Assembly (NCBI GenBank): GCA_027577595.1
Contig: JANBRJ010000058.1
Coordinates: forward strand, 44,538-108,537
Origin: Coemansia sp. RSA 487
Lineage: Eukaryota; Kickxellomycota; Kickxellomycetes; Kickxellales; Kickxellaceae
Reading direction: 5' to 3'
DNA length: 64,000 nt
Shown here: positions 1 to 64,000 of the stretch, one piece after another
How the letters are laid out: the number at the start of each line of letters is the position of its first letter
Position numbering within the stretch: the stretch's first letter is position 1
Notes under the pieces: model-generated
What the model saw: the letters and a program-made list of their open reading frames with translations, nothing else
Database searches by the model: none
What the model was told of the DNA's origin: nothing
Made by a program: the position numbers and the translations under genes

Positions 1-681
1 GATCTCGTGCGATAGAAGCTTGGGGAATGTATCCGTGGTCATGTGCGCTATCGCTGCGCGCATCCACATATCATGCGAGTCTCCGAGCTCTATCGCCTCA
101 ATGCCCCTGCATATATTGTCGATCGGGAGACGTTGCCCAATAACACCAGTCGACATTACTAGCGTGCTATTATCTTTAGCATCTGATGCTGATGATGATG
201 ATGGCGATGATGGTGGATTGGTTCCATTTTGATCGAATGCCTTGACACGCTTATCCCCAGCGGCTGCCATCTGCTGAGCATCTTTCAGCCCGTTCTCTCC
301 GGTAACCGCGTTGGCGCACCCCGAGTTGGTCACAACCGCCCTGATCATCTGCTTCCGTGCCTCCCTGGCCTTGTTTATTGCATTCCTGTCGAACTGCACA
401 GGCGCCGCACAAAACTGGTTGGTCGTAAACACTGCCGATGCCGTGGTCGCTCTGTCGGACAAGATTACTGCAAGATCCGCTACTCCCTTCTTCTTCTTTA
501 CTCCGCAGTGCAACCCGCCCACGTAGAACCCGCGCGGATACTGTCCACTCGAGGGAATAAACCGTTGCTTTGCTTCGGGAAACTGGCTTGCGTTCGTGTT
601 AAACATCCTGGTCATCGACCAAAGTTTCCCAGAGCGCGGATGGTGCGGCTTTGCAAGAGAAAGACTAGCAAGCTTGAACAT
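1..681 (-). CDS. argJ: Arginine biosynthesis ArgJ, 5' part (glutamate N-acetyltransferase / ornithine acetyltransferase)
   Basis: The reverse strand reads 227 codons without a stop from ATG at 681 to the window edge, where the gene is cut off. ArgJ transfers acetyl from N-acetylornithine to glutamate in the fungal mitochondrial arginine cycle. Visible family motifs are GGLHCGVK, VFTTNQFCAAPV, VTNSGCANAVTG, VMSTGVIGQ and AHMTTDTFPKL. The first ~30 residues are basic and hydroxylated with no acidic residue, as expected for a mitochondrial presequence. A Ser/Pro-rich stretch just before the STGVIG motif looks like a loop insertion. The autocleavage threonine of the family should lie beyond position 1 and cannot be checked. 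The other acetyl-cycle enzyme, N-acetylglutamate synthase, lies at 27.3-29.2 kb. The 361-bp gap from LACS1 (same strand) must hold its promoter. Confidence 0.92.
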   Translation of the reverse strand, partial: MFKLASLSLAKPHHPRSGKLWSMTRMFNTNASQFPEAKQRFIPSSGQYPRGFYVGGLHCGVKKKKGVADLAVILSDRATTASAVFTTNQFCAAPVQFDRNAINKAREARKQMIRAVVTNSGCANAVTGENGLKDAQQMAAAGDKRVKAFDQNGTNPPSSPSSSSASDAKDNSTLVMSTGVIGQRLPIDNICRGIEAIELGDSHDMWMRAAIAHMTTDTFPKLLSHEI

Positions 682-1042
682 TGTTGATAGCTTCTTCCCG
701 GTAGAAGGTAATAAATATGAAATAATATAGAAAATAGTGAAGAAAAAGGAGAAAAAAGCGATTGTTTTTGTTGAAATCAAAAAAGGGGAGGCTGGTGATT
801 CTTTTTAACCCTTTCATTTGGAAACATGGTTTCGGGAGGGTTGTGGTTCCTGCTCTTGTTTTTTTTTTGTTTGATCATGACTCACTCGATCTAGACTGTG
901 GAAATTACTCTAGAAAGTATCAGGTTACTCGCATTTCAGTTTGAGATTGCCAACACAAATGCTGCTAATAGTGGATACAAAGCGAGTATCACTTGGTGCA
1001 GTGATAAAAATGGCCTCGCGAATAAAAAGTTATGGCTGACAA
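682..1042. other. Intergenic, promoter side of argJ
   Basis: This AT-rich gap lies between the LACS1 stop and the argJ start, both on the reverse strand. I see short A and T runs but no gene, repeat copy or clear regulatory site. Confidence 0.6.
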
Positions 1043-3118
1043 CTATTGCTCGAGATTTGCTGGAAGCTCTTTGCTATTGGTTTCAACGAACAGCTGTTTG
1101 ATTTCACTTTTGTAATATTCGGCTGCAATACCACGACGCAGTTTGCGCGTAGATGTGAAGAGCTCCCCGTTGTTGTTTTCGAATGGTACCGGGTCGCAAT
1201 ATAATGCGACTATGTGTTCCTCAGGCAACAAGTTGTTTTTAAACGCGTGGTGCTGAAGCTCACTAGCAAACGCCTTGCATACTGTCTTGTCAGAACAGAG
1301 CTCTTTGTAGCTGGGCTGCTGCTTTAATGCTTTACTGTCGGTGTTTCTGCTGAAATATTTCTGCGCCCATTGTATGAACAGCTCACGCTCAGGGGATACA
1401 ATGGCAATTAGATCGCGCTCGTCAGGAGTACCATGCACAAAGATGTTGTGCACAAGCGGATGTGTGGCATAGGCCACCTCGATCGACTCGGAAGCTACCC
1501 AGCAATTGCGAGCAGTCTTGAAGCAGTTCTTCATGCGATCAATTAGTTTGATAGTGCCGTCCTCGTTGAACTGAGCTATGTCGTCGGTGGCCATCCACCC
1601 CTCATCGTCCATAAGATTCTTCGAGTTCTCTGGCAGCTTCAAGTATCCTGAAAATAGACACTTTCCGCGGATCATGAGCTCTCCCTTTGGGCATATTGGG
1701 CTGGTCGCGGAAAGGTTCATGTCAGGGATGCTGCGCAAGCGCACATCAACGCCTGGCATGGGAACACCTATATTCCCCGTGGTAGTATCAGTAGCGAGCT
1801 GAAGCACGCCGCATCCAAATGTCTCGGTCTGTCCGTATCCTTGCAGCAGATCACACGAAAGTGCAATGCGGAAAAAGTCGTGCACTTCGGGAATAAGGGC
1901 AGCACCACCGCAGTATATGGTTTGGACACAACCACCGAATATCTGTGCAACCTTGCTGAATAGGATCTTGTCCCAGAATGCATGCTTTGTTCCGCCGCCG
2001 CTCTTAAATATCTGCAACTTGCTGCTGTATGCATATCTCGCCATAACACCAACCATTCCTGGTGCGTGTATGGCTGCTGCCGCTGCTTTATCGTATATTT
2101 TGTTGAGAATGACTGGGGCGGCTAGAAACACAGTTGGGCAAAGATTCTGAAAGTCTTCAAGAAGATTCTCAGGAATACCCGAGGACATTCCGATACGTGT
2201 GTGCTCGTACATAAGGGCGTATATGGTGTTTCGGTCTACGCAATGCGTGATTGGGATGAATGACAGGTAAGTGCTGTCGCTTAAACCGCCAGAAAGATAA
2301 GCACATTTTGAAGCAAATACGTTGGAACCGTGTGTGCGTATTACGCCCTTTTGCGCGGCTAGTGTACCTGAAGTGTAGCTCACTGTGCAAATGTCCGAAG
2401 GCTTTGGCGGGTTTGCATCCGTGGGCTTTTCGCGACCCATGTCAACTACATCTGCCATATCCAAAAGCACGACGCCAAGCGACTCTGCCTGTCTCCGAAG
2501 CTCAGCGACAGACTCCGCGCTAAATGGCTGCGTTGAGATTGTGGGCCTTGAGCAGTCGAGGTTGTCCATCGAGATAACAACCTTGATGCTAGGCGTCATC
2601 CTAATGCGATTGAGCATTCGCGGGATCTTGTCCATCGAGCAAACAACGACGGCGCTTTCAGAGTTGTTGATAGTCGTCTCGGCGCTCTCGACGCCAGTCG
2701 CATCGCTGATGCCGACAGTGTAGCGGCGCGCACGAAAGGCAGAAAACTCGGCAAGCAGCCACTCGGGGCGGTTAAGAGAGTAAATGGCAAGCGGCTGCTG
2801 GTCTGGCGTAGCGGCTGGGCATTCAGGCGCATGTTCGGAATAGACACGATCCAGCCCAGAGCCAAAGTCCTCGACAATACCGCTGGCTTCGGTGGTGGTG
2901 ATCCACTGGTAGGCGCCCATCCTGCTAGTCAGTGGGTCAAACGTACGTGCGCCAAGGAACTCGCGCTTGGCGAAAACACTCACCTCGCGCTGAAACAGAT
3001 CCCAGAGTGTGGCAATGTCCTTGTACTCCTGTCCTTGCGAGCCATCCTTAAAGCCAGGGTGACGGAGTATGTAAGAGTGTCCGGGGACTTGCGAGCTAGG
3101 TACCTTGTACGACTGCAT
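1043..3118 (-). CDS. Long-chain acyl-CoA synthetase-like protein, copy 1 (LACS1)
   Basis: This 691-residue protein belongs to the ATP-dependent AMP-forming synthetase family, long-chain fatty acyl-CoA ligase branch (yeast Faa1/Faa2 are of similar size). The ATG at 3118 is chosen because all four local copies begin MQSYKVPSSQ; a TTG-initiated extension to 3145 is not shared. Landmarks are the P-loop region TSGTLAAQKG (residues ~249-258), YGQTE (~430), GWMATDD (~508), FKTARNCWVASE (~534) and the C-terminal RKLRR. The family usually has TSGTTGxPKG, GWxxTGD and K(L)xxGExVAPE, so several glycine and proline positions differ while the YGQTE motif and the C-terminal lysine are kept. The first 797 coding bases are the same as LACS4. 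Activity is likely but unproven, and the substrate is unknown. Confidence 0.85.
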   Translation of the reverse strand: MQSYKVPSSQVPGHSYILRHPGFKDGSQGQEYKDIATLWDLFQREVSVFAKREFLGARTFDPLTSRMGAYQWITTTEASGIVEDFGSGLDRVYSEHAPECPAATPDQQPLAIYSLNRPEWLLAEFSAFRARRYTVGISDATGVESAETTINNSESAVVVCSMDKIPRMLNRIRMTPSIKVVISMDNLDCSRPTISTQPFSAESVAELRRQAESLGVVLLDMADVVDMGREKPTDANPPKPSDICTVSYTSGTLAAQKGVIRTHGSNVFASKCAYLSGGLSDSTYLSFIPITHCVDRNTIYALMYEHTRIGMSSGIPENLLEDFQNLCPTVFLAAPVILNKIYDKAAAAAIHAPGMVGVMARYAYSSKLQIFKSGGGTKHAFWDKILFSKVAQIFGGCVQTIYCGGAALIPEVHDFFRIALSCDLLQGYGQTETFGCGVLQLATDTTTGNIGVPMPGVDVRLRSIPDMNLSATSPICPKGELMIRGKCLFSGYLKLPENSKNLMDDEGWMATDDIAQFNEDGTIKLIDRMKNCFKTARNCWVASESIEVAYATHPLVHNIFVHGTPDERDLIAIVSPERELFIQWAQKYFSRNTDSKALKQQPSYKELCSDKTVCKAFASELQHHAFKNNLLPEEHIVALYCDPVPFENNNGELFTSTRKLRRGIAAEYYKSEIKQLFVETNSKELPANLEQ

Positions 3119-5962
3119 GTCTAACAAAGTATTAAAAAGATACAAGCTGAAAAGGTATTAAAATTGTATAGAAACTTTGGAGAAACAAAAGTTGAATAAT
3201 GGTTGCGTTGGAGAATTTTAAAAAAAAAACGTAGCCAGCTTTATCCATCCAGACGAGAAAGGAAAAAGTGTAGACAAGAGTTCTCTTTGTTGTAGCATGC
3301 CTTTTTATTTGCTACGTAATGTTTTTTGTTTGGGATTTCCTCCACTTTATGCTTATTTTACAAGCATTTGTAACTTGATGAAAAAGAGGCACTAAAGACG
3401 TATAAATTTGAATTCGGGGTTATCAGCATGGAACTTCTCGTCCATTCCATCTTTGGCACAGCATATAAGCCGGTTTTTTCCGCTATACCATTATACTGGG
3501 GGGCCTTACAGATAGCGCGCATTTTTAGGATTTACACAAACAAAAAAGGAGAGGATTTACTTGCCACTATGTTAGTATTTTGTTGCAATTCATCAATTGC
3601 ATAAAAGGCAGCATATGTGGTGCATATTTTGGTTGACGACTTTGGGCTTCATTTCAAAAAAAAAACACACACACAATGTTGGGCTGATTGTAAAAAAAAA
3701 GTATATATGTATGGAAACAACATGTAATGTACCAAAAGCCTGTGACGTCAATATAGAACATACAATAGACAAAAGCAGTGCTATATCCTTGATATTTATT
3801 GCTTTTTGGCTCTGAAAAATAAACTAGTTGTTTGGGCAATTGTCATAGCGTCGCCCTGCGCTCAAGGCGTATTTACAAGCTCATAGTAATTTGTTCACAA
3901 TCCGCAGCTAAACTATCACATAGCTGTCGTTGGTTAGAAATGTTGACATTGTTTTACTATGTTTGCTAAAGTTATTGGTTAATTGAATTCACATGTGCAG
4001 CTGAATTGTCGACTTTATATTCCCTCATTATGGTGTCAGTTGCCACGAAAAAACGAAACATTTCCAATGAAAATGTAAACACAAAAAGACAATCATTGGC
4101 AATTGCGTGATTCATTAATTCTGATTCACCATTGGATACTCAGGAATAGAAATCTGACCCACGTTTGACTTGGGCGGAGCGCCACAGCCTGGGAAGCTAA
4201 CAATCACTCTCTCCAGAACAAACCTTCAACGCTAGCGACTCATGTTGCCATCATTGCGCCCAATTTTCTTGAACTTTTGCTTTAACCTCTGATTCCAGCC
4301 AGTAGATTAGCTGGAGCTCTTGTTGTGATCCGGATGATTCCAATTGGTAATAAACAATTTTTTTCAAAAAAAAAAAACGTAGTGCTAGTAAATGAACCAT
4401 TAATGCACATGGGTCCGATATATCTGGGGCTGATTGAAAATGGCGATAGACGAAAGCATTTTGTCACACAAAGTATTATAGTGGTACATGTTGAAATAAC
4501 AGGTTTCATGTATCAGCTTTTTTTTTATAAACAGATGGTTAACCTATATAAATAGATTTGCTCTGTTTGCACGCGGAATTTTCGGCCCACTAACTTCGTC
4601 AGTGTGACACATGCAGCCAGCCGATTTTCTCTTTTCTGCAGCAAATTTATCCCTTCACCCCAAAGAGATGAAGTACAGACATTTTTCCTCACTCTGTTGA
4701 CAGCCATTTGATTCACTGTAAATGGAGAGAAACCAAGAGACATTTTCAATTCGGAACAAAGCCCCCAGTAAGATTGTGGGTGAAATCCGATGTTGTACAA
4801 ACAGCACTAGAAATTAATTGTGTTGCACAGACCCGATTCAGCTGCAATTTAATCTTCCAACGCTCCTTACTTCGTTTACCTTCCTAAAGAGTCTCACTAT
4901 CAAGGATGTCACGTCGATCACACACTAGAGAATTTCTTCGCAAGTTGGCAATCGCTGCAAGTGCAACCCTTATAGGAGTTTGAAACACCAAACTTGGTAA
5001 TCCAAGTAAACACACCTTCTCACATCCCCAAAATGCGTCTTCAGTTGCCTTTTTGTCTTCAGCCGAGCAAACTGTATAAAAATGCAAACAAATGCCTACA
5101 TGTGGCTCGTTATGTATTATTTCTAGCGATTGCCACCGACTCAATGAAAACGTGCAGCAAGGCGCATGTAAACAGAAACGTAAATAAACAAATCGCACAT
5201 CTCGGAAATCGCCGTGTCTTGTACCCGTATTCCAAAAAAATGACACAGAGCCGAACACATGAAAACCAGTTCCAGTGCTGAAAAAGCCGTTGATTGTGGA
5301 TCGGCGAAGAAGCAGACAAAAGATGTGGTGTGCTTTTTGTATAGATTTTTAGTAATTACAAGGGAAAAAACAGGATTTCTACACTGCATACCATATCCTG
5401 TCTGAATCTCAGTTCAGTCACGATAAAAAAGGCTTTTTCTGCTCCTCCCCCACCGATTTCTCGCAACCGTACATTTGCTGCCGATCGGTCTTGTAAGGCA
5501 GGCGTTCCCTTAGCGCCTGTATGGCTCGACCATTGGTCCGTTGTCGCGGCATGCATGCGAAACAAATAAAGATGCATACGAAACCAAAATAAGAGCTTGC
5601 CGCTTATCAAGTAATAAGCGGAAAAACAAACGGGTTCAACGAAAGGAAGGTGCACTTTAGAAGCATACACTCAACAGTTTTGTTGGCCATGCTAGCCCCC
5701 TATTCTTCCCACCTCCTTTTCAGAGAATAGAAGCTTATATTGGCTGTGGCAGCTTTTTTTTGCCTCGAGTATGAGGTAAGTAATACATAATTAGGCCTAC
5801 CCTATAACGCACACGTCCCGCGCCTGCCAGTGCTGCCAACCCAACTTTGGACTCAAACTCCGCCGATTTTTCTGTTCTTGTGTATTCTTCCACCACCACC
5901 CCTTCCCCTCTGCGTCTCCCTTTTCATTTCACGCCCTATTACCCACATATCCAGCAGCCACG
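3119..5962. other. Intergenic between divergent LACS1 and RGS1
   Basis: This 2.8-kb AT-rich stretch contains many A/T homopolymer runs and only short open frames with no recognisable protein. It separates two genes transcribed away from each other and so carries both promoters. The last 130 bases before the RGS1 ATG are pyrimidine-rich, a common fungal core-promoter feature. Confidence 0.5.
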
Positions 5963-7756
5963 ATGACCAGCAACTATATCGGTGAGGATGGAGGATGGCT
6001 GCCGGATTCGGTGCCGTACAAGGTCAGAGCTGGCGTGCTTCTCACGATCCTGGGGCTACACATAATATACGCCATCATTATCTTGATGCTGTTTATCATT
6101 AAAGCGCGGGACAGGCACTCTGGTCTGGCGCAGCGTAGTGTTGCCCTTGTGACCTTCCAGACCGTTGCCCTTTTCTGCGTCGGTAGCGCCGGTCTGATCA
6201 GTACATCCATTCCGAGATGGCCGTGCTTCCTACGGCTGTGGCTTATCAACATTGGCGACGCCCTTCTTTTCGCCTCCATTGCCGCACGTGCCATCCAGCA
6301 TATTGTCGTTTCCAATGTGCACACGCTGACCAACAAAATCGCCAGCAACAACTACTCTGGCTTCAAAGGCGTGGCGCAGCACAACATCAACTCGGCGTAC
6401 ATGACTCAGACAACACGCCCCATGCGCTCGGCCAGCCAGTCCAGCATGTTTAGCAACACTGGCTTTGACTCTGAGACCAACCACCTGCACGTCTCTGGAG
6501 CACTCGGGCGCAGCAACACTGGCAGAAGCGAGAAGAAGCGCACGATGGAGCTGACGAACCCTATGCAAGGTAGCGACATGCACATGCAGAGCGAATCTGA
6601 CCTGAAGCTGTACAGGAAGCTCAAGCGGTACACACGGTGGCAGCGCTACGTTTCGGACAAGGCTCTTTCGCTATTCTTGGTCGGCCATATCCTGGCCATG
6701 GGGACGCTCTCGCTTATTACAAACATTGTGGACGACCAGTTTTCCCTAAAGCCGCTTAGTGTGCGCTGCACTATAATGTGGGGCTTCCTTCCGGTCGTCG
6801 GAGTTGACGGCTTTTACGTTGTCTTCATTCTCCCGATTTTGCTTGTAAAATGCTGGTCGCTGAAGGACGCGTTCGGTATCAGAAACGATCTCCTGATCTC
6901 GATTATTATTGGCACTATATGCCTTATATTGACTATTGTCTGGGAAACCGCGCTCTACCAGGTGGCCGAGCAGTGGTCCGGGTGGTTCTTTTCATGGGTT
7001 TGCGCCATCGTTCTTCATACCACGTCGCTGGCTATTCCGCTGTGGAGCGCAATGCGGCACTCGCGCGATGTGCTGCACCGGATGCATGGCGCCGACGCAT
7101 TGGCTCCTGTTGGCATGGATGGTACGTCGATGGCTGCTGTCATTGCCAATGCCGCCGGCGGAACCGACATGGGTAGGCGTGCTGAATTCAATTCCATTCT
7201 CGCCGATCCTTACGAGTACAGATTCTTCTGTGACTTTGCTGCATCGTGCTTCTGCTCAGAAATGACTGCCTTCATTGACGAGTACCAGTCGCTGAAGAGC
7301 CTAACTGTTATTGCGCTTGGCTCCGAGGACATTTGGCGCGAGGACGCTGACCAGCTAGACCCTGGATACATGTCCCGCATGGCAAGCAACATCGACTCTG
7401 GCATCAGCTACCTGGCGCTTGCAAACCGCGACCACCCTAATGCGAAGGCGCTTCGCTTGCAGACGCCGCCAACCGTGTGCATCCTTGAAACTGCTCGCGC
7501 AGTCTACCCACAGTACGACTTGAGCGAAGTTACTCCGTTCCCTGTGGCATCGATGGACAAGCTTGTCGCCATGTTTAGCGTTTTCATCAACTCAAACTCG
7601 TACACCGCTGTCAGCTTGCCCTCGGCTATGGTGCTTCGCATCCGCGAAAGACTCGGAAGGAGCCAGCTGACGCTCACTATATTTGACGAAATCAAAGACG
7701 AGGTGCTCAACATGCTCTACTTTGACGTTTTCACAAGATATGCAAAGAGAAAATAG
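5963..7756 (+). CDS. Seven-transmembrane RGS protein, copy 1 (RGS1)
   Basis: The 597-residue product starts at the ATG in MTSNYIGEDG. Hydrophobic segments lie at about residues 22-46, 60-83, 90-108, 232-255, 270-293, 305-328 and 336-358, a plausible 7TM array with a long Ser/Asn/Thr-rich loop (~110-225) between segments 3 and 4. A soluble C-terminal region (~410-590) fits an RGS domain: DPYEYRFFCDFAASCF, CSEMTAFIDEYQ, INSNSYTAVSLP, and a final FDEIKDEVLNMLYFDVF helix. RGS domains speed GTP hydrolysis by G-alpha, and the 7TM-RGS layout is known from plant AtRGS1 and some fungal RGS proteins. It converges with LACS2, with 165 bases between the stops. A paralogue (RGS2) lies at 18.3-20.1 kb in inverted orientation with the same neighbour. 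Confidence 0.8.
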   Translation: MTSNYIGEDGGWLPDSVPYKVRAGVLLTILGLHIIYAIIILMLFIIKARDRHSGLAQRSVALVTFQTVALFCVGSAGLISTSIPRWPCFLRLWLINIGDALLFASIAARAIQHIVVSNVHTLTNKIASNNYSGFKGVAQHNINSAYMTQTTRPMRSASQSSMFSNTGFDSETNHLHVSGALGRSNTGRSEKKRTMELTNPMQGSDMHMQSESDLKLYRKLKRYTRWQRYVSDKALSLFLVGHILAMGTLSLITNIVDDQFSLKPLSVRCTIMWGFLPVVGVDGFYVVFILPILLVKCWSLKDAFGIRNDLLISIIIGTICLILTIVWETALYQVAEQWSGWFFSWVCAIVLHTTSLAIPLWSAMRHSRDVLHRMHGADALAPVGMDGTSMAAVIANAAGGTDMGRRAEFNSILADPYEYRFFCDFAASCFCSEMTAFIDEYQSLKSLTVIALGSEDIWREDADQLDPGYMSRMASNIDSGISYLALANRDHPNAKALRLQTPPTVCILETARAVYPQYDLSEVTPFPVASMDKLVAMFSVFINSNSYTAVSLPSAMVLRIRERLGRSQLTLTIFDEIKDEVLNMLYFDVFTRYAKRK

Positions 7757-7921
7757 AGAAATTGCTTTTCTAATTTTCTTAGTGTTTTTGTTTCTATTGC
7801 TTGTCTTTGAAAATACAACAAATTGCTTAATGATACCTAGAAATGTATCTGTTGGAGTATATAAGAATCGTTGGGTTAAACGCGTATATAATATGAAATG
7901 CCAGTAAAAGAAAACAATAGA

Positions 7922-9994
7922 CTATTTGAGGTTTACCGGTGCTTCACTGTTGTCAAGCTCAGCAAACAGTTTACTGATCTCGTTTTTGTAATATTCAGCC
8001 GCAACGTTCCGGCGCAGCTTGCGTGTCGATGTGAAAAGCTCACCATTGCTGCTCTCAAATGGCGTCGGGTCGCAGTGCACCGCGGCAATATATGCCCTTG
8101 ATTGCAGGTTGTTTTTAATCGCAATGTTACGAAGCTCATCCACCAAAGCATTGCAAACAGCTTCGTTTGAGCAAATCTCTTTGTATGCTGTCGTTTCCTT
8201 TGCTGTACTGCTGCTGGTGTCCCGGGTAAGATATTTCTGCGCCCACTGTATGAACGGCTCGCGCTCAGGGGATACAATGGCAATTAGATCGCGCTCGTCA
8301 GGAGTGCCATGCACAAAGATGTTGTGCACAAGTGGGTGTGCTGAATACATTAGTTCCATTGACTCCGGCGCTACCCAGCAAAACCTTGCTGTTTTGAAGC
8401 TGTTTTTCATGCGACCGATGATGCTAATGGTACCATCTTCGTTGAACCGTGCTATGTCGTCGGTGGCCATCCACCCCTCATCGTCCATAAGGTTCTTCGA
8501 GTTCTCTGGCAGCTTCAAATACCCTGAAAATAGGCACTTTCCGCGGATCATGAGCTCTCCCTTTGGGCATATTGGGCTGGTTGCGGAAAGGTTCATGTCA
8601 GGGATGCTGCGCAAGCGCATATCAACGCCTGGCATGGGAACACCTATATTCCCCGTGGTAGTATCAGTAGCGAGCTGAAGCACGCCGCACCCAAATGTCT
8701 CGGTCTGTCCGTATCCTTGCAGCAGATCACACGAAAGTGCAATGCGGAAAAAGTCGTGCACTTCGGGAATAAGAGCAGTTCCGCCGCAATATATTGTTCG
8801 AACGCGACCACCGAATATCTGCGCAACCTTGCTGAACAGGATCTTGTCCCAGAACGCATGCTTTGTTCCACCACCGCGCTTAAATATCTGCAACTTGCTG
8901 CTGTATGCGTATCTCGCCATAGCACCAACCATTCCTGGTGCGTGTATGGTTGCCGCCGCCGCTTTATCATATACCTTATTGAGAAGAGTTGGATCTGTTA
9001 GAAACACTGTCGGGCTAAGTTGCTGGAAGTCGTCGATAAGGTTTTCCGGGGTACCTGAAAACATCCCAATACGACAATGCTCGTACATAAGCGCATAGAC
9101 GGTGTTACGTTCCGAGCAGCATGACAACGGTACAAAGGACAAGTAAGTGCTGTCGCTTAAACGGCCAGAAAAATAAGCGCACTTTGAGGCAAATACGTTG
9201 GAGTTGTGTGTACATATCGCTCCCTTTTTGGCAGCCAACGTTCCAGATGTGTAGCATATTGTGCTGATATCCGAAGGCTTTGGCGGGTTTGCATCCGTGG
9301 GCTTTTCGCGACCCATGCCAATTACGTCTGCCATATCCAAAAGCACGACGCCAAGTGACTCTGCCTGTTTCCGAAGCTCAGCGACAGACTCCGCGCTAAA
9401 TGGCTGCGTTGAGATGTTTGGCTTTGAACAGTCGAGGTTGTCCATCGAGATAATAACCTTGACGCTAGGCGTCACCTTAATGCGATTGAGCATTCGCGGG
9501 ATCTTGTCCATCGAGCAAACAACGACAGCGCTTTCAGAGTTGTTGATGGCCATTTCGGCATTCTCAATATCGACACCATCGCTGATACCGACGCTGTAAC
9601 GACGCGAGCGAAAAGCAGCAAACTCAGCGAGCAGCCATTCAACACGATTGGGCACACAAATTGCAAGTGGCTGCTGACCAGGTGTAGCGGCAGGACATTC
9701 GGGCGCGTACTTGGAATAGATATGATCCAGCCCAGAGCCAAAGTCCTCGACAATATCACCGGCCTCAGTAGTGGTGATCCACTGATAGCTGCCCGTCCTA
9801 CCAGTAGGTGGGTCAAAAGTACGTACACCAAGGAACTCGCGCTTTGAGAAAACGGTAACTTCGTGCTGAAACAAATCCCAGAGCGTAGTAATATCCTTGT
9901 ACTCCTGTCCTTGCGAGCCATCCTTAAAGTCAGGGTGCCTGGTAATGTATGAGTGTCCAGGGACTTGCGAACTGGGGACCTTGTACGACTGCAT
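7922..9994 (-). CDS. Long-chain acyl-CoA synthetase-like protein, copy 2 (LACS2)
   Basis: This 690-residue paralogue of LACS1 starts at ATG 9994 with MQSYKVPSSQ. It keeps the local signatures TSGTLAAKKG, YGQTE, GWMATDD, FKTARFCWVAPE and RKLRR; the APE triplet here is closer to the family consensus than the ASE of LACS1. It converges on RGS1, and this pair matches the LACS4-RGS2 pair in inverted orientation. The stretch at 8249-8484 looks the same as 11577-11812 of LACS3, and other parts resemble LACS1, so the gene is a conversion mosaic. It is expected to act on fatty acids at a membrane or peroxisome, but no clear targeting signal is visible. Confidence 0.85.
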   Translation of the reverse strand: MQSYKVPSSQVPGHSYITRHPDFKDGSQGQEYKDITTLWDLFQHEVTVFSKREFLGVRTFDPPTGRTGSYQWITTTEAGDIVEDFGSGLDHIYSKYAPECPAATPGQQPLAICVPNRVEWLLAEFAAFRSRRYSVGISDGVDIENAEMAINNSESAVVVCSMDKIPRMLNRIKVTPSVKVIISMDNLDCSKPNISTQPFSAESVAELRKQAESLGVVLLDMADVIGMGREKPTDANPPKPSDISTICYTSGTLAAKKGAICTHNSNVFASKCAYFSGRLSDSTYLSFVPLSCCSERNTVYALMYEHCRIGMFSGTPENLIDDFQQLSPTVFLTDPTLLNKVYDKAAAATIHAPGMVGAMARYAYSSKLQIFKRGGGTKHAFWDKILFSKVAQIFGGRVRTIYCGGTALIPEVHDFFRIALSCDLLQGYGQTETFGCGVLQLATDTTTGNIGVPMPGVDMRLRSIPDMNLSATSPICPKGELMIRGKCLFSGYLKLPENSKNLMDDEGWMATDDIARFNEDGTISIIGRMKNSFKTARFCWVAPESMELMYSAHPLVHNIFVHGTPDERDLIAIVSPEREPFIQWAQKYLTRDTSSSTAKETTAYKEICSNEAVCNALVDELRNIAIKNNLQSRAYIAAVHCDPTPFESSNGELFTSTRKLRRNVAAEYYKNEISKLFAELDNSEAPVNLK

Positions 9995-11251
9995 GTTAAT
10001 TACTTGTCTGAAATTTGATCAACAAAGGGCTTTAATAGAGTAGCACGAATGGCTGTAGAGTAGTTAATTAAATGTGGAAAATAGCTTGAGAAAACTCGCG
10101 GAAACGGAGGACAATGTAGGCTGGAGTGCTACTTAAATAGAACTCTTGCACATCCTAATTGTCGTACCTGGCACAAGTAGGTAAATGACAGGCTATATTG
10201 CTACATAAACTGGTGAGAAGATTAAACAAGGTTGCACATTCTTTCGTTGGGAAATGTTAATGCAGTGTTTGTGTACGCTATGGATGTATGCATTGGATCG
10301 ACAAATAGTTTGTTTTGGCTTTTTCATTTGTTTTAGGTTTTCAGACTTTTAAGTTGCATGTTGATTGAAAATGCTTAAAGGTTGCTGACGAAATGATTTT
10401 CAACTGGCAGATTACCATTTTACATTTGTTAGAGGATATTTCCCACTGATATCGGAAATAATGTGTGACAGATGCACCATTTGTTTTGACTTTGTATCCG
10501 TTTCCGTGTCTGCAAGATGTGTGCTAAGACACATATCGCTGTTGTAGATTTACAGGAGAGCAGGATATTTATTCTCAAAGAGTAGACTGTTTACACATGG
10601 AACCAACTGCTACGCTCCGCCCCTTTTATAGCAACTGGGATTGCCATTCGTTGTTTCCTGGTTCGTATGTCCGCAAGAAAGGAAGAAGCAAGCCATGCAT
10701 TAGTTCGGAACTGCTGAAATAGGGTTCTTTACGTGGGAAACAAAGTGCAAATAAACTAGATACATGGGTTGTATCAACAGTAGATACAATGTTATGATCA
10801 GATCAAGACGCCATCAGAATAGCATACATTAATGTTGCGACAGTATACTTTATTTGCTGGTGGAATCTTTGTAGCTGTTAATTTTATTTTTTGCCATTGT
10901 CCTTTCTAGAATTTAGCACAATACACGCATTTTTGGCTAATTGTTATTGATTGCAATAGTTTGATTTACAGATAAAATTTTATATTTAAAAGGTTAATTG
11001 TTGATGATCGCCTATAATTTAAAACTTTTGATGTTGAAGAATATAACCGTGCCTTGTGCAACTAATATTATTCGTTCTAGAAGGACGCAAAAATATGAAT
11101 ATACTTTACACCAAAATATCAATTTATGCCAGCATTTACACGTTTCACCTCGTCTGTAGAGTGTGCATCTTAAAATCTGATAGCGAAAGTCGCCATTATT
11201 TTTATTAGCACTATAATATCGAGCAAGACAAAAGTCAAGAGGAGCTACTTA
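9995..11251. other. Intergenic between LACS2 and LACS3
   Basis: The 1.26-kb AT-rich gap lies between two same-strand LACS genes and must hold the LACS2 promoter and the LACS3 3' end. I found no convincing gene or repeat copy. Confidence 0.5.
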
Positions 11252-13321
11252 TCACTTGAGATTTACTGGAGCCTCCTTGTTATCAAGCTTGGTAAAGAGT
11301 TGCTCGATTTCCTTTTTGTAATATTCTGTGGCAACATTCCGGCGCAGCTTGCGTGTGGATGTGAAAAGACCACCATTGTTGCTTTCGAATGGCGTTGGAT
11401 CGCAATGCACCGCGGCAATATATGCCTCCGTCTGTATGTTGTTTTTAATGGCAATATTACGAAGCTCATCCACCAGCGCCTTGCAAACAGCTTCGTTTGA
11501 GCAGAGATCTTCGTAGCTGGGTTGTTTCGCTAAAGCGTCGCTTTCCTTGTCTTTGACGTATTTCCGCGCCCACTGTATGAACGGCTCGCGCTCAGGGGAT
11601 ACAATGGCAATTAGATCGCGCTCGTCAGGAGTGCCATGCACAAAGATGTTGTGCACAAGTGGGTGTGCTGAATACATTAGTTCCATTGACTCCGGCGCTA
11701 CCCAGCAAAACCTTGCTGTTTTGAAGCTGTTTTTCATGCGACCGATGATGCTAATGGTACCATCTTCGTTGAACCGTGCTATGTCGTCGGTGGCCATCCA
11801 CCCCTCATCGTCCACAAGATCCTTTGGGTTCTCTGGCATCTTCAGATACCTGGAAACTATGCACTTTCCACGGATCATGAGCTCTCCCTTTGGGCATATC
11901 GGGCTGGTTGCGGAAAGGTTCATGTCAGGGATGCTGCGCAAGCGCACATCAACGCCTGGCATGGGAACACCTATATTCCCCGTGGTAGTATCAGTAGCGA
12001 GCTGAAGCACGCCGCACCCAAATGTCTCGGTCTGTCCGTATCCTTGCAGCAGATCACACGACAGTGCAATGCGGAAAAAGTCCTGTACCTCAGGAATGAG
12101 AGCAGTTCCACCGCAATATATGGTTTGGACACGACCACCGAATATCTGCGCAACCTTGCTGAACAGGATCTTGTCCCAGAATGCATGTTTTGTTCCGCCG
12201 CCGCTCTTAAATATCTGCAGCTTGGCGTTGTACGCATACCTTGCCATAGCACCGACCATGCCAGAGGCGTGTATAGTTGCTGCCGCCGCCTTCTCATATA
12301 TTTTGTTAAGGAGATTCGGATCGGCTAGAAACACAGTTGGGCCAAGCTGCTGAAAGTCGTCAAGAAGTGTTTCAGGAATGCACAAAGACAAACCAATGCG
12401 TGTGTGCTCGTACATAAGAGCGTATATGGAGTTTCGGTCTGCACAGTAAGACATCGGAATGAATGAAAAGTAGGTACTGTCCTTTAAACAACCGGCGAGA
12501 CAGGCACATTTTGAAGCAAATACGTTGGAGGCATGTGTGCACAACACACCCTTTTTTGCAGCTAGAGTACCTGACGTGAAACTCACTGTGCAAACATCAG
12601 CAGGACTTGGCAGATTAGCGTCTGTGGGCCTTTGACGGCCTAGTTCGATAACCCCTGCCATATCCAAAAGCACAATACCGAGCGCTTTGGCCTGTTTCTG
12701 AAGCTCAGCAGCTGTTTCCACACTAAATGGCTGCGTAGCAACGCTTGGCTTTGAGCAATCGAGATCGTCCATAGAAATAATAACCTTGACGCTGGGAGTC
12801 ACCTTAATGCGATTGAGCATGCGCGGAATCTTGTCCATCGAGCAAACAACGACAGCGCTCTCGGAGCTATTGATGGCCATCTCGGCGTTCTCGACGCCGA
12901 TGTCGTCGCTAATACCGACAGTGTAGCGGCGCGAACGAAAGGCAGCAAACTCGGCAAGTAACCACTCGGGGCGGTTGGGCGCGCAAATAGCAAGTGGCTG
13001 CTGGCCAGGTGTAGCTACAGGACATTCAGATGCATGTTCAGAATAAACGTGATCCAGCCCGGAGCCAAGGTTCTCGACAATATCACTTGCCTCAGTGGTA
13101 GTAATCCACTGGTAGCTGCCCGCCCTACCAGTAAGTGGGTCAAAAGCACGTGCACCAAGGAACTCACGCTTGGGGAAAACAGTCACTTCATGCTGGAAAA
13201 TGTCCCAAAGTGTGATGATGTTCTTGTACTTCTGTCCTTGCGAGCCATCCTTAAAGCTGGGATGACGGATGATGTAGGAGTGTCCGGGTACTTGCGAACT
13301 GGGAACCTTGTACGACTGCAT
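11252..13321 (-). CDS. Long-chain acyl-CoA synthetase-like protein, copy 3 (LACS3)
   Basis: This 689-residue paralogue starts at the ATG of MQSYKVPSSQ (13321); the open frame extends to a GTG at 13351, which is not used in the other copies. It carries TSGTLAAKKG, YGQTE, GWMATDD and RKLRR. The middle (TSGT onward, CLAGCLKDSTYFS) is the most distinct of the four, while 11577-11812 appears the same as LACS2. It is in tandem with LACS2 and lacks its own RGS partner. The same departures from the canonical AMP-forming motifs occur here, so they were fixed before the amplification. Confidence 0.85.
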   Translation of the reverse strand: MQSYKVPSSQVPGHSYIIRHPSFKDGSQGQKYKNIITLWDIFQHEVTVFPKREFLGARAFDPLTGRAGSYQWITTTEASDIVENLGSGLDHVYSEHASECPVATPGQQPLAICAPNRPEWLLAEFAAFRSRRYTVGISDDIGVENAEMAINSSESAVVVCSMDKIPRMLNRIKVTPSVKVIISMDDLDCSKPSVATQPFSVETAAELQKQAKALGIVLLDMAGVIELGRQRPTDANLPSPADVCTVSFTSGTLAAKKGVLCTHASNVFASKCACLAGCLKDSTYFSFIPMSYCADRNSIYALMYEHTRIGLSLCIPETLLDDFQQLGPTVFLADPNLLNKIYEKAAAATIHASGMVGAMARYAYNAKLQIFKSGGGTKHAFWDKILFSKVAQIFGGRVQTIYCGGTALIPEVQDFFRIALSCDLLQGYGQTETFGCGVLQLATDTTTGNIGVPMPGVDVRLRSIPDMNLSATSPICPKGELMIRGKCIVSRYLKMPENPKDLVDDEGWMATDDIARFNEDGTISIIGRMKNSFKTARFCWVAPESMELMYSAHPLVHNIFVHGTPDERDLIAIVSPEREPFIQWARKYVKDKESDALAKQPSYEDLCSNEAVCKALVDELRNIAIKNNIQTEAYIAAVHCDPTPFESNNGGLFTSTRKLRRNVATEYYKKEIEQLFTKLDNKEAPVNLK

Positions 13322-16092
13322 GGTTGTTTTCTTTTGACGTGTGTTTACCACAAAGTATTAAAGAAACAGTAATTATCGTAGTTTTAATAGCAAAGCTGTG
13401 AGAAATCGTAAAGAATCCACGAAAAAGATAATGGTCGAATGTGTTGGTGTGTTTTTAACAGCCAAAAAAACTGGCCTCATTTTCCATTTTGAAAAAGAGA
13501 AAAAGTTTGCCAAAAGCTTCGTTATTGGGTTGTCAGTTGTGCCCTACTGTAGCGCAATTTGAATACCTGATTGTCTAAATTTCATACTCCACAAACAGGC
13601 TCTTGCTTTCTTTAAAGGCTTCCAAAATGTAAAGAAAAGTCGAAGTTTGCATAGAATCTCTTCAAGTGTCTTTTATGATTTTCCGCAACAGCAGAAAACC
13701 AGCTTTTTGGGGAACACAAAGTGTCTGGTTAGTGGAAAGGGTAAGCGCGCATTTATTGCAGATTTGCATTATACATCTTAAAAAGGTAATAAAGCATGGA
13801 AATCTGCATTCCATTATTTGTTGGAGTTATCTGTCGGTTGGGTGAGCTGTGAAGCACATGGAGAGTATCTGATTTACATCTTTGACAGATCTTGAATTAC
13901 AGCCACAGTCCTGATGATGTCGTTTTGATTCGAAAAGAAGGTATCCTAGAAACATTGTGATTGTACTATCTTTAGTGGCATAAATTAAAATAGGCAACAA
14001 GAAAGGCAAATGTTTACAAAAGCAATCTATGAGTCTTTTTATACAAGTTTCAGCCATAAAAAGAGCGCAAAATATAGACGGCATAATAGACCTTCGTCCG
14101 AAAAAGGTATATAATTGTGTGCGCAGAGGCAGTCTAGCTGGTTCGTATGTTCCTGCAGCCTAATGCATTTGAATGAACCATTATTGTGCATTAATGCAAT
14201 AGGTCAAATAGATAATTGTGGGGGATGGGAGCACCATAAAACGCGTTTTCTGGCCGGGACATCTGATGTTGCATTGCAAAAAACAAAACCACCTGCACCG
14301 TTTCGACCATTTCCAGAAGTAATGAAGTTAGGAAAAAGGGGAAAAGGAGCTTTTATGAGCAGAACATTGGGCTCTGCAAAAATGGATTTTAGCCGATCTC
14401 CAAGTGGAATTTTTGAACGCATTGAAATCTTCATTGTTACACAACATGGCAGGTTCAATCGTCATTTTGAAATTTTGGCTCAGAGCAGCAGATCGCCCAA
14501 ATGCAGAATATACACATGCTAACAATTGGTTTTTCTGATTACAACTTTTTTTACGGATGTGCGAATTAATTTACTATTACAAAAGTGATTTATTGGGAAT
14601 TGTATTGTAGAGAAATTACTATTCTGAGCTTACTGATGTTTATTCTCTGTTATGTGGTATAGACACCAACGATATGCTTTAGAAATTTACAAATTTCGCT
14701 TCATTTATATAAGTTTATATGATCTCTGATTGCAATACCACAAGGTTATTTGTACTTAACCGATTGCTTAAACTGATATATACTAATCTACAGACACTAT
14801 TGCGGGATTAAGAATCAAAAATCCTATGGGCGTTTTCATTTAGGATACCTTTTGGCGCTTTTTGCTTTGTGAGATGTAGATATACAATATACGTGGTAAT
14901 CCCAATTTGCGATTGAAGAGAACAAAACAAGGATTGACGTATAAGCATGCATGTATAAATAACAGACGCATACTTTTTGCCAAATTGCCTGTAAAACGTC
15001 TAAATGAATAGCACTGGGGCTTTTCGAGTTGCTATTTCCCATAGAAAATGGATCTATCAGACATTAATAATTAATACAAATGATGCAGCAAGAGCTGATC
15101 CAAATATGGCAGGGGGATGTAATATTTTCTATTGCGGACTTTCTATGCCCACTTATTCATCCTGTCACAGTGTATTCGGAGACTGCTGGTATATCCAGGA
15201 AATGCACAATAGCTGGGGCGGTGTCGTAATTGGAGACAAGAGTTTTGTTTCCTCCCTATTTTCATAGCACGAATCGGTTATAGTGCCCTGCGTTCCACAG
15301 CAATTATTAAATGTAGTCTATGTAGATCATTAATATCGCTCATTTGAGCTAACAGGGTAGCCTTTGCTCGTACCATACAGAAATGCGTTTCTTTCGGGAT
15401 CGTTGCATGTCCATTATCGCCAACTGGCGCGGTGTTTCCGTGAATTCCACAACAAAAAGGGGGAGATCAGAATGTGCTGCTGTTTTGCATCTCCGATTGG
15501 CGCCATGAAAAGCTGAGCAGAAAAATAGAAAGATCAACCCACCATGCAAAGAGATTGTCAGCATTATTTAACTGACAAATTATTGCGCAGATAGCATATG
15601 AAAATCTATGCACATTATGAGGCGATTCGAGCAATACCCCATGCTCTTTGCCTTTTTTGCCAAAGATCTTCATCGATGGGATCTACCAGTGCAAAGGCAA
15701 GAATAATGACCAGTCCACATATTAAATGGTGCCTTCGTATTCTTCTTGTCTCCAAAAGCGGAAGGTTAGTTGTCTTTTTCCAGAGACAAAGGTGGAAAGA
15801 TGAATTGCGGTCTGCACACTTGTATCTTTCCCAATAAAACGAGTTAAGAATAAAACCAAACCAACCCCCAGAAACGGCTCAGGTTTATCAACTCTCTTTT
15901 TTATGTCTGACATACACCTCTACAAAATAGTAACTTTACTCATTCAATCACTCCGCTATTTTTGTGCCAGTGTTCAGTACTTTTGATCACCACCAGGCCC
16001 GTATCCAGTCTCGTTTTAGATTACTTCCAGCTTGACTTGTTTAAGCAGCACAGCTGGATAATAGCCCTACGAGACAGATTAAAGCTCCAAGC
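13322..16092. other. Intergenic between divergent LACS3 and LACS4
   Basis: This 2.8-kb AT-rich region forms the centre of the inverted duplication. Open frames such as 14115-14522 have no recognisable motif and no paralogue in the window, so I do not call them. It contains both divergent promoters; a TATA-like TATATAA occurs near 14108. Confidence 0.5.
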
Positions 16093-18159
16093 ATGCAGTC
16101 GTACAAGGTACCTAGCTCGCAAGTCCCCGGACACTCTTACATACTCCGTCACCCTGGCTTTAAGGATGGCTCGCAAGGACAGGAGTACAAGGACATTGCC
16201 ACACTCTGGGATCTGTTTCAGCGCGAGGTGAGTGTTTTCGCCAAGCGCGAGTTCCTTGGCGCACGTACGTTTGACCCACTGACTAGCAGGATGGGCGCCT
16301 ACCAGTGGATCACCACCACCGAAGCCAGCGGTATTGTCGAGGACTTTGGCTCTGGGCTGGATCGTGTCTATTCCGAACATGCGCCTGAATGCCCAGCCGC
16401 TACGCCAGACCAGCAGCCGCTTGCCATTTACTCTCTTAACCGCCCCGAGTGGCTGCTTGCCGAGTTTTCTGCCTTTCGTGCGCGCCGCTACACTGTCGGC
16501 ATCAGCGATGCGACTGGCGTCGAGAGCGCCGAGACGACTATCAACAACTCTGAAAGCGCCGTCGTTGTTTGCTCGATGGACAAGATCCCGCGAATGCTCA
16601 ATCGCATTAGGATGACGCCTAGCATCAAGGTTGTTATCTCGATGGACAACCTCGACTGCTCAAGGCCCACAATCTCAACGCAGCCATTTAGCGCGGAGTC
16701 TGTCGCTGAGCTTCGGAGACAGGCAGAGTCGCTTGGCGTCGTGCTTTTGGATATGGCAGATGTAGTTGACATGGGTCGCGAAAAGCCCACGGATGCAAAC
16801 CCGCCAAAGCCTTCGGACATTTGCACAGTGAGCTACACTTCAGGTACACTAGCCGCGCAAAAGGGCGTAATACGCACACACGGTTCCAATGTATTTGCAT
16901 CACGGTCGGCTCATCTATTTGTTCGCCCTGAAAACAGCACCTACATGTCGTTTATTCCTCTGACGCATTGTGCAGACCGCTATGTCATCTATGCGCTTAT
17001 GTTCGAGCACGTTCGCATTGGTTTGTTTTCCGGCGACTTAGCAAATGTTATCGACGACTTTCAGCAACTTCACCCAACAGTATTCTTGGCCGTTCCTATT
17101 TTCCTTAACCGAGTATATGAGAAAGCCACCGCATCGACTATCCACGCTTCTGGAATGGTTGGTGTTATGGCGAGGTACGCATATAACAGCAAACTGCAAA
17201 TATTTAAGAGCGGTGGTGGGACAAAGCATGCATTCTGGGACAAGATCCTATTCAGTAATGTTGCGCAGATATTCGGTGGTCGCGTTCGAACAATATTCTC
17301 TGGCGCTGCTCTACTTAGCCCTGATGTACAGGACTTTTTCCGCATTGCGCTTTCGTGTGATCTGATACAAGGATATGGGCAAACAGAGACATTTGGCTGT
17401 GGCACCCTTCAATTTACGGCCGATACTACAACTGGCCATGCGGGCGTCCCGATGCCAGGAATCGAAATGCGCTTGCGCAGCATCCCTGACATGAACCTTT
17501 CCGCAACTAGCCCGATATGCCCAAAGGGAGAGCTCATGATCCGCGGAAAGTGTCTATTTTCAGGATACTTGAAGCTGCCAGAGAACTCGAAGAATCTTAT
17601 GGACGATGAGGGGTGGATGGCCACCGACGACATAGCTCAGTTCAACGAGGACGGCACTATCAAACTAATTGATCGCATGAAGAACTGCTTCAAGACTGCA
17701 CGCAGATTCTGGGTAGCCTCTGAGTCTTTGGAGGTGGTCTATGCCACACATCCGCTTGTGCACAACATATTTGTTCATGGTTCTTCTAGCGAGCGCGATC
17801 TAATTGCTATTGTATCTCCCGAGCGCGAGCAGTTTTTAGAGTGGGCGCAGAAACACCTCAACATGGAAAGCGACCCTTCAAATAAACAGCTCAGTTATGA
17901 GGATGTTTGCTCGGATAAGGCGGTTTGCAATGCTTTGGTCAATGAGCTTCGGAATTTTGCAATTAAAAACAACATAGAAACGGAGGCATATATTGCCGCA
18001 GTGCACTGCGATCCAACACCATTTGAGCACAGCAGCGGTGGTCTCCTCACATCTACGCTCAAGCTGCGTCGACATATCGCGATAAAGTTTTACAAAAGTA
18101 TACTTGAGCAACTTTTCGCCGAGGTTGACAATAAGGAAGCTCCAGCAATCCCTAAATAG
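16093..18159 (+). CDS. Long-chain acyl-CoA synthetase-like protein, copy 4 (LACS4)
   Basis: This 688-residue paralogue has TSGTLAAQKG at residues 249-258, YGQTE at 428-432, GWMATDD at 507-513, the FKTAR lysine at 534 and a C-terminal LKLRR. The first 797 bases, from the ATG to 16889, match LACS1 (3118 down to 2322) base for base wherever I compared them; divergence then begins abruptly inside the VFAS codons. A second shared tract with LACS1 covers about 17530-17700. Promoters differ completely upstream of the ATG. It converges with RGS2, mirroring LACS2-RGS1. Confidence 0.85.
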   Translation: MQSYKVPSSQVPGHSYILRHPGFKDGSQGQEYKDIATLWDLFQREVSVFAKREFLGARTFDPLTSRMGAYQWITTTEASGIVEDFGSGLDRVYSEHAPECPAATPDQQPLAIYSLNRPEWLLAEFSAFRARRYTVGISDATGVESAETTINNSESAVVVCSMDKIPRMLNRIRMTPSIKVVISMDNLDCSRPTISTQPFSAESVAELRRQAESLGVVLLDMADVVDMGREKPTDANPPKPSDICTVSYTSGTLAAQKGVIRTHGSNVFASRSAHLFVRPENSTYMSFIPLTHCADRYVIYALMFEHVRIGLFSGDLANVIDDFQQLHPTVFLAVPIFLNRVYEKATASTIHASGMVGVMARYAYNSKLQIFKSGGGTKHAFWDKILFSNVAQIFGGRVRTIFSGAALLSPDVQDFFRIALSCDLIQGYGQTETFGCGTLQFTADTTTGHAGVPMPGIEMRLRSIPDMNLSATSPICPKGELMIRGKCLFSGYLKLPENSKNLMDDEGWMATDDIAQFNEDGTIKLIDRMKNCFKTARRFWVASESLEVVYATHPLVHNIFVHGSSSERDLIAIVSPEREQFLEWAQKHLNMESDPSNKQLSYEDVCSDKAVCNALVNELRNFAIKNNIETEAYIAAVHCDPTPFEHSSGGLLTSTLKLRRHIAIKFYKSILEQLFAEVDNKEAPAIPK

Positions 18160-18326
18160 TCAATTGTTTTCTTTTACTGACATTTCATATTATATATATG
18201 CATTTAACTCCACGATTCTTATATAATCCAATACATACATTTCTAGATATCACTGAACAATTTTTTGTATTTTCAAAGACAAGTAATAGAAGCAAAAACA
18301 CTAAGAAAATTAGAAAAGCAATTTCT

Positions 18327-20129
18327 CTATTTTCTCTTTGCATATCTTGTGAAAACGTCAAAGTAGAGCATGTTGAGCACCTCGTCTTTGATTTCGTCAA
18401 ATATAGTGAGCGTCAGCTGGCTCCTTCCGAGTCTTTCGCGGATGCGAAGCACCATAGCCGAGGGCAAGCTGACAGCGGTGTACGAGTTTGAGTTGATGAA
18501 AACGCTAAACATAACAACTAGCTTATCCATCGATGCTACAGGGAACGGAGTAGCTTCGTTCAAGTCGTACTGTGGATAGACTGCGCGAGCAGTTTCAAGG
18601 ATGCACACAGTTGGCGGCGTTTGCAAGCGAAGCGTCTTGGAATTAGAGTGGTCGCGGTTGGCAAGCGCCAGGTAGTCAATATCGTTGTCTATCGTGCTTG
18701 TCATTCGGGACATGTATCCAGGGTCTAGCTGGTCAGCGTCCTCGCGCCAAATGTCCTCAGAGCCAAGCGCAATGATTGTCTGCGTCTTGAGCGACTGGTA
18801 CTCGTCAATGAAGGCAGTCATTTCTGAGCAGAAGCACGATGCAGCAAAGTCACAGAAGTATCGGTACTCGTAAGGGTCAGCAAGAACTCCGTTGAATTCG
18901 GCGCGTCTGCCAATATCGGATCCGCCAGCGGCATTGGCAATGACGGCAGCCATAGACTGGCCCGCTGGGTCGGGGTTTGCCAGCGCATCGGAGCCGTGAA
19001 TACGGCTCAAAACTTCGCGTGAGTGGCGGTTTGCACTCCATAGAGGAATAGCCAGTGACACTGTATGCAGGATAATGGCACAGAGCCACGAGAAGAACCA
19101 CCCCGACCACTTCACTGCCAAGTGGAAGAGAGCGGTTTCCCAGATCACTGTCAGCACGATGCACAGGGCGCCTACAATAATCGATACGTAAAGGTCATTT
19201 CTAATACCATAGGCATCCTTCAGTGACCAGCACTTTACAAGCAATATGGGAAGGATGAAAACAACGTAGAATCCTGGGATGATAACCATTGGAAGGAATC
19301 CCCATACTAGTGTGCAGTTGTTGCTCACTGGCCGTAGCGTAAACTGTTTGTTGACTATGTTGATGACCAACGATATAGCAACTGCAGCGAAAATGTGGCC
19401 AAAGATAAATAGTACCAGGGCCTTGTCTGTGGCATAGCGCTGCAGCCGAGTGTACTTCTTTAGCCGCATGTACAGTTTCGTGTCGGTCTCGTCGTCCATG
19501 TGCGCGTTGTTGTGTTCCAGAGAAGATAAGAGATTCATAGGGTTCTTCTTTTCGCTTTTGCTTATAACATTGCGACCGACCACTGCACCGGGGTTGTGGC
19601 TCAGGCGGTTCATTTCTGAATCAAACCCTGTGTTGCTGAATGAACTAGACTGGCTGGCTGAGCGCATCGGACGCCTGTTTTGGTTCAAGTACGCAAGCGT
19701 ATCAGACTGCTGTACCACGCCTTTGAATTCTGGGTTCTTGCTGCTTGCGACCTTGTTTGTAAGAATATGAACGTTGGAAACCACGATGTGTTGGAATGCG
19801 CGGGCGGCAATCGCAGAGTACAAAGCATAGTAGCCAATGTTGCCGAACCACAGCTTCAAGAAACACGGCCACTCTTGCAGTGCAGTGCTGATTGCGCCAA
19901 TGACACCAACAAATATCAGCCCGATTGCTTGCAAGCCCACAAGTGGAACGCTGCGTTGTGCCAAACCCGAGTGCCTGTCCCGCGCTTTAATGATAAACAT
20001 GACAAACGTGACCAGTGCATATATTACATGTAAAATAAAGACTGACAGCAACACGCCAGCTTTGATTTTGTATGGCAAGGAGCCCGGAATCCACCTTCCG
20101 TCTGCATCTACGTTTATGTCTGACGTCAT
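18327..20129 (-). CDS. Seven-transmembrane RGS protein, copy 2 (RGS2)
   Basis: This 600-residue paralogue of RGS1 starts at ATG 20129 (MTSDINVDADG); the longer frame to 20141 begins with TTG and is not preferred. It has the same layout of seven hydrophobic segments, a hydrophilic Ser/Asn-rich loop and a C-terminal RGS domain. The last ~70 residues (VFINSNSYTAVSLPS to RYAKRK) are unchanged from RGS1, while the N-terminal half and the 3/4 loop differ freely. Similarity continues past the stop through the 3' intergenic sequence into the neighbouring LACS, so gene and neighbour were duplicated together. Confidence 0.8.
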   Translation of the reverse strand: MTSDINVDADGRWIPGSLPYKIKAGVLLSVFILHVIYALVTFVMFIIKARDRHSGLAQRSVPLVGLQAIGLIFVGVIGAISTALQEWPCFLKLWFGNIGYYALYSAIAARAFQHIVVSNVHILTNKVASSKNPEFKGVVQQSDTLAYLNQNRRPMRSASQSSSFSNTGFDSEMNRLSHNPGAVVGRNVISKSEKKNPMNLLSSLEHNNAHMDDETDTKLYMRLKKYTRLQRYATDKALVLFIFGHIFAAVAISLVINIVNKQFTLRPVSNNCTLVWGFLPMVIIPGFYVVFILPILLVKCWSLKDAYGIRNDLYVSIIVGALCIVLTVIWETALFHLAVKWSGWFFSWLCAIILHTVSLAIPLWSANRHSREVLSRIHGSDALANPDPAGQSMAAVIANAAGGSDIGRRAEFNGVLADPYEYRYFCDFAASCFCSEMTAFIDEYQSLKTQTIIALGSEDIWREDADQLDPGYMSRMTSTIDNDIDYLALANRDHSNSKTLRLQTPPTVCILETARAVYPQYDLNEATPFPVASMDKLVVMFSVFINSNSYTAVSLPSAMVLRIRERLGRSQLTLTIFDEIKDEVLNMLYFDVFTRYAKRK

Positions 20130-21923
20130 TTGCACAACCAAGCTGTATGTGGGAGATGATTATATGGCGTTGAACAGAGATGTATCAAAATAGGGATGGG
20201 TTAAGGTATAAAGAAACAAAAGGATTAAGCAAGCGTTAGACAGAAAGTAAAACGGAGCAGGAAAACAAAACAAATAATAGTATATTAAGCAGAAAGCAAC
20301 AGCGGCTTTATGAATTTCTCTGTTTAGCTTGTTTCCCAGGTGTTCCTATTTTGCGCCCTTTTTGCTTTCTTAATCATATGTTCAACAACCGAAATATGCC
20401 AGCGAAAATGTTCCGTCTTTTCTTTGCATCCAACACAATGTATTGAGATCGGCTTTTTGCATCTCAATGCACTAGGAATTCATAGTGTGCTTTGCTCACA
20501 CATGAAAGGTCCTTTATAGTGGGGAAAAAGAATATGGGGAGGTTCATATTTGTATTCAATTGGCCAAAATGATAGTGTATGTAAATCGATCCATTTTCGT
20601 ATTATTGGGAGGTCAATAGGAAGAACAGATAAACAAGAATGTGAGGCAAGTTGATGAAAATCTCCCTTTCTGTGCTAGATGGTACGGAGCCGTCGCATCT
20701 TGTACATCCGAATATTTATATGCAACGCTTTATTAAAACTATTTCACACTTGACGTCGCTGAGTGCTGCAAGTTGCTTGACCGCAAAAAGCAATTAGATG
20801 TAAATCTCACTATTTTTTTGGTCCCCATTTTCCAGAAATGCGTCGGACTTTGAGAGGGTGGGGAAAGAGGCACTAGATAATCGGATGTCCAAAGGAACGG
20901 TTCTTTTGCTTTTGCTTTTGCTTTTGCTTTTACTTCCCAGAAATTTATTTTACCAGAAGGAATCAACAAGCCCCCCAACAATCTAGTGAAGTGGCGTAAG
21001 GATATTGAATCAAAGGTTCAGGAAAATTGGGCACAACGATGGCAGTGCATATCGTTTGTGTCCAAAGTTTTGTTTTCGGGGGATAATAAAGGGCAGCTCG
21101 ACCGGCTGTTCTGCCATGTTAGATTCAAAAGCAAACCAGAGCGTGTTGATAATGAGCCAATGCTTCTGAAAAGATGTTGCTTGAATGGCGGGGTGTGTAG
21201 AAGTCTGGTTTCTATCTGTGGTATGGCTTTCCAACCGCCAATGGGCGAACATTCTGTCTGGTGCCAGGATCCTATTTTTCTGGATTCTTTCTATAGATTC
21301 TTCGACACTGGGGCGGAAGGACTTTCAATACAGCCAGACCGTGTAATATGCAGCTGCGATTGGCAGCCACGCAGACCGTGCATGGAATCCTAATATGGGT
21401 TTGTTGACGTCAATATTGGACACCACTGTGGAGCCAGCATTGGAGGTGGTTGATTATTTTAAGGGAATCCTTAACCAGACGCCAAAGCATTGATTCTAGG
21501 GATGAATAGCCCTTCCACTTTGGTGCTATTGCTTTTGATTCAACTAGTCGATTTTGTGGTGTGGCTAATTAAGACAGGGCCATTTGAACCGATTGAGTGC
21601 TATCCAGGCAAAATGAGGCTGCTTTGTATAGCATATTGCTCTGCAAGATGTATTTACTACTTTTTTAGAAATGTCAAATAGCTTTAGCTTGCAGATTGCA
21701 TGATGTTTAGCGTGCCAAAAGGTCTAAGCTTGTACTACTGTTTTTATGCGCACAAACGGGCTGTAGAAAGTTTTGCGGTTTGAAGGTAATTAAAAAATCA
21801 TGTGATATATAGTCTGCTTTTTTTTTTGTGATTCGTATTTTGACACAAGAAAAATAAGCATGGGTAATCTCTTCCCTTGTTTAATTTTTCTTTTTCATTT
21901 TTTTCATTGAACACACTTCAAAA
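20130..21923. other. Intergenic with a short TTTTGC hexamer repeat
   Basis: This is the shared promoter side of divergent RGS2 and the PY-motif gene. A run of about four and a half TTTTGC units lies near 20903-20931. The frame at 20986-21393 (135 residues) begins with GTG and has no recognisable domain, so it is not called. Confidence 0.5.
20903..20931. repeat. TTTTGC hexanucleotide microsatellite
   Basis: About four and a half tandem copies of TTTTGC are visible in noncoding sequence. Confidence 0.8.
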
Positions 21924-22844
21924 ATGGAAAACTCGACTTTGGGTAATTCACAAACTACTGGCGGCCACAATAATGCAACGGATTCACTACCAACATACGA
22001 GGAAACTTTAGAATCGGCGGTCCGCAAAAAATACACACTAAAGTACCCACAGCTAATATCGCGAACAGTACATGCGGTCGATTCAGAGAGCGGGGAATTA
22101 GCAGCGCAGAAGAGAGTCAAAGGACTGCTGGGGACGAAACTGGAGTTCTACAAGGGTACAGGTGGCCAGCTGTTGTGGTCGTGCAGACGCGAGCGCCAAG
22201 GGTTCGAATTGGTATTTACCAGACAAGTGGCTTCGCCGCTTCCTCCGCCGCCACCGCCTATTTCTTTGGAAGCACCACCGTTTGGTACGCCGAGTAACGA
22301 AGAGGAAGAAGAAACTATAGCCGAACAACTCTTGCCTATGGCAGACGGTTTTCTTCGGGATCAGGCAGATAACAAACCAGCTGACGATAGTCGCGAATAC
22401 ATCCACCGCGAGAACGACCAGCCGCCACCTGCGTACGAGGAAAGCGCCCCGAATGCAACGCAAGAAATCCGACTCACTTCTCCGTACCCGTTTCCTTTCC
22501 GCTACGACTTTGAATTCCCCACACCATCGTCGTCTTCGTCAGTAGATGGAGAAGAAAGGGAAAATTTGGCGCAAACCAAGTTGCGGTGGCTGCGGAACCA
22601 AGAGGCAAAGAACCCGTCGGCGGTAACAACAAACAACCCATGGACTGCGTTTGCATGTGTGGAGCGGCCCAGTGGGCGTCTGCTGGCAGAAGTTGTGCAC
22701 TACTCGGCAGGCGAATCGTCGCTGGGGACTCTGGTGATCCACGGAGAGCTTGATCCCGATTTACACACCTTTCTGATCGTCTCGGCCATTCCTGTGGTCG
22801 AAGAGTATCCAGTTCGGCACATTGAGTACATTGACCGCAAATGA
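21924..22844 (+). CDS. PY-motif protein of unknown function
   Basis: This 306-residue protein has no domain I recognise. It contains two PY-like motifs, LPTYEE near residue 26 and PPPAYEE near residue 170, of the kind bound by WW domains of Rsp5/NEDD4-type ubiquitin ligases and their adaptors. A seven-proline run (~105-112) and acidic patches suggest long disordered parts. The conserved-looking segments YTLKYPQLISRTVHAVD (N-terminal) and the last ~70 residues (WTAFACVERPSGRLLAEVVHY onward) may be folded. It converges with the TBC gene, with 143 bases between the stops. A role as a ligase adaptor or substrate is inference only. Confidence 0.65.
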   Translation: MENSTLGNSQTTGGHNNATDSLPTYEETLESAVRKKYTLKYPQLISRTVHAVDSESGELAAQKRVKGLLGTKLEFYKGTGGQLLWSCRRERQGFELVFTRQVASPLPPPPPPISLEAPPFGTPSNEEEEETIAEQLLPMADGFLRDQADNKPADDSREYIHRENDQPPPAYEESAPNATQEIRLTSPYPFPFRYDFEFPTPSSSSSVDGEERENLAQTKLRWLRNQEAKNPSAVTTNNPWTAFACVERPSGRLLAEVVHYSAGESSLGTLVIHGELDPDLHTFLIVSAIPVVEEYPVRHIEYIDRK

Positions 22845-22987
22845 ACTTGCCCTTTAAAGATATTAGGTTTACCTTACATTTTTTATTGCTTACACCTTGT
22901 TTTTGTTTTTGTTTTTCTGTATAATCATCCAGTGATAGTGGTGTAAAACGAGAAAGCTGGTTTTTTTTTTAAAAAAATAGGGCACAT

Positions 22988-25900
22988 TCAGTGAAGCGCA
23001 CGCCTGAGATCATCAAACTTCTTTGTCATAGTTTCTCTCTGGTCTTCGCTTTCTGCATAAAGCATCTTGATCTGGACCAGCGCTGCCTCCATGTCATGCA
23101 AACTATCCTCGAGCTGCTGGTTCTTGACATTGAGCTGAACGTTTTTCTTCGCCAGCTGATCCAGTTCATCGCGCACTGTATCCTCGGCGCTTCTTCTTTG
23201 GAGCTTCAGTTTCTCTTCGAGCTCGGTAACCAGCCTGGCAAGCTTTTTGCTCTCGCTGCGATTCTTTTCCAGCTCTGCCCGAACCTCCGAGTGCGCATTG
23301 GCCATCTTTTGCGCCGAGCCCTTGAGGTGCTGGTTTTCCTGCTTGAGCATCTCGTTTTCGGCACGCATACGGTTGCCTTCGTCCTCTGCCTCCATGCGCC
23401 GCTGTGCCTCCTCGATGTACCCGCGACGCAGTTTCTGCAGATACCGTCCGTTGACGGCCGTGATCTGGTTGGCGTCCTTGACCAGCATGTCGGGGCTTGC
23501 GTGCGAATAGAAGGCAAAAAGGGGACCCTCGTTAAGATACTGCAAGATAGCCTCAAAGTCCAGACTCAGCAACCGCGTTTGCGATCTCTTCAGCACGGCG
23601 ATAGCGAAGCGTAGAAGCGAGTCGAGGCCCTCGGCAAAGACAACGTCAAAGAGGCGGAAGGTGAGTTGGATCGGAAGCCGGTACGCAAACATTGTCATCA
23701 TCCACTGCGACACGTACATCGTGTGTTCTACTCCCTGTGCATGGAAGTGGGCGGCCAGCCGCGGCAGCGTCTCTTGGAACGCATGCTCGAACTGGTACAG
23801 CCGGAGCTGCAAATCGTCCATCGACGGCAAAAAGTGCCCGCGCAGCCCGTATCTGTACATCATCCGTACAAGCACTCCGAAGGCTTCCTCGTCGGGCATG
23901 TTCAGCAGCAAAGGCCCCACAATGAATGACAGCCCTTGGCAGTACCCAACCTCAGAGTCAAACAGCGCATATGCACGCAGCACGTTGTACAGGCCCTCTT
24001 GCCCAGCACCGTCGGTGTCCCTGAAGTAGTCGAGCTTAGGGAACGTGCGTGCCAGGTCGTGGCGGATCTGCTTTTCGTGCTTAAAGTCTTCGGAGCCGGG
24101 CTCTGTCTTCCGCGCTGCCAGCTTGCGGAACGTTGCGCCAAGCGCCGGGTCGTTGCGCGACCCAGCCATCACTTGCCATACGGTGCCACGCACGGCCTTG
24201 GGCACTCCAGCATAGATCATCTGCGCCAGTCGACGCGGCTCGGCCCGCGTTGTCTTTTCGTAGTTGTTGATCAGATTACCCCAAAAGTCCCAGTCGATCT
24301 TGGATTCCTCGGAGTCGCTCGCCTCAAGGCGGTCCTCCAATGCCTCGTCCAGCGTCTCGCGCGTAAACACACGTGCCTTGTTGTCCTTGAGGATCTGCTG
24401 GTTTTGCGCCTCCAGCTGGTGTAGCAGCGAGTCCATCTCGTTGTTAGTCTTCTTGCCTTCGGCTTGGGACGAGGATGCTCTTGGAGGCAGCTGTGGCAGC
24501 GGCAGTGGGCGCGCATCAGAGTTGCTGGGTCGCATGCCTGGGAACTCGATCGTTCCCCTGTTACCACGGCTGCTACCGGTGTTGGGCGAGGAGCTCGTGC
24601 TGCTGTTCTTCCGGCTGCCAGGCATCGATAGCGCGCTAGCGCTAGGCGGCGCAGATTGCTGCGTGCTGGAGCGTCCAAAGAACGACGACACTGCTGCAAA
24701 CAGCCCGCCTTGGTTGGAAGCCGGGGATGAGCTGCTGTTGGTATGGGATGTCGACCGGTTGCGCTCATGAACCGTGGGCAAGGGCGGGCCCGGATGCTGC
24801 TGAGTAGCCGGTGGTCTGTCGCTGATACTGCCGCCTCTGGGGATATTGTCGTTCTGCGAAGGCTGCTGCTGCTGCTGCTGCCCTATGCCCAGCGATGCTG
24901 ACAGAGAGCGGTAGATCGACCGTGCGGATGCTGCGTTTGGAGGAAGCGAGGAGGATGAGACCTGCTCCTCCGCCCCCCTTTCGTTCCCGTGCTTCTCCTG
25001 AACCAGCGGCAAGTTACTGGGACCGCCGCTGCCGAGTGGGCGGTTGATGCTGTGGACCACGGTTCCAACGAAAGCAGACGCAGTTGGTTCGATTACAGGA
25101 AGCGGTTTGTCCCTGCTCAACAACAGTGCATTTTTGCCCTTGTTGCTATTGTCGTCGTCCTTATTGCTATCGTCGTTAAGATCGATTTCAGCCAACGGCA
25201 CATCTTCATCGTCGTTTTCGGGCTTGCGTTCGCTGCTGGGTGCTGCTTCATCCAAGGTAGGCTCAGCAGCAGCAGAAGTGGGCTCTGAAGGAGAAGACCC
25301 GTCGGCCTTTGCAGCGTTGCGCTTCGCCCTAACAGCCTCGTCTCTTTCCTGAGCCTCGCGCTTTCTGCGCTGCACCTCCTTTACCCAGTCAGGCATATCG
25401 CCACCATCATCGTCGGCCTTGGTATCCTTGAACACGCCGATTTTCTCGCCAATGCTCTTCAGAGCAGTCTTTGTCGAATCCTGTGTAGGCGGGCTAATAG
25501 CAGCCAATGCCGAAGGCGCACTGACGTCATTACTTGGGCGTAGGCGAATAGAAGAAGCACCGTTGCTGGCTAGCTGTCCGTCAAGCATCGATGAGCGATG
25601 GAACGTTTTCCCGCCAATAGTGATCTCGACCACGCCGTTGTTGGCATCAGTACCCGATGACGAATGCTGCTCATTGGCTTGCTCGGACCGGTTGCTTTCA
25701 CCGGACGATCTTGACGGACTGCTGCCACTGTTTCCAGAGACCGGCGGAACAAAGGAGGTCAGCATAATCGAACGGCGGTTGTTCTTTTTGGCCGGCGATA
25801 CGATTTCCGAGGGGCGCCTGCGGCCCTCAGGACTCAGCGCATCCGATGCGCCTTTGCTTCCCATTCTGCTTGATCCGAAGCGTAAACTCGTGCTGCGGCC

Positions 25901-26944
25901 CAAGTTGCTTTTGCTGACTGCTTTGGAGTGTGCCGATTCGAGTTCAGCCACAGGCGGTGGGGACGTCATTAGGTCGTTTTTAGCTTCATCGCTGTCTACG
26001 GGGCTTTCAGGGCCATTGTGCGGTTCGCCAGATACTGCAACGTTACTGCTGTCCCTTTGGTGGTCCGTGGATTCCTGGACGGCTTCCAGAATGGGTTTGT
26101 GGCTGGCAGGGTCGGCGGAGTCATCAAAGTAGTCCAGAAGACTGCGCTCCTCTTTGGCGCTTGGCTCCTTACTGTCTTCGTTGTTGAGGTTGCTCTCAGA
26201 GTCCTCATCATCGTTGTTTTTGTTGAGATTGCTGCCAAAGTCGATGTTCTCACCACCCTTGCTATCATCGGCACTATAGCTCGGGGTGGCAGCATCGTTA
26301 GGATGCGGCGATGCACTATCTATCGTCTCGGAGTTCTTACGTTTGGGCTCGGAAGGGCTATTGTCAGCGAACCCCATTGAGTGTCCATCGTTGGCCTCGA
26401 CAAAGTTATCCTCTTCACTACTCCTGCGCATCAAACTGGATGCCGTAGTGGTAGCCTTGGAGTCGTTGTCCGCGGACTTGCGGGGCAAGTCTTCGTCTTC
26501 CACACTTCTCCTCGGCCGCTGAGCAGCGTTAACCGAAGATGCTGTTCCATTGGTGGCCAATAGCGTCTCGGTATCAGTTGCTGAATGGCGGTCCTCCTCT
26601 TCTTCGTCCCCTCCGTCGGCGCTGGTTCCTAGTTTATCCGAACTGACTCGCTTAGTGCCATCGTCTTTGTCAGTGGTCTCTGGAGTAAGAAGCGAGGGCA
26701 TCGAGTTGTTTGGAGAAGAAGACAGGTCTTTTGCTTCCTTAAGAGATATGGTTGGTAATGGTGGAGGAGGGGAAGTAGTAGCTGAGGTGGGTGTGGTGAC
26801 GTCGTCAGTAACACTGGGTTTACGATTGCTGCCGCCGCCGCCGCCGCCGCCTGTTGCACCCGGACGCATTAGTCGCTTGCTCCTGAGCGACTTTTTCACC
26901 TTTGGCTGTGGTGCTGTGCTCGTGGCTGATTCTAATTCAGTCAT
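22988..26944 (-). CDS. TBC-domain Rab GTPase-activating protein, Gyp5/EVI5-like
   Basis: The product is 1318 residues from ATG 26944 (MTELESATS); the open frame runs on to 27034 but that part is a hydrophobic stretch that is probably 5' UTR. Residues 1-~850 are low-complexity Ser/Asn/Asp-rich sequence with a poly-Gly run (~35) and a poly-Gln run. The TBC domain (~905-1130) shows GVPKAVRGTVWQ, the arginine finger IRHDLARTFP (~960) and the glutamine finger in GYCQGLSF (~998). A long coiled coil follows (~1150-1318). TBC plus C-terminal coiled coil is typical of Gyp5/Gyl1 and EVI5, which act on Rab proteins in Golgi-to-surface traffic. Which Rab it serves cannot be read from sequence. Confidence 0.88.
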   Translation of the reverse strand: MTELESATSTAPQPKVKKSLRSKRLMRPGATGGGGGGGSNRKPSVTDDVTTPTSATTSPPPPLPTISLKEAKDLSSSPNNSMPSLLTPETTDKDDGTKRVSSDKLGTSADGGDEEEEDRHSATDTETLLATNGTASSVNAAQRPRRSVEDEDLPRKSADNDSKATTTASSLMRRSSEEDNFVEANDGHSMGFADNSPSEPKRKNSETIDSASPHPNDAATPSYSADDSKGGENIDFGSNLNKNNDDEDSESNLNNEDSKEPSAKEERSLLDYFDDSADPASHKPILEAVQESTDHQRDSSNVAVSGEPHNGPESPVDSDEAKNDLMTSPPPVAELESAHSKAVSKSNLGRSTSLRFGSSRMGSKGASDALSPEGRRRPSEIVSPAKKNNRRSIMLTSFVPPVSGNSGSSPSRSSGESNRSEQANEQHSSSGTDANNGVVEITIGGKTFHRSSMLDGQLASNGASSIRLRPSNDVSAPSALAAISPPTQDSTKTALKSIGEKIGVFKDTKADDDGGDMPDWVKEVQRRKREAQERDEAVRAKRNAAKADGSSPSEPTSAAAEPTLDEAAPSSERKPENDDEDVPLAEIDLNDDSNKDDDNSNKGKNALLLSRDKPLPVIEPTASAFVGTVVHSINRPLGSGGPSNLPLVQEKHGNERGAEEQVSSSSLPPNAASARSIYRSLSASLGIGQQQQQQPSQNDNIPRGGSISDRPPATQQHPGPPLPTVHERNRSTSHTNSSSSPASNQGGLFAAVSSFFGRSSTQQSAPPSASALSMPGSRKNSSTSSSPNTGSSRGNRGTIEFPGMRPSNSDARPLPLPQLPPRASSSQAEGKKTNNEMDSLLHQLEAQNQQILKDNKARVFTRETLDEALEDRLEASDSEESKIDWDFWGNLINNYEKTTRAEPRRLAQMIYAGVPKAVRGTVWQVMAGSRNDPALGATFRKLAARKTEPGSEDFKHEKQIRHDLARTFPKLDYFRDTDGAGQEGLYNVLRAYALFDSEVGYCQGLSFIVGPLLLNMPDEEAFGVLVRMMYRYGLRGHFLPSMDDLQLRLYQFEHAFQETLPRLAAHFHAQGVEHTMYVSQWMMTMFAYRLPIQLTFRLFDVVFAEGLDSLLRFAIAVLKRSQTRLLSLDFEAILQYLNEGPLFAFYSHASPDMLVKDANQITAVNGRYLQKLRRGYIEEAQRRMEAEDEGNRMRAENEMLKQENQHLKGSAQKMANAHSEVRAELEKNRSESKKLARLVTELEEKLKLQRRSAEDTVRDELDQLAKKNVQLNVKNQQLEDSLHDMEAALVQIKMLYAESEDQRETMTKKFDDLRRALH

Positions 26945-27344
26945 TTGCAAAGATGAGCTGGATTGGAAATATAGAAATATAAAGGCAACAAAAGGAAAAT
27001 GGAGAACAAAAAAGAGGGTGGAGGTGGAAAACAAACGTAGTAAAAAAAGAGGGGAGTTCTGCTAAAGCAAAAGAAAATAGGCTCGTTTGGTTGTTCAACT
27101 TTCTTTGTGCAGTTATACATGCATTTAGAACGAGCGGTGTTTTTCCAAAAAAAGCAATACAACATATCTTTTTCTCTTTTCACACAATGTGGAGAAAGAG
27201 CAGTAAGTGTTGGCCAATAGAGTTAAAGCATGATGAGGGGAGAAAAAAGAGATTCGAAATCCAGAACTTTAATGGCCCATGTTCCCAGAAGCTAGCTACT
27301 TATCAATGGAAGGGGGAATATCACTAACTCATATAAAAAGGGAA
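26945..27344. other. Intergenic between NAGS and the TBC gene
   Basis: About 400 AT-rich bases precede the TBC gene start and follow the ATG side of that gene; the NAGS stop lies at 27345. It should carry the TBC promoter. A-rich and GGAG-rich runs are present, but no gene. Confidence 0.5.
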
Positions 27345-29231
27345 TTAAATAAATGAGGGCGGGATGTTCTGGGCCGCACGGATGCCCGCCTGCACGTCGT
27401 CTATAGAAAGCGTGCGCAGCCCAGGCTTTTGGCTCTGGTACCAGAAGAAAACCCACCGCGTCGACCCCTCCATACTGGCAGGCGACCGAGCATGGCCATG
27501 CGACCTGTCAAAGTACCACTTGTTCACTCCATTATCGTTGCGCGACCGCCACATGCAGCTAGGACACGCACGGCGTAACTGCGTCCACAGGATATCGGCC
27601 ATCCCTGTGCCCTGCACACTTGGAAGGACTGCGAATTTGTCCAAATACGGAAGGTGCTTTGCAGAGCCTCCTTCAGATTCGCCTCTGATGTCTTCGTGTG
27701 TAACGATCACGGCGCCCTGGTAGTTGCCTGCAATGATGATTTCAATCCCACCACCGTGGCATTCGAGTGCGCGCAACCGGTCAAAGTACCGGTCGTCGTC
27801 CAAGCGCCGCCCAAACGAGGCTTCCAGAAGGTCGCGCAGCTGGGGCAGGGAGCAAGTGCTGACGCTTGTGTGTCGCTCGATGCGGAACCCGTTGCGGAGC
27901 AGCGTGAATCGTGTGGGTCGCCCTCTGGCTATATCTACATCTCCTCCTCCTCCAGAGCGCCCAGGCTTGTTGCCATCGGATGCTCCTATCCTAGCAAACG
28001 GGTATTCGGCAAGAGGCTTGTAGTTGGGCACGGATAAACGGCGGTGGTGCTGATCAGCACCACCACTGGCTTCGCCGCTTTGCGCCTGACCTCTTGTAGC
28101 CGCTACGCCTCCATGATTCTGCTGCAGTTCATTGATTGGCCGCTCGGATATCAGGCCCTTGAGCACCAGCACCGGATCCGAATGTACCGACGCAACGATG
28201 CCAGCGGCCGTGGGCGGCAGAATGCCAAGGCACGTGCGCATCAGTCGCAGTGCCCCTTGATCCGAGCACTGCTGCTCGATCTCTGCATAGTCCTCCTCAA
28301 GATTAACGAACCTGTGGAACGATCCATCATGAGCGCTGAGCCCGTCGATGCGGCTGCTCAGCAGGATCAGGCGCGCCAGGAGCAGCGCAAACTGACCGCC
28401 ACGCACTGAGTCCATAGCAGACAATGCGCGCGCCATCGCCGGAGCCGCCTTGTTTGTCTCCAGGACACTTACGCGCAGCGTAGCGTCGGCAACAAGGGGC
28501 GTGACTATAGGCACGAGGTTCTGCGCCACTGCAGAACCCAGCAGCTCGGGGTCGACCGACAGCTTGCCTCGAGTATACGGGTTCGTGTAGAAAACGCCGT
28601 CGTTTATAGGTCGAGCCTTGCCGCCCTCTTTCTCGATGGCATCTGCCAATGCATGGGCGCTGCAAATGGTCTTGCGGTACCCAGCCGGTTCGCTGTTGGC
28701 GATAAGAACGATGGGCGACACACCGATCCTTTGCATCTGCGCCAACTGCTTGCCGACCTTCTCGTACACTACATTGTCGCCAAGTCCGTCGACAAACACA
28801 AGGGCCGTGAGCTTGCGCGGCAAAGCAGCATCCTCCGCATGGCTGGAGGACATATGAATCTCGCCTGGCACCAAGTTCTGTGGGGTGCTGTTTGGTTGCT
28901 CGGCGGCCAGCCGCGCTTGCTGCTCCTCGAATGCCCGCTGGCTACGCATCGTCTCGCTGCCATACACGCTGCTGAGGAACTTGCGTGCCTCGCGGGGGCT
29001 GGGAACCGTGCTCAGCACGTTGAGGATCAGCTCACGCTCGCGTAGATTGCGACCCTGCTGGCTGCCTCCGGGGATCTGATGTGCTATTCCTTTTGTTTTC
29101 TCGGAGGACTGCTGGCCACTTGTCAGATGATGACGCTGCTGGTAATGGTTTGTAACCAAGGTGGTCCTTGCCGTCACGCCTTTTGCCGCGACTATTGACC
29201 GATTGTTAAGGTGTAGCCTTGGTATGATCAT
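27345..29231 (-). CDS. ARG2: N-acetylglutamate synthase, mitochondrial
   Basis: The enzyme acetylates glutamate with acetyl-CoA, the first step of arginine synthesis. The 628-residue product begins MIIPRLHLNNRSIVAAKG, a basic presequence for mitochondria. Residues ~135-400 form the amino-acid-kinase-like regulatory domain (ALVFVDGLGDNVVYEKVGKQ, ICSAHALADAIEKEGG). The C-terminal NAT domain (~455-620) has LLEASFGRRLDDDRYFDRL, IIIAGNYQGAVIVTHE, PYLDKFAVLPSVQGTGMAD and WRSRNDNGVNKWYFDRS, all hallmarks of fungal NAGS. The yeast ARG2 symbol is given for that orthology. argJ, the recycling enzyme of the same cycle, is at the left window edge. A predicted second PWE-like loop with poly-Gly (GRSGGGGDVD) is lineage-specific. 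Confidence 0.9.
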   Translation of the reverse strand: MIIPRLHLNNRSIVAAKGVTARTTLVTNHYQQRHHLTSGQQSSEKTKGIAHQIPGGSQQGRNLRERELILNVLSTVPSPREARKFLSSVYGSETMRSQRAFEEQQARLAAEQPNSTPQNLVPGEIHMSSSHAEDAALPRKLTALVFVDGLGDNVVYEKVGKQLAQMQRIGVSPIVLIANSEPAGYRKTICSAHALADAIEKEGGKARPINDGVFYTNPYTRGKLSVDPELLGSAVAQNLVPIVTPLVADATLRVSVLETNKAAPAMARALSAMDSVRGGQFALLLARLILLSSRIDGLSAHDGSFHRFVNLEEDYAEIEQQCSDQGALRLMRTCLGILPPTAAGIVASVHSDPVLVLKGLISERPINELQQNHGGVAATRGQAQSGEASGGADQHHRRLSVPNYKPLAEYPFARIGASDGNKPGRSGGGGDVDIARGRPTRFTLLRNGFRIERHTSVSTCSLPQLRDLLEASFGRRLDDDRYFDRLRALECHGGGIEIIIAGNYQGAVIVTHEDIRGESEGGSAKHLPYLDKFAVLPSVQGTGMADILWTQLRRACPSCMWRSRNDNGVNKWYFDRSHGHARSPASMEGSTRWVFFWYQSQKPGLRTLSIDDVQAGIRAAQNIPPSFI

Positions 29232-29789
29232 CTTCTTCTATGCTGTGCTCTTGTGGTAAATATAAAGGTCAGGATAGCGCAGTGGTGCTGCTGACGGTGT
29301 CTGCGGTGCCAGCGTATAGGCGAGCCTCCGACATAGAACTGTGTTTGCTTTGTTCTGCTTGTCAGAGGAGAGGAGAGGATATATTGTGAAACAAGCAAGG
29401 GGTGAAAAAGAAAAATGCTGAACTAGACTTTTAGTTTTCGGATGATGACTCGTTTAAATACAGGAACAGGAAGTCAGCCCCAAAGTTGGAAAAAGGACCG
29501 AATCATAAAAAGCACATAAAATTTTTTTACTCTATTGTTTCATCATCCCCCCGTCAAAAAGGAAGTGTTTGTTTGCCTCATTCATGTAAAAGTGCTCGAG
29601 CCAGGTGATCCGATCTATCCCTGATAAAATGAAACCAAGTCATGGAAACCCCTCTATGCTCTCCTGGGCAATAGATGAGGACATGTTTCAATTCTGCAGA
29701 TCTTTGCTTAATCATGCTTAAGGTCTGCTCAAATATCAATGCGTTCAACCTGTTTGCGACATCTTCCTCTTGTTAAGTTCAAATGTTAA
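29232..29789. other. Intergenic upstream of NAGS
   Basis: This region holds the NAGS promoter. I see no further gene or repeat; the RBR relic begins just after it. Confidence 0.5.
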
Positions 29790-30090
29790 GGGCTTGAATT
29801 TCTGCACACAGGTCGCAGAAATTTGTTCTTTTGTATTTGTCCGCTTGCACGAGGGACATTGCTTATCAGCTCCATGTTCATCGCTCTTCTCAATGCCACG
29901 TGTACTCCCCGTATCTGGCCCCTGTGCATGCCTTCCATTGCGCAATAGCCATGCTATCCTTGTCATTTTTATTTTTGTTCTAGCAGCCTTTTGTATTTGC
30001 TGAGACTTGTAAAAGATCATTTGCCAATGCCACGCCATGTGTGCAGACGGAACGGGCGGAACAAGCAGCCGCACAAGCGGTTGGTTCAAA
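29790..30090 (-). pseudogene. Decayed tandem relic of the RBR ubiquitin ligase (RING2 and IBR part)
   Basis: On the reverse strand this stretch retains pieces of the neighbouring RBR gene in the same order. The clearest matches are ~29808-29880 with 30338-30470 (RING2, still reading QCPSCKR) and ~30015-30085 with 30640-30700 (IBR, including the shared ATGCCATGTGTGCAGAC-type block). Between them, deletions and frame changes have destroyed the reading frame. It lies directly downstream of the intact gene, so a partial tandem duplication followed by decay is the simplest account. Confidence 0.7.
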
Positions 30091-30164
30091 ATCCATAAAG
30101 TTGATTCAGTCTATTGCAGATTATCCGTTTGGTATTAGTATCAGAAGTATTTTCAATGTTGGCA

Positions 30165-31589
30165 CTACTCCAATGCCAGCGCAATCAGCATGTTTGCCTC
30201 GTGCTCCTCGTTATCGATGTCATTCTCAACCAACCCCTCTTCTTCCTCGGCCGGGATGACTCCAAAGAGCTGTTGGTTGCAGGGGGAGCCATTCAGATTG
30301 AAATGCTCATACATCCTCTCAACCTCAAGCTCTGCGCCACATAGGTAGCAGAAATCTGTGCCACACATAGAACACTTCATGTGGTTGCATCCATCAGTTT
30401 TGTAGATAGGTCGCTTGCACTCGGGGCATGGCTTACTAGTATCACTTATCAGCCTCTTGCTCTCCATGTTATCCTTGATGTTCTTAAGGACACTTTCCAA
30501 CTTGGCCGCTCCATATATCGCCTTGATGCGCTCCATCCATTGTGGTCTAGTCTCATCATCAAAGGCATCGTAAGCATAGTGCTCGTATTCGTCGCTATAC
30601 TCGTCGCCATACTCGTCGGCGATGATCTTCATGAGATCCACGGGGCACTTACCAATGCCGTGCCATGTGTGCAGACAGAGCAAACAGAACACGTAGCCAC
30701 ACGAACACATACACAGATTCTCCATACCTTTGTCTCGCTCCACTGCACGCCCGCAGCCGGCGCGCGGGCACCACGCGTACCGAAGGTTGTCGGATTCGAC
30801 TCTGTACTTTGTACTTAGTTCGTCGTACCGAGCTAGTTGCATGGGGGTTAGGATCTCCGAAAGCACGTCGCGTGCGATAGACCAACATCCCCTTTTGGCG
30901 GAATCCTTGATGCAATCTGGGTCCGGACACCCGATCGCTGCCAGCTGCCCCTCGTTGACAAGAATCCCAATGTACCCAGCAAGGCATTGCTTGCAGGATA
31001 CGTGTGTGCACTCGAATTGCAGAAAGTGAACACCAGCTTGTTCCTCCATACAAATAGGACATGTGTATGAGCGTGCTTCAAACCGAATCCTCTTCATTTT
31101 TCGGTCATGCAAAATAATGTCTTCGCGCACCGCATCGGATAGCTTACTATCGCCTAGTGGAACCGATGCCAAGCTGTGGCGTACAGCATCGATGTAGCTG
31201 CTGAGCACGCCGCCAGTATCGTGCTCCTCGACCCAGATATTCGCAAACACCTGGTTTACAATCCATTCAACTGATTCATCCGATAGCCAAATGCACGAGA
31301 CTTGTACGGTTGGCGCCGCTTTCAGAGGGTACTTGCTAGGAAACTGAAACTCGATGCCGATCGGTGGCAGAAACTCTATATTCCCTTGCATCAAAATGGG
31401 TTCCGCTCGTAGCAATATCTCCTGGCTGCTCACCTCGTCCAGCTGGATGCTGAACGATCCGCTGACCAGCCCGCTGGTATCGTTTACAGTGTACGAAAAT
31501 TCACTGTCATCGTATATCGCCGTCAAGACCTCCATCTCATTGTGCTGGAGCTCAGTGCACTCGCTGCTGTCATCGTTGTCGGTGCCCAT
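30165..31589 (-). CDS. RWD-RBR E3 ubiquitin ligase, RNF14/Itt1-like
   Basis: This 474-residue protein starts at ATG 31589. An RWD domain (~8-120, NEMEVLTAIYDD...) precedes a RING-IBR-RING2 unit. RING1 is CPICMEEQAGVHFLQFECTH followed by CKQC and GCPDPDC (~175-225). The IBR runs from WCPRAGCGRAV to CGYVFCLLCLHTWHG. RING2 is PCPECKRPIYKTDGCNHMKC, where the cysteine in GCNHM is the expected catalytic residue that accepts ubiquitin before transfer. The final zinc ligands (H and C in EHFNLNGSPC) are present. RWD plus RBR is the layout of RNF14 and yeast Itt1, linked to ribosome and translation quality control. It is divergent from fimbrin across 616 bp, and a decayed copy of its 3' part lies immediately downstream. 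Confidence 0.88.
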   Translation of the reverse strand: MGTDNDDSSECTELQHNEMEVLTAIYDDSEFSYTVNDTSGLVSGSFSIQLDEVSSQEILLRAEPILMQGNIEFLPPIGIEFQFPSKYPLKAAPTVQVSCIWLSDESVEWIVNQVFANIWVEEHDTGGVLSSYIDAVRHSLASVPLGDSKLSDAVREDIILHDRKMKRIRFEARSYTCPICMEEQAGVHFLQFECTHVSCKQCLAGYIGILVNEGQLAAIGCPDPDCIKDSAKRGCWSIARDVLSEILTPMQLARYDELSTKYRVESDNLRYAWCPRAGCGRAVERDKGMENLCMCSCGYVFCLLCLHTWHGIGKCPVDLMKIIADEYGDEYSDEYEHYAYDAFDDETRPQWMERIKAIYGAAKLESVLKNIKDNMESKRLISDTSKPCPECKRPIYKTDGCNHMKCSMCGTDFCYLCGAELEVERMYEHFNLNGSPCNQQLFGVIPAEEEEGLVENDIDNEEHEANMLIALALE

Positions 31590-32205
31590 CGTTTTGAATA
31601 AAAATTAAAGCATGAATTTATTAAAGATATTTATCTATCTACGAAAAGAAGAGGTGTTGGAACGCCGGTACCCAAATGTTTGATGCTTTTCCTTTCCTTT
31701 TTTCCCTCTCCCTGAACTGCGGTCATCACAGAGCCTAACCGTATCAGCACATGTGATAGCCAAGGGTTTTGATGATCGTGCTGGCTGGGATAAATTGACA
31801 ATCGTTTTGAAACCCCAGATTATCAAATCTAATCAGTCGAGAAATCAAGAAGCATGGCAGGATAAGGGGGAATTGAGGCTGTTAAAGCAGCAGGGCTTGC
31901 ATTGCTTGAATGAATGCCAAGTAAAAAAGGTTGGAGAATGATGGATCTTTAGTTCGTTCTGTGAGCTTTCTGGGCAAGTGTCAAAGCTCCTCTTTTTCAA
32001 TCCCCTTTCTGTTCGTCTTTAGCTTCTTTTTCTCTTTCTTCTTATTACACAAAGCAATTTCGGTTCTTTACAACTGCTGATATAAACGAAAAACCACTCC
32101 CTATCTTTTTCTGCTCACCATATTGCAAACTTTTTTATCTATTTTTATATTGTACGACGGACTTTTTCTAGCACGAGTAAAACACCATTTTTTGTTATAG
32201 CACAT
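31590..32205. other. Divergent promoter region, RBR and fimbrin
   Basis: The gap contains AT-rich and pyrimidine-rich runs (CTTTTTCTC type near 32030) upstream of fimbrin. No gene or repeat copy is visible. Confidence 0.5.
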
Positions 32206-34227
32206 ATGGCGGATATACAGCGACTTGCCAAGAAGCACCCGGTTCTCAAACCATGGGATATCGAGACCATCGTCAGCACGTTCGAGTAAGTTTAACTACA
32301 TTTGCTGTTGAATTTGTGTGGATTTCTATTTCATAGCCACTAACATCGTTTGTTCTTTTTTTGAAATGAACAATTCTCCCTTGATAGCTCACTTGACCTT
32401 GACTCGAACAGGGGCTTCGACCAGCGCCACTTGGTGCCAGCGGTGCAAAAGATTGAGCCCGAGCGCCAGTACGACGATATCCGCGCAGCGCTAAAGAAGG
32501 TGGAGGTCAGCCGGCCTGGAACAGTCGAGCTTGACGAGTTTGTCGAGGTGATTGCGCTTCTGCGCGAATCCGACGCAGGCAGCCGTCCTGGCGGTGCGCC
32601 TGGAGCGGCAAGCAAGCCAGCGGCGCGTGCGTTTGAGGGCATCACCAGCGACAGGGCGTACGAGCGGCGCACGATTCTGCAATCGCGGCAGAACGCCAGC
32701 TCAGCGCACACTATCAACGAGGATGAGCGCGAGGAGTTCACTAACCATATCAATCTTGCACTGGCGGGCGACAAGGACATCGACTACCGCTTGCCAATTG
32801 ACCCGCATACGATGCAGCTATTTGATGAGACGCGCGATGGCCTTATCTTGTCCAAGCTGATCAACTACTCGGCGCCCGACACCATCGACGAGCGCGTGCT
32901 GAACCGCGGGCGCAAACTGTCGCCGTTCCAGGTCACCGAGAACAACAACGTCGTCATCAACTCAGCCAAAGCCATTGGCTGCTCGGTAGTTAACATTGGG
33001 TCACAGGACCTTGCCGAGGGTCGCGAGCACTTGATTCTCGGTCTCATTTGGCAAGTGATTAAGATCGGTCTGTTTGCCAACATCGACATCAAGCTGCACC
33101 CTGAGCTTTACCGCCTGCTTGAGGACGGCGAGACGCTGGAGGACTTCCTCAAGCTGCCGGCCGACGCAATTCTGCTGCGCTGGTTCAACTACCATCTGGC
33201 TGCCGCCGGGTGGCACCGCCGCGTGTCCAACTTCAGCGGCGACATCAAGGACAGCGAGAACTACATTGTGCTGCTGAACCAGCTGGTCCCAGCTCAGTGC
33301 TCGCGCGACGCTCTGCATGAAAGCGACCTCGCCGAGCGTGCCGAGCGCATGCTGCAGGGGGCTGACCGCATCGGGTGCAGGCGCTACGTGTCGCCAAAGA
33401 CTGTTGTAAACGGCAACCCGAAGCTGAACCTGGCGTTTGTTGCTCATCTGTTCAACACGCACCCGTGCTTGGAGCCGCTGGAGGAGTCGGCGGACCACGC
33501 GGAGCTGGACGACTTTTTGTTCCGCGACGAGTACGACCGTGAGGCGCGTGCGTTTGCGCTGTGGCTCAACAGCCTCAACGTCGACCCGTTCGTCAACTAT
33601 CTGTTCGAGGATATCAAGAACGGACTCGTTCTGCTGCAGGCGTTCGACAAGATTTTCCCCGGCTCTGTCAACTGGCGCAAGGTCAACACGCGCACGCCGA
33701 TGATGCGGTTCAAGCAGATCGAGAACACCAATAATGCGGTGGACATTGGCAAGGCGCACAGGTTCTCGCTGGTAGGAATCCAGGGCGCAGACCTGACAGA
33801 CGGCGTGCCGACGCTTGTACTTGCGATTGTATGGCAGCTGATGCGTGCCAACATTGTGCAGACGCTTGCCAGCCTCTCGACTGATGGGCGTGAGGTCACC
33901 GACAGGGATATGATCGACTGGGCCAACAAGACCGCTGCAAGCGGTTCGTCTACGCGCATCCGCTCGTTCAGCGACCCGTCGCTGGCGTCCGGCCACTTCC
34001 TCCTGGATGTGCTGAACGGCATGAAGCCTGGCATCGTTGACCCGCAGCTCATCGCTGCTGGCAACACTGACGACGACCTGAAGCTCAACGCCAAATACGC
34101 CATTTCCATTGCGCGCAAGCTTGGCGCCACCATCTTCCTCCTGCCAGAGGACATTGTCGAGGTCAAGCCAAAGATGATCCTTACCTTCATTGGCTCGCTG
34201 ATGGCTATTGATCACAACAGAAAGTGA
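32206..34227 (+). CDS. SAC6: Fimbrin/plastin, actin-bundling protein (two exons)
   Basis: Exon 1 is 32206-32285, the intron 32286-32387 (102 bp, GTAAGT...TTGATAG, with branch-like CTAAC at 32339) and exon 2 32388-34227. Joining splits a GAC codon and gives 639 residues, close to yeast Sac6 (642). The N-terminus matches fungal fimbrins: a helical start, then TFDSLDLDSNRGFD and an EF-hand-like region to ~75. Four calponin-homology domains follow (~105-225, 250-355, 375-485, 500-610), with motifs such as SKLINYSAPDTIDERVLN, NAKAIGCSVVNIG-type and LLQAFDKIFPGSVNWRKVN. Two pairs of CH domains crosslink actin filaments in patches and rings. The longest single open frame (from 32431) misses the true N-terminus. 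Confidence 0.93.
32286..32387 (+). other. Intron of the fimbrin gene
   Basis: The 102-bp intron has a GTAAGT donor, a CACTAAC branch-like site about 45 bases before the acceptor, and a GATAG acceptor. Removing it restores the conserved N-terminal fimbrin reading frame. Confidence 0.9.
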
Positions 34228-34763
34228 TTCCATCTAGTTTGCGTTTTTTACTTCTTTATTTTTTATACATACCGTCGACCAAGCAAAAGCATTCGAATAT
34301 CGTTTGATGTGACTGGGAGTTTCGCCAGTTTCTCCTTTTGACATTAATGCAAGTGGCTAAGAAAATAAAGGAACGGACGTCATGTGCTCCTTCTTCATGC
34401 AATGACCAGTTGTAATTATTCAGTTCATTGGCCTCGGAGGAGGGGCGGCAGGAACAAGATGTTTTTGTTCTATTTATTTACAAGCAGCAAACAATGGAAA
34501 TATGCAAAAGCCGCCTGGCCACGCGGACGCAGAACGCAGTAGAGGAATGCCGGTTTTCTCTACTGTCGTGGAAGGCTGAAACACATTGCAATATAAAAGC
34601 TTCCCTCCCCGCCTTCTTTTTCCTTCTGGAGGTCTAGATAGTTCGTGTCTAGCTTTTTCTTTCTTTCCATTTTGTATTTTTCCCACTATAACAGCACATC
34701 CAGTGTTTTTTTTGTCAAAAGTACATTTATTCATCTTTTTCTCTCCCTCTCCGACTATTAACA
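34228..34763. other. Intergenic between fimbrin and a small TM gene
   Basis: An AATAAA-type signal at ~34362 probably ends fimbrin. Pyrimidine-rich sequence (CTTTTTCTTTCTTTCC type, ~34650) lies ahead of the next start. No gene is visible. Confidence 0.5.
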
Positions 34764-34940
34764 ATGATTCCTCCCTCACGCATCTTGTTTCAAATTGGCA
34801 AGGTTCCATTTACCCGCGACGCTGCCCCGCTCATTGGCGTCACCTCAGCGGGCTGCCTCTACGGCCTGTACGTAATGTTTAGCAAATTCCAAGAACCAAA
34901 CTACCTGCGTCGCGTTCCCCGCCAAGCATACAAGAACTGA
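34764..34940 (+). CDS. Small single-TM protein A, tentatively NDUFA4/B12D-like mitochondrial subunit
   Basis: A 58-residue protein reads from ATG 34764 to TGA 34938-34940, too short for usual ORF thresholds. It begins MIPPSRILFQIGKVPFTRD, has one hydrophobic segment (APLIGVTSAGCLYGLYVMF) and a short basic tail ending RRVPRQAYKN. The gene immediately beyond, on the other strand, encodes a clear paralogue, and such conservation supports that both are real. The shape (basic N-terminus, one TM, ~P-x-Y-x-R tail) resembles small respiratory-chain accessory subunits of the NDUFA4/B12D type, but I cannot assign the family firmly. Confidence 0.7.
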   Translation: MIPPSRILFQIGKVPFTRDAAPLIGVTSAGCLYGLYVMFSKFQEPNYLRRVPRQAYKN

Positions 34941-34971
34941 AATAAAACTATTATTCAATAAACCAATATAA

Positions 34972-35145
34972 TTAACGCGTTTTCCAAGCATGCGTTGGTG
35001 TTGTGCGAATGTAATGTGGGTCATGGAATCGTGTATATCCGGTGTATATACCGAATCCCATTAGGCCGCCTACTACTATTGACAATGGAATGGCGTCTTG
35101 GGTCACTGGAACCCCGGCAATCTTGAAAAATACTCGTGCACTCAT
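34972..35145 (-). CDS. Small single-TM protein B, paralogue of protein A
   Basis: A 57-residue protein reads from ATG 35145 to TAA 34974-34972. It aligns with protein A over its whole length: FFKIAGVPVTQDAIPL matches LFQIGKVPFTRDAAPL, and the tails YIRTTPTHAWK and YLRRVPRQAYK correspond. A single hydrophobic segment (IPLSIVVGGLMGFGIYTGY) follows the shared VPxTxDAxPL motif. Its stop codon is only 31 bases from that of protein A in the opposite direction, so the two 3' UTRs must overlap. Function is uncertain, as for protein A. Confidence 0.72.
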   Translation of the reverse strand: MSARVFFKIAGVPVTQDAIPLSIVVGGLMGFGIYTGYTRFHDPHYIRTTPTHAWKTR

Positions 35146-36019
35146 CTCTAAACTAACGTTTGGTTTAAAAATTAAAAATGGATGGCAATGAAAATGCTGT
35201 GGCTTTATTGGTATTTATTTTTCAAAAAAAAAGTCGTCTAGCTTGTTGTCCTTTTTATATCATTACGTAGAAAATCGGCTTTATCTCTATTGCTTTTGTT
35301 GTGTATATGGCGTGGTTTTCCAAGTTGTAAAATGTCAGCCCACCACTCGTTTATTAAGCCATTTATTTGTAATGGGCTGTTTTTTCCCTCTTTCTATCGG
35401 ATGGTTTGAATATGGCCTGACAATTTTAGAATGGTTTCGGTGATCATGATCGGCGCCTCTAGAATTAAATCAATCATAAGCGCAATAAGAAAAAAGCGGT
35501 TTGCATCTATTTGCCTTTGCCCATACAATTTGTAAATATCTGTTAAACCGTACCAGTATGTATGGCATCAAAAATGCAACAGAGCACAAGAACAGAGCCA
35601 CCCAACCCTTACTATCTACATGCACTATTCGTTTACTACTTTAAACATTGTTTTTCAATTTTCAACTTTCTGTTTATATCAATATAATTTGCCGAGTTTA
35701 GCTAATCAAAGCCGCCACAAACATTATCTCAATTCTAAAAAGATCCAAATAGCTTACAAATAGTGCTTGAATATGTTCTGGTGAATATTGGGTATCCACA
35801 GTTTCCTACGTCTGATGCAGCACAGTGACACTGCCTTTATAAGATTATGGGTGATGCAATTGAGTGACACTCAAGAGGGCAATAGAGCTGGAAAGGCTGT
35901 ATAAATGGAATTGGAAATAAGCAATTTCATACATGACGTTCATTACCAAGCTTGAATAAGCTGATAAGAGCAGAATTAATATGAAACACAATTAGAAATT
36001 CCTTCCATTTGAGTTTAAT
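35146..36019. other. AT-rich intergenic, left edge of the repeat block
   Basis: No gene is visible. The region is AT-rich and leads into the first element E copy. Confidence 0.5.
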
Positions 36020-36155
36020 TGTGATACGAAACCTAATTACCAGATGTATATTTACTACTATTTAACAGCATGCCATGTCATCGCAGGTACACAGATCTTT
36101 TCTTCTGAGGGGATTCCTTCTTCAGTTTTAAGAATATACTTTTATTCATACTAAA
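36020..36155 (+). repeat. Element E, copy 1
   Basis: This ~136-bp copy starts TGTGATACGAAAC, contains ACAGCATGCCATGTCATC and ends TTTTATTCATACTAAA. It is alignable end to end with 37227-37359 and 63249-63382. No matching target duplication is visible for this copy. Confidence 0.75.
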
Positions 36156-36423
36156 CGTTTTCTATTGTATGTTCGGTTGTTTCCAATGCATATTATCAGT
36201 TTCCTTCTTTAAATATGGCATGTATATTATTAAATCGGCTTTTCTATGTACATCTCTGAGCTTAATAGCCTGTTTAGGACATGGAATTGAATATCTTTAT
36301 CCGATTTTAATTTATCATTTCAATATTTGTTGAACTCCATATTTGTTGAACTCAATATTTTCCTGGAAATGGACTGATTGGTTTCAGTTTGGTATCCATG
36401 CCACTATTATTCCTGTTGTGGCA

Positions 36424-36875
36424 TGTCAGGTTTGAGTATCTATCACAGGAATATGATATCATATCCTTGATAAATGATTCCTGAATGTTGTTATGATCCT
36501 TTGTGACGGATTTGCCATGGACCCGGGATAAAATAGCAGAGTAATTATTCGATATCTTGTTCCTCAAACTAGATATAAGAAGAAAAATCCTTGCCTTCTC
36601 CAGAAGGCAATGACCCCCGGGAAATACTGCCCTTATATGTAACAGGGGGCCGTTACATGTAGTGGACTATTGCATTGTTAGCGTTTAGTGGCTGTGCAAA
36701 CCCATTGTCATGGGTTTGCCTTGCATACGACACTCACACTAGCGTGACATCCTTTATGGCGTACGGTTATAAAATAGCCTAACACTCATACCATTTCCTC
36801 ATGTCATCCTTAGTTTCTGTTTAAAATATATATTATACTCCTACGTAACAGTCCTAACGTCTATAGTGTAATACA
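36424..36875 (+). repeat. Element D, copy 1, split by an LTR-B insertion
   Basis: The element begins TGTCAGGTTTGAG and ends CTATAGTGTAATACA. It has a promoter-like TATAAAATAGCC and is similar to 49054-49255 and to the reverse complement of 62743-63203. LTR-B copy 1 (36502-36749) interrupts it and is flanked by TCCTT on both sides. TG...CA ends suggest a solo LTR, but no clear target duplication is seen for D itself. Confidence 0.65.
36502..36749 (+). mobile_element. Solo LTR of family B, copy 1
   Basis: The 248-bp unit starts TGTGACGG and ends GCGTGACA, with TCCTT duplicated at 36497-36501 and 36750-36754. It contains inverted repeats that can form hairpins: TTGCCTTC/GAAGGCAA, TGTAAC/GTTACA and GCAAACCCAT/ATGGGTTTGC. 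TG...CA ends with a 5-bp duplication and no internal coding region indicate a solo LTR. Confidence 0.88.
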
Positions 36876-37226
36876 AATCCTCCCCATTTGTGTTGTATTT
36901 GTATAATTTAAGCCATCCTTCATAATACTTGTAAGAATTGGAATTTGGATAATGATATATGTCAGTTTCTGAGTTCTGGAATATTGAAATCGAGTTTAAA
37001 CTCATACATACTTTAGCATTGTTCCCAACTCATTACTTTTTTCAAAAAATTATAAATATTCTTGATGCCAATAATTCCAAGGCACGATTGTTATTTGATA
37101 CCAATGGAGTACTAAGCATAGTTGTAAACTGTACTTGCATAAATGAGTTTTATTGATTGTATGTTTCAATGCTCGTGGAAATTTGTGACGGTCATAAGCT
37201 ATAACAGATATAAACAATACAGGGTA
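36876..37226. other. AT-rich sequence between element copies
   Basis: No gene is visible in this AT-rich stretch inside the repeat block. Confidence 0.5.
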
Positions 37227-37359
37227 TGTGATACGAAATCTAATTACCGGATGTATGTTTACCACTATCTAACAGCATGCCATGTCATCACAGATAGATA
37301 GACTTTTCTCCTCGGGGTTCCTTCTTCAGTTTTTATAATATACTTTTATTCATATTAAA
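37227..37359 (+). repeat. Element E, copy 2, with 5-bp target duplication
   Basis: The 133-bp copy from TGTGATACG to CATATTAAA is flanked by GGGTA at 37222-37226 and 37360-37364, which fixes both ends of the element. Confidence 0.85.
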
Positions 37360-37429
37360 GGGTATATACCAAGGGTTTCACTTTGAAACTAGACTATAGC
37401 ACAATGCACAAATTACAAAGAAAATCCCA

Positions 37430-37547
37430 ACCGGACATTATCACAAGTTTAATTGGTGTAGTGTTTGTATGGCTACAAAAGCCAGGCTGTTCATGAAAAA
37501 TAAAAAGACAAGGAACTTTAGTTCCATCATGACTTTTATTTGTAACA
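37430..37547 (+). mobile_element. LTR family C, 3' part
   Basis: This stretch matches the family C unit inside the amidase gene (reverse complement of 46635-46757) and ends at the same TTTTATTTGTAACA. It includes GGAACTTTAGTTCC, a perfect 14-bp palindrome also kept in part in other C copies. The 5' end cannot be placed. Confidence 0.65.
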
Positions 37548-38221
37548 ATAGATATGCATCCGGTAAATAAATACCATGTCACATAATATTTATTGGTTTA
37601 TATTAGATTTTTTTGTCCGTTTATCCTTGATTTTGACCATTGTGAACGATCCAAGCTTTGCAATAACGCCAAAGAGGGCTATACACTATCAATTTGCGAT
37701 TGCAGAGAGCTTTGACGGTCTGTTTGGTTGGATAACGTGATCATATACACCGCCTGAAAACTGCTGGCCATCAATGAGCTGTTTCGTAGGCTAATAAATA
37801 ATTTTTATTTACTTCTTTGGCATTTCCTTTGCTTTTCTATTTCTGTGAGGTTTCCAGATACCCAACAGAGGGTGGCGGGGCCAGAGCTTCCTGTTGCTTC
37901 TAATGGCTATACCAGTGATAGGACACCAAGCTTTTCTCACACATACCATCTAATAGACAGTTTCAGCAAAGCCATTTTTTGGCTCAGCAGTCATTCATTC
38001 TTCTGGCTTGGCAAAGACATGCGCCAGCCGATGCTGTTTGTGAAATCAAGGTACAAAAGAAAAACAAAACTGCGGAAAATCGAGTGTGATTGATTAGCCC
38101 ACAAAAAATAAAATAAACAAGCTCGGTGCCTTTTTCCACCAACCTTTCTTTTTTGTTGTGTTTGAGCTTCACTATTACTCTTTGCATTGGATATACCCCC
38201 TTTTTAGCACTTTATAAACAG
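37548..38221. other. Intergenic upstream of FunK1 copy 1
   Basis: No gene is called here. A short 5' exon of FunK1 copy 1 probably lies in this stretch, because the first visible coding block begins just after a stop codon and a CAG acceptor, but I could not identify it. Confidence 0.4.
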
Positions 38222-40882
38222 TCTTGTTTTACATTCAAGCTTGTAGCACAACGTCGAATGCGGGTAACAACGAGTTGCCAAGTACAACTTTGGAAATTCT
38301 GCTCCAGTCAATAAATGGTCTCGTTCAGTCGCAGACAAACTTTATGGAGTATCAGAAGGAGCGGGACAGAAGGCAAGAGGAGCGAGACCAAAGCCTTGCC
38401 AAACAGTTTCAGGATATGCGCGAAGACCAAAAGGCACGCGATGAAAAGCAAGAGGAACGAGACAGGAGGCAAGAGGAGCGTGATGAAAGGCACGAAAGAG
38501 AATTCCGCGAGCTTAAGGAGGTCAACATAGGCATCCAGCAGAGTCTTGGTCGTTTGGGTAGCGCGTTTGAAGCCCAGCCTCAAAGCAACTTTCGAAGCCA
38601 GGTAGGTTTAAACTGTGCTCCATGGTGCTTTCAGCAGTTGTGAGTGCTTTTTTCTCTGCACCTGTTCAAAGCAGCGCAGCTAGACTAGACCAAACTAAAA
38701 CGCCCCAGTTCTTACGTTGCTTCGTTAGGTTTCGATACTGTCGCAGTCTTTTGACCGTACTCCGACGAGAAAAAGAACTGGTTCTGTCCAATTCAGCGCA
38801 GAGCATTTGCAGAGCAGCATAGGTATGTTGGTGCTTTGCGATTTTGCAAAACATCTTTTTTTCGATACAGAGCGTTGGTTGCTACTCTAACGCTAACGCC
38901 GAGCTTGTAAGATGCTGCTTTGTTCTGTTTGTCATGTAGAAAGTACACTGCACAGCCGTCAAACCCCGTCCGGCAGCACCGCCAAGGAACAATACAGGAA
39001 CATTGGTCTGTATCTGAGCCCCAAAACCCAAAAAATTGAGGATACAGAGCAACTACTGGATTTCCATGGGTTTACATTGCCAGACCTTGGCTCGCTGCAC
39101 GACGCCAGTAGCAGGATTAGCCGTATCCAAAGCAGCTTCCAGAAATACTACAGCAAATCCACATTACTGGTAGTAGATGGCGACGGGTTCAATGGTTGTA
39201 AGAAGTTGACAACTGAGCAACATGTCCAGCACGCGATGCACATGCTGTTGAGCGCTATCTCCAGCACTGTCAGCAGCTCCGATGACAGACCCAAGATGAA
39301 ATTCATCGACAAATCAGGAGACCGAATAGACTCCAAATACAAGCCCGATTTTGTGTTTGTTCCTGTGCACTCGGAATCCTCTCAGTGGTCAAACGTAGGA
39401 GTGGTCTGCGAACTCAAGAGCATCAGCAACAGAGATGCCAACGTTCTCAATGGGAAAATTGGGCAATACTTTAACCAGATGTGGATGAAGCAGCCGCGAA
39501 AGCTCTGTATCGGAGTGGTCGCCTCCCGTGGCAAGCTCCACATACTGGTGAATACGCGCGATGGGATCGACTATGCGGTGGTAGGAACACTGCCATTCGT
39601 CAGCCACGAGAGCAAGAGCATCTACCCCAGCAATAGGCATTCGCAGATAACGTTTGGACCGGGTAGTGGCGAGTTGGTCGTGCGCGTACTGACGATGCTT
39701 TTCGGGTTGGACTTTGAGCAGTGCGGACTGATAGTTCCACAGGCTGGAGGAGTGTCGCAAGGGTTTGGTTTGTGCGAAACCATGGTAACTGCAGATCAGG
39801 ATGATACAGCGCTATCTGTTGTTGTTGGCAGCGACATCCAGCAAGCACCGTACCGGATTCGTCTGCCGGGAAATGGCTATCTGGGCGGCCGCGTGGTGTA
39901 CCCAGTGGGCACAACGTCGTGGGTACACAAGGCGGAGGTTGCTATAGCTGGCGAGCGGGAAAGCCATGTACATAGCGCTGTGGTGAAGATTCAGTGGTGC
40001 CGCAGCAAGCGGCCGACAGAGAAGCAGATATACGATTTGCTGCGCGAGGCGGCTATTTCAAACGTGCCAGGCGTCTTTTTCGGCGGTCAGATCGAGACAG
40101 GCGGGACGACGACAGGCACCAGGTGCAATATACTGGCTGTCGAGGACTGTGGCGTCGGGATCAGCCAGTACGCCTGGATTCTTGCCCAACAGCCATCAGT
40201 CAACCATTGGCAGCTGCTGGATATCGCGTGCGGATATATCCACACGATCTATGCGGCGTGGGCAGGGAAAACGACACGGATCCTCCACCGCGACATTTCC
40301 TCGGGAAACCTCATGGTTCGTGACAACCTCGCCATGGTGATCGACTGGGAGTACGCTCTGTTTGTCAATGTCACCAAACAGAGACAGCTCGTAAGCAGCC
40401 ATCCGCTCACGGGAACCTTGGCCTATGCGAGCATGGGAGTTCTAAGCGGAGGAACTATGCGCTCCGCAACAGACGATATTGAATCGCTTTTTTACGTACT
40501 AGCGCACGCCATCGAGGCAGCCCAGCATTCCGACGATGGGCGTAGAAGAGCCCCATAGGACAAAGGGATGCAAAAGCTTTGGAGCGGGTCGACATCGGAG
40601 GATGATCTGCGTCAGGAGAGGAGGCTGTGGTTCGGCTCTAGCGATACATACAAGTCTCGTCTGGGTGAAAGCTGCCCACACCTCTGGTGGAATCTTCTTT
40701 TGTCAATGTACAATATCCTTGACATTAGCAGGCATTCCATGGCCAGTGGTGTTATCCTTAGGACCAGAAGCGTCAAGGAGTATGTGCAGCAGTTGGTTCT
40801 AGCGCTTCAACCAGTCCTGCAAGCTTACGGGGCTGAAGCAAGACACTTTACCCGGCTAGTGGAGTTTGGGCAGTTCGTTTAG
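38222..40882 (+). pseudogene. FunK1-type kinase with nuclease-like domain, interrupted by an in-frame TAG
   Basis: Three coding blocks can be joined in frame: 38222-38601, 38729-38822 and 38940-40882, with introns 38602-38728 (GTAGGT...GTTAG) and 38823-38939 (GTATGT...TGTAG). Block 1 is a strongly charged coiled coil (KERDRRQEERDQ repeats). Block 3 has a PD-(D/E)XK-like motif (KPD at ~39341, CELK at ~39407), then a FunK1 kinase core with HRDIS at 40286, WEYA in the DFG place, and LTGTLAYAS. A TAG at 40556-40558 ends the long frame in the C-lobe, yet the same frame continues to 40882 with sequence resembling the C-lobe of copy 2. Either one nonsense mutation has killed the gene or the C-lobe is lost. 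The true 5' end is unresolved. Confidence 0.65.
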
Positions 40883-41776
40883 CCAAGCGCTTGCAGTTAT
40901 TAGATTAGATTTTCCACCAGCTTTGCGTTTGTTGTAGCATTTTATAGACGTCATATAAATATCAAAAGCAAAGCCTGCTATGTTTGTATATCCATCCAGC
41001 TTTCAAACCATTACTAATGTGCACACTGTGGGGAAAGGTTGAGGAAAACATAAGGCTAGAGCAGTTCTTCGATTGAGTCCATGGCTTGGGTAACAGTCAA
41101 TCGGCACTCGAGGAAGCAGCAGCTAAACCCACGCAAACCAAACGACAGCGATAATGACCCGGCCAGTGCTGCTAGAGGATAGTTACAAAACAGCTAACTG
41201 TCGCACCCTCTCCAAAGCGTGCAATAATGGCAACGGCACTGTTGCTGTTTTTTTTGCGTGTTGTATATTCGCGGTACGGCTCGTTCGACACATGGATGTG
41301 TGGTGGCATTTTGTATCGTGTTCAGTAGCAGCTGGTGGCCGAGACAGCTGTCATCTCTGTTTCTTGCTTGCCGAGTAGCTGAGATTTGAATCTTTGGTAT
41401 TTTACATGGTCTTTGCAGCAGGGTTCGTTTATTTCAGCAACGCGACTTCAAAACACTTCTTATCAAAACGACCATTTTAAACACGCCTCCGTTTCTGGCT
41501 TTAGTGGAAAGGGCTCAGTTGGGATTTGAGAAAGTGCCAAAGCAACACACGAGCTTTAGATGTATCGTTGGATTAAAGCGCTTTTCAGCTCTATTGCCGA
41601 CACCATTGGCATTGTTGATTGCAGCCTGTCTACCAACAAGAAAGATTGGCCGATTCGATAGCACACCTTTGGATTCCCTCTACAAAAACGCCAGCCAGCA
41701 TGACCGTCGTTTCGTCTAGGGTCTGACAGCGTGCGGTTCGACTTTTCGTGTTTGTCTACTTGGTAGCGATTGGATA
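40883..41776. other. Intergenic between FunK1 loci
   Basis: No gene is recognised. Short open frames here lack motifs. Decayed FunK1 sequence upstream of 41777 is possible but I cannot align it. Confidence 0.45.
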
Positions 41777-42133
41777 TTGTCCTCAGCTCCTATCGATGTG
41801 GCTGCTGCTGACAGCCACGAGGCACTCGTTAAATGGCTAGCGGACATGTCGGTGTGCGAGAGAGACAGGCTTGGGTACGACCCGACATTGTACTACAACG
41901 GAGAGGAACATCGCTGGGAAACCAAGGTCTACGACGATAGCACAGATGCACACAAGACATTCGAGCTTGTCTCGTGCATGCGTATTTCTGATCGTGTGTG
42001 TGGTCGGCACATCTGCTGCTTCGACTGCAAGGAGATTAAGCCATCGGGGGATATTGACGAGCATGGCAAGCCAGCGGCGGAACCATGCGGAGTTCTTGTC
42101 AAGAGCGCATGGGTAGTTTGTGTTTGGTTGTAG
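41777..42133 (+). pseudogene. FunK1 fragment, cut at the kinase N-lobe by an LTR-C piece
   Basis: The frame encodes HEALVKWLADMSVCERDRLGYDP, then WETKVYD and CGVLVKSAWV. These match in order the linker and N-lobe of FunK1 copy 2 (LVTLLVHWSFCSFTRLGYD, WEIRCPD and MEVVLKDSW), including the lysine-bearing VxVK/VVLK strand. There is no ATG at the start and no catalytic loop. Coding similarity ends exactly where a family C LTR fragment begins. It is a broken third FunK1 locus between copies 1 and 2. Confidence 0.72.
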
Positions 42134-42216
42134 CAGCTATAAAAGCCATTATCTTATTGAATAAATGAAAGGGGGAACTTCAATTCCGCTTGAAACCCAA
42201 ACTTGAAATTGAAACA
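42134..42216 (+). mobile_element. LTR family C, 3' fragment
   Basis: The segment with TGTAGCAGCTATAAAAGCC and GGGGGAACTTCAATTCC aligns with 45550-45651 and 48560-48651. Seven to eight bases further on, TGTGATAACTATTTGGC (42223) looks like the 5' end of another C copy that soon loses similarity. Confidence 0.6.
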
Positions 42217-42658
42217 CTGGCAGTGTGATAACTATTTGGCTCTGCAATTTCGCTCCCCATCCCCACTATATGCTTATAGAGCTTTTTGATGTCTTTTCTC
42301 CAGAGCAACATTCTTATTTTTACACAGACCATCTTTAAACTCGACAATCGGAACAAACCAGAGCATGGATAGTGCAAAAGCTGCACATCAGCGGAGCCAT
42401 GTGGGAGATGTTTTGCAGACTAGCGACTCGAGCCGAGTCGATTTTTTGTTGACAGCAAATAAACGTAAACAAAAGGGCAAAAATACTATGTTCAGGAGCC
42501 ACGCAGTTATTGCATTCCATGCAATTTCGTTTCCCCGCTTTGCTTCAATTTCAAAATTTACTTTTATTTTTATTTGCTTTTCCATATATTGCTATTTCCC
42601 GCTTGTATTTGGCTTGTATCTGTTGTATTTATTTGACAAGTGACAAAGTTTGCAGGAA
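42217..42658. other. Intergenic upstream of FunK1 copy 2
   Basis: Apart from the short LTR-C 5' piece near 42223, the stretch is AT-rich and holds the promoter of FunK1 copy 2. Confidence 0.5.
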
Positions 42659-45207
42659 ATGGCAGACACCGGCAAAAACCAGCCCAGGAAGGGCCGGAAC
42701 CCTCCCAAAAATAGGCGCAAGACCAATATACACCAAGTGCAAACTGGAGGAAACGCAGATGCAGAGTGTATTTCGCCTCCAAGGAAAAGACAAAAGAACA
42801 ACAATCCCCAGACACCAAACAGTAAGTACCCTGTATTGAACATATTTCTGTTCGGGGTTCTTATATAAACACATTGAGACATTCTATTGATACAATTGTC
42901 ACTATTTGCATACTCAGCTGCCATTGTATAGGGCAAAAACAGAACGAGTTGCCAGAAGGCACAGCCACATCAACACCCTGTGTCATAAATAGAAAGGGTA
43001 AAGGCACGATCGATAACACACACACAAGCATGAAGGAGATCATGGACGAGCGTAGGCATGAGGCAGAGTATATCGCAAAACACGCTGTCAGAAAGGACGT
43101 GGACAGCCTCTTTTCGCTTGTTGAGCCAAAGAAAACGGCAAAGACCATCGTAGATCCGATAGTCGAAGCGACGCTGACCACCATCAACAATGGATTCAGT
43201 GCACTCTCTGGAAAAAGCCTTGATGCTGTCATCGGCAAGGATGAGTTGAAAAAGTACGGAGACTCGTTTGATCTGGACAGGGCAGTTGAGTCCACGTTTC
43301 GGCTGAGCAAGCTAAACGAGGAGCTGTTTCGGGGAGTGAGCGAGGCGGATATGTATCCGCTGTTCAGAGACTTTGTCATGCTGGTGGCACACCATGTAAA
43401 AGCCGGCGCGGAAAGATTCATCGCCGAGCGTAGCGTCAAGCCGAAGGGAAAGCGCAAGAAGAGCTCTGGTGCAATAGAACCGGTTCTTATCCTCCCGTAC
43501 AACGGTGCCGACTTCAAGCCGGAGGGTAGTGACGACAGAACAAAAATCGACGGTGCGCTGGCGCTTTGCAGACTATCATCCCCGATCGAGCCGCAAGGCA
43601 ACCCCAACTACAAGGACATGTTTGCAATCGGTGAGCTCAAGCGGCAGGAAAGGGACTCACTGCAAGCGTTTACACAGCTGGTCGAGTACACGCGGAATAT
43701 TTATGCAAACCAGGACCACCGGCGCTTTGCCTGGGGGCTCACGATGTGCGGCACCAAAGTCAGGGGCTGCCTCTTCCACCACGACGGTGTTCGAGCAACG
43801 TCTACAATGGACTTTGCAAGCCACGGCGGGAGGGAAAAGCTTGTGACACTTCTTGTACATTGGTCGTTTTGCAGCTTCACTCGGCTCGGGTACGACACGA
43901 ACATGACGCGGCTCAGGGAAGAGAACGCGTGGGAGATCCGCTGCCCCGATCACGACCACGACGGCAAACGCAATAGCTTTACATCATATGTCACCACAAG
44001 AACGATAGTGAACGCATCGTCGTTGTTCGGCAGGCACACGCGCTGCTACATAGCAAGGCGCAAGGACGATACAAGCGGCATGGAGGTGGTCTTAAAGGAC
44101 TCTTGGTCCTTGCCGCGTGACTTGAAGAAGAAAAGCGCAATCTCGACAGTCCCTAACGAGGCGCGCAATCTGCAGCTGATCAAGGAGAAGTTTGCTGGCG
44201 AAAACCTGAACTTTAGCTACCCCCAGGTTGTCACCAGCAGCAGAGCAAAACTTAGCGTTGGCGGCAAGTACATCATAGACGATACGTTGGCAATCTACGA
44301 ATACGATGACGGCGATGAGGAGCAAATGTATCGTGTGCGCAGCCTTATTGTCACGACGCCGGTTGGCGGTTTCATAAAGCGTGTGGAACACCAAGGTGAG
44401 CTGGTTCTGGTTCTCTCCGACGCAATGGAATGCCACAACGCCATCCTTGAGAAGTGCGGCTTGCTTCACCGGGACATATCGGTGAACAACATCCTTGTCA
44501 TCCGCAATGACGGTGATGACTCTTTGCGCCGGCCAGTGAAGGGGCTGCTGATAGACTACGACCACGCGATTTCAGTGGATCAGGATTCCACTGGCAACGG
44601 AACAAGATCGGGAACGCTCCCGTACATGAGCATCCACAACCTGGAAGGAGCTCCCGGAAAGCGATCTGCTCTTGACGACTGGGAATCGCTGCTCTACTTG
44701 ATATGCTGGCTCGGGACATTCGGCATCAACAGCAAAGATCGTGACAACATCAACAAGGAAAATACAGCTGAGATAGAAAAATGGCGACATGGGACAATGC
44801 AGGACATTGCAAAATGTAAGCGCAATCAGATGGACAGCATAACCAACTTCAATAGGCTTATCCTGGCCGGATTCCAGGAAGAGTACAATGTACTTAAGCT
44901 CTTGGCCACTAAAATTTACATGGCACTATTCCAGCACGACGGATGCAAAGGAGCCTACTTCGATACGGAGGATATAGTGGCTACAGACTCGTTTACTCTG
45001 GCATTTGCTGATATGCTGAACGAACCACAAGGTGATCAATCTTCCAGAAAACAGCCCAAGTCCGATCCTCTTGTTGTTCGCAAAGAATATGAAAAGGAAA
45101 TTGTGGACGATCTTTTGAAGGCTATTCGAGCTGCCGCAGCAGCATCTGAGGATTTCTTTTTGCAAAAAGCTATAGCACAGGGCAACGAAACAGCTCCAAA
45201 CCAGTAG
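42659..45207 (+). CDS. FunK1-type protein kinase with PD-(D/E)XK-like N-terminal domain (copy 2)
   Basis: Exon 1 is 42659-42821, the intron 42822-42931 (GTAAGT...TATAG, 110 bp) and exon 2 42932-45207, giving 812 residues. This model gives an ATG start; the longest single open frame begins with a TTG inside the intron. The first 54 residues are very basic (RKGRNPPKNRRK, PPRKRQKNN), a likely nuclear signal. A nuclease-like core follows, with D261 in KIDGAL and GELK at 288-291. The kinase region has VVLK (~447), HRDIS at 567-571, the paired N574, DYD at 596-598 in place of DFG, and SGTLPYMS. FunK1 kinases are fungal-specific, and the nuclease-kinase pairing recalls Crinkler-type effectors. It appears intact. 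Confidence 0.82.
42822..42931 (+). other. Intron of FunK1 copy 2
   Basis: The 110-bp intron has a GTAAGT donor and a TATAG acceptor. Of the three nearby AG acceptors, only this one keeps the frame (A|GG codon). Confidence 0.78.
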
Positions 45208-45327
45208 ACATTTTGACACTATCCTTATCCAAACAGTACTTTATAAAGCAAAAACAAATGTATAAAGAGAAAAGGAACCAGAATCTAAACGGACTACTTA
45301 CTTGGCACATAACCGGCTCCAAAAGGG

Positions 45328-45440
45328 CTAGCGCAGCCTTTCATTCTGGCCCTCGCGACGGAAGAATGACTTGTGCTTCTTCTTGCGGCGGGTGTCGGGT
45401 TCTTCCTCTGCAGCATGACGTTTCTTCATATACTCGACCT
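45328..45440 (-). pseudogene. C-terminal gene fragment, very basic, cut by an LTR
   Basis: The reverse strand reads YRKVEYMKKRHAAEEEP, then RRKKKHKSFFRREGQ to a TAG stop at 45330-45328. Such a Lys/Arg-rich end resembles nucleolar or ribosome-biogenesis proteins, but I do not recognise the family. The open frame meets the family C LTR at 45441, and I find no continuation beyond it. It may be a truncated gene end or chance coding potential. Confidence 0.35.
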
Positions 45441-45651
45441 TGCGATAACGAATCGGCTTGCAAATGGCGGAGCCGAATCGCAATATGATTGACTCGCGTT
45501 GAGTCGATCATATTGTTGGATAGCATCCGATATACGCTATCCAAGTATCTGAATAGTTTTTGCTGTAGCAGCTTTAAAAGCCCATGATCCATTATAACAA
45601 ATGTAAAGGAGCTTTGGTTCCGTTTTGCTTGGTTTTTATATTCATGCAACA
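45441..45651 (+). mobile_element. Solo LTR of family C
   Basis: This 211-bp unit runs from TGCGATAACGAATCGGC to ATTCATGCAACA and aligns along its length with 48442-48651. Three successive inverted repeats are visible: GAATCGGCTT/GAGCCGAATC, CAATATGATTGACTC/GAGTCGATCATATTG and GGATAGC/GCTATCC. No clear target duplication remains. Confidence 0.72.
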
Positions 45652-46054
45652 CTAAAACTCTTCACTTTTGTAGATTACCTTCCCTTTGCAACACGCTGAA
45701 GATCAGTTGATCATAGCCATGGGATAAACTGTTGGCAGATTTGTAAATGGTAATTTCACATGACGAATCTGCCAAAAAAAATATACCTCTTTATACTTAT
45801 TTATTCCTGGTAAAATACATATCTGTTATCCTCATTATCTATATATAGACATCGAGGGTTTCTGTCTACCCACTGCAAGTTCATTATAATTTTCTTGTAT
45901 TCTTGCTTTTTACTTTCAAATTTATTATTTTCTTTTACTACTAACATTATACTCTTTTTGACAATATCTCCTAGCAATTCCCACATATCTGGGCCACCAG
46001 CCGTTTCAATTGCATAGCTCAACAGAATTGAAGATTAAAAGAGTGATACAAATT
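45652..46054. other. Intergenic, with a doubtful reverse-strand frame
   Basis: The reverse frame 46022-45801 (73 codons, no ATG at its start) encodes a plausible-looking Lys-rich peptide ending VDRNPRCLYIDNEDNRY..., but I recognise nothing in it. The rest is AT-rich sequence upstream of the amidase pseudogene. Confidence 0.35.
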
Positions 46055-46634
46055 ATGGTGTCTATCAATCCTTACTTGTCAATAAGAGAGCTTCAGGCAG
46101 GTCTCATCTCTGGAAAGTGGACCTCGGTGGACCTTGTCAAGATGTATCTGTCAAGAATTGACCAATTTAAGCACTACAATGCCATGTTATCAGTCAATGA
46201 CAGAGGATTGCTTTTGTCTGAGGCTAGTTCACTGGACAGAGAAAGAGCTTCTTTTGGCATCTATTCAACTTCTCCCACTACCGGACTGTGTTCAATAGAT
46301 AGCATGGCAAATAGTGGAAAAGTAGAGGGAAAATTCTTTATGGAATCCCTGTCATCATCAAGGACAACATTTGCACTTCAGATATGCCAACAACTGCAGG
46401 TGTGCTTGCTTTAAAGGATGCAAAAAGCGGCTTTGATGCTGAGATAGTCCACAGGCTAAGGAGTGCAGGTGCTATCATCATTGGAAAAGCAAATATGTGT
46501 GAGCTTGCTATATCTACTAATGACAATAATCCTAGTGGCTGGAGCTGTCTGGGGGGTCAGACTCTGAATGCTGTTTCTGTAAGTGCTCACTCTGGAGGGT
46601 CCTCATCAGGCTCAGCTTGTGCTGCTGCACTGGG

Positions 46635-47053
46635 TGTTACAAATAAAAGCCTTGACGGAACTAAAGTTCCTTAACTTTATTTTCCATGAACAATCTGGCT
46701 TTTGTACTGATACAAAACACTACAGTAATTAAACCTGTGATTGTGACTCACCATGCATGTGACGAATCGAGCATGGACCTGGGATGGATAACAAGGAGTA
46801 TTCAGATGATGTTTTCTCTTTTATTTCCTTTCCATAAAAACCAATGAAATAAAAATAAATCCATGCCATTTTCTCAAAGGCAATGTCCAAGGAATGTTGC
46901 CCTTTTATATGTAACAGAGAGAGCCGTTACATATAGTGCACTATTACAATGTCCACAACCAGTGGTTGCCCCAACCCATCTGTATGGAAATCAGCCCTGC
47001 ATATGACAACACACTAGCGTGACAATGCAACTCGCATGCCGATCATTATCACA
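46635..47053 (-). mobile_element. LTR family C in the amidase gene, itself carrying LTR-B
   Basis: On the reverse strand the unit runs from TGTGATAATGATCGGC (47053) to TTTATTTGTAACA (46635). CTGGG is duplicated at 46630-46634 and 47054-47058. Without the inner LTR-B and its duplication it is ~147 bp, a shorter form than the ~210-bp copies, lacking most of the hairpin region. Confidence 0.85.
46758..47024 (+). mobile_element. Solo LTR of family B, copy 2 (nested in LTR-C)
   Basis: The 267-bp unit starts TGTGACGAATC and ends CTAGCGTGACA, with ATGCA at 46753-46757 and 47025-47029. It is a diverged B copy: the first hairpin is weak, and the CCCTTTTATATGTAAC segment is kept. Confidence 0.88.
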
Positions 47054-48073
47054 CTGGGTCTAGCTGCAGCTACAATAGGAACCGAAACATTTGGATCCAT
47101 TATCCGTCCTTCTATGTTCCAAAGTGTTGTTGGGTTTAAGCCTAGCCATGGGCTATGCTCCAACTCAGGAATTATACCTATCTCGACCACATTTGATACT
47201 TCTGGTCCTATCTGTCGTACTGTTGATGATGCTGCACTAATGTTAGAAGCCATGTCAATTGAAAGAAATACCAACTTTGCCAACCTTGACACTTTTAGTA
47301 TCAAAGGTGCTAGAGTAGGAATAACTCTGAATCATGGGTCTGAGTTAGGTAAAAGAGACAATACTCACATAGTCTACAATTTCACCAAATTTGTTTTTGG
47401 CAAACTACATGACCTAGGGTGCACAGTTATTTATGATGATGTTGTCAACAACAAACTTTTGACTTCTGACTCCGCATCTAGGGATTTCTATAGAGACTCT
47501 CACACAATCAAAGAGTTGGAGAACTCTCTTGTTAATGACTATTTCTTTGTCCTTGATTGTGATTTTAAGGATGGAATCAAAAAGATACTTTCAGAGTTCT
47601 CTCAAATCCCCAGTGGTGTAAGAGATTTAAAGTCTCTGATTGAGTTTAACAAACATCATCCTGAAGCACTTAATCCTTTATTTGCTAATCAAAGCACTCT
47701 TATTAGGAGCAATATGACTGATGGCCTTGATGACCCCAACTATCGATCTTCTCTTACTAAAGTACTAGTAGTCTCTGATGATATTATCAGATCTATATTC
47801 AAACTAAATAGCTTGGATTTTATAATAACTACTGTCATAGGTCCTGTATGGCCTCTACTATACTCAATAGCCGTAATAGCTGGCTGTCCTATCGCCTCCA
47901 TTCCTCTAGGTAAACATCCAAACTATGACGATGACAACTACTATGCTTCACACTGCTTTTCCAATCATACTGGTGTTGGTTTCAGTCTTGTCCTTATTGG
48001 AATGCCTGGTGATGATCACAAGCTACTCTGCTATTCTAAGCAAATTGAGAATATATTGAAGACAAATCACTAA

Positions 48074-48441
48074 GGGTAGCTATCCCAGAATGCTGTCCCT
48101 ATTTATAGGTCCACCCAATAGGGGAAATGTTACCTATAAACGCAGGATCTGGGATGTCTAGTAAGGAGTATTATGTTCTTTTATATCTATTAAATAAAAC
48201 ACTCTAAAAAAGAACTAGCTAAAGACAAAATTGAAAGGTAGATTCCTAAAAGAATCAATTGCCTTTTATATGCATGTGTTGCTATTTTTTACATGCCATC
48301 AACAAAATGTGCAATGTTGACATAAATAATAACAAACGCTAGCATGACAGAAGGTGTGCCAAAATATGAAGACAATTACACAAAAGTTTGAGGCTGGAAT
48401 TCTTGTAATTTATGACCTGTGGCTGATATTCTGATGGTAAG
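48074..48441. other. Intergenic with a degenerate LTR-B
   Basis: From about 48150 to 48352 the sequence resembles LTR-B copy 2 (GGATCTGGGATGTCTAGTAAGG near the start, ACGCTAGCATGACA at the end) but is heavily decayed. No gene is visible. Confidence 0.5.
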
Positions 48442-48651
48442 TGTGATAACGATTCGGCTCTGCCATTTGAGAGCCGAATTGCAATATGATTGATTCAATA
48501 CGAGTCAATCATATTGTTGGATATCATATTGTATGCTATCCAATTATCTAAATAGTGTTTTTATACAGCTATGAGAGCCATGATTGCATTAATAAATAAA
48601 GGAGGAACTTTTAGTTCTGTTTGTGATTTTCATTTTATTCTTGTTACGGCA
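48442..48651 (+). mobile_element. Solo LTR of family C
   Basis: This 210-bp unit from TGTGATAACGATTCGGC to CTTGTTACGGCA aligns with 45441-45651. It retains the inverted repeats CAATATGATTGA/TCAATCATATTG and GATTCGGCTC/GAGCCGAATT. Confidence 0.72.
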
Positions 48652-48802
48652 AGCTTTCCATGATCCTCAGCTAGCTTTGCAATTTATTTTTCAATGCATC
48701 TTTCTTATTAGCATGCCTCCCTTGTGTTTTAATTACATCTACCTTTAAGTTGTGGTTTTGTTTTTTAATCTCATTTGCCTCTCTTATTCAGCAGTGCTCC
48801 AT

Positions 48803-49049
48803 TGTCACGCTAGTGTGCTTGTCATATGCAAGGCTGGCCCATTGTCACGGGTTTGCACAGCCACTAAATGTTAACACTGCAATAGTGCACTACACGCAAC
48901 GGCTCTCTATCACATATAAGGGCAGCATTGCCTGTGGCTCATTACCTCCTGGAAGAAGACACGGGTTTCCTTTCGTCTAGTTTGAAGAAAATAGGAAACC
49001 TATAAGTTGCTCTGTGTTATTTTATCCTGGGTCCATAGTAAATCCGTCA
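48803..49049 (-). mobile_element. LTR of family B, copy 3
   Basis: The reverse-orientation unit starts TGTCACGCTAGTG on the plus strand and ends GGTCCATAGTAAATCCGTCA. It contains the CACGGGTTTGCACAGCCAC block shared with the other copies. The last two bases of the usual end are missing, and no target duplication is visible. Confidence 0.78.
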
Positions 49050-49053
49050 TAGC

Positions 49054-49255
49054 TGTCATGCCAGCTTTGCATACAATAAAAGGATATACGATGTCATATT
49101 CTTAATGGGTGATTTCTGAATGGTGTCATGATTCTTGGTGGTTTAGGGCTATAAAATAGCCTAACGCTCATACCATTTCTCCATATCATCCTTAGTTTCT
49201 ATTTCAAATATATATTACACTCCTACGTAGCAGTCCTAGCGTCTATAGTGCAACA
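49054..49255 (+). repeat. Element D, copy 2
   Basis: The stretch runs from TGTCATGCCAGC to CTATAGTGCAACA with the shared TATAAAATAGCC and CTCCTACGTAGCAGTCC segments. It lies directly next to LTR-B copy 3. Confidence 0.65.
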
Positions 49256-49402
49256 ACTACAGAGCCCATTCCTTAGCTTAGCATAACCTGTAATATGATA
49301 AGAATATCCTCATGACCGACTTTCATGAGTGGAACTTGTTCTCCGGAGCATGGAAATCGGATCTTGGAGTGCAGATATATGATCATATTTTCTGTTGACA
49401 GT

Positions 49403-49438
49403 ATTAATCGGTAAAGTCACGTGACTTTACCGATTAAT
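49403..49438. repeat. Perfect 36-bp palindrome centred on CACGTG
   Basis: The left arm ATTAATCGGTAAAGTCAC is followed without spacer by its exact reverse complement; bases 49403 and 49438 are the outermost matching pair. It is in noncoding DNA between element D and LTR-B copy 4. Confidence 0.95.
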
Positions 49439-49613
49439 TAGCAGTCGTTGTTCGCTTGTTATTTTCTGGTTAACACTACCCGACAAAAGCAGAGGTCAAG
49501 GGATATATTTAGTAGAAAAAGAAAAAAAGAAAACCAGAGGCCTAGAAAATCCATATGCAGCCAGACAGCAGACTGGCTGAGCTGTAAATCATTGAGAAAG
49601 CTGGGTTGTAGGG

Positions 49614-49861
49614 TGTCACGATAGTGTGAGTGTCGTATGCGAGGCAAACCCATTGTCATGGGTTTGCACAGCCACTAAGCGCTAACAATGAAATAGTCCA
49701 CTACATGTAACGGCCCCCTGTTACATATAAGAGTAGCGTTTCCCGTGGGTCATTGCCTTCGGGGGAAGGCAATGATTTTTCTTCTTATAACTAGTTTGAG
49801 GAACAAGATATCGAATAATTACTGTGTTATTTTATCCCGGGTCCATGGCAAATCCGTCACA
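49614..49861 (-). mobile_element. Solo LTR of family B, copy 4
   Basis: The 248-bp reverse-orientation unit runs from TGTCACGATAGTG to AATCCGTCACA on the plus strand. TAGGG is duplicated at 49609-49613 and 49862-49866. It is close in sequence to copy 1 at 36502-36749. Confidence 0.88.
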
Positions 49862-50722
49862 TAGGGGATAGATAAATAGCATATACTAATGGCCAAGGAA
49901 GAACTCTATGGAACTCTACTATCTTATGCATTAATAAATATGATCAATTGAGAGTATGTGGCAGCGAATCTGGCAACCAATACAAGACGGATATGACAAT
50001 AGGATATATTCATGTTTTCAATCAAGTAATTAGTAATTAATTTTGCATTGGATACATTTAGAACTGTTTGTTTGTTGGTTATGTTTCTACAAATGTCTTT
50101 TTACATTTTAATCGAACCCGGAAAATACCTATTAAAATAGTCTCCTAAGAGTAGCTCCTTATTGATATTATATTAGTAATGAGCAGTATTATAGCAAGCC
50201 CATTAGTCCTATCAGTATTTTGTCATACTGTACAGCAGTAAGATAAAAGGCTGCACTGTGCATTTTGAAAAATGTATTTGATATGGGACCGGCTTTGATT
50301 TATTTCTTACATCCAGGCAATAATTGAGCATGTAGATGTTTGGAAATTAGTTATGTAGCCAGTGTTTGGAATGCTTTATTTTTCTTGTGCAATAGAATTT
50401 AACAAATTCACTAATCAAGCAGTAGCCGAATCACAGTGCATGGGAAGGATGCATTGTTTGCAGCTGTGGTAGTAACAAAACGCGATTTGATGGGAAGAAA
50501 AAAAGCATATGCTCTTCTCCTTTCCTCTTTTCTTTCTCTCACACTAGTTTTTATAGTCCGACTATTTCTTTTCAAGCACTTTTCATTAGCAGAAACCCTA
50601 GCCGTTTATTGAGAATGCTGTAAGTTGAATCTGCACTAAATTTTTAAATTCGGTTTGTCTGTTTATCAAATGACAAGTAAATTCACAAAACAAAATGGAA
50701 TTTAAATTGTAGGACTTTGCAA
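49862..50722. other. Intergenic upstream of the 3-oxoacyl-CoA reductase gene
   Basis: AT-rich sequence without a visible gene. A pyrimidine-rich run (CTCTTCTCCTTTCCTCTTTTC type, ~50512-50540) probably belongs to the promoter. Confidence 0.5.
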
Positions 50723-51667
50723 ATGATATTTACGTACATTGGGATTGGCGTAGTAGCGTACTACATTTCAGTAGTCCTAACGATCCTGTACGACGTGTTT
50801 TTGAAGAGCGGAGTGAGCCTGAAAAAGTTTGGAGCCGGACAAGGAGCATGGGCGGTAGTGACCGGATGCACGGACGGAATGGGACGCGAGACAGCTCTGG
50901 AGCTGGCGCGTAAGGGGTTCAATGTGATGTTGATTTCGCGTACGCAGGAGAAGCTTGAAGCGATGGCCAAGGAAGTTCGCCAGCTAAATGTGGAAGCCAA
51001 GGTCCTTGCTGTGGACTATGCCAACGTTAGCGCCGAGAAGTGGACGCAAATTGCACAGGAGCTCGACGCGCTGCGCGTAGGTGTGCTGGTTAATAACGTG
51101 GGCATCAGCTACGACCACCCAATGTACGTCGAAGAAGTCCAGGAGGAAGTAGTGAATTCGCTGATCGAGCTCAATATGCGCGCAATGGTCAACATGACAC
51201 GCATCGTGCTACCGCAAATGAAGGAGCGCAAGAACGGATTAATTGTGAACAACGGTTCGTTTGCAGCGCTTGTGGCGAGTCCGTATCTTTCTATCTATTC
51301 GGGCACCAAAGGATTCGTGCAGTACTTTAGCCAGTCGCTGGCTAGCGAAGTTGCATCCCACGGCATCCTTGTGGAGCATCTGCAAACGTACTTTGTGTGC
51401 TCGCGCATGTCCAAGATGAGACGCCCAACGTTCCTGGTCCCTATGCCAAAGCCCTACATCCAGTGCGCGTTCCGCAAGATCGGCGTCCAGGGCGGCTCTT
51501 CTGAGCCGTTCACTTCGATTCCGTTCTTCCCGCATGCGCTTCTGGCCTTTGCTACGCAGAAAATGGTGCCCAAGCAATTCGCTATCAACCAGAACGGCAG
51601 CCTCCTTAGTTCCATGCGCAAGCGTGCGCTGAAAAAGAAGGAGCGTGAGGCGCAAAAGCAGCAGTAA
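50723..51667 (+). CDS. IFA38: Very-long-chain 3-oxoacyl-CoA reductase (KAR)
   Basis: This 314-residue SDR enzyme reduces 3-oxoacyl-CoA in the ER fatty-acid elongation cycle. I start at ATG 50723; a TTG two codons earlier is unlikely. An N-terminal TM segment (~2-27) is followed by the cofactor motif TGCTDGMG (~48), LISRTQEKL, NNVG (~125), and the catalytic set with a Ser in NNGSFAAL and YSGTK (Y-x3-K, ~195). The C-terminal tail is very basic (KRALKKKEREAQKQQ), with a KKKE stretch that could aid ER retention. This organisation matches yeast Ifa38. It converges with an SDR-like gene 109 bases away. Confidence 0.9.
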   Translation: MIFTYIGIGVVAYYISVVLTILYDVFLKSGVSLKKFGAGQGAWAVVTGCTDGMGRETALELARKGFNVMLISRTQEKLEAMAKEVRQLNVEAKVLAVDYANVSAEKWTQIAQELDALRVGVLVNNVGISYDHPMYVEEVQEEVVNSLIELNMRAMVNMTRIVLPQMKERKNGLIVNNGSFAALVASPYLSIYSGTKGFVQYFSQSLASEVASHGILVEHLQTYFVCSRMSKMRRPTFLVPMPKPYIQCAFRKIGVQGGSSEPFTSIPFFPHALLAFATQKMVPKQFAINQNGSLLSSMRKRALKKKEREAQKQQ

Positions 51668-51776
51668 GGAAAAAGCATCAGAAAATGGTCGTTTCCTAAA
51701 AGTTCTTACCTTTCGCCTTTTTGTGGATGGAATAAATTGCATTATTTTGCTACACGGAAATCGAAGAAATATATAT

Positions 51777-52616
51777 TTAGGGAAAAGATGTCTCGCTGTA
51801 CATAAAAAACTTTCCACTTGCTGAACGATCGGCGTTAATGGCCAAGTCGACGATAAGGTCGCTTGCGGGTTTCAGGTGATCCGGTGAATTGGTGTACTGG
51901 ACAGACGCCGTCCTATCTGTTTCCTCTTGCGTTTGCTCCTTTTGCTTCTTCTCGCCTGGCGGCTCCAATGCCATCTGTAGAGCCGAGAAACTCGGATGCA
52001 CAGCCAACGATGTGAGTCGCGGCTCAATAACAGCTACCTCGGCGGTCATCATATTGACAGCGGTTTTTATAGCGATAAGCGAGACATGGCGTGGCAAATG
52101 GTTGTGTATTTCGTCAATCGACGCGACATTCACTACGCGGCATCTGTACTTGCGGAGTATATGGCGAATGCTGTGGAATAGAGGCATGGCTTCTATCAGC
52201 GACCGTTGCAGCTCGGTCCATTGCTCAAAGGGCGGGATCGATTTTCCGCCAATATGGAGCCCCTCGTATGCGCCGATATTGATCACCAACGCCGCCAGCT
52301 TCTTTTGGTCTTTGTTTGCTTCGATGTGCTGGATAACAGAGTCGTGCACAAGCGGGTCGGAGAGCTGCCCAATCACAGGGATGAACTGGTCGCGCCATGG
52401 CTCGTGGTGGTCGATGGCTGTTTGCAGTTTTCCGATGCGCCCCTCGCGCTCGCCTATCCCGATCACTGTGATGCCGTGTTTGAGCAGATTTAGCGTGGTT
52501 TCTGCGCCGAGCCATGAGCCGATCCGTGTGACTATCACCATGTGAGCTGTATTGTTGCTGGGTTGATCGGTGGGCTTATGGTACTCTAGCGTGTCTTTCG
52601 CTTGTTCTGACGACAT
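51777..52616 (-). CDS. SDR-fold protein with degraded active site (type 1)
   Basis: The 279-residue product has a short-chain dehydrogenase layout but altered motifs. VTRIGSWLGAET stands where TGxxxGxG should be, INIGAYEG replaces NNAG, NVAS keeps the Ser, and the Y-x3-K site reads LIAIK, with the tyrosine lost. An insertion rich in Glu/Lys/Gln (~225-240) precedes the end. Family members without the Tyr are usually inactive as oxidoreductases, so a binding or regulatory role is more likely. The yeast YIR035C/sepiapterin-reductase-like group is the nearest type I can name, weakly. Confidence 0.7.
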   Translation of the reverse strand: MSSEQAKDTLEYHKPTDQPSNNTAHMVIVTRIGSWLGAETTLNLLKHGITVIGIGEREGRIGKLQTAIDHHEPWRDQFIPVIGQLSDPLVHDSVIQHIEANKDQKKLAALVINIGAYEGLHIGGKSIPPFEQWTELQRSLIEAMPLFHSIRHILRKYRCRVVNVASIDEIHNHLPRHVSLIAIKTAVNMMTAEVAVIEPRLTSLAVHPSFSALQMALEPPGEKKQKEQTQEETDRTASVQYTNSPDHLKPASDLIVDLAINADRSASGKFFMYSETSFP

Positions 52617-52944
52617 TCTTAAGCTATTTAATATGTAGGTGTATGGAAGAACGAAAAAAAGGAGGATGTTTTTATCGGTTACTCTTTGTCTATTCTGTAG
52701 ACTTTTGATGAAAATGGAAAAAAAAGTCTAGAGCTGCTTTACTTGATATATAATTTATGTTTCACTTGTTCTCTCATCCTTTTTTTTGATCGGAAATTAT
52801 CGATCGGTGTTCCGTTTTCAAAGTTCCATTTTCTTATCATAATTTTACAATGAATTCATTTTCATTTCCCCTCCCCATCTCATCTTTTTAATTATTATTA
52901 TTATTATTACTATTATTATTGAATTCACTGAAAAACGATTTAGA
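52617..52944. other. Divergent promoter with a TTA microsatellite
   Basis: The gap between the SDR-like gene and the Nudix gene includes a run of about nine TTA/TTAC units at 52891-52919. The Nudix ATG follows 25 bases later. Confidence 0.6.
52891..52919. repeat. TTA trinucleotide microsatellite
   Basis: About nine consecutive ATT/TTA units, with one interruption (ACT), lie just upstream of the Nudix start. Confidence 0.85.
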
Positions 52945-53715
52945 ATGGCAGCAGTCGTAAGGGCAGCGCTACGGCGACCAATAGCACAAGCAATAAGAAG
53001 AAGCAACCACATCATGCATCAGGCATCTCGGTGGGAAGATACAGTGCCTGGTGGACCACCTATAAGCAAGCTAGACGGGCCCGGAATAGCGTTGCTTCAG
53101 CGGCGCCTAGACAACGCAGCAAACCAAGGAACACCGACACACATGCAATTCAAGTACCCAGGCAAAAAACCACCCGCCGAAGCTGCAGTGTACCTACTGC
53201 TATGTTCAGTAAACGGAAAGCCAAGTGTCTTATTCGAGGAGCGCCACAACAAGTTGTCATCACATAGCGGTGAAGCGTGCTTTGCGGGTGGAAAAGCAGA
53301 CGACATGGATGGCTCGCTTGTGGGGACGGCAATTCGTGAGGCTGTGGAGGAGCTTGGCATCGTTAGTGGCGATATCCAGACTATCGGGTACCTGCCTCCA
53401 GTTCCTAGCAAGGACCACAGACTTCGTGTGCACCCATTCGTTGGCGTCCTCAGGAGCACCGTTGATCCCAGGGCATTGTCTATTAATAGAGAGGAAGTGC
53501 ACAGGGCGTTTGCGCTTCCCTTGGACCATTTCTACGACCCCCGGAAACGGTCGTTGATGCGGTTCAGAAACTCCACCATCAGCATACCTGCGTATGAGAG
53601 CGATAAAAGCGGACTGACTATATGGGGGCTGACGGCGTTCATATTGCATGAGTTTCTGCGCCGTGTAAGTGATCCACGGAACGATGGAAATGGCTCAAGC
53701 GCTCCCAAGCTCTAG
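52945..53715 (+). CDS. PCD1: Nudix CoA diphosphatase, Pcd1/NUDT7/8-like
   Basis: This 256-residue enzyme is expected to split CoA, or oxidised CoA, into phosphopantetheine and 3',5'-ADP. The core reads EERHNKLSSHSGEACFAGGKADDMDGS and AIREAVEELGI: the Nudix box G-x5-E-x7-REUxEExGU together with the L-x-x-H-x-G-x-x-x-FxGG signature that marks the CoA branch, here with E where Q is usual in SGQ and A in place of P in FPGG. The N-terminus (MAAVVRAALRRPIAQAIRRS) looks like a mitochondrial presequence, while the last residues APKL resemble a weak peroxisomal PTS1. Confidence 0.82.
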   Translation: MAAVVRAALRRPIAQAIRRSNHIMHQASRWEDTVPGGPPISKLDGPGIALLQRRLDNAANQGTPTHMQFKYPGKKPPAEAAVYLLLCSVNGKPSVLFEERHNKLSSHSGEACFAGGKADDMDGSLVGTAIREAVEELGIVSGDIQTIGYLPPVPSKDHRLRVHPFVGVLRSTVDPRALSINREEVHRAFALPLDHFYDPRKRSLMRFRNSTISIPAYESDKSGLTIWGLTAFILHEFLRRVSDPRNDGNGSSAPKL

Positions 53716-54070
53716 ATTGGGATCCGCCATTTCTTGGCAAGCTCCAGATCGGAAGCCGCTATTTCCTTTCCCTTTGTCTCCCACTCAACAATGTCTCTGT
53801 TAATTACGTGATTTTGCATCTGTGCTTATTTGGTCACCTGTAGCCCACACCACAATCCCCAGCATTCACTCAACATTTGTAAGATGGAGACTTTTTGGAA
53901 AAAGGGAAAGTTCCCTCCTCTCCCCAAAAAAAGAAAGCAACAGGTCTTTTTTTTTTCCTTTGTCTTTCCATTTATTTTCGATGCTCTAATTATTTTGAAT
54001 ACTTTAATAAAGCTGTATTGTACTTTATCTACTTTAGCAGAACAGTAACTCCACACACAAAAATCTTACT
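53716..54070. other. Intergenic between the Nudix and SDR-like genes
   Basis: AT-rich sequence carrying the promoter of the second SDR-like gene. An A-run and T-run lie near 53925-53960. No gene is visible. Confidence 0.5.
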
Positions 54071-55048
54071 ATGCATATTGCGGATATATTCAACAAACGG
54101 CCCAAATACACGATAGATGATAAAGTGGTGCTAGTAACAGGAGCACTGACAACAGTGGGTCGCAAACTAGTCTACCAGCTGGTTCACCTAGGTGCCCGTG
54201 TAGTGCTAGTGGATGGCGAAAGCAATGGTACGGGCGAACAGCTAAGCCAGGCAATAAACGACCAAACAAAGCACGAGACATCGGTCTATGTGCGTGCGCA
54301 GCTGGACAAAGTACACGATATTCGGTTAATGATTGATGCGGCAGTGCTGACATTTGGTCGTCTCGATGTGCTGGTAAACAATGCCGAGCGGTACGTTGGT
54401 GGGATATCAACAGAAGAGGAAGAGGATGCAGACCGTATTTGTGGAACCATTGACGTTAATTTCCGTGCCCCCGTTGTGGCTACATGGGTGTTTGCCCGCT
54501 ATTTGCGGCAATCGGGAAACATTGGCGGTGTAGCGGTCAATGTGGCAGCAATGGCTGGGCTGCTTCCAGGTCGTGGCCGCGAAGTCTATGGCGCGGCTAA
54601 CGCAGGACTTATACATTTTACAGAGGCAAGTAAAGCGATGGCGCCGCGTTTGCGTGTATGTGCACTGGCTCCCTACTACGTAGACGGAGCTGTTGTCCAC
54701 GGCGCGACGACAAATGGGAACCAGGAGCGGCTGCTGCCTGGCCAGAAACTAGGCGCTCCGCTGCTGGCTCTGTCGAGCGACCAGGTCGTTGCTTCCGTTA
54801 TCCGGTGCATCGAGGACACGCGCATGGCTGGCAAAACCCTGTTGATCGCCGGCGAATCGTCGTACGTCAATTCGTGGTCCTATGTGCTCTCGTGGTTCCA
54901 TATGCTGTGCATCATGGTATGGAGCACTCTGTCCTTGCTTGTCCAGCGCGCCTTTGGCCGCATCCCCCACAACACGACACAGCAGCTGCCTGCTGACAGC
55001 AGCGAAGAAGCACCAGACTTTAATGAACATGTTAAAAAGTCCGACTAG
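54071..55048 (+). CDS. SDR-fold membrane protein with degraded active site (type 2)
   Basis: This 325-residue protein keeps a Rossmann start (VVLVTGALTTVGRKL) and YxxxN in place of YxxxK (VYGAAN). The catalytic Ser is replaced in NVAAMAG, and NNAE stands for NNAG. A hydrophobic segment near the end (WSYVLSWFHMLCIMVWSTLSLL, ~271-292) would anchor it to a membrane, with a short acidic tail. Loss of both the Ser and the Lys suggests a non-catalytic SDR. It differs in sequence from the neighbouring type 1 protein, so they are not a recent duplication. Confidence 0.7.
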   Translation: MHIADIFNKRPKYTIDDKVVLVTGALTTVGRKLVYQLVHLGARVVLVDGESNGTGEQLSQAINDQTKHETSVYVRAQLDKVHDIRLMIDAAVLTFGRLDVLVNNAERYVGGISTEEEEDADRICGTIDVNFRAPVVATWVFARYLRQSGNIGGVAVNVAAMAGLLPGRGREVYGAANAGLIHFTEASKAMAPRLRVCALAPYYVDGAVVHGATTNGNQERLLPGQKLGAPLLALSSDQVVASVIRCIEDTRMAGKTLLIAGESSYVNSWSYVLSWFHMLCIMVWSTLSLLVQRAFGRIPHNTTQQLPADSSEEAPDFNEHVKKSD

Positions 55049-55148
55049 CACTTTTTGTCTAGCATGGCTCCCTCCTGCTCTTTTCTTTGTATAAATTCCA
55101 ATATGTATCTAGCGAATGACATTATGCAACCTTTAAAGAAGCTGGCAG

Positions 55149-58100
55149 TTAGCCTCTGCTTTGTATCGTATGGTCCTCCACAACACGTCGGAGATCAGCG
55201 TCAGACAGCTTGTAAACCGGGGCCACCGCCGCCATCATATTGCTCGCTCCAGGAATAAGGTCCATAACATCGTCAAGCACCTTGTTTCTGCGGCACTCTG
55301 CATCCAGCGAATCCATACCAATGTACTTTTGGATCGCTGCAAGCCATCCCGTGAATAGCCGTGTAAAGACCGCCAGATTAGCCGGGTTTCTCAGCGGTGC
55401 CTGCACAGGGAGGTTCCCAAGCCGGATAAGAATCGCCAGCAGCATAGCCTCAACCGTGCGCACGCGATGCCGCGCCACTGGCGAAGAAGGTGTGGCGGTG
55501 TTGCTTTGGCTCGTAGCAGTAGCTGGCGCTTGCGGGGAAATAGGAGGAGTAGCAGCAGGGCTTCGGGGTGCTGGCTGTTGTGGATGAAGAGGCTCGAGAC
55601 GCTGAGGATGCGACACTTCATATTGAACAGGCGCTGGTGGATGCTGCGCAAGGCTGGGGGGTTGTTGATATTGCGGCACCAGTGCACCACTACTAGCTGC
55701 AACAGGCGCTGGTGCAGCCACCACAACAGACCTCCCAGCAACCGCATTGGCTGTAGACGCAGCAGTATAGTTCTCTACATCGATGATCTCGGCGTCAATG
55801 TTCTCCGGATCAACATCATCGTCCACAGCAGCCACTGGCGTCCCTGGAGCGCCACAAGTAGACCCACCACTTCGAATAACGCCATTCGCCGCAGCCCCCG
55901 CAGAAGAGGGCGGTAGCAGCCCAAGCCGCTCCTTCTCGCACCGCACAAGCATCTCCAGCGACGGACCATCGTCGTCGACCAACAGCGGATCATCCTCGTT
56001 AGCAAGCAGCGTGGCATGCGGCGTCACCGACGCAATCAGCTCCCTGTGCGACGAGCACATAAGCGCAGAGAACACCAGATCATCGGCATACTCCTCGGCC
56101 AGCTCCTCCGCTTCAGTCGACGGAAGCCGTAGCACACTGGCGGGCGGCTCGCGAAAGTACCGCTTCAGCTCACTGCGCGCAGCCCACCGGCCCATGGGCT
56201 GGCCATCCACCACGCGCCGCGTCAGCGCTACCTTGAAGACGTTGCTACGGAACAGTTGCTCCTCCCACGTGCCGCTCGTCATCAGCCGATACACATACAC
56301 GCGCTTCCGCTGGCCATACCGGTACGCACGCGCAACGGCCTGGTCGTCGTACAGGGGATTCCACCCAACATCGAAGATAATCACGCGACTGGCCGCCGGC
56401 AAATTGACGCCCACCGATGCAGTCGCTGCCGAGATCAGAAACACACGCACTGCGCTTTCGTCGTCGTTGAACAGATCGATCAGCGGCTGCCGCGACGGAA
56501 CAGGCGTGCCGCCATCGATTCGCAGGCACGAGCTCACGTTGCGCGGCAGCTCTGCATTGATCGCTTGCTGCAGGTAGTCAAGTGTACTGATGCTGCGCGA
56601 GAACACAAGCACACGCTCGCCACGCCGCACGCTGAGCCGAACGATCGCCAGCGCAAGCGCCGCCTTGGAGCTCAGCTCTGCTCGCCCAACAGCAGCACCA
56701 GGACCAGCGCAGCAATACTTGGCAACAGCTTCGCACCACGCTGGCGTGCCGCCTGTCATGCTGATGGCCGGGTGGTTGCACAGCAGCCCCAGCCGCACGC
56801 CGTGCTCGAACAGCTGCGCCGCTTCAGCAGTGATGTTGGCTTCCAGATACTGCCGGTACAGTGTATCCTGCGGCGCCGTCAGCGGACACGCAATGACGTA
56901 CTCGACCTTGCGCGGCAGCGAGTTGTGCAGCACTGTGGCATCGCGCCGATCGACGATGGGCTCCAGCAGCGCCTGCAGCACACGCAGGCGCTGGCTGCTG
57001 TAGCGCCGCGCGGCAGGCGACGAGTCCGCGTATAAACCTGCATTGATTGGCGTCACAAACATCGATCGGAAGTTGGACACCTCGCCCAGCAACCCCGATT
57101 TGCAGAAATCCGCCATCGTCCAGTACTCCTCCAGCCGGTTCTGCAGTGGAGAGCCCGTCATGCATATGCGCGCACGCGTTGGCAACGAGGCGGCAAGCGC
57201 TGCCACTCGCGACTGTCTGTTCTTCAGCACGTGCGCCTCGTCAGCCACAACAAGGCATGGGCCACCGTCATCGCTGCTTCCCACAAGAAAGGAGCGCAGC
57301 TCGCCGGTCATCATGTCGCGGAACGCTTGGTACCCCATCAGCAGAACCCCTCCATGGGTGACCCATGCGCGCAACGCCGCCTCGCGCATCGGCGACGTCC
57401 GCATGCGCCCAAAGTGCACCACTTGCACTAGCACTCGGCGCGCCTGCATCTGGACCGTGCGCGCATCTGCAGCGCTGAACTGCGACGGCAGCTCGGGCGG
57501 AGGGGCTGGGGTCGTCGCAAGCGTGTCGGCAATCCCAGTCCACCGGCGGAACTCGTCCACCCAGTTGTCTTGCACCGTCACTGGACACAGGATCAGCACG
57601 CGCCGCGATGCAAAGCGCTTTGCGATCCCTGAGTTGGCACCGCGCTGCACCTCATTCAGCAACGTGTATATGAGTGTTATCGCTTGTAGCGTCTTTCCCA
57701 GCCCCATCGCATGTGCAAGGACGCACCCGCCACAGCCCTCTATTGCCGCACGCCACGCAAACCGCACGCCTGCCACTTGGTGCTCGTGCAGCTGCGTCGC
57801 CAAGAACCCTGGGATCCACGCGTCACAGTGCGCCGACTTATGGTCCGGGTTCACAAGCAAGGGCGCGCCCAAACGGTCCGCCGCAACCGCATGTCGCCAG
57901 CTCCAGAACACCTTGAACGCAGCAAACGATGTTCGATCTTTGCCGCCTGGGTTTACGCCCCCGTTGTGCGCTGTCCGCACCAGCTGTCTCCGCTGTGCGC
58001 GCTGCTCTGCTGGCCTGATTCGCACAAGCGCATCGCCTACATCCTCAAACTGTTCGCCAATGCTGCTCCGTTCCCTGCTATTGCCGCTTCCGCTGCCCAT

Positions 58101-61019
58101 TGCGCTCCAGCCCTGGAACTCTGCCCACAGCCGCAACGCAATACGCATGTCCACCTTGCCGGCCCCTGCTGCTGTGCTCTCGATCTTTCCGGCCGACGCT
58201 GCCATCTGCCGCACATATGCCACAGCAGCATCGTATACTTCAATCGCCTTGTGCTTCTTGGCCATCTGCACCAGCTCCTCTTGCGTCATATGCGGCTGTG
58301 TTTGGTTCTTGGCCCACACACGTTGCTGATGTGGCTGCTTCTGCTTCTGCTTCTGCTTCTGCTTCTGCTTCTGCTTCTGCTTCTGCTTCGGCTTCCTTTT
58401 GACTGTATTGTTTTGTTCAGAATCGGCCAGAAGCACTCCGTTCCGCGGTCCATCGATGCCCTTGGCTGCCATGCTGCGCCAGCCGTACCTTAACTGTGGC
58501 TTCGTTTTCTCCGGTCTCGGTGAATCAAGGATCGACTCGACGGACATTTGGCTCTCGTCTTTGGGGTTGTCTTCCGCTTGGAACTCAGTCGCAGGCGCGG
58601 CGGCTTCCGATGGGGTCTCACTATCAGGATCGACAACCACTCGACTGACAGCTGTTAGCTCTGCTGCTACTGCTGCTATGCTACCGCTCGCCATTTCGAC
58701 ATCGCTTTTGCTGTCGTTATTGGCTTCAACAACATCGGGGCTATTTCTTGCAGTCTCAACAGTGTCCTGAATTTTGCTTTTGGGCTCGACTAATAGCTCT
58801 TGTGGTTCGAGAGATACTGAAAACCCGTCGTCTGTGCTGCTAACAACGATCTCCCTATTCTCGGGACGGTCCTCAGCAATTGGACTTGCATTATCAACAG
58901 GGCTCTTGACGATTCCATTGGCAATCACATGGTCTTCAAGATCCTTGTCGATACCCTCGTTGATATCCTCCTGTTGCTGTGATTGCGGCTGATCACGATC
59001 ATCAATAAAGTCACCCATGCTGTCGCTACTATCACTGGCGTCGCTGTCCTGGACTATGTGTCTTTTGCGCATCTCCTTTTGCTTATTACGCGCTGCATCC
59101 TCCGCCAGACGCGCCTTGATTCTCTGAGGCTGCGGACCACTCACCAGTACCAGTAGCCACTGTGTGCGACATATGCTATCAACGGTCAGTTGCAACCCTA
59201 CGCAAAGCCCAATCGCCAGTCTACGTGTGCTAATACCGCTATCAAGTACCGCTTTGCGTTCGCGCGGCAACCGTCTACTCTGAAGATCATCCAATTCGTG
59301 CTTCATCTTTTGGAAATCGCCCCTGTATTTGGCCCAAAGAGAATGTGCACGGCGCTCCATCCTAGGTTTCACCGTGGCGTGCCACTTGGCAGCGTATCGG
59401 TCCACCATTTCTTGCACAACAGCCTCGACCAATGATATGCGTTGCCTCTCAGCAGCACTGGCGCGCTGTTTTCGGGCTTGTTGCTCTTTTTGCTCGCGCT
59501 GTATCTCGCGGTGCAAACCGTCGGAGAATCCACCACAGCTGCTGTTGCTTTCTCCGTATACTGGGAGAACTTGGTCGTTGTCCTCCTCCTTGTATATATC
59601 ACCCTTCTCTCCTTCCTCGTCAGCTGTTTCTTCTTTGTAAAGCGTAGCATCGCTGTGTGTTATAAACAGTCGGTGCCACGCCTGCACATGGAGCATCCTG
59701 TTGAACACAGTTGGTGTGCGCCCTTGCCGGTTGCGCCGGAACCACATTGTGTCTGACGGCGAAAGCGCTTCCTTGGGCAGCCAAGATTCATCCACTGCAC
59801 CCAACAATCGCTTTGCATGCGCTCTATATTTACCGCAAAACGAGGATGTAGGAAATGCCAGCTCCAATTGTTTACGCGCCTCGTCAAGTGGCAGCGTCTT
59901 AGCTGATTGTAACCATAGTCGTGCTTCAGACACGCCTTGCTCGACAATATTGCCCATCGCAAGCTCCGGTATCTCCGATGTCACTAGGCATGGCGCAACT
60001 CGCCGTCTGATCTTCTTTGGGGGCTCATCGTTGTTCTTCTCCTCCTCCCCCCCTTCTGCGTCCTTTTTGTTTTTAAAGCTGAGTTGACTGGTGGCCTCTT
60101 GAAGCCTTTCCTGTACGACATTAGGGCTGACTATCGGCTCCCTGCTCTCAGTCGTGTCTTTGATGTGCTTCTGCTGCTCCGAGCCACTTATAATGTTCAT
60201 ATCGTTGTCGCCAATCCCTTCAGTCTCGCTATAAACGATATATTCTTTTTGAGCACCTATTGGGTCGATATTTGTGACATCCATATTATCGTCGTCGACT
60301 TCGTTCTGTATACTACACTCGCCTTGGCTAGCATTGCCAGAGTCTCCTGGTGCGACCATTCCTGAAAAGTATGCACTCAGAAGAGACAAGCGGCGTGCTG
60401 TGGGTATCTTGAGATCTATCTGTCCATCAAGGTATCGTGAAAGCTGAGAAATCGCCCGACCCCACGATTCGTCAGTGTTGGTACTATCGCTGGATTGCAT
60501 CTGATCGTGGTCGCTAATCTGCATATCCTCGCTGTGCCCGGAATCGACAGTGTCAGCGGCAGCAGAAGAAGCAGAATCAACGGAAGTGGTAGGAGTAGAA
60601 GGAAGAGGAACATCGGTATTAACAATGGAGGGAGCACTAATAGATGGCTGTGGCTCTTCCTTCACTATAGGCTCAGCCTTTACTGTTGGTTCTTTTGGCC
60701 CAGAGCCCATCACGCCTTCCAGAACCATCGGGATGATGCTCCATCGTTTGCGCAGCTGCTCAACCTGTCGCATCACATTAAGCGCTGGTCCCACTTTGAA
60801 TCCTAAATCATGGTGCAGAATTCCGTACGACATTCCTTCAACTAACGCCGCTCCGTCTATTCCATTGCTTTCGAATTCCTCGGGAATTGCTGTGATGGCT
60901 AGAAAGCTGTGCAACCATTCGGTCGTTTGTCCAACGCTCCAGTCTCGTGGGTCTGTGGCTCCTAGGCCTATCCTGCTTGTGGCTCTGTTGGAAACGAATG
61001 TAGTTCCATCGCCTTCCAT
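55149..61019 (-). CDS. SAM-domain SNF2 ATPase, ATRX/ARIP4-like
   Basis: The 1956-residue product begins with a SAM domain (~25-93: WSVGQTTEWLHSFL, LHHDLGFKVGPALNVMRQVEQL). A long disordered acidic region follows, including a KQ repeat at ~876-897. The SNF2 ATPase starts near 1085: LHEHQVAGVRFAWR, Walker A HAMGLGKT (~1102), LILCPVTVQDNWVDEF, ADEAHVLKN (~1256), TGSPLQNRLEEYW. The helicase C lobe includes VLVFSRSISTLDYLQQ and QAVARAYRYGQRKRVYVYR (~1558). The W-in-VQDNW and ...ARAYRYGQ forms are typical of the ATRX/ARIP4 branch rather than Snf2 proper. It would remodel nucleosomes or displace DNA-bound proteins. An N-terminal SAM domain is unusual for this branch. Confidence 0.85.
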   Translation of the reverse strand: MEGDGTTFVSNRATSRIGLGATDPRDWSVGQTTEWLHSFLAITAIPEEFESNGIDGAALVEGMSYGILHHDLGFKVGPALNVMRQVEQLRKRWSIIPMVLEGVMGSGPKEPTVKAEPIVKEEPQPSISAPSIVNTDVPLPSTPTTSVDSASSAAADTVDSGHSEDMQISDHDQMQSSDSTNTDESWGRAISQLSRYLDGQIDLKIPTARRLSLLSAYFSGMVAPGDSGNASQGECSIQNEVDDDNMDVTNIDPIGAQKEYIVYSETEGIGDNDMNIISGSEQQKHIKDTTESREPIVSPNVVQERLQEATSQLSFKNKKDAEGGEEEKNNDEPPKKIRRRVAPCLVTSEIPELAMGNIVEQGVSEARLWLQSAKTLPLDEARKQLELAFPTSSFCGKYRAHAKRLLGAVDESWLPKEALSPSDTMWFRRNRQGRTPTVFNRMLHVQAWHRLFITHSDATLYKEETADEEGEKGDIYKEEDNDQVLPVYGESNSSCGGFSDGLHREIQREQKEQQARKQRASAAERQRISLVEAVVQEMVDRYAAKWHATVKPRMERRAHSLWAKYRGDFQKMKHELDDLQSRRLPRERKAVLDSGISTRRLAIGLCVGLQLTVDSICRTQWLLVLVSGPQPQRIKARLAEDAARNKQKEMRKRHIVQDSDASDSSDSMGDFIDDRDQPQSQQQEDINEGIDKDLEDHVIANGIVKSPVDNASPIAEDRPENREIVVSSTDDGFSVSLEPQELLVEPKSKIQDTVETARNSPDVVEANNDSKSDVEMASGSIAAVAAELTAVSRVVVDPDSETPSEAAAPATEFQAEDNPKDESQMSVESILDSPRPEKTKPQLRYGWRSMAAKGIDGPRNGVLLADSEQNNTVKRKPKQKQKQKQKQKQKQKQKQPHQQRVWAKNQTQPHMTQEELVQMAKKHKAIEVYDAAVAYVRQMAASAGKIESTAAGAGKVDMRIALRLWAEFQGWSAMGSGSGNSRERSSIGEQFEDVGDALVRIRPAEQRAQRRQLVRTAHNGGVNPGGKDRTSFAAFKVFWSWRHAVAADRLGAPLLVNPDHKSAHCDAWIPGFLATQLHEHQVAGVRFAWRAAIEGCGGCVLAHAMGLGKTLQAITLIYTLLNEVQRGANSGIAKRFASRRVLILCPVTVQDNWVDEFRRWTGIADTLATTPAPPPELPSQFSAADARTVQMQARRVLVQVVHFGRMRTSPMREAALRAWVTHGGVLLMGYQAFRDMMTGELRSFLVGSSDDGGPCLVVADEAHVLKNRQSRVAALAASLPTRARICMTGSPLQNRLEEYWTMADFCKSGLLGEVSNFRSMFVTPINAGLYADSSPAARRYSSQRLRVLQALLEPIVDRRDATVLHNSLPRKVEYVIACPLTAPQDTLYRQYLEANITAEAAQLFEHGVRLGLLCNHPAISMTGGTPAWCEAVAKYCCAGPGAAVGRAELSSKAALALAIVRLSVRRGERVLVFSRSISTLDYLQQAINAELPRNVSSCLRIDGGTPVPSRQPLIDLFNDDESAVRVFLISAATASVGVNLPAASRVIIFDVGWNPLYDDQAVARAYRYGQRKRVYVYRLMTSGTWEEQLFRSNVFKVALTRRVVDGQPMGRWAARSELKRYFREPPASVLRLPSTEAEELAEEYADDLVFSALMCSSHRELIASVTPHATLLANEDDPLLVDDDGPSLEMLVRCEKERLGLLPPSSAGAAANGVIRSGGSTCGAPGTPVAAVDDDVDPENIDAEIIDVENYTAASTANAVAGRSVVVAAPAPVAASSGALVPQYQQPPSLAQHPPAPVQYEVSHPQRLEPLHPQQPAPRSPAATPPISPQAPATATSQSNTATPSSPVARHRVRTVEAMLLAILIRLGNLPVQAPLRNPANLAVFTRLFTGWLAAIQKYIGMDSLDAECRRNKVLDDVMDLIPGASNMMAAVAPVYKLSDADLRRVVEDHTIQSRG
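58339..58388. repeat. CTGCTT hexamer repeat coding for (KQ)n
   Basis: About eight tandem hexamers on the plus strand encode alternating Lys-Gln on the reverse strand in the SNF2 gene. Such repeats vary in length by slippage without breaking the frame. Confidence 0.9.
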
Positions 61020-61826
61020 TCTACGCGTTTGTTAGTGTTTTTTTGAAGTGGCAATAAGTGGAATATAATAGCCATGGATTTAAAATAAAAAAGAAAATAA
61101 GTGGAGGCTTGCATTTTCTTCGAGAGTTTGACAGATGAAATTAAACGACGATCTTTGTCCAGTCACAAAAGCTTAATCAAATCACGTGAAAATACAACGC
61201 TTTTTTCGTTCTCATTTTACTTTGATGTTTGCATATTAATTGAAGCAACAGTTGGATAATTACTACATATCTAAAAAAGCAAAAAGCATAGCTGCTAAAA
61301 CTGAATTAGTAAGAAAGTACTAAAATTCGCTGTCCAGCAGCTAAAAATGTCTTTTTCCTAATGTTTATCTGGTTTCTGTTTTGCAGTCACAACAATACTG
61401 AGCTGACCAAGGAAAAGCTTTTCCCATCTTGCAAACCTCATTTGTTTCAAAATAATTGTTAGTATTTTCAAGCAAAATAGAACCAAAGTTCCTTTTTTTT
61501 ATTGCAATAAAATATGGTTCTTATAACTACAAACATCATTCAAAACCTATTAGAATAGTCGGGAAGCACATATTGGATGCATCCTGGAGATACGACTAAC
61601 TCTTGAAGCATAAACCATATTGCAAACTCATATCCTAGGCTCGGCTCAGTGCCTCACACTTCAAGTCATAATCTAGAGCCAAGTCGTTATCACAATATAT
61701 GCTTACTTCTAAAGCCTTTGTTACTGCTCTATGCATGTTAACCTGCTCAAACCAATTTGCTTTAGGAATTAATGTTCTGAATTTCAATAGAATGTAATCC
61801 ATAGGTAATAGGTTTTGCTATAGAAA
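61020..61826. other. Intergenic upstream of the SNF2 gene
   Basis: AT-rich sequence with the SNF2 promoter. No gene or clear repeat copy is seen before the duplicated segment begins. Confidence 0.5.
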
Positions 61827-61882
61827 GTAGGAATAGTTGAAGTTCTATTTGCAAAACAATTTCACCTGGAATGGGTGCCATT

Positions 61883-62142
61883 TGTGACGGGTTTACCATG
61901 GATCCAGGATAAAATAACACAGAGTATTTATTTGATATCTTGTTGCTCAAACTAGATAAGAAAAAGAAAAGAAAGAAATCCCTTGCCTTCCTTCAGAAAG
62001 CAATGATCCACGGGCAATGCTGTCCTTGTATGTAGCAGGGGGCCGTTACATGTAGTGGAATATTTCATTGTTAGTGTTTAGTGGCTGTGCAAATCCATGA
62101 CAATGGGCTTGGCTTGCATACGGCCATTACACTAGCGTGACA
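61883..62142 (+). mobile_element. Solo LTR of family B, copy 5
   Basis: The 260-bp unit starts TGTGACGGG and ends GCGTGACA, with CCATT at 61878-61882 and 62143-62147. It is nearly the same as copy 7 at 62880-63136, which implies recent activity of one source. Confidence 0.88.
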
Positions 62143-62156
62143 CCATTTCTGTGGAA

Positions 62157-62354
62157 TTATAGTATCTTCGTTGGATTAGCTATAATTGCAGCTACTTTTT
62201 TATTTGCTGCATCTTGAGCCTTCTCTTTTGCAGCATCTTTATTAGAAAGTCCACTATAGTGTGTATGCTTTTGTAGCTCATCATTATTTGGGTTAATGAA
62301 CTGCACATCAACCTCATGAATCTTTGAAGATGAAGATGAAGATGAAAATGTCAT
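62157..62354 (-). CDS. Small protein of unknown function, paralogue 1
   Basis: A 65-residue product reads from ATG 62354. An upstream in-frame ATG at 62405 lies only about 25 bases from the TATA box, so it is probably ahead of or at the transcript start and I prefer the inner start. After a poly-Ser N-terminus the protein shares VQFINPNNDEL, THYSGLS and DAAK with paralogue 2, and it ends in a Lys/Ala-rich helix. No signal peptide, TM or known domain is visible. The pair arose by the local tandem duplication and has diverged in coding sequence more than in its promoter. Confidence 0.6.
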   Translation of the reverse strand: MTFSSSSSSSKIHEVDVQFINPNNDELQKHTHYSGLSNKDAAKEKAQDAANKKVAAIIANPTKIL

Positions 62355-62426
62355 TGTAAATATTATATGAAGGTTGTGATATAATTGAGAAGGAAACAAA
62401 AGCATGCAGACGATTCTATTATGCTT

Positions 62427-62447
62427 TTATATAACATTGGCCAATTG
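62427..62447 (-). promoter_or_regulatory. CCAAT and TATA boxes of small gene 1
   Basis: On the reverse strand GGCCAATG is followed at once by TTATATAAAAG, about 75 bases before the inner ATG at 62354. The same arrangement is kept at the second copy. Confidence 0.65.
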
Positions 62448-62617
62448 ATTGCATATGCTTGGTAAATTGTGTGATATTAATAAATCTATATTCTAAATAG
62501 CATTTCCTTTTCTGTTTCCTCCCGACATGTTGTTGTAGTGCATACTATATCATGTGGTCTTTATTTATGGTATCAAGAAACTGCGAATATTTCTGGCCTA
62601 TATTAAGCATGTCAGGT

Positions 62618-62694
62618 TGTGACGGACTTACCATGAACCCAGGATAAAACAACACAGAGTAATTTATATATCTCATTATTTTCAAACTAGATAA
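62618..62694 (+). mobile_element. LTR family B, truncated copy 6
   Basis: The first ~77 bases of LTR-B (TGTGACGGACTTACCATGAACC) are present at the same site as copy 8 at 63851, then the match ends at AACTAGATAA. Because both units share the insertion, it predates the segmental duplication. Confidence 0.75.
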
Positions 62695-62742
62695 ATGTCA
62701 TACCAGCTTTGAATACAATAACAAGAATCATGACACCATTAA

Positions 62743-63203
62743 TGTTATACTATAGGCGCTAGGGCTGTTACGTAGGAGTTTAATATATATTTAAAACAGA
62801 AACTAAGAATGACATGAAGTTGTATAAGCATTAGGCTATTTTATAGCCGTACGCCATCAAAGATCATAACAACGTTCAGTGTGACGGGTTTACCATGGAC
62901 CCAGGATAAAATAACACAGAGTATTTATTTGATATCTTGTTGCTCAAACTAGATAAGAAAAAGAAAAGAAAGAAATCCCTTGCCTTCCTTCAGAAAGCAA
63001 TGATCCACGGGCAATGCTGCCCTTGTATGTAGCAGGAGGCCGTTACATGTGGAATATTTCATTGTTAGTGTTTAGTGGCTGTGCAAACCCACTGTCATGG
63101 GTTTGCCTTGCATACGGCCATCACACAAGCGTGACATTCAGGAATCACCTATCAAGAATATGATATCATATTTCTGTGATAGATACTCAAAACTGGCCTG
63201 ACA
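62743..63203 (-). repeat. Element D, copy 3, split by LTR-B copy 7
   Basis: In reverse orientation it runs from TGTCAGGCCAG (63203) to CTATAGTATAACA (62743), with TATAAAATAGCC inside. LTR-B copy 7 interrupts it close to the position where copy 1 interrupts the first D element. Confidence 0.65.
62880..63136 (+). mobile_element. Solo LTR of family B, copy 7
   Basis: The 257-bp unit from TGTGACGGG to AAGCGTGACA is flanked by TTCAG at 62875-62879 and 63137-63141. Confidence 0.88.
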
Positions 63204-63248
63204 GTAGGAATAGTTAAAATTCTGTTTGCAAAACAATCTCACCTGGAA

Positions 63249-63382
63249 TGTGATACAAAATATAATTACCGGATGTATGTTTACCACTGTTTAACAGCAT
63301 GCCATGTCATCGCAGGTAGATAGACCTTTTCTCCTCTTGGTTTCTTCTTCAGTTTTAAGAATATACTTTTATTCATACTAAA
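63249..63382 (+). repeat. Element E, copy 3, with target duplication and empty-site evidence
   Basis: The 134-bp copy from TGTGATACAAA to CATACTAAA is flanked by TGGAA at 63244-63248 and 63383-63387. The matching place in unit 1 (near 61868-61876) has a single TGGAA and no insertion, so the ends are exact. Confidence 0.9.
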
Positions 63383-63407
63383 TGGAATGGATGCCATTGC
63401 CATGGAA

Positions 63408-63587
63408 TTATATTTTATTATTTGCCTTAGCAAGAATTGCATGTATTTTTCCTGTTACTATAGACTTACCCTCCTTTTTTGCAGCATCATTGTCAGAAAG
63501 TGAACTATAGTGTGTATAGATTTCTTTCTGTCCAGTAATTGGGTTAGTGAATTGAAATTCAAACTTTTTAACATATGGAGATGACAT
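63408..63587 (-). CDS. Small protein of unknown function, paralogue 2
   Basis: A 59-residue product reads from the inner ATG at 63587; the outer ATG at 63638 is again close to the TATA box. It aligns with paralogue 1 around FQFTNP, YTHYSSLSDNDAAK and a C-terminal Lys/Ala-rich helix, and lacks the poly-Ser start. No known domain is visible. Conservation of THYSxLSxxDAAK while the rest changes suggests selection on the protein. Confidence 0.6.
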   Translation of the reverse strand: MSSPYVKKFEFQFTNPITGQKEIYTHYSSLSDNDAAKKEGKSIVTGKIHAILAKANNKI

Positions 63588-63657
63588 TGTGTATATTGTA
63601 TGAAGGTTGTGATATAATTGAGGAGGAAACAAAAGCATACAGACGATTCTATTATGC

Positions 63658-63679
63658 CTTTATATAACATTGGCCAATT
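63658..63679 (-). promoter_or_regulatory. CCAAT and TATA boxes of small gene 2
   Basis: On the reverse strand GGCCAATG is followed by TTATATAAAGG, at the same distance from the start as in copy 1. Confidence 0.65.
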
Positions 63680-63850
63680 AATTGTATATGCTTGGTAAAT
63701 TGTGTGATATTAATAAATCTATATTTTAAATAGCATTTCCTTTTCTGTTTCCTCCCGACATGTTGTTGTAGTGCATACTATATCATGTGGTCTTTATTTA
63801 TGGTATCAAGAAACTGCGAATATTTCTGGCCTATATTAAGCATGTCAGGT

Positions 63851-64000
63851 TGTGACGGACTTACCATGGACCCAGGATAAAATAACACAGAGTAATAATT
63901 CGATATCTCGTTTCTCAGACTATATATAAGAAGAAAAATCCTTGCCTTCCTCAGAAGGCAATGACCCTCGGGAAACGCTGTCCTTATATGTAACAGGGGG
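63851..64000 (+). mobile_element. LTR family B, copy 8, cut by the window edge
   Basis: The sequence starts TGTGACGGACTTACCATGG and runs to the window end inside CCTTATATGTAACAGGGGG. It could be a solo LTR or the first LTR of a full element beyond the window. Confidence 0.8.

What the first reader, a model, noticed from the sequence alone, without database searches (positions are those of the whole stretch)
38222..45207. FunK1 kinases fused to a PD-(D/E)XK nuclease-like region
Both larger FunK1 loci have a restriction-endonuclease-like signature before the kinase: KPD...CELK (39341-39418) in copy 1 and D261...GELK (43549-43641) in copy 2. Copy 2 also has a basic, NLS-like first exon, and copy 1 has a coiled-coil exon in that place. 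Nuclease-like plus kinase combinations are known in Crinkler-type effector and conflict systems. The loci sit in a repeat-rich block with pseudogenes, as such families often do. That the domain is a true nuclease fold, or active, is inference.
Basis: partly seen in the sequence, partly recalled or inferred. Interest (0 to 1): 0.75.

Follow-up and report, generated by a model that had tools for sequence, protein, structure and literature searches.

The report
Nuclease-kinase fusion genes in Coemansia
Two fungal genes annotated as kinases also carry a restriction-enzyme-like nuclease domain, the layout of a known fungal spore-killer protein in which the nuclease kills and the kinase protects, so they may belong to a large, uncharacterised set of killer-and-antidote genes.

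Summary
Both FunK1 loci of this window (Coemansia sp. RSA 487) carry a PD-(D/E)XK region before the kinase, at the stated coordinates. AlphaFold models of the two regions, made separately, show the PD-(D/E)XK topology with E, D, ExK and Q in the expected places; their structural neighbours are mostly restriction enzymes, NucC and mitoribosome chains. D-E-K is kept in 29 of 35 genomic matches covering all three sites; 87 of 128 homologues keep both nuclease and kinase residues. The region is under purifying selection. Pfam's 'Fungal protein kinase' profile itself begins at the nuclease Asp. The closest characterised system is SPOK of Podospora (coiled coil, PD-(D/E)XK killer, kinase antidote), not Crinkler. 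A loss pattern fits: nuclease residues changed with kinase intact in 21 of 128 proteins, the reverse in 1. I infer killer/antidote proteins with antidote-only derivatives. Homology to SPOK, activity and drive are untested, and the SPOK cysteine cluster is absent. New variant of the known nuclease-kinase kind.

The parts
38344..38541 (+). copy 1: charged repeat (QEERD units) exon, coiled-coil-like; repeat number varies among relatives
   Evidence: translation; 3, 1, 0, 1, 1, 8 and 1 QEERD units in P0020, P0021, P0022, P0023, P0025, P0026, P0031; exon limits between 38601 and about 38940 uncertain
38999..39862 (+). copy 1: PD-(D/E)XK region
   Evidence: AF2 pLDDT 75.9, pTM 0.76 for 38999-39871; fold search
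39341..39349 (+). copy 1: KPD motif
   Evidence: sequence; alignment
39407..39418 (+). copy 1: CELK (ExK) motif
   Evidence: sequence; alignment
39464..39466 (+). copy 1: conserved Gln position after ExK
   Evidence: sequence and alignment A6; other subfamilies have H, W, A or D at the aligned place
39863..40555 (+). copy 1: FunK1 kinase part; catalytic Asp of HRDIS at 40292-40294
   Evidence: PF17667 E 7e-21, APH E 3e-5
40556..40558 (+). copy 1: in-frame TAG; frame stays open to 40879
   Evidence: alignment
41720..42130 (+). relic of a copy-2-type gene (PF17667 positions 67-168)
   Evidence: E 1.2e-8
42659..42821 (+). copy 2: exon 1, basic, NLS-like
   Evidence: the related P0004 has the same kind of N-terminus
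42822..42931 (+). copy 2: intron (GT-AG, predicted)
42932..45207 (+). copy 2: exon 2 with nuclease region and kinase
43264..43983 (+). copy 2: PD-(D/E)XK region
   Evidence: AF2 pLDDT 82.7, pTM 0.83 for 43024-44049
43342..43344 (+). copy 2: helix-A Glu (E137 of exon 2)
   Evidence: 91 of 101 homologues with a residue there
43549..43551 (+). copy 2: motif Asp (D206 of exon 2, D261 of the protein)
   Evidence: 105 of 115 with a residue there
43630..43641 (+). copy 2: GELK (E234, K236 of exon 2)
   Evidence: E 101 of 119, K 109 of 119
43675..43677 (+). copy 2: Gln of the QxxxY motif (Q248 of exon 2)
   Evidence: 110 of 123
44029..45003 (+). copy 2: FunK1 kinase part; catalytic Asp of HRDIS at 44473-44475
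   Evidence: PF17667 E 5.4e-59

Best explanation
Both genes encode intracellular proteins in which an N-terminal module (charged repeat helix in copy 1, basic NLS-like exon in copy 2) precedes a PD-(D/E)XK nuclease-fold domain and a FunK1 kinase. Shown here: the architecture, the fold (predicted), motif conservation, purifying selection and the family expansion. Most likely mechanism (inferred): they work like SPOK spore killers. The nuclease damages nuclear DNA, and the kinase of the same protein, or of a related copy, neutralises that. Copies that lose the nuclease residues but keep the fold and kinase are then antidote-only genes. My separate probabilities: PD-(D/E)XK fold 0.95; catalytically competent nuclease in the intact copies 0.7; kinase as restraint/antidote to the nuclease 0.5; selfish drive rather than defence or allorecognition 0.3.
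Confidence: 0.5

Rival explanations
1. A defence or allorecognition effector: the nuclease attacks foreign or non-self nuclear nucleic acid (transposons, viruses, incompatible nuclei) and the kinase senses or switches it, as proposed for REase-kinase CR effectors.
For: Large, duplicating family (79 PF17667 matches in 17.8 Mb, 68 over cut-off, counted by frame and exon, the weakest perhaps ordinary kinases); charged repeat with variable unit number; CR C-termini with REase plus kinase make up about one-sixth of that class according to PMC5289972 (passages).
Against: No sensor domain (NACHT, TPR, WD) appeared in the proteins scanned; no Crinkler header in them; the loss asymmetry favours an antidote-like kinase.
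Confidence: 0.25
2. A pseudo-nuclease used as a nucleic-acid or protein-binding platform for the kinase, as in mitoribosomal mL37/mL65.
For: Mitoribosome chains are the top VIA match of both models and the top Foldseek match of copy 1; mL65/mL37 are called repurposed endonucleases in PMC8998825 (passages; that the matched chains 5 and s are these two proteins is recalled); 24 of 128 homologues have changed D/E/K.
Against: 29 of 35 genomic matches keep all three residues, also across copies with 16-23% identity; a binding platform would not need D, E and K kept together.
Confidence: 0.2
3. A secreted Crinkler-type effector acting in another organism.
For: REase-kinase C-termini are a known CR class (PMC5289972); basic, NLS-like exon in copy 2.
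Against: PF20147 did not appear in the four window ORFs or ten annotated proteins scanned (the first exons of the two window copies were not scanned themselves); by eye the N-termini read are charged, not hydrophobic; Coemansia is a saprobe (recalled).
Confidence: 0.05

Closest known systems
SPOK spore killers (Spok1-4, Podospora; FuSpoks, Fusarium)
   Same: Single protein; N-terminal charged/coiled-coil repeat of variable length (copy 1 type); PD-(D/E)XK followed by a QxxxY-like motif (copy 2 type); C-terminal kinase; multi-copy, with pseudogenes and nuclease-dead copies; HsdR among the neighbours of the nuclease
   Different: No SPOK cysteine cluster; copy 2 has a basic exon instead of the repeat; sequence homology not tested; no killing or drive shown
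FunK1 kinases / Pfam PF17667 'Fungal protein kinase'
   Same: The genes are members (E 7e-21 and 5e-59); HRDIS, with the active-site Ser that PMC3203195 describes for FunK1 (passages)
   Different: FunK1 is described as a kinase of unknown function in the passages read; here the early part of the profile is shown to be nuclease
REase-kinase CR (Crinkler-RHS) effector C-termini
   Same: PD-(D/E)XK coupled to a protein kinase, with the nuclease proposed as the toxic part (PMC5289972)
   Different: No Crinkler header seen; Zhang et al. 2016 itself is not held, so subfamily identity was not checked
Type IIG/IIL and type I restriction nuclease domains (BpuSI, DrdV, HsdR)
   Same: Predicted fold and D-ExK placement
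   Different: No methylase, helicase or specificity domain among Pfam hits; kinase instead; no sequence match found
mL37/mL65 of animal mitoribosomes
   Same: Top VIA match of both models (chain names recalled)
   Different: Non-enzymatic ribosomal proteins; here the catalytic residues are mostly kept

Membership tests
PD-(D/E)XK superfamily | Core alpha-beta-beta-beta-alpha-beta fold | tested here: met
   AF2 model of copy 2: H107-137, E154-159, E177-183, E199-206, H209-229, E236-242; copy 1: H73-92, E100-104, E118-122, E135-139, H154-164, E170-176; neighbours. Predicted, not solved.
PD-(D/E)XK superfamily | D...(D/E)xK at the start of strand 2 and in strand 3 | tested here: met
   copy 2 model: D176, E204, K206; copy 1 model: D117, E138, K140 (numbering); conservation
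PD-(D/E)XK superfamily | Metal-dependent phosphodiester cleavage | not testable with these tools
   needs enzyme assay
FunK1 / PF17667 | Profile match over Pfam cut-off (24.1 bits) | tested here: met
   74.8 and 200.3 bits
SPOK | PD-(D/E)XK plus kinase in one protein | tested here: met
SPOK | N-terminal coiled coil with variable repeat | tested here: inconclusive
   charged QEERD repeats of variable number in copy 1 and relatives; absent from copy 2; coiled coil not computed
SPOK | Cys/His cluster C-x3-C-x13-C-x5-H-x7-H before the kinase | tested here: not met
   exact pattern in 0 of 141 proteins; a looser pattern in 7 of 141, none of copy-1 type
SPOK | Sequence homology to Spok proteins | not tested
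SPOK | Killing and resistance | not testable with these tools
   needs expression or crosses
Crinkler (CR) effectors | Crinkler header domain (PF20147) | tested here: inconclusive
   not among Pfam hits of four window ORFs or ten proteins; whole-genome search found none but its control rang nowhere
Crinkler (CR) effectors | REase-kinase C-terminus | tested here: met
   architecture as above; identity of the CR subfamily not checked

The most novel reading that the evidence does not exclude
FunK1 'kinases' are in general the antidote halves of nuclease-kinase killer proteins. Kickxellales genomes hold tens of SPOK-type killer/antidote genes and derived antidote-only genes, far outside the ascomycetes in which SPOK is known, and the long-standing puzzle of FunK1 expansion is an arms race among selfish elements.
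Probability: 0.3. Interest if true: 0.85.

Novelty: new variant of a known kind. Interest (0 to 1): 0.6.

Why it matters
FunK1 is a fungal kinase family of unknown function that has been tied to multicellularity and is expanded in dimorphic pathogens (PMC3203195, PMC5852033, PMC6001611, passages). If its standard profile hides part of a nuclease, every count of FunK1 'kinases' also counts putative nucleases, and its function becomes testable with existing SPOK assays. It would also extend nuclease-kinase killer/antidote design to an early-diverging fungal lineage, with many natural nuclease-changed copies to study.

Tried and rejected
Mobile unit: in BLAST, copies on C82 and C105 seemed to share both ends of a 3.1-kb unit (42343-45438). 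At the junctions (by eye) C74, C82 and C105 run on together beyond 45438 and only the window breaks off; on the left C82 and C105 share sequence that the window and C74 lack. So these look like segmental duplications, not a transposon unit.

Limits: homologues for the conservation counts are 127 proteins (120 of the 142 hits were listed; the 22 unlisted were not used), from Coemansia and Linderina as far as named; Dikarya FunK1 proteins were not sampled. Four of 128 rows of 450 aa or less were left out of the tree, and 11 of its 124 rows have gaps at the sites. The genome survey used 40 fetched regions, not all 79 PF17667 matches. In A6, 16 of 22 rows and in A7, 12 of 22 rows were used; L039 (E changed) was among those dropped. 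Copies L026, L029 and L030 also show changed motif residues and are not in the 35. In the copy-1 family P0033 (Dipsacomyces) has lost the motif Asp and Lys with HRDIS kept. The two-sided sign test of 21 against 1 (p 1e-5) ignores relatedness. Zhang et al. 2016 could not be read, so whether FunK1 is named there is unknown; PMC12693581 (passages) cites it for the nuclease-kinase architecture being widespread.
Full report
Source. The window lies on a 108,537-base contig of a 17.8-Mb genome. A protein annotated on a contig of exactly that length, 100% identical to copy 1 over 98% of the query, is EV179_004224 of Coemansia sp. RSA 487 (P0020), so I take the window to be from that Kickxellales fungus (a saprobe, recalled).

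Observation. Copy 1 (ORF 38897-40558) and copy 2 (exon 1 at 42659-42821, intron 42822-42931, exon 2 at 42932-45207; 812 aa spliced) both match Pfam PF17667, E 7e-21 and 5e-59. Copy 1 has an in-frame TAG at 40556-40558; relatives such as P0021 continue past that point.

Conservation. In copy 2 plus 127 homologues, D is kept in 105 of 115, E in 101 of 119, K in 109 of 119 and Q in 110 of 123 rows with a residue there. In the genome, 44 matched rows to the two nuclease profiles were found in the window and 40 fetched regions; 35 cover all three sites and 29 of these keep D, E/D and K. In 16 diverged copy-1-type regions (down to 16% identity to copy 1) P, E, K and a Gly are the only invariant columns (6 of 22 rows left out, one of which has changed that E). 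The two subfamilies align to each other with D, ExK and Q in register (hhalign E 7e-5, probability 62.6%; an earlier, shallower comparison gave E 8e-4, probability 24.7%). dN/dS of the nuclease region of copy 2 against paralogues on C74, C105 and C82 is 0.17, 0.22 and 0.26; of copy 1 against C74 it is 0.25.

The Pfam profile. Nuclease-only fragments of 12 of 12 copy-2-type genes match PF17667 (best E 1.8e-20; copy 2 at profile positions 19-133 of 387). In P0014 and P0013 the match begins so that the motif Asp is profile position 3. The model named 'Fungal protein kinase' therefore starts in the middle of a nuclease domain, and the fusion is a property of this family as sampled here, not of two odd genes. 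Dikarya members were not aligned here. In the passages read from five FunK1 papers (PMC3203195, PMC3591445, PMC4595289, PMC5852033, PMC6001611) no nuclease domain of FunK1 is mentioned. Searches for FunK1 with nuclease, kinase and Crinkler and with endonuclease gave 0 and 3 papers; in those 3 the passages with that word do not concern FunK1.

What it works like. PMC12693581 (passages) says that a nuclease associated with a kinase is a widespread architecture, citing Zhang et al. 2016, which is not held; PMC5289972 (passages) says REase plus kinase is about one-sixth of CR C-termini and discusses CRN8. The best-tested nuclease-kinase proteins I read of are SPOKs. SPOK3 has an N-terminal coiled coil with variable repeat, a PD-(D/E)XK domain with a QxxxY motif whose best HHpred hit is HsdR, a cysteine cluster and a kinase; the nuclease lysine is needed for killing but not for resistance, the kinase for resistance (PMC6660238, four sections read). 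A SPOK1 form without resistance acts through DNA damage (PMC9972908, passages). Copy 1 and its relatives have a repeat exon with 0 to 8 QEERD units in the seven proteins counted. The exact SPOK cysteine pattern is absent (0 of 141 proteins).

A pattern that supports the killer/antidote reading. Of 128 proteins, 87 keep both nuclease and kinase residues, 21 have changed nuclease residues with an intact kinase, 1 the reverse, 2 both changed, and 17 have gaps at one of the sites. On a tree of 124 rows, 113 scored, the nuclease state changes 10 times (9 forced by well-supported branches); on the 110 rows scored for both it is 10 against 3 for the kinase. Structural columns stay conserved in the same set. 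Antidote-only versions are known for Spok2 of strain A and discussed for Fusarium. In this genome, of 36 rows, 28 have both intact, five have changed nuclease residues with kinase Asp residues intact, one (broken into two frames) the reverse, one both changed, and one no nuclease sites. Against this: the kinase may have its own function, sampling favours FunK1-like proteins, and rows are related.

Verdict. The nuclease-kinase fusion is real at the level of sequence and predicted fold. Activity and role are inferred. The genes are a new variant of the nuclease-kinase kind, and SPOK-like toxin/antidote action is the best-supported mechanism, at about even odds.

Noticed in passing
window 38453-45438 and C74:59625-66625 (L009): The copy 1 - relic - copy 2 block is duplicated on another contig at 92.8% identity; by eye the homology goes on past 45438 between C74, C82 and C105 but breaks off in the window.
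   Followed up: yes
window 45207-45438, minus strand; L009:8016-8363 and L010:4506-4931: C-terminal piece of a lysine-rich protein next to the copy-2-type genes, truncated in the window; no Pfam match for the L009 and L010 versions.
   Followed up: partly
window 1043-3157, 7922-10018, 11252-13357, 16045-18159: Four related ORFs of about 700 aa, 78-89% identical in DNA; the three scanned are AMP-binding enzymes.
   Followed up: partly
window 5795-7753 and 18330-20159: ORFs ending in an RGS domain, one with a class-C 7TM match below cut-off: receptor-RGS-like proteins among the AMP-binding genes.
   Followed up: no
Pfam PF17667, early positions: The 'Fungal protein kinase' model contains part of a PD-(D/E)XK domain; it could be split.
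   Followed up: yes
G000:C7:320752-320973 and C7:319750-319986: The one DUF6826 (PF20713) match over cut-off in the genome lies about 0.8 kb from a FunK1 match on the same strand, so DUF6826 may be another name for this nuclease region.
   Followed up: partly
models ma42b502f9c06 and me39e5d3467ec: Mammalian mitoribosome chains (recalled as mL37/mL65) are the top VIA matches of both nuclease regions; a common origin of these repurposed endonucleases with fungal nuclease-kinases could be tested.
   Followed up: partly
window 61883-63997: Pairs of direct repeats of 157-322 bp close to the contig end.
   Followed up: no
P0001 (Coemansia sp. RSA 986): The deposited gene model starts with the piece that corresponds to the relic at 41846-42121 and runs into the copy 2 gene without exon 1; possibly an annotation matter.
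   Followed up: no
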